From assembly GCA_020027215.1 (NCBI GenBank), contig JAHRAO010000007.1:1-34869 (forward strand): a stretch of 34,869 nt of DNA, given 5' to 3'. A program made the translations under genes and the position numbers. Under the pieces are notes generated by a model that was not told the origin of the DNA, searched no databases, and was given only the letters and a program-made list of their open reading frames with translations. This DNA comes from Gammaproteobacteria bacterium. GTDB taxonomy: Bacteria; Pseudomonadota; Gammaproteobacteria; JABABF01; JAHRAO01. How positions within the stretch are numbered: the first letter of the stretch is position 1; each line of letters opens with the position of its first letter. Shown piece after piece: positions 1 through 34,869 of the stretch.

Positions 1-198
1 TATTGATACATTTAATACCGGCACTATACCCGAACCCGAACTAGTGAAATTGGTGAAAAAGAACTTTGATTTAACGCCGAGTGGTTTGATTGAAGCATGC
101 AGTTAAAAAACATTCAATACTTACCGACAGCGACTTATGGTCATTTTGGGCGCAGCGAATTTCCGTGGGAAAAATTAGTACAATTAAAGAAGGCGTAA
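1..198 (+). pseudogene. metK: S-adenosylmethionine synthetase, 3' end, with a one-base frameshift
   Basis: MetK makes S-adenosylmethionine from methionine and ATP. Only its C-terminal end is here; the 5' part lies left of the window. From base 2 the frame reads IDTFNTGTIPEPELVKL and on to FDLTPSGLIEACS, then stops at 104-106. The family's closing segment continues in the frame one base back: QLKNIQYLPTATYGHFGR, then SEFPWEKL, ending at the TAA at 196-198. Adding one base near 95-100 restores a product that aligns without gaps to the E. coli MetK tail (LIQMLDLL... to YGHFGRE.FPWEK). The repaired stop lies one base before the ahcY start, as expected for a SAM-cycle operon. The gene is normally essential, so a base-call error is a real alternative to decay. 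Identification is firm; whether the shift is biological is open. Confidence 0.85.
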
Positions 199-199
199 T

Positions 200-1588
200 A
201 TGGCAAAACAACAGAGGCATATCATACAAAAAAACGATTATAAAGTAGCGGACCTCCAGCTAAGCGCATGGGGACGGAAGGAAATAACGATTGCCCAAGA
301 TGAGATGCCAGCGTTGATGGCTCTGCGCAAAAAATATAGCCATCAACAGCCACTCGCAGGGGCAAAAATAATGGGCTGTATCCACATGACCATTCAAACT
401 GCCGTGCTCATTGAAACATTGGTTCACTTAGGCGCCCAAGTGCGCTGGTCATCGTGCAATATTTTTTCCACCCAAGATCATGCTGCGGCAGCAATTGCCG
501 CCGCGGGTATTCCCGTGTTCGCCTGGAAAGGCGAAAGCGAAGAAGAGTATGAGTGGTGTATTGAACAAACGATCTTTTGTCATGGAGAACCATGGGGCGG
601 TAATATGATTTTAGACGATGGTGGTGATTTAACCGCCATTCTTCACGAACGCTACCCCGATCTATTGAAAACGGTGCATGGAATATCTGAAGAGACGACA
701 ACGGGTGTACACCGCCTTTTAGAGATGCACGCGCGCCACGAACTGCGTGTTCCGGCGATCAATGTCAATGATTCAGTGACTAAATCTAAGAATGATAATC
801 GCTATGGTTGCCGGCATAGTTTGAATGACGCCATAAAACGCGGAACTGACCATTTATTGTCTGGCAAACGCGCTTTGCTAATGGGTTATGGTGATGTGGG
901 TAAAGGATCGGCACAATCGTTGCGCCAAGAAGGTATGATTGTGCGGATTTCGGAAGTGGATCCCATTTGTGCGCTGCAAGCGTGTATGGATGGATTTGAA
1001 GTTGTATCACCATACCGCAATGGCGAACCCGCAGGTCCCATCGACCGCGAATTATTGGCGAATACCGATGTGTTTGTGACGGCAACCGGCAATATCAATG
1101 TTTGTAAGAGCGCTATTCTCGGTGCATTGAAAAAAGGTGCGGTGGTGTGTAATATCGGTCACTTTGATAATGAAATAGATGTCGCTTATATGAAAGAAAA
1201 TTGGCGCTGGGAAAATATTAAGCCCCAAGTGGATCAAATATATCGTACTGATGCAGCGGATGACTATTTAATTTTGCTTGCTGAAGGGCGCCTCGTTAAT
1301 TTGGGCAATGCAACCGGCCATCCCTCACGCATTATGGACGGTTCTTTTGCCAATCAAGTATTGGCACAAATCCACCTGTATAAGGAAAAATTTGCTGAGA
1401 TCGGCGATAAGAAAAAACGCACAGAGACAATTACCGTGACGCAGTTGCCACAACGTTTAGATGAAGAGGTTGCCCGCTACATGGTTGCTGGATTTGGCGG
1501 GACTTTAACGCAACTAACCGCCGAGCAGTCACAATACCTCAATATACCGCAAGAAGGGCCTTATAAGCCCCCTTCTTATAAATATTAA
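200..1588 (+). CDS. ahcY: Adenosylhomocysteinase
   Basis: This cytosolic NAD-dependent enzyme hydrolyses S-adenosylhomocysteine to adenosine and homocysteine, clearing the product inhibitor of methyltransferases. The 462 residues match the family's usual size. Visible are the substrate-domain HMT segment ([16 protein letters not shown], 59-74), NMILDDGGD (about 135-143), the K195/D199 catalytic region, the Rossmann loop [10 protein letters not shown] (229-238), NIGHFDNE, and the C-terminal PPSYKY that reaches into the partner subunit's NAD site. One oddity is KSKNDN at 195-200, where the family usually has KSKFDN; the catalytic Lys and Asp are kept. The ATG follows an AAGAAGG ribosome-binding site lying inside the last metK codons and sits one base after the repaired metK stop, so the two genes look co-transcribed. 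A hairpin follows the stop. Confidence 0.97.
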
Positions 1589-1597
1589 GGTGTCCTT

Positions 1598-1623
1598 AAC
1601 GCTCTCTTTGTCAAGAGAGCGTT
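1598..1623. terminator. Hairpin between convergent ahcY and engB
   Basis: This is a perfect 10-bp inverted repeat (AACGCTCTCT at 1598-1607, AGAGAGCGTT at 1614-1623) around a 6-base loop. It begins 10 bases after the ahcY stop. The engB stop codon, TCA on the plus strand, is the last half of the loop, so one arm is engB coding sequence. On the plus strand a short T-run follows at about 1631 (CTTTTTG). There is no clear T-run on the minus side, so it is best called a terminator for ahcY that may also stabilise the engB mRNA end. Confidence 0.65.
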
Positions 1624-2255
1624 CTTACGCTTTTTGTCGCGAGCATTCTTGCTAAAGCCGCTCGCGCTTGCGTTATCCCGATCTTATGATGGGCAGAAAA
1701 TAATTGCAGTAGGTCGGCGCCTTGCCACTGCACGCTCATATTTTTGAGCGCGTGCAGTGCTTTATTCTTGGATAATTTATCAGCTTTATTGAGTAGCCCA
1801 TAGACGGGAACTTGAGTCGCTTGTGCCCATTCCAGCATCAATTTATCCCATTCACGGAGCGATTGACGTATGTCCATAATGAGTATTACCCCGACAAGTG
1901 ATTGCCGCTTTCTAAAATATAAATCCAGTTCATGGCGCCATTTGTGTTGTATAGCAGACGACACGCGCGCATAACCGTATCCAGGCAAATCAACTAAACG
2001 ATATTGTGCGGCCGCATCTAAGGCAAAGAAATTAATTTCGCGCGTGCGCCCGGGCTGCTTTGCAACGCGTGCCAATTGATTGGCGCCGGTTAATGTATTG
2101 CATACGCTAGATTTTCCAACATTGGAATACCCAGAAAGGGCAACTTCTTTCCCCACATCTGCAGGGCATTGTTTGAAATGGGGAACCCCGCACATGAAAT
2201 GGACATGTGGTATTCGCGGCGGATCCCCGACCCACAAATTATCAATGAGCGTCAT
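1611..2255 (-). CDS. engB: Ribosome-biogenesis GTPase EngB (YihA/YsxC)
   Basis: EngB is an essential TRAFAC-class GTPase that helps mature the large ribosomal subunit. The P-loop GYSNVGKSS (about residues 42-50), the T(R) segment PGRTREINFF, the G3 motif DLPGYGYA, the family stretch KRQSLVGVILIMDIR and the G4 motif NKADKL are all present. The usual G1 is GRSNAGKSS and the usual G5 region is FSSLKKIG; here they read GYSNVGKSS and FSAHHKIG, which is mild divergence. I place the start at the ATG at 2255 (214 residues), preceded by GGTGA at eight bases. It overlaps the polA end by 14 bases. A GTG at 2270 would add five residues but has no well-spaced ribosome-binding site. The overlap suggests translational coupling to polA. 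Confidence 0.95.
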   Translation of the reverse strand: MTLIDNLWVGDPPRIPHVHFMCGVPHFKQCPADVGKEVALSGYSNVGKSSVCNTLTGANQLARVAKQPGRTREINFFALDAAAQYRLVDLPGYGYARVSSAIQHKWRHELDLYFRKRQSLVGVILIMDIRQSLREWDKLMLEWAQATQVPVYGLLNKADKLSKNKALHALKNMSVQWQGADLLQLFSAHHKIGITQARAALARMLATKSVRTLS

Positions 2256-4962
2256 CCCAGTTGTCACCACTCCCGATATCTACAACCAGCGGCACCCGTA
2301 AATCTGCAGCATCCACCATCTCCTGGCGTACAATATCTGTGACTTCATTTTGTGCGCAATTGGCGCATTCCACCACCAACTCGTCATGCACTTGCATAAT
2401 GATGCACGCATTAAGTTGATTTTCCCGTAATTGCCGATCAATGGCAATCATTGCCCGCTTGATAATATCGGCAGAACTGCCCTGCATCGGTGCGTTAATT
2501 GCTGCACGTTCTGCACCCGCCCGCAACGAATGTTTCGCACTCTTAATATTGGGGAGGTAGAGGCGGCGGTGAAAAATGGTCTCAACATATCCATGCGCGC
2601 GTACTTGTTGGCGTTTTTCTTCCATGAAAGTGTGCACACCTGCGTAGCGGTGGAAGTAAAAATCCATATATTCCTGTGCATCTTTGACATCAACGTTTAT
2701 CTGGCGCGCTAATCCAAAAGCAGACATTCCATAAATTAAGCCAAAATTAATTGCTTTTGCCGCGCGGCGTTGATCCGCTGTAACATTGCTCACCGGACAG
2801 GAGAATATCTCTCCGGCAATGGTGCTGTGTATGTCGTCGCCAGCACAAAAAGCGTGACAAAGCCCTTCATCCTGTGACAAGTGTGCCATAATACGCAATT
2901 CAATCTGTGAGTAGTCAGCATCAATGAAAATAAAACCCTCTTCTGCACAAAAAGCGCGGCGAATTTTCCGCCCCTCTTCAGTGCGGATAGGGATATTTTG
3001 TAAATTGGGATCACTGGATGAGAGGCGTCCCGTCGATGCACCCGCTTGGTGATACGAAGTATGGATCTTCCCTGTGTGCGGGCTGACTTGTTTGGGCAAA
3101 GGATCGGCGTATGTATTTTTCAATTTGTTGAGCATGCGGTGTTGGAGAACGAGTTTCGGCAGGGGATGATGTAAGGAGAGTTGCTGTAGCACCGCTTCAT
3201 TGACTGATCGCTGTTTGGTCGGTGTTTTGCGTCCAGAATGAAGTTGGAATTTGTCAAACAAGATGGCTTGTAACTGTTTGGGAGAATTGATGTTGAACTT
3301 TTCCTCCGAAATATCCCAAATGTGGTTTTCAATTTCTGATAGAGAGTCGCCGAGTTGCCGGCTTAAGGTATTGAGCATGGACACATCAATTTTGCAGCCT
3401 GCCCGCTCAATACGCGATAGCACCGGTATAAGGGGGAGGTCTATCGTGCGGTAAACTTCCTCTAAAGAGGGTATTTTGACAATGTGCGGTGCAAGGAGTG
3501 TGCTCAGTTGTAAAGCCGCATTTGCATTCGCAGCCATATAAGGCGCTGCACGGGCAAGCGGCACCTCACTCCAATTGTGCGTTTTACCTAATACCGTAGA
3601 TAAATTATCATGACTGCGCTGTAGATGACGAAAAGCAAGCGACGGCAGATCATGTCGCCCGCTTCCGGGATCTAAAATAAATGATGCCAACAGGGGGTCA
3701 TCCACAATGCCTCGTAAGTGGATACCGTAGTTTGCCAATATATTGCACGCAAATTTCAAGTTGTGTCCCACTAATTTGGGCTGCTCTGCCTCTAATATCG
3801 GTTTAAGAGTGGCGAGGACACCTTCTTTTGATAATTGGGGCGTCTCCTCGCGATGTCCGAAAGGAATATAAGCTGCCGAACCCGACACGGCAAGGGAAAG
3901 CCCGATGAGGTCGGCGTCCATATAATGCTGTGAAGTCGTTGCCGTCTCTATAGCATAATATTCTGCTTGCACCATGCATTGCACCCACCGCTGTAAATCG
4001 TTTTCAGTGACGATTAATTCATAATCAGAAGATATGGTCGTATGGCGCGCCTTTTCGGGCGCGTCGGCGGCACCTGTGGCGGGCGTGTGATGCGCTTGAT
4101 CCAGCACACGCTGTTGTATCTGTGCTAAAGAGCGGAATTCTAACTCTTGGTATAAGCGTAATAACTGAGCATCGTCTGGCGGTGTGTGTTGTAGACGATC
4201 TGTGTAAGTACTCATATTGACGTCTGTTTTGAGGGTGACTAATTTTTGCGCTAAATAAGCAGTTTCGCGCGCACGCTTTAATCCGTCAGCGATTTTTTTG
4301 GCGCCGCGTATTTTTAATTGCACAAGGCTATCTAATTGGGCATATAAATTATCTAAGTGCCCAAAATGTGCGAGAAGAATACCAGCAGTTTTATGCCCGA
4401 TACCGGGGACGCCGGGAATATTGTCACTACTGTCTCCAACAAGCGATAAATAATCAATCACCTGATCGGGATGCACACCGTATTTTTGCACGACACCCTC
4501 TTCGTCAATTGTTTTGTGCTTGTGCGCATCGTATAAATGAATCTTGTCGGTCACTAATTGCGCTAAATCTTTATCGTTGGAGACAATTAAAACATCTTCT
4601 CCTTTTGAGGCGCTCTCGCGTGCCAAAGTGGCGATGACATCGTCGGCTTCTACCCCCGGTAGCACAACGGAAGGGAACCCCATAGCTGTAATGATCTTTT
4701 GGAGTGGCTCAATTTGTTCTCTTAATTCGGCGGGCATTTTTTTGCGGTTTGCTTTGTATTCAGGGAACCATGCATCACGAAATGTTTTGCCTGGTGCGTC
4801 AAAGACGACAATGTGAGTGCGCTGGGAAAAATCTTTGCGCAGTTTGAGGAGTATATTGAGTGTGCCTTTAATGGCATTAGTCTGTTGTCCTTGAGCGGTA
4901 GTCATTGGAGGCAGGGCGTAAAAAGAACGGTATAAAAATGCAGAGCCATCAATTAAAAGCAT
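2242..4962 (-). CDS. polA: DNA polymerase I with an inactivated proofreading domain
   Basis: Pol I fills gaps and removes RNA primers during lagging-strand synthesis and repair. Numbered from the ATG at 4962 it has 906 residues. The 5' nuclease domain (1 to about 290) is intact: LLIDGSAFLYR, FDAPGKTFRD, GVEADDVIATLA, SNDKDLAQLV, GDSSDNIPGVPGIGHKTA. The polymerase domain is intact: SYHQAGASTGRLSSSDPNLQ, motif A DADYSQIELR, O-helix RRAAKAINFGLIYG, motif C QVHDELVVE. The middle 3'-5' exonuclease fold is recognisable, but the four metal ligands of the E. coli enzyme are all changed: D355 to E339, E357 to A341, D424 to A405 and D501 to N479. Proofreading should therefore be absent, as in Taq polymerase. 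A TTG at 5004 would add 14 residues not found in the family and lacks a ribosome-binding site. Confidence 0.97.
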   Translation of the reverse strand: MLLIDGSAFLYRSFYALPPMTTAQGQQTNAIKGTLNILLKLRKDFSQRTHIVVFDAPGKTFRDAWFPEYKANRKKMPAELREQIEPLQKIITAMGFPSVVLPGVEADDVIATLARESASKGEDVLIVSNDKDLAQLVTDKIHLYDAHKHKTIDEEGVVQKYGVHPDQVIDYLSLVGDSSDNIPGVPGIGHKTAGILLAHFGHLDNLYAQLDSLVQLKIRGAKKIADGLKRARETAYLAQKLVTLKTDVNMSTYTDRLQHTPPDDAQLLRLYQELEFRSLAQIQQRVLDQAHHTPATGAADAPEKARHTTISSDYELIVTENDLQRWVQCMVQAEYYAIETATTSQHYMDADLIGLSLAVSGSAAYIPFGHREETPQLSKEGVLATLKPILEAEQPKLVGHNLKFACNILANYGIHLRGIVDDPLLASFILDPGSGRHDLPSLAFRHLQRSHDNLSTVLGKTHNWSEVPLARAAPYMAANANAALQLSTLLAPHIVKIPSLEEVYRTIDLPLIPVLSRIERAGCKIDVSMLNTLSRQLGDSLSEIENHIWDISEEKFNINSPKQLQAILFDKFQLHSGRKTPTKQRSVNEAVLQQLSLHHPLPKLVLQHRMLNKLKNTYADPLPKQVSPHTGKIHTSYHQAGASTGRLSSSDPNLQNIPIRTEEGRKIRRAFCAEEGFIFIDADYSQIELRIMAHLSQDEGLCHAFCAGDDIHSTIAGEIFSCPVSNVTADQRRAAKAINFGLIYGMSAFGLARQINVDVKDAQEYMDFYFHRYAGVHTFMEEKRQQVRAHGYVETIFHRRLYLPNIKSAKHSLRAGAERAAINAPMQGSSADIIKRAMIAIDRQLRENQLNACIIMQVHDELVVECANCAQNEVTDIVRQEMVDAADLRVPLVVDIGSGDNWDDAH

Positions 4963-5053
4963 AAGCCCTATTATCCAAGTATTACCCCCAATAAGCAAGC
5001 CCAATTTATTGGAGGCTTTTCATATCCATCGTGAAATTGATTCAACAGTTTAT

Positions 5054-5148
5054 AAAAAAATGCATATTTCTCGTTTTTTGTGTAAAATATGCAAAAAAGT
5101 GTAAAAAAATGCACTTTTTTGTAATATTTTCACAAAAAAATGTACTTT
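5054..5148 (+). repeat. Three A-tract direct repeats upstream of the small secreted-protein gene
   Basis: Three copies of a run of seven A followed by TGYAY and a T-rich tail begin at 5054, 5103 and 5134: AAAAAAATGCATATTT, AAAAAAATGCACTTTT and AAAAAAATGTACTTT. They sit between the divergent polA and the small exported-protein gene, just upstream of a strong promoter. They could be UP-element-like A-tracts or binding sites for a regulator or nucleoid protein. The stretch also holds one exact DnaA-box match on the minus strand (TTTTACACA, 5079-5087), so a replication role is possible too. Confidence 0.55.
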
Positions 5149-5153
5149 AGGGG

Positions 5154-5181
5154 TTGACTTTTTGTAAAAACAACATATAAT
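5154..5181 (+). promoter_or_regulatory. Sigma70-type promoter for the small secreted protein
   Basis: A -35 TTGACT (5154-5159) and a perfect -10 TATAAT (5176-5181) are separated by 16 bases, with A/T-rich repeats just upstream. Transcription should start near 5188, giving a leader of about 47 bases before the ATG at 5235. It is among the strongest-looking promoters in the window. Confidence 0.75.
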
Positions 5182-5234
5182 AAGTGTAAATATTACTTAT
5201 TAACCATTTTTTAAAGTATTGAGAGGATATAAAA

Positions 5235-5531
5235 ATGAAAGTACTAAAAAATGTAACCAAACGCTATGTGTTAATTGTCTTGGCGGGAGTATTTTTCTCC
5301 ACCAGTGTATTAGCGCAAACAGGTGGTAATAACGTTAAATCGGCACCATCTTCTTTAATAAAGACTCCTTCATTGATTCAATCTAAAGGAGATACGATGT
5401 TGTCAAAAGAGGCAGAACAACGCGTAACCGAGCAGTTGGAAAAATCACAAAATAAAGTGATTGATCGGCTGAGCGACCAGGCAAATCAATATGCTATAAA
5501 GCTTTTGCTGCCATACGTCAATACGCTTTAG
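5235..5531 (+). CDS. Small exported protein of unknown function
   Basis: This is a 98-residue protein I do not recognise. The first 27 residues form a Sec signal peptide: basic start (MKVLKNVTKRY), hydrophobic core (VLIVLAGVFF) and an SVLA-QT cleavage site. The mature part is about 71 residues. It begins Thr/Ser/Asn-rich and then holds a likely amphipathic helix from about 57 to 90 (LSKEAEQRVTEQLEKSQNKV and onward) ending in LLLPYVNTL. It has no cysteine, so it is not a lipoprotein or a disulfide protein. A GAGAGGA ribosome-binding site lies at good spacing. Its own promoter and a strong terminator make it a single-gene unit, probably well expressed. A helical periplasmic or envelope protein is plausible; the function is unknown. 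Confidence 0.8.
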   Translation: MKVLKNVTKRYVLIVLAGVFFSTSVLAQTGGNNVKSAPSSLIKTPSLIQSKGDTMLSKEAEQRVTEQLEKSQNKVIDRLSDQANQYAIKLLLPYVNTL

Positions 5532-5551
5532 CGTTCATTCTTTCTCCCACC

Positions 5552-5601
5552 GCCCGTCCCTCTGTCCTCCCCCTGGACAAGAGAGGACGGGCACCCTTTT
5601 T
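5552..5601 (+). terminator. Intrinsic terminator of the small secreted-protein gene
   Basis: GCCCGTCC (5552-5559) pairs with GGACGGGC (5585-5592). The stem continues as CTCT/AGAG and GTCC/GGAC with two single-A bulges and a TCCCCCT loop, giving a 16-bp GC-rich stem. ACCCTTTTT follows. It starts 20 bases after the stop codon and separates the gene from the probable origin. Confidence 0.85.
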
Positions 5602-6107
5602 ATGGGGTTTATATAATACCCACCACTTGATATTTCATTCATCGCTTGTCGGCTGCTTGTCTTCATTGAGCGTTTGGGCGACAGGGTTTCTGAACGCGCT
5701 GCGGCATTGTCATGCGCGCCTAATAGAGAAAAGTTTATACTGCGCCTCGTTGGCGAATAAAATGTGCTCTGCACAATTGTGCACAAAAAAATAACGCCAC
5801 CGCTCGCCACATTTCCACAAGGCGATCAGCAGAAAATGAGTCATTCATCCACGCAAAATGTAATTCCATTTAGCCCATATTATGAATAAAAAGCGGTGCA
5901 TAAAAGAAGCTATTAAATCATCAAGTTATAGACATAATCCATATAATTATATATATTTTTTGCTCGGGCTCGCTCCCAGCGGTCCGGGAACTATCCACAG
6001 GTTGTTCACAGAATATAACCTATTTATACAACATTTTTATCTGCCGCTAAAAAACCTCCATTTCAATTTTTTTATCTAACCCATTGATTGTATTGTATTT
6101 TAATTTG
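5602..6107. other. Probable replication origin (oriC) upstream of dnaA
   Basis: This gene-free stretch directly precedes dnaA-dnaN-recF-gyrB, the classical bacterial origin setting. It contains DnaA-box-like nonamers that each miss the TTWTNCACA consensus at one position: TTGTGCACA (5777-5785), ATTTCCACA (5811-5819), CTATCCACA (5991-5999) and TTGTTCACA (6003-6011). The last two are three bases apart. AT-rich blocks at about 5880-5960 and 6012-6107 could unwind. Short open frames here have no family match, ribosome-binding site or conservation that I can see. A cumulative GC-skew minimum at this point would settle the call; I could not compute it. Confidence 0.55.
5770..5786. repeat. 14-bp perfect palindrome within the probable oriC
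   Basis: TGCACAATTGTGCA (5770-5783) is a perfect palindrome. It overlaps a second, 10-bp palindrome TTGTGCACAA (5777-5786) that contains a near-match DnaA box on both strands. It may bind DnaA or a dimeric regulator. It does not resemble the parS consensus. Confidence 0.6.
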
Positions 6108-6136
6108 TTGCATTTGAAATAAAAAGCGCATATGAT
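6108..6136 (+). promoter_or_regulatory. dnaA promoter
   Basis: A -35 TTGCAT (6108-6113) and -10 TATGAT (6131-6136) are separated by exactly 17 bases. The predicted start near 6143 leaves a leader of about 33 bases before the GTG of dnaA. The DnaA-box-like pair at 5991-6011 is about 100 bases upstream, where autoregulation could act. Confidence 0.7.
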
Positions 6137-6175
6137 AGACATACTCTTTTTATTAACAGTTATCAGGGGAGAAGG

Positions 6176-7579
6176 GTGCAGCACGCAATTTGGCAGCAGG
6201 CCATTGATCACATAGCGGTGGATATGTCACCGCAATTATTTAATACGTGGATCCTGCCTTTGAGTGTTATGGAGGAAAGCGATCATAATCATGTGCGCCT
6301 CCTCGCTCCTAATTATTTTGTGCGCGATTGGGTGATGAAAAACTATCGCGAACAGCTAACGAGCTTGATGCGTACACTTTCTGGAGTGGAGAATTTTTGG
6401 ATGGCAATAGATGTGTTGGGACAGCCTAGCGAACAGATGTCTTTACCCCATCCACACAGATCGGATGATGGTGATTCGCCGACCCGCCATTCTTCCGCCG
6501 ATACTCATAAAACACCGCATAATGCCGACCCGCTCGATAATATCACGGCGATTTTCCGTAAAAGCATCACTCACAAATATACTTTTGATTCATTTATCGC
6601 TGGCAAACCGAATGAATTGGCATTTGCTGCCGCCCAGCAAGTGGGCAAAAAATGGGGGAGCACAGAAATGAACCCATTATTGATCTACGGCAGTACTTCT
6701 TTGGGAAAAACACACTTACTCAACGCTGTGGGAAATGAATTATTGCGCCACCACCCCCGCCTGAAAGTCATTTATACCTCATCGGAACGATTCGTGCGGG
6801 ATATGGTACATGCACTTGAATTAAAAACAATCAACGATTTTAAGTATTTTTATCGCTCGCTGGACGTCTTATTGATTGACGACATCCATTTTCTTGCGCG
6901 GGCAAAACAAACGCAAGAAGAGTTTCTCCATTTATTCAATGCTTTAATGGATGCCGATAAACAAGTTGTACTCACCTGCGATAGGCACCCCAAAGATGTT
7001 CAGGGGTTGGATGGACGCTTAAAATCTCGCTTTAATTGGGGATTATCGGCAATGATTGAACCACCGGATGAAGAAAATCGTATCGCTATTTTGCAACATA
7101 AGGCGACGACATGGGAGTTTGATCTCCCTCTCTCGGTGGCGCAGTATATTGCCCAACGCATTGATACCAATGTTCGCGATTTAGAGGGGGCTCTCAAGCG
7201 CGTACTGGCGAGCTCACGTATGAAAAACCGTCCGGTGGATATGGATATGGCACACGAATCTTTATCGGCGTTAGTTGCCGTTCAGCATCAACAAATTAAT
7301 ATAGATCACATTATTCAAATTGTTGCCGATTATTATCGCATTCAGCCCAGCGACATGAAATCGGCAAAGCGCTCCCGTTCGGTTGCTTACCCGCGCCATA
7401 TGGCTATGGCGTTAGCACAATGTTTAACCGACCACAGCTTGCCAGAAATTGGGCGTTTTTTTGGCGGACGCGATCATACGACGGTTTTGCATGCTTGTCG
7501 CAAAGTGAGACGCCTCTATTCTTCTCATGTTGCCACACATCGGGAGTACAAAAACCTCTTAAATAAAATCCGCTCGTGA
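6176..7579 (+). CDS. dnaA: Chromosomal replication initiator DnaA
   Basis: DnaA binds oriC boxes and, with ATP, melts the origin. It has 467 residues, the usual size. Domain I is at 1 to about 80 (IWQQAIDHI, FNTWILPL). A low-complexity His/Asp/Ser-rich linker follows at 85-120. The AAA+ domain starts near 130 with YTFDSFIAGKPNELA, Walker A GSTSLGKT (172-179), Walker B VLLIDD (231-236), the arginine-finger segment RLKSRF (281-286) and sensor II NVRDLEGALKR. Domain IV carries the DNA-binding signature SLPEIGRFFGGRDHTTVLHA. The start is GTG: it directly follows AGGGGAGAAGG, and the family N-terminus begins there. The glycine-rich loop is usually GGTGLGKT, so STS is a small departure. It is first in a dnaA-dnaN-recF-gyrB run. 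Confidence 0.97.
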   Translation: MQHAIWQQAIDHIAVDMSPQLFNTWILPLSVMEESDHNHVRLLAPNYFVRDWVMKNYREQLTSLMRTLSGVENFWMAIDVLGQPSEQMSLPHPHRSDDGDSPTRHSSADTHKTPHNADPLDNITAIFRKSITHKYTFDSFIAGKPNELAFAAAQQVGKKWGSTEMNPLLIYGSTSLGKTHLLNAVGNELLRHHPRLKVIYTSSERFVRDMVHALELKTINDFKYFYRSLDVLLIDDIHFLARAKQTQEEFLHLFNALMDADKQVVLTCDRHPKDVQGLDGRLKSRFNWGLSAMIEPPDEENRIAILQHKATTWEFDLPLSVAQYIAQRIDTNVRDLEGALKRVLASSRMKNRPVDMDMAHESLSALVAVQHQQINIDHIIQIVADYYRIQPSDMKSAKRSRSVAYPRHMAMALAQCLTDHSLPEIGRFFGGRDHTTVLHACRKVRRLYSSHVATHREYKNLLNKIRS

Positions 7580-7701
7580 TATATGCTGGCGTTAGAGTAA
7601 TGCGCTTTATGCTACACTATATTATCTTGATGGACGGGGTTCGATTTTCCACATCCGTTTGAGGTGCCAACCAACTAATAGAACAGGACTGAGCAACCAT
7701 A

Positions 7702-8829
7702 ATGAAGATAAGTGTTAAGCGTAAAGAATTAATACATTCACTGGCTATTGTCAATGGCGTGATTGAAATGCGCCAAGTAATGCCCATTATTGGCAATATT
7801 TTGTTGCGGGTCAGCGGAGAGCGCTTGTTTTGTATGGGAACCGATTCGACGGTAGAATTGTTACATTCGGTGCCTTTGGCGAAAGTGGATGCCAAGGCGG
7901 ATGGAATGCAGACGACTGTACCGGCGCGCAAAATGATGGATATTTGCCGTTCGCTGCCCGATGATTGCGTCATTGAAATGGTTCCAAGCGATAATTTTCT
8001 CCAAATTAAGGTGGGAAGCAGCCATTTTTCGCTCAAAACTCTCCCCGCAGAGGATTTTCCATCCATGCCGGAATTGGGTGAGGACACAATGACTTTTTTG
8101 CTACCGGCGCCCCAATTGCGCCGCGCATTAGAACAAACGCACTTTGCCATGTCTAAAGACGATATGCGCCAATACTTAAAAGGAATGTGTATTGATGTGC
8201 GACAAGACAATGTGCGTTTTGTCGCCACCGATGGACATCGTCTTGCGTGTGATATCTACGATATGAAGAGCGATATCCAAGAAGCACGACAAGTCATCGT
8301 GCCGTATAAAGCGATCAATCAATTATTAACGTTGCTCCAAGATAATACGGATGATATAACCTTCGTAATCGGTCATAAACAAATAAAAGTGCACAATGAT
8401 CACTTTACGATGATTTCTAATTTAATTGAGGGCAAGTATCCAGATTACGAGCAGGTCATGGTCAAGGAAGGAAACTCTGTTGCGGTGATCACAACGGAGT
8501 TATTTCATCAAGCCGTGCGGCGGGTTGCCATTCTCTCCACTGAACAGCGCCTCGTTCAGCTCAATTTTTCGCCTAAAACAGTGCATATTGATGCAAAAAA
8601 TACCGAAGGCGAATCGGCAACGGAAAAAATAGATGCAGATTATACGGGGAGCGAAATCAAGATAGCCTTTAACGCCAATTATCTCATAGATGCTTTGAAA
8701 GCGATCCACACCGAAAAAATGTGTATTACGCTCAATGATGGCAACACACGTAGTATTTTTGAGAGCGAAAAACCGGATGAAGCTAAATCAAGTCAATGGC
8801 TATGCGTCATCATGCCGGTGAAGGTTTAA
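7702..8829 (+). CDS. dnaN: DNA polymerase III beta subunit (sliding clamp)
   Basis: The beta clamp encircles DNA and tethers Pol III and repair polymerases. The 375 residues fit the family of three clamp folds per monomer. Recognisable parts are the N-terminal RQVMPIIGNILLRV, the family stretch LKTLPAEDFPSMPE, the central FVATDGHRLAC and the C-terminal SSQWLCVIMPVKV, matching the usual MPMRL end. An AGGACTGAG ribosome-binding site precedes the ATG. The 122-base gap after dnaA shows no convincing promoter; recF follows within 15 bases. Confidence 0.97.
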   Translation: MKISVKRKELIHSLAIVNGVIEMRQVMPIIGNILLRVSGERLFCMGTDSTVELLHSVPLAKVDAKADGMQTTVPARKMMDICRSLPDDCVIEMVPSDNFLQIKVGSSHFSLKTLPAEDFPSMPELGEDTMTFLLPAPQLRRALEQTHFAMSKDDMRQYLKGMCIDVRQDNVRFVATDGHRLACDIYDMKSDIQEARQVIVPYKAINQLLTLLQDNTDDITFVIGHKQIKVHNDHFTMISNLIEGKYPDYEQVMVKEGNSVAVITTELFHQAVRRVAILSTEQRLVQLNFSPKTVHIDAKNTEGESATEKIDADYTGSEIKIAFNANYLIDALKAIHTEKMCITLNDGNTRSIFESEKPDEAKSSQWLCVIMPVKV

Positions 8830-8841
8830 TCGCGCTCGTAT

Positions 8842-12349
<3,508 letters not shown>

Positions 12350-12353
12350 CCCT

Positions 12354-12662
12354 ATGGATATTACATCCACGGTTAAGGAAAAATTAGCCCCCCTCCAAGC
12401 GCATTATTTAGAGGTGAGTAACGAAAGCGCCCAACACAATGTGCCCGCAGGCGCACAATCCCATTTCAAAGTGGTCGTCGTCTCGGATCTTTTTACCGAC
12501 CAAAATTTAGTGGAGCGCCATAGGCGCGTGTACCAATTACTTGCCACCGAATTGCAAACCCACATCCACGCTCTTGCGCTCCATACTTACACCCCTGATG
12601 AATGGCAGACGCAATCTCCGTCATCGCCACATTGCCGGGGAGGATCGGCGCAATCTCCCTAA
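12354..12662 (+). CDS. bolA: BolA family protein
   Basis: BolA proteins bind monothiol glutaredoxins through a shared Fe-S cluster and act in iron-sulfur trafficking and morphology. The 102 residues match canonical BolA: the core SAQHNVPAGAQSHFKVVVVS, then RHRRVYQLLATEL, HALALHTYTPDEW, and the C-terminal SPHCRGG, the counterpart of the E. coli BolA SPPCRGAG tail. The invariant His of the RHR helix and the cysteine are both present. The ATG at 12354 is chosen over an in-frame TTG inside gyrB. It follows gyrB by four bases without a visible ribosome-binding site, so coupling is likely. Confidence 0.93.
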   Translation: MDITSTVKEKLAPLQAHYLEVSNESAQHNVPAGAQSHFKVVVVSDLFTDQNLVERHRRVYQLLATELQTHIHALALHTYTPDEWQTQSPSSPHCRGGSAQSP

Positions 12663-12670
12663 CCGTCGAG

Positions 12671-13405
12671 ATGTTGGTTTTAGCATCTTTCTATCATTTT
12701 TGCCGTATACCCGCAAGGCGCGCATTGATCGCCGGTTTAGCGCCACTGTGTCGCCGTTATCATTGCAAGGGCACCATTATTGTCGCCGCAGAAGGAATAA
12801 ATGCTAATTTATCTGGCGAACGCACCGCCATTGAAGAGATATTGCAATATCTCAAAACGCAATGGCATTTTGAGCCCAGCGTGTTATCCCGTCTTCCCAT
12901 TACCCACCACCCCTTTAAGCGCCTCAAAATCAAATACCGCAATGAAATCATTACGATGAAACAACCGTTAACAGTGCCATCTGCTGGAGCGGGAAAAAAA
13001 TTATCCGCCCCAGAATGGAACAATGTCATTGCCGATCCGCAGGTATTGACCCTAGATGTGCGAAATCGTTTTGAAAGCAATATTGGGAATTTTAACGGCG
13101 CAATGACCGCAAATGTAGACAACTTTTCGCATTTTCCCCGTTTTGCTGATCGGCTGATGAGTAGTGGAATACTCTACAAACGCCGCATTGCCCTTTATTG
13201 CACGGGAGGTATTCGTTGTGAAAAAGCAGCGCAATATATCGCTGAACGGTGGACGGGCGATATTTATCAATTGCACGGCGGCATTATTCATTACTTCAAT
13301 CATATTGCCCCCCTTCATAGTCGTTGGCAAGGTGATTGTTTTGTCTTCGATGACCGCATCCAATTGCACCATTGCTCTATAGCGCCACCGCTGCAGCAGG
13401 TATAA
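12671..13405 (+). CDS. trhO: tRNA uridine(34) hydroxylase TrhO (YceA, rhodanese-like)
   Basis: TrhO adds oxygen to U34 of certain tRNAs to make 5-hydroxyuridine. From the ATG at 12671 it has 244 residues and begins MLVLASFYHF, the typical start of the short form. A ferredoxin-like N-terminal domain with GTIIVAAEGINANLSG is followed by FKRLKIKYRNEIITM. The rhodanese domain runs from about 125 (LTLDVRNRFE) to the active-site loop CTGGIRCEKA, catalytic Cys177, and LHGGIIHYF. The Cys-rich tail of the long E. coli form is absent. Further in-frame codons back to 12602 run through the bolA end and align to nothing in the family. The gap to bolA is eight bases and its stop abuts the next ATG. Confidence 0.9.
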   Translation: MLVLASFYHFCRIPARRALIAGLAPLCRRYHCKGTIIVAAEGINANLSGERTAIEEILQYLKTQWHFEPSVLSRLPITHHPFKRLKIKYRNEIITMKQPLTVPSAGAGKKLSAPEWNNVIADPQVLTLDVRNRFESNIGNFNGAMTANVDNFSHFPRFADRLMSSGILYKRRIALYCTGGIRCEKAAQYIAERWTGDIYQLHGGIIHYFNHIAPLHSRWQGDCFVFDDRIQLHHCSIAPPLQQV

Positions 13406-14128
13406 ATGGTACGCTTGCGCCGTTTTCACGCCGGGCTCCTCACTGGTTTGTTGGCGGCACTTTGTGCGGCGTTGGGTTATTGGCAAACACAGCGAGCGGT
13501 ATATAAAACGGATATTGCACACAGCTATCATGCAATGACGCAATTGCCGGCAGTGCCTCTCAGTAACAGGGTCGATGATTGGCGGTATAGGCGTGTGACC
13601 CTGCGCGGACAGTATGCTCCGCAATATACGTGGCATGTTGATAATCGTATGCGTGATGGGCGATTTGGCTATGAAATTGTATCGCTTTTCTATGATGAGA
13701 GCGGTTATGCCGTTTTGGTGAATCGCGGTTGGGTGGTGGGTGACCCGTCTCGCCGTTCGCGCCCTCGTATCCCACCCCCTGATACGCCCGTTTCTTTACA
13801 GGGGCGAGTTTATGTGCCACACGGACAACGTTTGCTCTTAAAGCAGGATGCCGACCAACAATGGCCGCGGCTCATTCAGCGTGCGGATAGCGAATTGATG
13901 CGTCGTCAATGGCAGGCAGAAAGAGGGAGCACTCATGATGTTTTTCCGCACATTGTGCGTTTGCTGGACAATCAAGCGGGTGGCTTGACAGTCGGTTGGG
14001 CGCATAGTACGGTTTCGTCTACTCGGCACTGGGGTTATGCGGTGCAATGGTTTGCTCTATCATCCGTGTTGGTGCTTTTATGGGTGGGACGGGTGATTTA
14101 CGGGCGTAAAAATGCGCGCAGCACATGA
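13406..14128 (+). CDS. SURF1 family cytochrome c oxidase assembly protein
   Basis: SURF1 proteins are inner-membrane factors that help insert heme a into subunit I of cytochrome c oxidase. The 240 residues show the family plan of two membrane segments, at about 10-25 and 212-230, around a periplasmic domain. Markers are LGYWQTQRAVYK after the first segment, DWRYRRVTLRGQY, GYAVLVNRGWV and HWGYAVQWFAL at the second segment. The ATG directly follows the trhO stop; the stop overlaps the next gene as ATGATG. The oxidase structural genes are not in the window. Confidence 0.93.
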   Translation: MVRLRRFHAGLLTGLLAALCAALGYWQTQRAVYKTDIAHSYHAMTQLPAVPLSNRVDDWRYRRVTLRGQYAPQYTWHVDNRMRDGRFGYEIVSLFYDESGYAVLVNRGWVVGDPSRRSRPRIPPPDTPVSLQGRVYVPHGQRLLLKQDADQQWPRLIQRADSELMRRQWQAERGSTHDVFPHIVRLLDNQAGGLTVGWAHSTVSSTRHWGYAVQWFALSSVLVLLWVGRVIYGRKNARST

Positions 14129-14679
14129 TGGGGCGCACACAGCCCGAAAAGACATCCCGCAACCACTGGCGCGGTCGCATTACCTTATTATTACTCATTA
14201 GTATACCCTTGACGTTGATGGGACTTGCGTGGGTCATTTACGTGACGGGTGTTGGTATTCCTACGGCAACTTCTAATAAAGGAGTGTTGGTGCAACCGCC
14301 ATTAAAATTGGATTTGCCGATTGACAAATGGACCCTGCTCATTTTAGATAACGGCACATGCGATGACGATTGCCGCGAGCGACTGTATATTACCCGTCAA
14401 GCACAGATTGCGTTAGGGCGAGAAGCCGACCGTATTCAGCGATGGTATGTTCACCGCCATCCGATAAGCAATGAGGCATTGCGTCCATTTTTTGCCGAAC
14501 ACCACCCCCGTATGGTCGTAGTGCTCGGCAACGTTGCTATGTCACCCAGCGCTTTCTACCTCGTTGATCCACAAGGTTTTTTGATGATGGCGTATCCTAA
14601 ACCCAGCGAAAAAAATGCTCCGCCGAGAGGTCAATCTGTGCTGAGCGATTTGAAATTTGTGCTAAAGTATTCACAATAA
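14125..14679 (+). CDS. SCO-like membrane protein of the cytochrome oxidase cluster
   Basis: This is a 184-residue protein with one membrane anchor (about 19-41) and a periplasmic domain resembling a reduced thioredoxin/SCO fold: WTLLILDNGTCDDDCRERL carries a C79-x3-C83 pair like the copper-binding site of SCO proteins, and FYLVDPQGFLMMAYP matches the strand after it. Proteins of this kind sit next to SURF1 in many proteobacterial cox clusters, supporting a role in oxidase maturation. Its ATG overlaps the SURF1 stop, a sign of coupled translation. The metal-binding role is inferred from motif and context only. Confidence 0.75.
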   Translation: MMGRTQPEKTSRNHWRGRITLLLLISIPLTLMGLAWVIYVTGVGIPTATSNKGVLVQPPLKLDLPIDKWTLLILDNGTCDDDCRERLYITRQAQIALGREADRIQRWYVHRHPISNEALRPFFAEHHPRMVVVLGNVAMSPSAFYLVDPQGFLMMAYPKPSEKNAPPRGQSVLSDLKFVLKYSQ

Positions 14680-14711
14680 GTGACGCACAAGGCAATGCTC
14701 GCTAGATCAAT

Positions 14712-15201
14712 ATGAATATCCCGCAATCTTCGCAGGGCATCCTCTCATCCCCACCGCAAAAAGCGACTTTAAGTGATGATAACCGTGTCGTGCAGGGTTT
14801 TTGGCACGGAGACGCATTAACGCCATTGGAAATCATGTGCATCCGCTCCTTTATTGCACACGGGCATGATTTTCATCATACTTACAACGATATTCCTCAC
14901 TTTCCCACATGTTTCGGTCACCAATTATCAATGCACGATGCCGAAGAAATTCTGCCCGAAAAAAAATAGTCAAGCAAATGGGATCGGTGGCTATTTTTTC
15001 CGATTGGTTTCGTTGGAAATTACTCTGGAAAAAGGTGGATGGTATGTAGATTTGGATATGGTGTGTTTGCGGGCATTTGATTGCGCTGCCGATATAGTAT
15101 TTGGCACAGAAGATGATAGTGGGCGATTGTGCGGTACTGTGTTGAAAATGCCGCTATATGTAAGATGGTGGGCGTGCTCGCCGCCTTATTTCCCACAGTG
15201 A
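14712..15201 (+). pseudogene. Glycosyltransferase remnant (DXD sugar-transferase type) in three frames
   Basis: Three consecutive segments in three frames rebuild one glycosyltransferase of the DXD/capsular-polysaccharide type. Segment 1 (14712-14966) has VVQGFWHGDALTPLEIMCIR, SFIAHGHDF and EEILPEKK, and stops after an A8 run. Segment 2 (about 14966-15027) reads IFSDWFRWKLL. Segment 3 (about 15028-15201) reads EKGGWYVDLDMVCLRAFD, with the DLD sugar-nucleotide/metal motif, then FGTEDDSG. Each junction is repaired by adding one base. After segment 3 the protein stops early; the usual C-terminal half is missing. This is probably a dead gene. An ATG at 14854 opens an unrelated frame before joining segment 3, so the downstream frame is not a gene of its own. 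Confidence 0.8.
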
Positions 15202-15217
15202 TGTTGTGCATTATAAT
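15189..15217 (+). promoter_or_regulatory. Possible promoter for the bglX-type gene
   Basis: A perfect -10 TATAAT (15212-15217) has a weak -35 (TTTCCC, 15189-15194) at 17-base spacing. The start would be near 15224, about 30 bases before the ATG at 15256. It overlaps the end of the glycosyltransferase remnant. Confidence 0.45.
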
Positions 15218-15255
15218 AAATAAGATTGTTGTTTAATAAATAGGCAAAGGCGGAG

Positions 15256-17565
15256 ATGAATACAACGCAAAAGAACTGGATACTCGGCTGCATAGCGCTG
15301 ATTTTTTTACTTGTGCCGCTTGCGCATGCCAAAGTTTTTACACAAAGCACAAAAGATCCCCGCGTTGAAAAACGGATTGAGCAATTATTATCCAAAATGA
15401 CTTTAGCCGAGAAAATTGGACAGATGACTTTGCGCGATTGGGGCATTTATGATAGCCACGATAAAATTGCGGCGATCAAAGAATATGTGCGTCAAGGCAC
15501 AGTAGGTGGTTTTTTGAATATTCCGCGCAACGCACTTGCTCCCGATGCATTTGATGAACTACAAAAAATTGCCGTTGAGAAAAGTCCCCAAGGCATCCCG
15601 CTTATTTTTGGGCACGATGTCATCCACGGTTATAAGACAATTTTCCCCATCCCCTTAGGACAGGCGGCGGCTTGGAATGCAAAAATAGTGGAACGAGGCG
15701 CCCGTGTTGCGGCGTTAGAAGCAACCAGTGTCGGCATCCGTTGGACTTTCGCCCCTATGGTGGATATATCGCGAGACGCGCGCTGGGGGCGCATTGCCGA
15801 ATCATTGGGTGAAGATGTTTATTTGGCATCCGAACTCGCCCGAGCAATGGTCAAAGGTTTTCACGGCATAGATTTGTCGTACCCTACTAGTTTAGCGGCA
15901 TGTGCAAAACATTTTGCAGCTTACGGTGCCGCAGAAGGAGGACGAGACTACAACACGGTGAATATGTCCGAGCGCCGTTTGCGTGATGTTTATTTGCCCC
16001 CATTCAAAGCGGCTATTGAAGCGGGTGCGCCATCGCTGATGACCGCATATAACGAATTGAATGGTATCCCCGCGACAGCCCATCGCCAATTGTTAACCGA
16101 TATTTTGCGTAAAGAATGGGGATTTAGTGGTTTCGTGGTCAGCGATTGGAACTCGGTGATGGAAATGATCCCCCACGGTCACGCATCTGATGCTGCCCAC
16201 GCCGCACGCTTAGCTGTCCGTGCGGGAACTGATTTTGAGATGGCGAGCGATGCCTATGAAAAATATTTACCGCGCTTAGTCAAGCGCAAACGGGTTCGTA
16301 TGCATAGTCTTGACCAAGCCGTGCGGCGAATGTTGCGCGTTAAATTCGCTATGGGGCTATTTAAGAGCCCATACGCTGACCGTCGACGCCGGAGCGACAT
16401 ATTAAATGACAGATTTCTTGCCGATGCCAAGCGGGCGGCAGTGAAAAGCTTTGTCCTTTTGCAGAATAACAAGAATGTGCTTCCCCTTTCAGCACATAAA
16501 AGCGTTGCGGTGATAGGTCCCTTAGCGGAAGTGCCTTATCAACAAATGGGGACTTGGGTTTATGAAGGGAACAAAAAAGATTCGCGCACTTTTTTACCGG
16601 CCTTAAAAGCACATGTGAAAAATCCGCGCACAATACATTACGCACAGGGTTTACCATATAGCCGCAGTTATGATGAGCGTGGATTTGCTGCTGCCCGCGC
16701 GGCTGCGCGGAAGTCGGATGTCGTGTTGTTTTTTGGTGGAGAAGAAGCAATCTTAAGTGGCGAAGGGCATAGCAGAGGAAATATTAGCTTGCCCGGTGCG
16801 CAGAAAAAACTCCTGACGCAATTAGCGGCACTCAAAAAACCGATTGTCTTGGTTATTTTGGCGGGACGTCCGATTAGTTTGGAAGGGCTGACCGACAAAG
16901 TGGATGCTATTATGATGGCGTGGCATCCGGGCACTATGGGTGGGCCGGCATTGGTGGATGTCCTCTATGGTCAATCAGCACCTTCGGGGCGTTTGCCCGT
17001 GACCTGGCCTCAATCCAGCGGACAAATTCCTATTTATTATGACCACAAAGCGACTGGCCGCCCGCCTACCGATGAAAATTATACTCGGATGCATAAAATT
17101 GATCCTAAAACAGAATGGCAACACGCCCCAGGCAATTCTTCCAACCTTTTGGACTATGGCCATCGCCCGTTATATCCTTTTGGCTATGGCATCAGTTACA
17201 CGACATTCCGCTATGAGCAAGTGAAAATGAGGCGCCCAAAAATAAAAATGGGCGGCGATATTCATGTGTCGTTACGAGTGAAAAACACTGGCACAGTAGC
17301 AGCCACCGAAACGGTACAGCTTTATATTCGCGACCGTTTTGCCAGTGTAACTCGCCCAGTTAAACAACTGAAAAGATTTCGTCAAGTACACCTGAATCCG
17401 GGTCAAAAACGCATCGTGCAATTCAAGCTGTCCACTGCCGATCTCGCTTTCCACGATCAATCGATGCGCCTGACTACCGAACCAGGTAATTTTGATTTGT
17501 GGGTTGCGCAACACGCTGCCGACGAACGTCATCACTTTACTTTTACCGTGGCAGGACGACAATAA
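15256..17565 (+). CDS. bglX: Periplasmic beta-glucosidase, GH3 (BglX type)
   Basis: This glycoside hydrolase family 3 enzyme releases glucose from the non-reducing end of beta-gluco-oligosaccharides. It has 769 residues (E. coli BglX has 765) and follows BglX from end to end. A signal peptide (1-25) ends AHA. The GH3 barrel has LSKMTLAEKIGQM, GHDVIHGYKTIFPIPL, KHFAAYGAAEGGRDYNTV and the nucleophile Asp297 in GFVVSDWNS. The C-terminal GH3 domain has KSFVLLQNNKNVLPL and GGEEAILSGEGHSRGNISLP, and the fibronectin-like end has PVKQLKRF. AAAGGCGGAG precedes the ATG. The DUF899 gene follows by nine bases. Confidence 0.95.
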   Translation: MNTTQKNWILGCIALIFLLVPLAHAKVFTQSTKDPRVEKRIEQLLSKMTLAEKIGQMTLRDWGIYDSHDKIAAIKEYVRQGTVGGFLNIPRNALAPDAFDELQKIAVEKSPQGIPLIFGHDVIHGYKTIFPIPLGQAAAWNAKIVERGARVAALEATSVGIRWTFAPMVDISRDARWGRIAESLGEDVYLASELARAMVKGFHGIDLSYPTSLAACAKHFAAYGAAEGGRDYNTVNMSERRLRDVYLPPFKAAIEAGAPSLMTAYNELNGIPATAHRQLLTDILRKEWGFSGFVVSDWNSVMEMIPHGHASDAAHAARLAVRAGTDFEMASDAYEKYLPRLVKRKRVRMHSLDQAVRRMLRVKFAMGLFKSPYADRRRRSDILNDRFLADAKRAAVKSFVLLQNNKNVLPLSAHKSVAVIGPLAEVPYQQMGTWVYEGNKKDSRTFLPALKAHVKNPRTIHYAQGLPYSRSYDERGFAAARAAARKSDVVLFFGGEEAILSGEGHSRGNISLPGAQKKLLTQLAALKKPIVLVILAGRPISLEGLTDKVDAIMMAWHPGTMGGPALVDVLYGQSAPSGRLPVTWPQSSGQIPIYYDHKATGRPPTDENYTRMHKIDPKTEWQHAPGNSSNLLDYGHRPLYPFGYGISYTTFRYEQVKMRRPKIKMGGDIHVSLRVKNTGTVAATETVQLYIRDRFASVTRPVKQLKRFRQVHLNPGQKRIVQFKLSTADLAFHDQSMRLTTEPGNFDLWVAQHAADERHHFTFTVAGRQ

Positions 17566-17574
17566 AAATACATT

Positions 17575-18261
17575 ATGGTGGAAACGCGCAATCCCCCCCT
17601 CCCAAAAATTGTTTCTGCCGATGAATGGCATCAATCGCTTGCCGCATTACGCCAACAAGAAAAAGAATTGACCCGACAAGGGGATAAAGTTAGTGCTACT
17701 CGGCGGCGGCTACCGATGGTTAAAATGGATAAAAACTATTTATTCACTAACCCTGCCGGCGAAAAAGTCACCTTTCTCCACCTATTCGGGGCATATCGCC
17801 AATTGATTGTCTACCATTTCATGTATGCCCCCGATTGGGATCAGGGGTGTGCGGGTTGTTCGTGGGTGGTTGATGCCATGTCCCATCCAGCCCATCTCAA
17901 CGCCCGCGATGCCGCCTTAGTTTTGATTTCCCGCGCCGATATTAAGAAGTTGGAAACGTATCGTGTGCGCATGGGGTGGGAGCATCCATGGTATTCTTCT
18001 TCGGGGAGTGATTTCAATGCAGATTGCGGCGCGACAAACGAAGCGGGTGAAGAAATCCATGGAGTCAGCATTTTTCTGCGCCATCAGCAAGATATTTACC
18101 GCACTTATTACACAGGAGCGCGCGGTGTTGAACATTTGGGCAGTCATTGGACCTATTTGGATTTATTACCTTATGGACGACAGGAAGAATGGGAAGATTC
18201 CCCACCCCATTGTCCGCAAGGTCCAATCCATGCGTGGATGCGACGGCACGATGATTATTAA
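17575..18261 (+). CDS. DUF899 thioredoxin-fold protein
   Basis: DUF899 proteins have a thioredoxin-like fold and no established reaction. The 228 residues cover the family: RRRLPMVKMDKNYLFTNPAG, HLFGAYRQLIVYHFMY, APDWDQGCAGCSWV with a C-x2-C pair at the redox-site position, LNARDAALVLISRADIKKLE, YRVRMGWEHPWYSS, GSDFNADCG and the closing AWMRRHDDY. No signal peptide is seen, so it is probably cytosolic. It starts nine bases after the bglX-type gene and may be read with it; a functional link is not evident. Confidence 0.88.
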   Translation: MVETRNPPLPKIVSADEWHQSLAALRQQEKELTRQGDKVSATRRRLPMVKMDKNYLFTNPAGEKVTFLHLFGAYRQLIVYHFMYAPDWDQGCAGCSWVVDAMSHPAHLNARDAALVLISRADIKKLETYRVRMGWEHPWYSSSGSDFNADCGATNEAGEEIHGVSIFLRHQQDIYRTYYTGARGVEHLGSHWTYLDLLPYGRQEEWEDSPPHCPQGPIHAWMRRHDDY

Positions 18262-18345
18262 CGCCGATATGTGCCATTGCCTCTATAGGCGATAAATAAT
18301 TCTTTTAACGACCCGATGATAGTACGACAGTGCTTGGTAACGTTG

Positions 18346-18351
18346 TATAAT
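18346..18351 (+). promoter_or_regulatory. -10 element of the aminotransferase promoter
   Basis: A perfect TATAAT lies 20 bases before the ATG at 18371. No good -35 stands at 16-18 bases. If used, transcription starts near 18358, downstream of the in-frame GTG at 18353, which supports the ATG at 18371 as the start of the next gene. Confidence 0.45.
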
Positions 18352-18370
18352 AGTGGCGAAGAGCTGTAAT

Positions 18371-19753
18371 ATGGCATCATCTAGAGAATCAATAGAAGAC
18401 TTAGTTAAGAAAGACCCGCAAGTTCTGCTCCATCCGGCGTCCTCAATTAGTACACTGTTGCAAGAGGGACCCGATATGATGGTCGCAGGTGAAGGAATTT
18501 GGCTGACCGACGCCCAAGGGAACAAACTATTGGATGCGGTGGCGGGGCTCTGGTGCGTCAATGTCGGTTACGGGCGGCAAGAATTGGCAAATGCATTCGC
18601 CCAAGCCTCTACACAACTCGGTTACTATCACACTTTCTCTAATGCCTCTAATCCATGGCAAGTGCGTTTGGCAGAGCGGGTGCTCCACCATTCTCCGCTC
18701 CCCGACGGCAAAATATTCTTTGGTAATAATGGCAGTGATGCCAACGATACAGCCATGAAAATAGCGTGGCATTATCACGCTTTGCGCGGTTATCCAAATA
18801 AAATAAAAATTATTTCTCGCCAGCAAGCCTATCACGGCACTTCAATCAGCACGGCGAGTCTAACCGCCCTTGTCGGTTTTCACAAAAAATTCCCCATCCC
18901 ACTCAATTTTATTCATCATGTGGGTTGTCCGAGCTATTATCGTGACGCAACGACCGATGAACGCGAATCAGATTTTTGCGCCCGCCTCATAGACGAAATT
19001 AAAGCGCTTATTGTGTACGAAGGCGCAGATAATATTGCTGCTTTTATAGCCGAACCCATTATGGCGGCGGCGGGAATCATTGTTCCGCCGGAGGGTTATC
19101 ATCGCCAACTCAATGAAATTTTGCAAGAAAATGATATTTTGCTCATCGCCGATGAAGTTGTCTGTGGTTACGGACGTTTGGGCAGTTGGTTTGGCTCGCC
19201 CGATTTAGATATGCAACCAGATATGGTCAGTATGGCAAAAGGATTGACCAGCGGTTATTTTCCGCTCTCTGCACTCGCGATTACCGACACTATATGGTCG
19301 GTACTCCAAAAAGGCTCGGAAGAGTTAGGCAGTTTTTATCACGGCTACACTTATAGCGGGCACCCATCGGGATGTGCACTGGCACTCGCTAACCTCAACA
19401 TTATTGAAAAAGAGAACCTCATCCCGCATGCACGAGAAATGGGTGCTTATTTGCAGGCACAATTGCAGGCACAATTGGCAGACCACCCACACGTGGGGGA
19501 GATCCGCGGTAAAGGTTTATTGGCGGGAATCCAATTGGTGAAAGATAAAGCAAGCAAGCAACTGCCTGCTGCTGAGAATAAATGGCCGATGAGGATTTGT
19601 CAGACCGCTCGCCGTCACGGCATTATTTTCCGTCCATTGCCGAGTGTTTCCTCTATTGGTATATCGCCACCGCTCATTATTCAACGCCCCGATATAGATC
19701 AAATTGTGCACAGGCTCGCTACGGCAATTGATGAGGTCACGCGTTCGGCATAA
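18371..19753 (+). CDS. Class III omega-aminotransferase (PLP-dependent)
   Basis: This enzyme moves an amino group from an omega-amino acid or amine to pyruvate or a similar keto acid. The 460 residues fit the omega-transaminase branch: AVAGLWCVNVGYGR with the aromatic W61 pocket segment, GNNGSDANDTAMKIAW, AYHGTS, IAEPIMAAAGIIVPP, ADEVVCGYGRLGSWF with the PLP-contacting Asp261, the lysine of the Schiff base K290 in MVSMAKGLTSGY, and YSGHPSGCALAL. Substrate cannot be fixed from sequence; beta-alanine, putrescine, taurine or an aromatic amine are all possible. A GTG at 18353 adds six residues but probably lies before the transcription start. Confidence 0.9.
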   Translation: MASSRESIEDLVKKDPQVLLHPASSISTLLQEGPDMMVAGEGIWLTDAQGNKLLDAVAGLWCVNVGYGRQELANAFAQASTQLGYYHTFSNASNPWQVRLAERVLHHSPLPDGKIFFGNNGSDANDTAMKIAWHYHALRGYPNKIKIISRQQAYHGTSISTASLTALVGFHKKFPIPLNFIHHVGCPSYYRDATTDERESDFCARLIDEIKALIVYEGADNIAAFIAEPIMAAAGIIVPPEGYHRQLNEILQENDILLIADEVVCGYGRLGSWFGSPDLDMQPDMVSMAKGLTSGYFPLSALAITDTIWSVLQKGSEELGSFYHGYTYSGHPSGCALALANLNIIEKENLIPHAREMGAYLQAQLQAQLADHPHVGEIRGKGLLAGIQLVKDKASKQLPAAENKWPMRICQTARRHGIIFRPLPSVSSIGISPPLIIQRPDIDQIVHRLATAIDEVTRSA

Positions 19754-19830
19754 TCCATCTATGAGAATCTTTCCGATACCCCTGCGCGCAGTTTCCCATA
19801 AAAATTTCATGCTTTTATTCAAAAATAGTG

Positions 19831-19836
19831 TATAAT
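19831..19836 (+). promoter_or_regulatory. -10 element before the structured leader
   Basis: TATAAT at 19831-19836 is perfect; the -35 region is weak. The motif is partly repeated 76 bases on: TATAATCTTTTGAA at 19831 and TATAATCTTCAGAA at 19907. A transcript from here would run into the hairpin at 19894-19978. Confidence 0.4.
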
Positions 19837-19893
19837 CTTTTGAATGCTTGGGAGAGCACAAAATTAAGATTGTAAGAGCACTAAACGAATTGA

Positions 19894-19982
19894 GGGGGGC
19901 TTCCTCTTATAATCTTCAGAAATCTATACTTCTCTCCCTATGCCTCAAGGAGAGGACGTAAAAAAGAGGGAGCCCCCCTTTT
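19894..19982 (+). terminator. Large two-level hairpin with U-run: terminator, attenuator or small-RNA end
   Basis: GGGGGGCTTCCTCTT (19894-19908) pairs with AAGAGGGAGCCCCCC (19964-19978) over 15 positions with a single G-T wobble, and TTTT follows (19979-19982). The 55-base apical part holds its own 6-bp stem, CTCTCC (19932-19937) with GGAGAG (19949-19954). It lies between the aminotransferase stop (19753) and the second GH3 start (20076). It could end the aminotransferase transcript, attenuate the GH3 gene, or be the 3' end of a small RNA of about 140 bases starting near 19843. The rest of the 320-base gap shows no gene. Confidence 0.6.
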
Positions 19983-20075
19983 ATTCTTTATCATGCCATA
20001 AAGATTATTTGTTACTACAAAAAATTTGTAATGCCATTTGATGAATACCAATTAATTTATTTGAGAGAGAAAGCT

Positions 20076-22598
20076 ATGTTGAAACATTTGTATATATATG
20101 TTGTTATTGCAGTGATGGTGATGATGGGCGGAAATACATTGGCGCAGTCATTAGGCGTTGTTGGGAATGTCACTCTCTGGCCAGAAAATGTGCATCGTTA
20201 TGTCGAGGTAGATGAAGAGCGCGTCACGCGCATTGTGGAGACCTTGACTGTAGAGGAAAAAGTGGCGCAATTGATTATGGGCGAAATCGGCTTTCTCAAG
20301 CCCGAAGACCTCACTCGCTATCGTTTAGGTGGCATACTCAACGGCGGCGGTACTTTCCCCAACGGCAATAAACATTCTAAAGCAAAGGATTGGATGGCGG
20401 CGAGCGAAGATTATCACCAAGGCTCTATCGCAGGTACACTCACCAACGGAGGCGCACCGGTTCCAGTCATTTGGGGAACAGATGCGGTGCACGGACACTC
20501 TAATTTACACGGCGCGACCATTTTCCCCCATAATATCGGTTTGGGGGCAACTCGCAATGAAGAATTGCTCAAACACATAGGTTCTATTACTGGGGCGCAG
20601 GTTGCCGCCACCGGCATTTTCTGGAATTTTGCACCCACAATTGCTGTACCCACAAATTATAGCTGGGGGCGCACTTATGAAGGATTGAGTTCAGACCCGC
20701 AATTGGTTGGTCGATTGGGAGCCGCCTATATTGAAGGCATACAAGGTGATGGATGGTCGTCTGGTCGTCTAGCTGGTAATAAGGTTTTGGCGACGGCAAA
20801 ACATTTTTTAGGAGATGGTGGCACCTATTTAGGGATTGATCAAGGCGATACCCGCGCCGATGAAGAAACGATGCGCCGCGTGCATGGTCACAGCTATATC
20901 GGGGCATTGGAAGCGGGAGCGCAAACAGTGATGGCTTCTTATAATAGTTGGAATGGCGAAAAAATGCACCAACAACATTACTTTTTAACGACTGTGTTGA
21001 AAGAGCGAATGGGCTTTGATGGCTTTGTGGTTGGTGATTGGAATGGACATGGACAAGTGGCCGGCTGTACGCGAGGAAGTTGTGCCTTGGCAATCAACGC
21101 GGGAGTGGATATGATTATGGTCCCCGAAGATTGGCGTGCACTATACAAAAATACTGTGCAACAAGCGCACAGCGGAGAAATTTCGACCGAGCGCCTCAAT
21201 GACGCAGTGCGGCGTATTATTCGCGTCAAATTGCGGGCAGGATTATTTGATGGTCAACGTCCGCGCAATCGCAAAGATGCTGGCAATCAGCAAGCGGCAA
21301 ATAAAGCGTATTACGTAAGAATTGCCCGCCAAGCGGTGCGCGAATCGCTGGTGCTGCTGAAAAACAATAATAATGTGCTTCCCTTGAAAGCAAATAAAAA
21401 AATATTGGTGGTGGGATCGGCGGCGAAAGATTTGGACTATCAATTTGGCGGTTGGACTCTCGGTTGGCAAGGTTTAGGGAATAAAAACAGTGATTTCCCC
21501 CAAGCGCAATCTTTACTGGACGGCATAAAACAGCGTGTCCGGCGCGGCGGCGGTACAGTAGAATTTTCCCGTTGGGGTACGTATAAAACGAAGCCCGATG
21601 TTGCTGTGGTTGCCTTTGGCGAAAAACCTTACGCGGAATTTTTTGGCGACCGCGATAACCTTCTTGTCGATCATGGCAGAGGGGCGCATTTGGGAGTGAT
21701 GGGGCGTTTAAGCCAATCGGGAATCCCTATAGTGGCAGTCTTTTTCACCGGCCGCCCATTATGGGTCAATAATGAAATTAATGTAGCGGATTCGTTTGTG
21801 ACCGCTTGGTTACCGGGAACGGCATCAGGAGCGGCGGCGGATGTTCTCTTTTGCGCTTCGCCCGCACAATGTGACTTTAAGGGCACGCTTCCCTTTGCAT
21901 GGCCAAATGTGCCGCAAAATGTTCTGATACAAGGCGATAATGTTGCTTTTCCGCAAGGATATGGTCTCACGTATAGCGACCAACATACCCAGAAACCACT
22001 CCCCACCTACTACAATAACAATGCGCTTGATTTTAGTCAGGTGTTGCTGGAAACAGTAGCCCTAGGTTCATACCGCATTCAACTTCGTTCAGACGCCGAA
22101 CAGGCGTTTTTGAAAGGAAAGCAACTGACAATCGGTGATGGTGCTGTTGCGGTGAGTGTGGGTCATGCTCAATCGGGTTCAAAAAATATGCATCAACTCA
22201 AATTCGGCGGTAAAACATCTGCTGCGTGGCTATTGCTTGCCGATGCAGAAAAAAATTGGGCGCCTATGGAACGCAAAGATGGTTATTTGGTTGTGGAGGC
22301 AAAAGCGACCGCACTTTCAGATGAACACCCTTTGTATGTTGCCTTATTATGTGCATACAAAAAATGCCATGCATCAATTGACATTAGCCCATATGTAACC
22401 GACAAACTCAAACAATGGCATCAAGTGGGCATTCCGCTTTCTTGTTTTGAAAAAAGAGGAGTGGATCTGCGCACCGTCAAAGGCGCTGCCTTATGGACGC
22501 AAGGCGAGTGGGAATTAGATTTAGGACATGTCAAGGTGACTAAAAAATTTCATAACACCGATGGATGGAAAATTGATCGTTTAGCCTGTGACGAGTAA
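20076..22598 (+). CDS. Exported GH3 exo-beta-glucan hydrolase (ExoP type)
   Basis: ExoP-type GH3 enzymes cut glucose from beta-1,3/1,4-glucans. From the ATG at 20076 there are 840 residues; GAGAGAG stands at proper spacing before it, and the signal peptide (1-23, ending TLAQ) begins there rather than at an upstream in-frame codon. The barrel shows VPVIWGTDAVHGHSNLHGAT, FAPTIAVPTNYSWGRTYEG, KHFLGDGGTYLGIDQG and the nucleophile Asp321 in GFVVGDWNGHGQV. The second domain has LVLLKNNNNVLPL and FGEKPYAEFFGD, with the candidate acid/base Glu. After about residue 650 comes the beta-sandwich domain typical of ExoP. It differs in subfamily from the other GH3 gene, so the pair is not a recent duplication. 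Confidence 0.94.
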   Translation: MLKHLYIYVVIAVMVMMGGNTLAQSLGVVGNVTLWPENVHRYVEVDEERVTRIVETLTVEEKVAQLIMGEIGFLKPEDLTRYRLGGILNGGGTFPNGNKHSKAKDWMAASEDYHQGSIAGTLTNGGAPVPVIWGTDAVHGHSNLHGATIFPHNIGLGATRNEELLKHIGSITGAQVAATGIFWNFAPTIAVPTNYSWGRTYEGLSSDPQLVGRLGAAYIEGIQGDGWSSGRLAGNKVLATAKHFLGDGGTYLGIDQGDTRADEETMRRVHGHSYIGALEAGAQTVMASYNSWNGEKMHQQHYFLTTVLKERMGFDGFVVGDWNGHGQVAGCTRGSCALAINAGVDMIMVPEDWRALYKNTVQQAHSGEISTERLNDAVRRIIRVKLRAGLFDGQRPRNRKDAGNQQAANKAYYVRIARQAVRESLVLLKNNNNVLPLKANKKILVVGSAAKDLDYQFGGWTLGWQGLGNKNSDFPQAQSLLDGIKQRVRRGGGTVEFSRWGTYKTKPDVAVVAFGEKPYAEFFGDRDNLLVDHGRGAHLGVMGRLSQSGIPIVAVFFTGRPLWVNNEINVADSFVTAWLPGTASGAAADVLFCASPAQCDFKGTLPFAWPNVPQNVLIQGDNVAFPQGYGLTYSDQHTQKPLPTYYNNNALDFSQVLLETVALGSYRIQLRSDAEQAFLKGKQLTIGDGAVAVSVGHAQSGSKNMHQLKFGGKTSAAWLLLADAEKNWAPMERKDGYLVVEAKATALSDEHPLYVALLCAYKKCHASIDISPYVTDKLKQWHQVGIPLSCFEKRGVDLRTVKGAALWTQGEWELDLGHVKVTKKFHNTDGWKIDRLACDE

Positions 22599-22672
22599 GT
22601 AAAAAGTATTGCTCCCTACGGACAGACCTGCGCGCAACTCAATCAAGTGTTTGCTCGTTGTCTGCAATGCTC

Positions 22673-24121
22673 CTAAGGCGTAACAAATACCCAAGGTACT
22701 AGAATGGACGCAACAAGCGAAATAAGCCCAATGCCGATTAAATTGAGCAATGCTCCTGCTTTCATCATTTGCCCTATAGTCAAAACGCCAGACCCATAAG
22801 CGATGGCATTGGGTGGCGTGGCGACCGGCAGCATAAAAGCACAGCTGGCGGCTAACGCAACGGGTACGGTAAGCATCAAAGGATCAGCCCCTATGTAGGT
22901 AGCGACTGCGGCAACGATGGGGAGAAAAGTCGCTGTCGTTGCTAAATTGCTGGTCAGCTCGGTAAGAAAAATAATCAATGACGCAATAGCAATAATTAAT
23001 ACGGCAACATGCACGACATTTAATTGTGCCAAAATATTGCCGATTGCCTCTGCCAAGCCGGTGCCGCTAATTGCTGAGGCTAAACTCAATCCCCCGCCGA
23101 AAAGAACGAGAATACCCCACGGTAACGAGCGGGCATCATCCCAAGTCATTAATTTTCCCGTAGATGCTGGTATAAGAAATAACGATATAGAAGCTACTAG
23201 CGCAATTGCCGTATCCGATATATGCGTCAATGCCGGCGCCTTGATAATGAGCGGGCGAAATACCCAGGCTACCGCCATAATGACAAAAATCGCCAAAACG
23301 TATTTTTCTTCGCGCGTCATTGCACCGAGATCATCGTGCATGTGCACGATCATCTGTCGGGTCTGTGCCGAAACAATAAAATGTGATGGGAATACCCAAC
23401 GGGTAAGGATGAGCCACCCTAAAGGCAACAGGGTGATGGTAATCGGTATTCCAACGAGAAGCCATTCTGCAAAACCGATTTGCACGCCATAGTTATCGGC
23501 CATAAATCCGGCTAAAAATGCGTTGGGCGGTGTGCCTACCAAGGTCGCAATACCACCCATTGTTGCCGCGTAAGCGATACTGATCACCAAACTCACTTCA
23601 AAATTTTTGCGTTCCTGTTCCCCTAATTCGTCAGATAAGCTGTCATGCACGACTTTCACCACCGCTAATGCAATAGGAATCAACATCAAAGTCGTTGCCG
23701 TGTTGGTAACCCACATGCTCAATAGTGCCGCTACCCCCATAAAACTCGCTACCAATCCCGCACCGGTCCGTCCGCTACGCATGAGAATAAAGAGCGCAAT
23801 GCGTTTATGGAGGTTCCATTTTTCTACGGCGAGGGCGACCAAAAATCCCCCAAGAAATAAATAAATAATTGGGTTGGAGTAAGGGGCAGCGGCTTCTTTA
23901 ATGGTGTGCACCCCGAGCAACGGAAATAATAACATGGGCATAAGGGCGGTGACCGGTAAGGGAACAACTTCGGTCATCCACCAAATGGCCATCCACACGG
24001 CAATTGCCGCAACATGCCATGCCGCGGGATTCAAATCTCCTGGTGGAGGTAAAAAAAGCATGGTGATTGCAATGAGAGGCGCCCCGAATAATGGGATGAT
24101 ATAAAGAAGATGTTTTTGCAT
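22673..24121 (-). CDS. DASS (SLC13-type) dicarboxylate/sodium symporter
   Basis: Members of this family bring C4-dicarboxylates, citrate or sulfate into the cell with sodium. The 482 residues hold about eleven hydrophobic segments. The paired substrate/sodium hairpins are visible: MWVTNTATTLMLIPIAL (about 136-152; usual SNT is TNT here) and TELTSNLATTATFLPI. The family signature LPVATPPNAIAYGSG lies near the C-terminus. VGTPPNAFLAGF resembles the VcINDY-type transporters. GGGGAG lies seven bases before the ATG. It converges on the second GH3 gene with 74 bases between them and no clear terminator. The exact substrate is unknown. Confidence 0.92.
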   Translation of the reverse strand: MQKHLLYIIPLFGAPLIAITMLFLPPPGDLNPAAWHVAAIAVWMAIWWMTEVVPLPVTALMPMLLFPLLGVHTIKEAAAPYSNPIIYLFLGGFLVALAVEKWNLHKRIALFILMRSGRTGAGLVASFMGVAALLSMWVTNTATTLMLIPIALAVVKVVHDSLSDELGEQERKNFEVSLVISIAYAATMGGIATLVGTPPNAFLAGFMADNYGVQIGFAEWLLVGIPITITLLPLGWLILTRWVFPSHFIVSAQTRQMIVHMHDDLGAMTREEKYVLAIFVIMAVAWVFRPLIIKAPALTHISDTAIALVASISLFLIPASTGKLMTWDDARSLPWGILVLFGGGLSLASAISGTGLAEAIGNILAQLNVVHVAVLIIAIASLIIFLTELTSNLATTATFLPIVAAVATYIGADPLMLTVPVALAASCAFMLPVATPPNAIAYGSGVLTIGQMMKAGALLNLIGIGLISLVASILVPWVFVTP

Positions 24122-24166
24122 GGATTACTCCCCTAATTAAAGGATAAATAATAAATTTGCTTCGCT

Positions 24167-25222
24167 TTACACATTACTTTTACGCAGGTTTTTCCATGCC
24201 GGAAGGTAAGTGTAAGTGTCTATCTGATCAACGACATTAAAAATGAGTGCAAATAGACACATGCGTATAATGGTTCCGTTGTCGGTTTGGCGAAAAATGG
24301 CGAGGTTTGGGTGTTCATTCAAATCATCGTCCAGCACATCTAATCCGCTGCGTGAATCGCGCGGCAACGGATGCATAATAACGGTATTCGGTTCACAGTG
24401 TTGCGTATAAATGGCTTTGTTAAGATGGTAGGTTTTTCGGTAGAGATCATCGGTCATATCTGTATTAAATTGGTTAGCCTCCGACGGCAACATACGCTCA
24501 CTTTGAATCCGTGAGGCATAAATAATATCCACATGAGTAATCCCGCTCACCATATTATGATTGCGGTTTACTTCGTGCCCAGCAGCGGTCAATATGTCCT
24601 CAATCTTTTGTGGCAAAGCCAAATGGTGCGGTGAAATGAGGTTGACTTTTATATTGCGCCCTAAAGCGAGTAGTCGGCACAATGAATGGACGGCGCGCCC
24701 ATATTTGAGATCGCCAACCAAAGCAATGCGCAGACCATCAATGCTCGCTGCGCCATTCTTTTCTTTTTTGTGAAATTCTTTGTAAATAGTATATAAATCC
24801 AAGAGCGCTTGGCTGGGGTGTTCGTTATCACCGTCTCCTCCGTTGATCACCGGTACTCGGCTAGCGGCGGAAAAGGTTTCCGCCGATCCGGCTTCTGGAT
24901 GACGCAGGACGATAATGTCACTATAACCGCTCAATACTCTTGCCGTATCGTAAAGCGATTCACCTTTAGCGACGGAAGATTGTTCGGGTGTTGCCGTTTC
25001 TCGCACATATCCGCCGAGCAAATTAAATGCACAGCCAAAACTAATACGCGTGCGCGTGCTGGGCTCATAAAACATATTACTCAAAATAGCCCCATGGAGC
25101 ACGGTGGTTATTTTCTTTCGCTGGGCGTAAGGTGCAATTTGATCGGCAATGTGGAAAATATGTTTGAGGTCATCCCGACTAAATTGATCGGCAGAAAGAA
25201 TATGCGTTCCCCTAAATTTCAT
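24167..25222 (-). CDS. pyrB: Aspartate carbamoyltransferase catalytic chain
   Basis: PyrB joins carbamoyl phosphate to aspartate in pyrimidine synthesis. Starting at the ATG at 25222 (351 residues), which has GGGGG upstream and begins MKFRGTHILSADQFSR, it shows the carbamoyl-phosphate loop FYEPSTRTRISF (51-62), the lysine loop SSVAKGESLYDTARVLSGY, HPSQALLDLYT, GDLKYGRAVHSL and MHPLPR. It is some 40 residues longer than E. coli PyrB. No regulatory chain gene (pyrI) is adjacent. It starts four bases after the obgE stop, so it rides in the rplU-rpmA-obgE operon, an unusual place for a pyrimidine gene. An in-frame ATG at 25276 inside obgE would add 18 low-complexity residues and is less likely. 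Confidence 0.93.
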   Translation of the reverse strand: MKFRGTHILSADQFSRDDLKHIFHIADQIAPYAQRKKITTVLHGAILSNMFYEPSTRTRISFGCAFNLLGGYVRETATPEQSSVAKGESLYDTARVLSGYSDIIVLRHPEAGSAETFSAASRVPVINGGDGDNEHPSQALLDLYTIYKEFHKKEKNGAASIDGLRIALVGDLKYGRAVHSLCRLLALGRNIKVNLISPHHLALPQKIEDILTAAGHEVNRNHNMVSGITHVDIIYASRIQSERMLPSEANQFNTDMTDDLYRKTYHLNKAIYTQHCEPNTVIMHPLPRDSRSGLDVLDDDLNEHPNLAIFRQTDNGTIIRMCLFALIFNVVDQIDTYTYLPAWKNLRKSNV

Positions 25223-25226
25223 GCCA

Positions 25227-26276
<1,050 letters not shown>

Positions 26277-26281
26277 TTACT

Positions 26282-26539
26282 TTAGACGTGAGCGATATCT
26301 ATGTATTTGCGTTTGGGAAGCCCGCGCAGAACAAAACGGACAATACCGTCTTGCAGGGCAAAAAGAGTGTGATCATTACCACACCCCACCCCTGTGCCGG
26401 GGTGAAAACGCGTTCCACGTTGGCGCACGATGATTTCCCCTGCGGTGACGAACTGCCCATCATCGCGCTTAATGCCCAGTCGCTTTGAATGGGAATCACG
26501 CCCATTTTTAGATCGCCCGCCTGCTTTTTTATGCGCCAT
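26282..26539 (-). CDS. rpmA: 50S ribosomal protein L27
   Basis: L27 reaches with its N-terminus toward the peptidyl-transferase centre. The 85 residues start [20 protein letters not shown], the standard N-terminal sequence with no cleaved extension, and continue [32 protein letters not shown] and DGIVRFV. It starts three bases after the rplU stop. Confidence 0.98.
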
Positions 26540-26542
26540 AGT

Positions 26543-26878
26543 TTACCCTGATGGTGCCGGCTCTGTTGAAGATTGAATGGCGGTAATTTTAATACGCGTG
26601 ATCTCCTGCCGATGTCCTTGCCTTTTACGATAGCCTTTGCGCCTTTTCATTTTGAAAATGCGAATTTTAGGGCCTCGGCGTTGTTCAACAACCGTCCCTA
26701 AAACAAGCGCACCTTCTATAAAAGGGCATCCGATCTTAATATCGTTCCCATCACCGAGAGCAAGTACCTGATGAAATGATACTTCGGGGGTTTCATCACC
26801 CTCTATTTTCTCTATATCTAACCAGTCGCCTTCACTGACTTTATATTGTTTTCCTCCGGTGGAGAAAATAGCATACAT
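26543..26878 (-). CDS. rplU: 50S ribosomal protein L21
   Basis: L21 binds 23S rRNA and contacts L20. The 111 residues show MYAIFSTGGKQYKVSEGD, VLALGDGNDIKIGCPF and the basic KMKRRKGYRKRQGHRQ followed by TRIKITAI. A GAGAGG ribosome-binding site precedes the ATG. It is the first gene of rplU-rpmA-obgE-pyrB. The short acidic tail STEPAPSG goes slightly beyond E. coli L21. Confidence 0.97.
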   Translation of the reverse strand: MYAIFSTGGKQYKVSEGDWLDIEKIEGDETPEVSFHQVLALGDGNDIKIGCPFIEGALVLGTVVEQRRGPKIRIFKMKRRKGYRKRQGHRQEITRIKITAIQSSTEPAPSG

Positions 26879-26943
26879 TACATGTGCCTCTCATTTTCTA
26901 CAATCTATAGAGCGCATTATTCGGGAATGCACAACGAATGAGC

Positions 26944-26972
26944 ATTATAACAAAAAAATCAGTTATATGCAA
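26944..26972 (-). promoter_or_regulatory. Promoter of the rplU-rpmA-obgE-pyrB operon
   Basis: Read on the minus strand, -35 TTGCAT (26972-26967) and -10 TATAAT (26949-26944) have an exact 17-base spacer, and TGT just before the -10 gives an extended -10. The predicted start lies about 60 bases before the rplU ATG. The -35 is only ten bases past the stop codon of the giant upstream gene, and no terminator stands between them. Confidence 0.85.
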
Positions 26973-26982
26973 TGGTTTTTAT

Positions 26983-29900
26983 TTATTGTGATAATCCCGA
27001 ACGCTGGAAAATGGTGTTTTTAGTGCAATGGATAACGGGGATTTCGGTGCTTGTGCCAAAATCCCATATGCGATTGTTAACATCAACTTCGTTGTTATCA
27101 ATAACGCCATTGCCGTCGGTGTCACAATAAATAGCCGCATTGCGCTCTAACTCTCCATTTTCTGTGTTAAGGTTGAAGTCAAATCCTGCATTCCAGTTAC
27201 TATGAGTCGCTGTGCTACCCTCTCCGCCTTGCAATGCCGTGATTTCTGCCAAGGTGAGGGCGGTCGCTTGAGGGGTGCTAATACCTCTACCTGCGCCATG
27301 GGTAAGGCTACTGTTCGCTATCGCCACATAGTAATTGCGCCCGCTCACCGTAGTCTGCGGTGAACTAGTGCCGACTAAGGCACCGTAATGGCTATTGCTG
27401 GTTCCGCTTGACGATAATAGCGCCTGCGCCCAAACATTATGTATGGTGCCATAGTCTATTCCACCGAACAATCCGCCATAATAGTTATTGTTTTTTCCGC
27501 GGCTGCAAACCTCGCCAACCACCCAGCTATTGTATAACCTCCCGTCATCTTTAGGTAAGATAATCCTGTCATCCTCACTGACCCTCCCGATTAATCCACC
27601 GTAATAATTGTTATTGTCGCCTTGGCTGCACACCCTCCCTTTCATCCAGCTGTTAAGAACGACACCGTTGTATACTATACCGGCTAACCCACCGTAATAA
27701 TTGTTATTGTCGCCTCGGCTATACACTTCCCCTTGCATCCAGCTGTTTTGTAATATGCTTGGAGTATCGTATTGTCTACTCCATTTATTTCCTAGCAGCG
27801 CTCCCACCAATCCGCCAATAAAGTTAGAATTGTTCAAACTGGTCTGCACTTGCGTAGAATGACCAGTCAAAACAGTTGCGCTCACTGAAATATTGCTCAT
27901 GAACACATTATACGCTTCACCGACCATTCCGCCTATGCTGTGATGGTGGCCAGCCACAGTCAGGGTACTGGACGAAAAGGTTAAGCGACTATTGTCAAGT
28001 ATACCGACTAATCCACCGACCTCTCCTATACCCTGCACTTCAACGGTGGCGCTTGATGAATCTCCAATTAATGTGATACCGCTTATATCGCTTCTATATG
28101 CAATACCGACAAGAACCCCAACTGGGTTGTTTCCTCTAACCCGCGGATGAATGAATGTTAAATCTCGCATAGTGCTATTCAGCGCCCGCCCAAAGAAAGC
28201 AGCTAATGTATTTTGATTAGAAATGTATAAACCACTGATAGCAAAACCATTACCGATAAAAGTTGATCTAAAATACTCCCTGCCGGTTTGCGCAATTGGT
28301 GTCCATTCACCGCTCATCGCAATATCTGCGGTGAGCTCAAACCCACGGCATACGCCGTTCGGACAACCGATACCGGCAAATGTCTTTGTTGTGCCCTTTT
28401 GTAAGAGTAACAATTGATGGGCAAAACCAATATCCACTAATCCATCGAGATCTTCATCTACAGGCAATAATTGTTGTTGGGCAGTGGGGTCACCTAAACA
28501 ATGAATTGTCGGCGTGAACTGATCGGTGCCAAAATTCCAGATGCGATTGTTAGTATCAACTTCGTTGTTATCAATAACGCCATTGCCGTTGAGATCGCAA
28601 TATTGGCTGAGTAATAAAGCCGCTGCGTTGCCGAACCCAGCGTGCCAATTCGTATGTGTTTTTATATTACCGTTTGCACCGCTTAATGCAGCTATTTGCA
28701 TTAAAGTGCGACTAGTCGCCTCCGCGGTACTGATACCTGTGCCCGCCGCATTAGCTGCCCCAGCAAGGTAATAATTGCGCCCTTGCACCAACCCACCGAC
28801 TTGATTACCGATGAACCCACCGTAATTGATATTTCCGCTGCCTGCGGATAATATGTGCCCCCCTGCCCAGACATTGCGTAGAGTCCCCTCGTGCATTGAT
28901 CCGATAAATCCACCGTAATTGGTATTATTATTGCCTCTACTATGCACTTGTACACTTGCCCAACTATTATAAATTGCACCATTATTGACGCGCCCGATGA
29001 ACCCACCATAATGATTGTGTTGATTGCCTAATCCGCTGACTTCTCCCCCCACCCAGCTATTACGTATTGTGCCGCCGTGCAGGGTGCCTGCTATACCGCC
29101 GACATTGTCTGCTCCGTTTGTGGTTGTACTTTCAATACGCACAGATGTATGTATTTGTGCTGCATTGAGAATGCTATTTTCTGTCATCAAACCGACCAAC
29201 CCGCCAATATGATCAGCACTATCGTCGCCCCCACCGTGCACCGTAACGGTTGCCGAAATAAAATTGGCGCGTGATGCGACTAATCGCCCACTTATCCCGC
29301 CAATGTATGCCCCATGTGCGGACACATTTGACGCGGTTGAACTTATTTGACCGGCGATGGTGATATGGGTGAGCGTACTAGAGCGCACCTCTCCAGCCAG
29401 CGCACCTATGTAATTGTGCCCGATAATTTTGGGATTCGCCAAAATAAGGTTGCTAATGGTGGCAGTAGATATAGCGGCAAACAAACCGACATAATCGCTA
29501 CTTGTCGTTCCAGCAGTTAAATTGGCGATGGTAAAATCATTGCCATGAAAGTTGGCATGAAATGGCATGTTCTTTGAGCCGATAGGCGTCCATGCGCCAC
29601 TTAAAGTAATATCGGCGGCGAGTTCAAAACCACGACACCCATTGCGCTCACAATCATGCACCGTTGGTGATTTTACATTGTCAAATAATCCGTCATCTAT
29701 GCCATCGCCATTGAGATCGTCACGCAAGAGCACTAATTCTGATGATGAATTAATTTCAATTAAACCATCGCTATCTGAATCAACAAGCGGAAGTGTTATT
29801 CGTTGTAAAGCGAGATTTCCCGTGCAACGAATAGCAGGGGTGTGGCGTCTATGGCTAAAATCCCATACCCGGTTGGTGCCAATATTTTCTTGTGTATCAA

Positions 29901-32472
29901 TGATGCCATTGGCATTATTGTCGCAATATTGGCTGATGAGCGCGCCATTAAATCCTGCATGCCAACGGGTGTGTGTCGGTGTGCTCCCTTCACCACCTTG
30001 TAACATAGCGATTTGTGCTAGAGTTATGCCAGTGATTTCGTGTGATTCAATGCCATGCCCTATACTATTCGTTTCGACGTTATTGGTGCTGTAATAATTG
30101 CGCCCAGAGATGACGCCGTTAAAATTTATCGCAATGAAAACACCGTGATTATCGCCCTTAATAGAAAGTTGGCGTGCCGTCCAGTTATTGTGTATTGTTC
30201 CGGCGGTGAGTAAACCGATTAACCCTGCGGCAAAGTTATTGTTATTGCCCGAACTGTTAATGATACCTGCGGTCCAATTATTGTAAACTGCTCCACTGGC
30301 GACTTGTCCTGCTACCCCTCCGCTGAAATTATTATTGTTTCCATTATGTGATAAGAAGTTGTGCGCCCAATTATTGCGTAGCACGCCACTTTCCATAAAT
30401 CCGACCATCCCGCCGTAGTAAAAATTGTTATTGCCCCAGCTCAACAGGCTACCGCCGACCCAGCTATTTTGGATTATCCCGCCCGCAACGTTGCCGATTA
30501 AGCCACCGACATAATCAGGGGAATTGCTTGCTCCCATTATCCCCGTCACAATAGTACCGTCAATTGCCACATGGCTGATTGTGCTATTTGACCATCCTGC
30601 TAAACCGCCAACGTAGTCATCGCTATCTTCGCTGCCGCCACGCACGGTGAGTGTGCTGGTGATAAAAGAAACATGCGATTTACTGATCTTGCCAGCTAAT
30701 CCACCAACATAGCCGCCATGCCCGCGCACTTCAAAGGTTGCAGTGGAATGATCTCCTATGAGTGTGATGCGGGTCACGGTGCTTCCGTGCATATCGCCGG
30801 TGAGTACACCGCTGTAATGACGACCGACGACACGCGGGTGGGCGAAAATCACATTATCAATCGTGGCAGAAGATATGGATCCAAACAAGCCGACATAATC
30901 TGTGGTAGACGTATTGATATTCATGTGCCGAATAGTAAAACCATTGCCGTTGAATACGCTGCGAAAGGGCCGACTGTGCGTGCCGATAGGCGTCCATGCG
31001 CCGCTTAAAGTAATATCGGCGGTGAGTTCCAAGCCACGACACCCATTGCGCACACAATCATGCGCCGCTAATGCTTCTGCATTGTCAAATAATCTGCTAT
31101 ATATGCCATCACCGTTGAAATCGTCACGCAAGAGTACCAATTCTGACGATGAGCTAATTTCAATTAAACCATCGCCATCTAAATCAGGAAAGATTGGTAT
31201 TCGTTGTAAAGCCGTGTTCCCCGTGCAACGAATAGCTGGGGTGTGGTGGGCAGTGCCGAAATCCCATATACGATTATTATCAGTGCGTTCAGAAACATCA
31301 ATGATGCCGTTGGTATTGCTATCACAATATTGACTCATCAGTAATGCTTGCCCACTGCCAAAACCGGCGTCCCAATTGGTGTGAGTGATAGAGCTACTAT
31401 TATAGCCACCGCTGAGCCGCGCAATTTGTTGCAGATTAAGACGAGTGGCGTATCTGTTAAAGGTCAGTTCACTGAGACCATCACTTATCGCATCGTAATA
31501 ATTTCGCCCGCGATTCGTCCCTATAAAACGACCGATAAAGTTGTTGTTAAAGCCGTCATTTCTGAAAAAATATGGTTGCATGAATCCTACGGCCCATGTA
31601 TTGTGTACTGTTGCATAAGAATCTGATTCGCCCAATAATCCGCCGTATCTGCTGTTATTGTTGTCTGGCGTACTTCTTAAGGTGACTCCGGCCCAACTAT
31701 TCTGCACTGCCATCTCCGCGATATACCCTATTAAACCACCGTATTGGCTATTGTTGGTTCCGCTACTTGATACGTGACCGATTGCCCAAGAGTTTGCTAT
31801 AAAACTCCCGTCTATTGCCGACCCTATTAAACCGCCATAAAATGAATTGTTCTGGCCTTCGCTATTTATGCGTGTGTGTGCCCAGCTGTTGATCAGGCGG
31901 GAATTGAAAGCCGATCCCGCTAAACCGCCGTAATTTTGATTATAGTTGCCGCTACTCGTTATTGTGCTCGTAGTGAAATTGTTTTGTGCAACGGAGTCGC
32001 GGGCCTCTCCAATAAATCCACCATAACGTTGGTTCAAATTTCCGTTACTATATACCGTGCTACTGGATACGCTGAGTTGTATAATCGCGTTTCTGCTGAC
32101 AATGCCCGCTAATCCACCGTAGGCAGTATTGCTACTCCCTTGGCTGTATACCGTGCTTGTTAGCCAATTATTGCTATATGTGCCACCCGCAACGAACCCG
32201 ACTAATCCGCCATAAAGAGTATTGTGATTTCGTTTGCTGCTCACAATACTGGTGACAGTACTCCTTTCCAACCGCCCTCCAAACACACTACCGGCTAATC
32301 CACCGTAGGCAGTATTGCCGTTGCCTTCAGCGGATACAGAACTGCTGACCGAACTATTTAATATATTGACATCAACCGCCGTGCCGGTTAATCCGCCATA
32401 ATAATCGTTATTGTGACCTATGCTGGTTAGAGAGAAATGCCCCACGCTCTGTTCAATAGAGCCGAACGTCAT
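26983..32472 (-). CDS. Giant GLUG-repeat surface-type protein, C-terminal part (after frameshift)
   Basis: This 1829-residue frame is the continuation of the protein coded at 32481-34869 and is probably not an independent gene: its first ATG is inside a repeat, with no ribosome-binding site. It first holds nine turns of a 31-residue repeat with YGGL-G and N-N before it (GLUG-like, probably a beta-solenoid). Three further beads follow. Each opens with a Ca-type acidic loop (DLDGDGLIEI, DSDSDGLIEI, DEDLDGLVDI), a Cys pair (CVRNGCRG, CERNGCRG, CPNGVCRG), ELTADITLSGAWTPIG and FNGNGFTI, then solenoid turns. Beads close with GRNYY, a Trp-AGF segment, a loop like YCDNNANGIID and a Cys in AIRCTGN. 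The C-terminus (KNTIFQRSGLSQ) shows no LPXTG, autotransporter barrel or transmembrane anchor. It is presumably extracellular; adhesion or ligand binding is a guess. Confidence 0.8.
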   Translation of the reverse strand: MTFGSIEQSVGHFSLTSIGHNNDYYGGLTGTAVDVNILNSSVSSSVSAEGNGNTAYGGLAGSVFGGRLERSTVTSIVSSKRNHNTLYGGLVGFVAGGTYSNNWLTSTVYSQGSSNTAYGGLAGIVSRNAIIQLSVSSSTVYSNGNLNQRYGGFIGEARDSVAQNNFTTSTITSSGNYNQNYGGLAGSAFNSRLINSWAHTRINSEGQNNSFYGGLIGSAIDGSFIANSWAIGHVSSSGTNNSQYGGLIGYIAEMAVQNSWAGVTLRSTPDNNNSRYGGLLGESDSYATVHNTWAVGFMQPYFFRNDGFNNNFIGRFIGTNRGRNYYDAISDGLSELTFNRYATRLNLQQIARLSGGYNSSSITHTNWDAGFGSGQALLMSQYCDSNTNGIIDVSERTDNNRIWDFGTAHHTPAIRCTGNTALQRIPIFPDLDGDGLIEISSSSELVLLRDDFNGDGIYSRLFDNAEALAAHDCVRNGCRGLELTADITLSGAWTPIGTHSRPFRSVFNGNGFTIRHMNINTSTTDYVGLFGSISSATIDNVIFAHPRVVGRHYSGVLTGDMHGSTVTRITLIGDHSTATFEVRGHGGYVGGLAGKISKSHVSFITSTLTVRGGSEDSDDYVGGLAGWSNSTISHVAIDGTIVTGIMGASNSPDYVGGLIGNVAGGIIQNSWVGGSLLSWGNNNFYYGGMVGFMESGVLRNNWAHNFLSHNGNNNNFSGGVAGQVASGAVYNNWTAGIINSSGNNNNFAAGLIGLLTAGTIHNNWTARQLSIKGDNHGVFIAINFNGVISGRNYYSTNNVETNSIGHGIESHEITGITLAQIAMLQGGEGSTPTHTRWHAGFNGALISQYCDNNANGIIDTQENIGTNRVWDFSHRRHTPAIRCTGNLALQRITLPLVDSDSDGLIEINSSSELVLLRDDLNGDGIDDGLFDNVKSPTVHDCERNGCRGFELAADITLSGAWTPIGSKNMPFHANFHGNDFTIANLTAGTTSSDYVGLFAAISTATISNLILANPKIIGHNYIGALAGEVRSSTLTHITIAGQISSTASNVSAHGAYIGGISGRLVASRANFISATVTVHGGGDDSADHIGGLVGLMTENSILNAAQIHTSVRIESTTTNGADNVGGIAGTLHGGTIRNSWVGGEVSGLGNQHNHYGGFIGRVNNGAIYNSWASVQVHSRGNNNTNYGGFIGSMHEGTLRNVWAGGHILSAGSGNINYGGFIGNQVGGLVQGRNYYLAGAANAAGTGISTAEATSRTLMQIAALSGANGNIKTHTNWHAGFGNAAALLLSQYCDLNGNGVIDNNEVDTNNRIWNFGTDQFTPTIHCLGDPTAQQQLLPVDEDLDGLVDIGFAHQLLLLQKGTTKTFAGIGCPNGVCRGFELTADIAMSGEWTPIAQTGREYFRSTFIGNGFAISGLYISNQNTLAAFFGRALNSTMRDLTFIHPRVRGNNPVGVLVGIAYRSDISGITLIGDSSSATVEVQGIGEVGGLVGILDNSRLTFSSSTLTVAGHHHSIGGMVGEAYNVFMSNISVSATVLTGHSTQVQTSLNNSNFIGGLVGALLGNKWSRQYDTPSILQNSWMQGEVYSRGDNNNYYGGLAGIVYNGVVLNSWMKGRVCSQGDNNNYYGGLIGRVSEDDRIILPKDDGRLYNSWVVGEVCSRGKNNNYYGGLFGGIDYGTIHNVWAQALLSSSGTSNSHYGALVGTSSPQTTVSGRNYYVAIANSSLTHGAGRGISTPQATALTLAEITALQGGEGSTATHSNWNAGFDFNLNTENGELERNAAIYCDTDGNGVIDNNEVDVNNRIWDFGTSTEIPVIHCTKNTIFQRSGLSQ

Positions 32473-32480
32473 AGTGCCGA

Positions 32481-34869
32481 CTACCCCCCGTAAAATTGAT
32501 TATTATCGCCGTTGCTCGATAGAGTTGAACTCACAATGTTGTGTGTCAAGGTGCTATCTATTGCAATTCCGACTACTCCCCCGTAAAATCGATTATTATC
32601 GCCGTTACTCGATAGAGTTGAACTCACAATGTTGTGTGTCAAGGTGCTACTTCTTGCAATTCCGGCTAACCCCCCGTTATATTCATTACCATGCCCACTA
32701 CTCAGTATTTCCCCTGTAAAGCGACTATTGTGCAGAATAGTATCCACCATATTCCCAATGCCCCCACCTACCCAGCTCGATCCGCTCATGTGCGGAGATC
32801 CGACTGTGATTGTTGCACGGATGTTCGCATGGCTTATTGACCCGGTGCTAAAACCGCCCACTAATCCACCGATAGAATGAACCGACCCTCCCCCGATACC
32901 GCGAATGGTTAGCGTGCTGGTAATATGAGAAATATGCGAATAAGAGGCAACTCCGATTAACCCGCCTACCGAATGAAGACTTCCTTGCACCTCAATGGTG
33001 TTAGGGGTATTGTTACCGAGCAGGGTGATGTTGGTGAAGGTGCTATGAATTACAATGCCCGCAAGGGCACCAACACTGTTTAAGCCTGTTAATTTTAAGT
33101 TGGTTAAAGTAAGATTACTGACCACGGATCTGTTGATCCTACTGAATAGACCGACTTCCGACGATAAACCCTCAACATTGAGTCCACTAATGGTAAAGCC
33201 GTTCCCGTTGAAAGTTGTATCATGAAAACCGCTGCTATCATTTTTTCCTATGGGTGTCCAATTTGAGGTAAGCCTTATATTTGAAGCGAGTTCGTAACCA
33301 CGACAGCCCGTCTGAGGGCAACCAATTGGCGGGTTACCGGACCCGTAATTCATATGACCATCACCGTTTAGATCATCATTAATAGCGGTCAATTGTTGTG
33401 TAGTAAAAATTTCTATCAAGCCATCCCCGTCATCATCTATATCTATAAAATCAATGTGACCGTCTTTATCGGTATCTAAGGACAGAATAGTCAATAAAAT
33501 AGTATCGCTGTGTATGCCGTCAGTGACCGTTATATTAGCGGTCACTGACATTCGCAGATGCTGGAAATGTTCATAAATGGCAAGTACCCTATTGCCGGTA
33601 GTCGGTCGTAAACTGAACACCCCGGATGAGGGAATGGTGAATGACCAAAACAGAGCATCTCCATCCCCATCCTGTGCGGATAATTTAATTTCCCCAGAGT
33701 GATCAGCTTTTTGGGTAATTGTTGCCGAATCACCTTGCTCAATGATGGGTGGATCAGATACCGAGCGCACGGTAATATGGATTTGCGCTAATTCTGAACG
33801 AACAATCCCATCATGGGCGACATAGGTGAAAAAATCGCTTCCATTAAAGTTAGCATTGGGCGTGTAAGTGAGATTGGGAGTTGCACCGCTCAATATGCCG
33901 TTGGTCGGGGTGCTGACGAGGTGATAGGTTAAGGTATCGCCATCACTATCGCCCCCCGTAAGGGTGAGTGCGTGGGTTGTGTCCTCGTCAATCGTGAATG
34001 CGCCACCGCTCACCGTTGGAGTGTCATTGACTGTGCGGATAAAGATAATAATGTTTGCCGGCGCTGAATCGGTCGTGCCATCATTGGCGACATAGGTGAA
34101 AAAGTCCGCGCCATTAAAGTTAGCATTGGGTGTGTAGGTGAGGTTGGGAGTTGTGCCGCTCAATACACCGTTGGTCGGAGTGCTGATAAGGCGATAGGTG
34201 AGCGTATCGCCATCGCTATCATTGCCCGCGAGGGTGAGCGCTTGGGTTGTGTCTTCATCAATAGTGAATGCGCCACCATTTGCAGTGGGGGTATCACTGA
34301 CCGCGTTAATGGTGAAGCGAATGGTGGCGGGAACTGAATCGGTCGTGCCATCGTTGGCGACATAGGTGAAAAAGTCCGCGCCGTTAAAGTTGGCATTGGG
34401 CGTGTAAGTGAGATTGGGAGTTGCGCCGCTCAATACTCCATTGGTGGGGGTGCTGATAAGGCGATAGGTGAGCGTATCGCCATCAATATCGCTTCCCGCG
34501 AGGATGAGTGCTTGGGTCGTGTCCTCATCAATCGTGAATGCGCCACCATTCACCGTGGGGGCGTCATTGATCGCACGCACGGTGAAGCGAATGGTGGCTG
34601 GCGCTGAATCGGTCGTGCCATCATTGGCGACATAGGTGAAAAAGTCCGCGCCATTAAAGTTAGCATTGGGTGTATAGGTGAGGTTGGGAGTTACGCCGCT
34701 CAATACACCATTAGTGGGGGTGCTGATAAGGCGATAGGTGAGCGTATCGCCATCGCTATCGTTGCCCGTCAGGGTGAGCGCTTGGGTCATGTCTTCATCA
34801 ATCGTGAATGCGTCGCCGCTCACCGTGGGGGCGTCATTGACCGCACGCACGGTGAAGCGAATGGTGGCG
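32481..34869 (-). CDS. Giant surface-type protein, N-terminal side, partial: Ig-like repeats and first GLUG bead
   Basis: The frame is open through the right edge of the window, so the true start, any signal peptide and further repeats lie outside. About 795 residues are seen. Four tandem 90-residue cadherin/Big_9-like domains come first, each with FTIDEDTTQALTL, DSDGDTLTYRL, STPTNGVLSG, YTPNANFNG and DFFTYVANDG. A diverged domain follows, then the acidic DTDKDGHIDFIDIDDDGDG of the thrombospondin-3/EF-like Ca type, the Cys pair CPQTGC, SNWTPIG, FNGNGFTISGL and the first GLUG turns. It stops at TAG (32481-32483) directly after a G6 tract. Adding one base there gives YGGVVGTMTFGS and joins the frame that ends at 26983. 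The combined gene exceeds 2600 codons. Confidence 0.82.
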   Translation of the reverse strand, partial: ATIRFTVRAVNDAPTVSGDAFTIDEDMTQALTLTGNDSDGDTLTYRLISTPTNGVLSGVTPNLTYTPNANFNGADFFTYVANDGTTDSAPATIRFTVRAINDAPTVNGGAFTIDEDTTQALILAGSDIDGDTLTYRLISTPTNGVLSGATPNLTYTPNANFNGADFFTYVANDGTTDSVPATIRFTINAVSDTPTANGGAFTIDEDTTQALTLAGNDSDGDTLTYRLISTPTNGVLSGTTPNLTYTPNANFNGADFFTYVANDGTTDSAPANIIIFIRTVNDTPTVSGGAFTIDEDTTHALTLTGGDSDGDTLTYHLVSTPTNGILSGATPNLTYTPNANFNGSDFFTYVAHDGIVRSELAQIHITVRSVSDPPIIEQGDSATITQKADHSGEIKLSAQDGDGDALFWSFTIPSSGVFSLRPTTGNRVLAIYEHFQHLRMSVTANITVTDGIHSDTILLTILSLDTDKDGHIDFIDIDDDGDGLIEIFTTQQLTAINDDLNGDGHMNYGSGNPPIGCPQTGCRGYELASNIRLTSNWTPIGKNDSSGFHDTTFNGNGFTISGLNVEGLSSEVGLFSRINRSVVSNLTLTNLKLTGLNSVGALAGIVIHSTFTNITLLGNNTPNTIEVQGSLHSVGGLIGVASYSHISHITSTLTIRGIGGGSVHSIGGLVGGFSTGSISHANIRATITVGSPHMSGSSWVGGGIGNMVDTILHNSRFTGEILSSGHGNEYNGGLAGIARSSTLTHNIVSSTLSSNGDNNRFYGGVVGIAIDSTLTHNIVSSTLSSNGDNNQFYGG
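32484..32669 (-). repeat. Two near-identical 93-bp units at the frameshift
   Basis: Two adjacent 93-base units (32484-32576 and 32577-32669) differ at few positions, both coding NIVSSTLSSNGDNN and FYGG. Each is one 31-residue solenoid turn. The one-base shift lies at the downstream end of the second-translated copy, where one unit has GGGGGAG and the other GGGGGG. Confidence 0.8.
33751..34869 (-). repeat. 270-bp tandem array coding Ig-like domains
   Basis: The marker CATAGGTGAA recurs at 33821, 34091, 34361 and 34631, exactly 270 bases apart, so each unit codes 90 residues. The three units nearest the edge are highly similar; the one furthest in is the most diverged. The array continues past the window. 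Confidence 0.9.

Follow-up and report, generated by a model that had tools for sequence, protein, structure and literature searches.

A DNA polymerase I with a substituted proofreading site in a small-genome gammaproteobacterium

Does the only DNA polymerase I (Pol I) of this gammaproteobacterium still proofread? The window, by which we mean the whole stretch of 34,869 nucleotides that was analysed, carries on its reverse strand a polA gene (2242..4962) encoding a protein of 906 amino acids. The open frame spans 2242-5004 with a TTG at its upstream end; residues are numbered here from the ATG at 4962 (MLLIDGSAF). The protein scores 1084.8 bits against NCBIfam NF004397 (cut-off 720) and 931.3 bits against TIGR00593 (cut-off 600), and its Pfam domains follow the order 5' nuclease, 3'-5' exonuclease-like and polymerase. 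Both PF02739 and PF01367 are present in the 5' nuclease part, which rules out PolA2/APEX, the actinobacterial form with an inactive exonuclease and without a 5' nuclease domain. No second Pol I copy accompanies it in the host genome (1.53 Mb in 46 contigs). The closest solved relative is the E. coli enzyme, and the top phmmer match was 1d8y, an exonuclease-deficient (exo-) mutant of the Klenow fragment.

The gene lies in a region with several features of its own. polA and dnaA are divergent (window 4962-6176), and dnaN, recF and gyrB follow dnaA. The 1.2 kb gap between polA and dnaA is AT-rich beside polA, with repeated AAAAAAATGCA-like units at 5054-5148 and an imperfect inverted repeat of 28 nt at 5074-5139, and is possibly a replication origin or a regulatory region. 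It also holds a short open frame on the forward strand (5235-5531), starting MKVLKNVTKRYVLIVLAGVFFSTSVLAQ, that resembles a small secreted protein. Further along the forward strand, two family 3 glycoside hydrolases are encoded at 15256-17565 and 20031-22598, in what is a small genome; they flank genes for a DUF899 protein and a class-III aminotransferase. On the reverse strand, positions 26983-34850 encode a pair of very large proteins. One has 1829 aa and almost no family match, and its neighbor carries cadherin-like and Big_9 (tandem-95) repeats. Both are probably surface or adhesion proteins, which is large for a genome of 1.5 Mb.

The 3'-5' exonuclease domain of the DEDDy, RNase H-like type covers residues 313-500 (3463..4026, reverse strand) and was delimited by PF01612 (E=8e-12) and by alignment to Klenow. 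The columns of the metal ligands were fixed by HMMER against the Klenow fragment and by two MAFFT alignments, one including about 50 relatives and the other about 160. All placements agreed. On the reverse strand, E339 (GAG, 3946..3948) stands in place of D355, A341 (GCA, 3940..3942) in place of E357, A405 (GCG, 3748..3750) in place of D424 and N479 (AAT, 3526..3528) in place of D501. Thus, the residues D, E, D, D of a proofreading-proficient DEDDy site read E, A, A, N here, while the tyrosine of motif III is kept as Y475 (TAT, 3538..3540), which MAFFT placed opposite Y497. The initial annotation had named exactly these four residues, and the codons bear it out. It had also described the alignment as free of gaps, which holds locally around the ligands but not across the domain, where HMMER places three short gaps of 1, 2 and 3 residues away from them.

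The rest of the enzyme is intact, as had been proposed. Counting as strongly conserved those positions that are at least 95% conserved among intact relatives, the 5' nuclease domain (4130..4962, reverse strand) retains 50 of 54 and the polymerase domain (2245..3462, reverse strand) 121 of 131; both boundaries are approximate. A substituted DEDDy motif next to an intact polymerase and 5' nuclease is the composition expected of an exonuclease-inactive Pol I. The exonuclease domain has 39 positions with a conservation of at least 90%, of which it retains 24. Several of the lost ones (D355, E357, L361, Y423, D424, E500 and D501) sit at or beside the catalytic site. When the four ligands are set aside, identity of the domain to intact relatives is as predicted from the polymerase domain (residual z -0.9), whereas in most of the heavily substituted members of the class that lost ligands the domain has decayed (z -4 to -7). 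Its length of 189 aa is close to the 191-210 aa of intact relatives, compared to 157-167 aa in three heavily substituted proteins with a decayed domain. This near-normal length and divergence suggest that the loss is fairly recent, or that the shape of the domain is held for another reason. An AlphaFold model of the Klenow part, built with four sequences, gave pLDDT values of mostly 34-63 in the exonuclease part and hence cannot show that the fold persists. Judged by its residue content, the exonuclease domain appears to be without activity. The intact frame and the intact polymerase and 5' nuclease domains support the view, put forward in the initial annotation, that the predicted loss is selective for proofreading.

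To place this case we surveyed the class through 153 Pol I proteins, sampled at close to one per family. All four ligands are kept in 139 of them, in line with the earlier statement that most gammaproteobacterial copies retain the site, and each ligand is conserved in at least 90% (D355 in 141, E357 in 145, D424 in 143, D501 in 139). The remaining 14 genomes have lost one ligand or more (the host, G000, together with G004, G007, G016, G023, G041, G047, G096, G097, G105, G113, G130, G165 and G172), and D501 is among the lost ligands in every one. A polymerase-domain tree requires 13 changes, or no fewer than 4 when only its supported branches are counted. The proofreading site was therefore lost repeatedly in the class, about 13 separate times on the tree. 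The one same-order genome in the set, G001, has the full D, E, D, Y, D series in the MAFFT alignment, which puts the loss on the host lineage. The initial annotation had raised the possibility of a lineage-wide loss; this is answered in part, at the level of the order, the compared set containing no genome of the host's genus or family. Recent loss is seen in close pairs, G041 against its same-family relative G181 and G172 against its same-genus relative G027, and these pairs offer a setting for measuring fidelity effects. A different change was seen in L184 (genome G109, 1.4 Mb), whose Pol I has the four metal ligands and a cysteine in place of the motif tyrosine Y497. Genomes of 2.4 Mb or less make up 13 of the 14 that lost ligands and 51 of the 139 that kept them (Fisher p=5e-5, uncorrected for phylogeny and with sizes blurred by incomplete genomes). 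On supported branches this trend comes down to 4 independent pairs, too few for testing.

We then considered the other polymerases of the host. DnaQ, which had been suggested for comparison, is present and intact; it scores above the TIGR01406 cut-off and has the residues D, E, D, H, D. Proofreading of the replicase is therefore expected to continue. The replicative C-family polymerase gene dnaE was not found in the host genome by two Pfam models or with a near-full-length relative as query, despite the presence of dnaQ, dnaN and others. Matches to dnaE are missing in 8 of 185 genomes, mostly fragmented assemblies and among them G023, another genome whose Pol I lost ligands, and in G001 a contig end cuts the gene. 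Given also the host's completeness of 97%, the missing dnaE is likely a gap in the assembly. A contig end at the usual neighbor of dnaE could have accounted for the absence, but in the host rnhB adjoins uvrB inside a contig. Neither a Y-family nor a B-family polymerase gave a match in the host genome (97% complete) or in G001. With respect to the tested families, Y and B, Pol I may therefore be the sole non-replicative polymerase, and the host has the Helicobacter-type make-up of a genome with neither Y- nor B-family enzyme.

This raises an adaptive reading, in which Pol I gave up proofreading to act as a translesion polymerase that extends mismatches and bypasses lesions. There is precedent in Helicobacter pylori, where a Pol I without proofreading carries out mutagenic bypass in an organism that has no translesion polymerases (PMC3121766). 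Across the class, Y-family polymerases are absent from 9 of the 14 genomes with lost ligands compared to 35 of 139 with the full set (p=0.004). However, the association weakens when genome size is taken into account, and in the size range up to 2.4 Mb it is not significant (9/13 vs 21/51, p=0.12). Moreover, five genomes with lost ligands have Y-family polymerases, and G001 lacks them and nonetheless keeps its proofreading site. We consider this reading unlikely for the host. Extended to the whole class, the same idea would mean that shrinking genomes repeatedly shed Pol I proofreading and, coupled with it, their translesion polymerases, the dead-exonuclease Pol I taking over bypass. We regard this version as slightly more doubtful still; if it were true, the host lineage would be an advanced example.

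Could E339 and Y475, together with other groups, leave the domain a weak or altered nuclease activity? The exchange of Asp for Glu at E339 is conservative, and the motif tyrosine is retained. Against this, three of the four carboxylates are gone, and only 1 acidic residue lies within 3 columns of the ligands, where every intact sequence has at least 5. The same count means that no shifted alignment, such as a gapped one returning Asp or Glu to these columns, restores the site. Further active-site residues are altered as well (L361Q, Y423F, F486W and E500A, with Q483 gapped), and replacement of D355 and E357 is enough to inactivate the Klenow exonuclease (PMC6457538). Residual activity is thus highly improbable. 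Weaker even than this is an assembly or alignment artefact: the genome is in 46 contigs, but the frame is open over its full length, the alignments concur, the flanking motifs are intact, and four separate missense changes accompanied by further active-site changes are not the pattern of sequencing errors.

We therefore favor, with high confidence, a sole Pol I that does not proofread, although its 5' nuclease and polymerase are active, and that keeps its dead exonuclease domain as a scaffold, the activity having been lost under relaxed constraint. Such an enzyme would mature Okazaki fragments and fill repair gaps through its 5' nuclease and polymerase domains. It may thereby raise the mutation rate in gap filling, as the initial annotation suggested. 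Its exonuclease domain would bind no catalytic metals, making proofreading impossible, and may be retained as a structural, DNA-binding scaffold. The scaffold role is plausible because most Klenow variants without the exonuclease domain are poorly soluble and because this domain also binds single-stranded DNA in Klenow (PMC6457538). The loss dates to after the split from G001, and Pol I proofreading was probably no longer needed in this small-genome lineage, where DnaQ still edits for the replicase. We infer relaxed constraint as the cause. Two observations count against parts of this reading, namely that E339 leaves one carboxylate near the site and, for the link to size, that an all-bacteria survey saw no relation to genome size (PMC12926913).

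That survey, published in 2026 and spanning more than 3000 bacterial species, found that about half of the Pol I orthologs carry DEDDy substitutions, whose distribution mostly follows phylum (Firmicutes, Tenericutes, Actinobacteria) and overall bears no relation to genome size (PMC12926913). Together with the precedent of H. pylori, this makes the window protein an ordinary case of a described phenomenon. What is modestly new is how many times the site was lost inside a single class and that these losses cluster in small genomes, which suggests a within-class trend, D501 being lost each time, that the all-bacteria survey did not report. The host is also a clear example of lineage-specific loss within a class that usually keeps Pol I proofreading, and G001, from the same order, serves as the intact counterpart. 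Like the PolA1 enzymes with a substituted DEDDy motif, for example those of Bacillus, Actinobacteria and Taq, the window protein has three domains with 5' nuclease and polymerase predicted to be active; in those enzymes the substitution is phylum-wide, whereas here it is lineage-specific and recurrent among a large majority of intact relatives (PMC12926913). With H. pylori the host shares a lack of proofreading, predicted in its own case, as well as a small genome and the lack of Y-family polymerases. H. pylori belongs to a different phylum, and its Pol I was measured to lack editing, to extend mismatches and to bypass lesions (PMC3121766), while the window case is read from its sequence. Finally, the laboratory Klenow exo- enzyme (D355A and E357A; PDB 1d8y) is altered at positions also replaced here, and A341 corresponds exactly to E357A. 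Unlike that engineered variant, the window Pol I also replaces D424 and D501 and carries Glu rather than Ala at D355.
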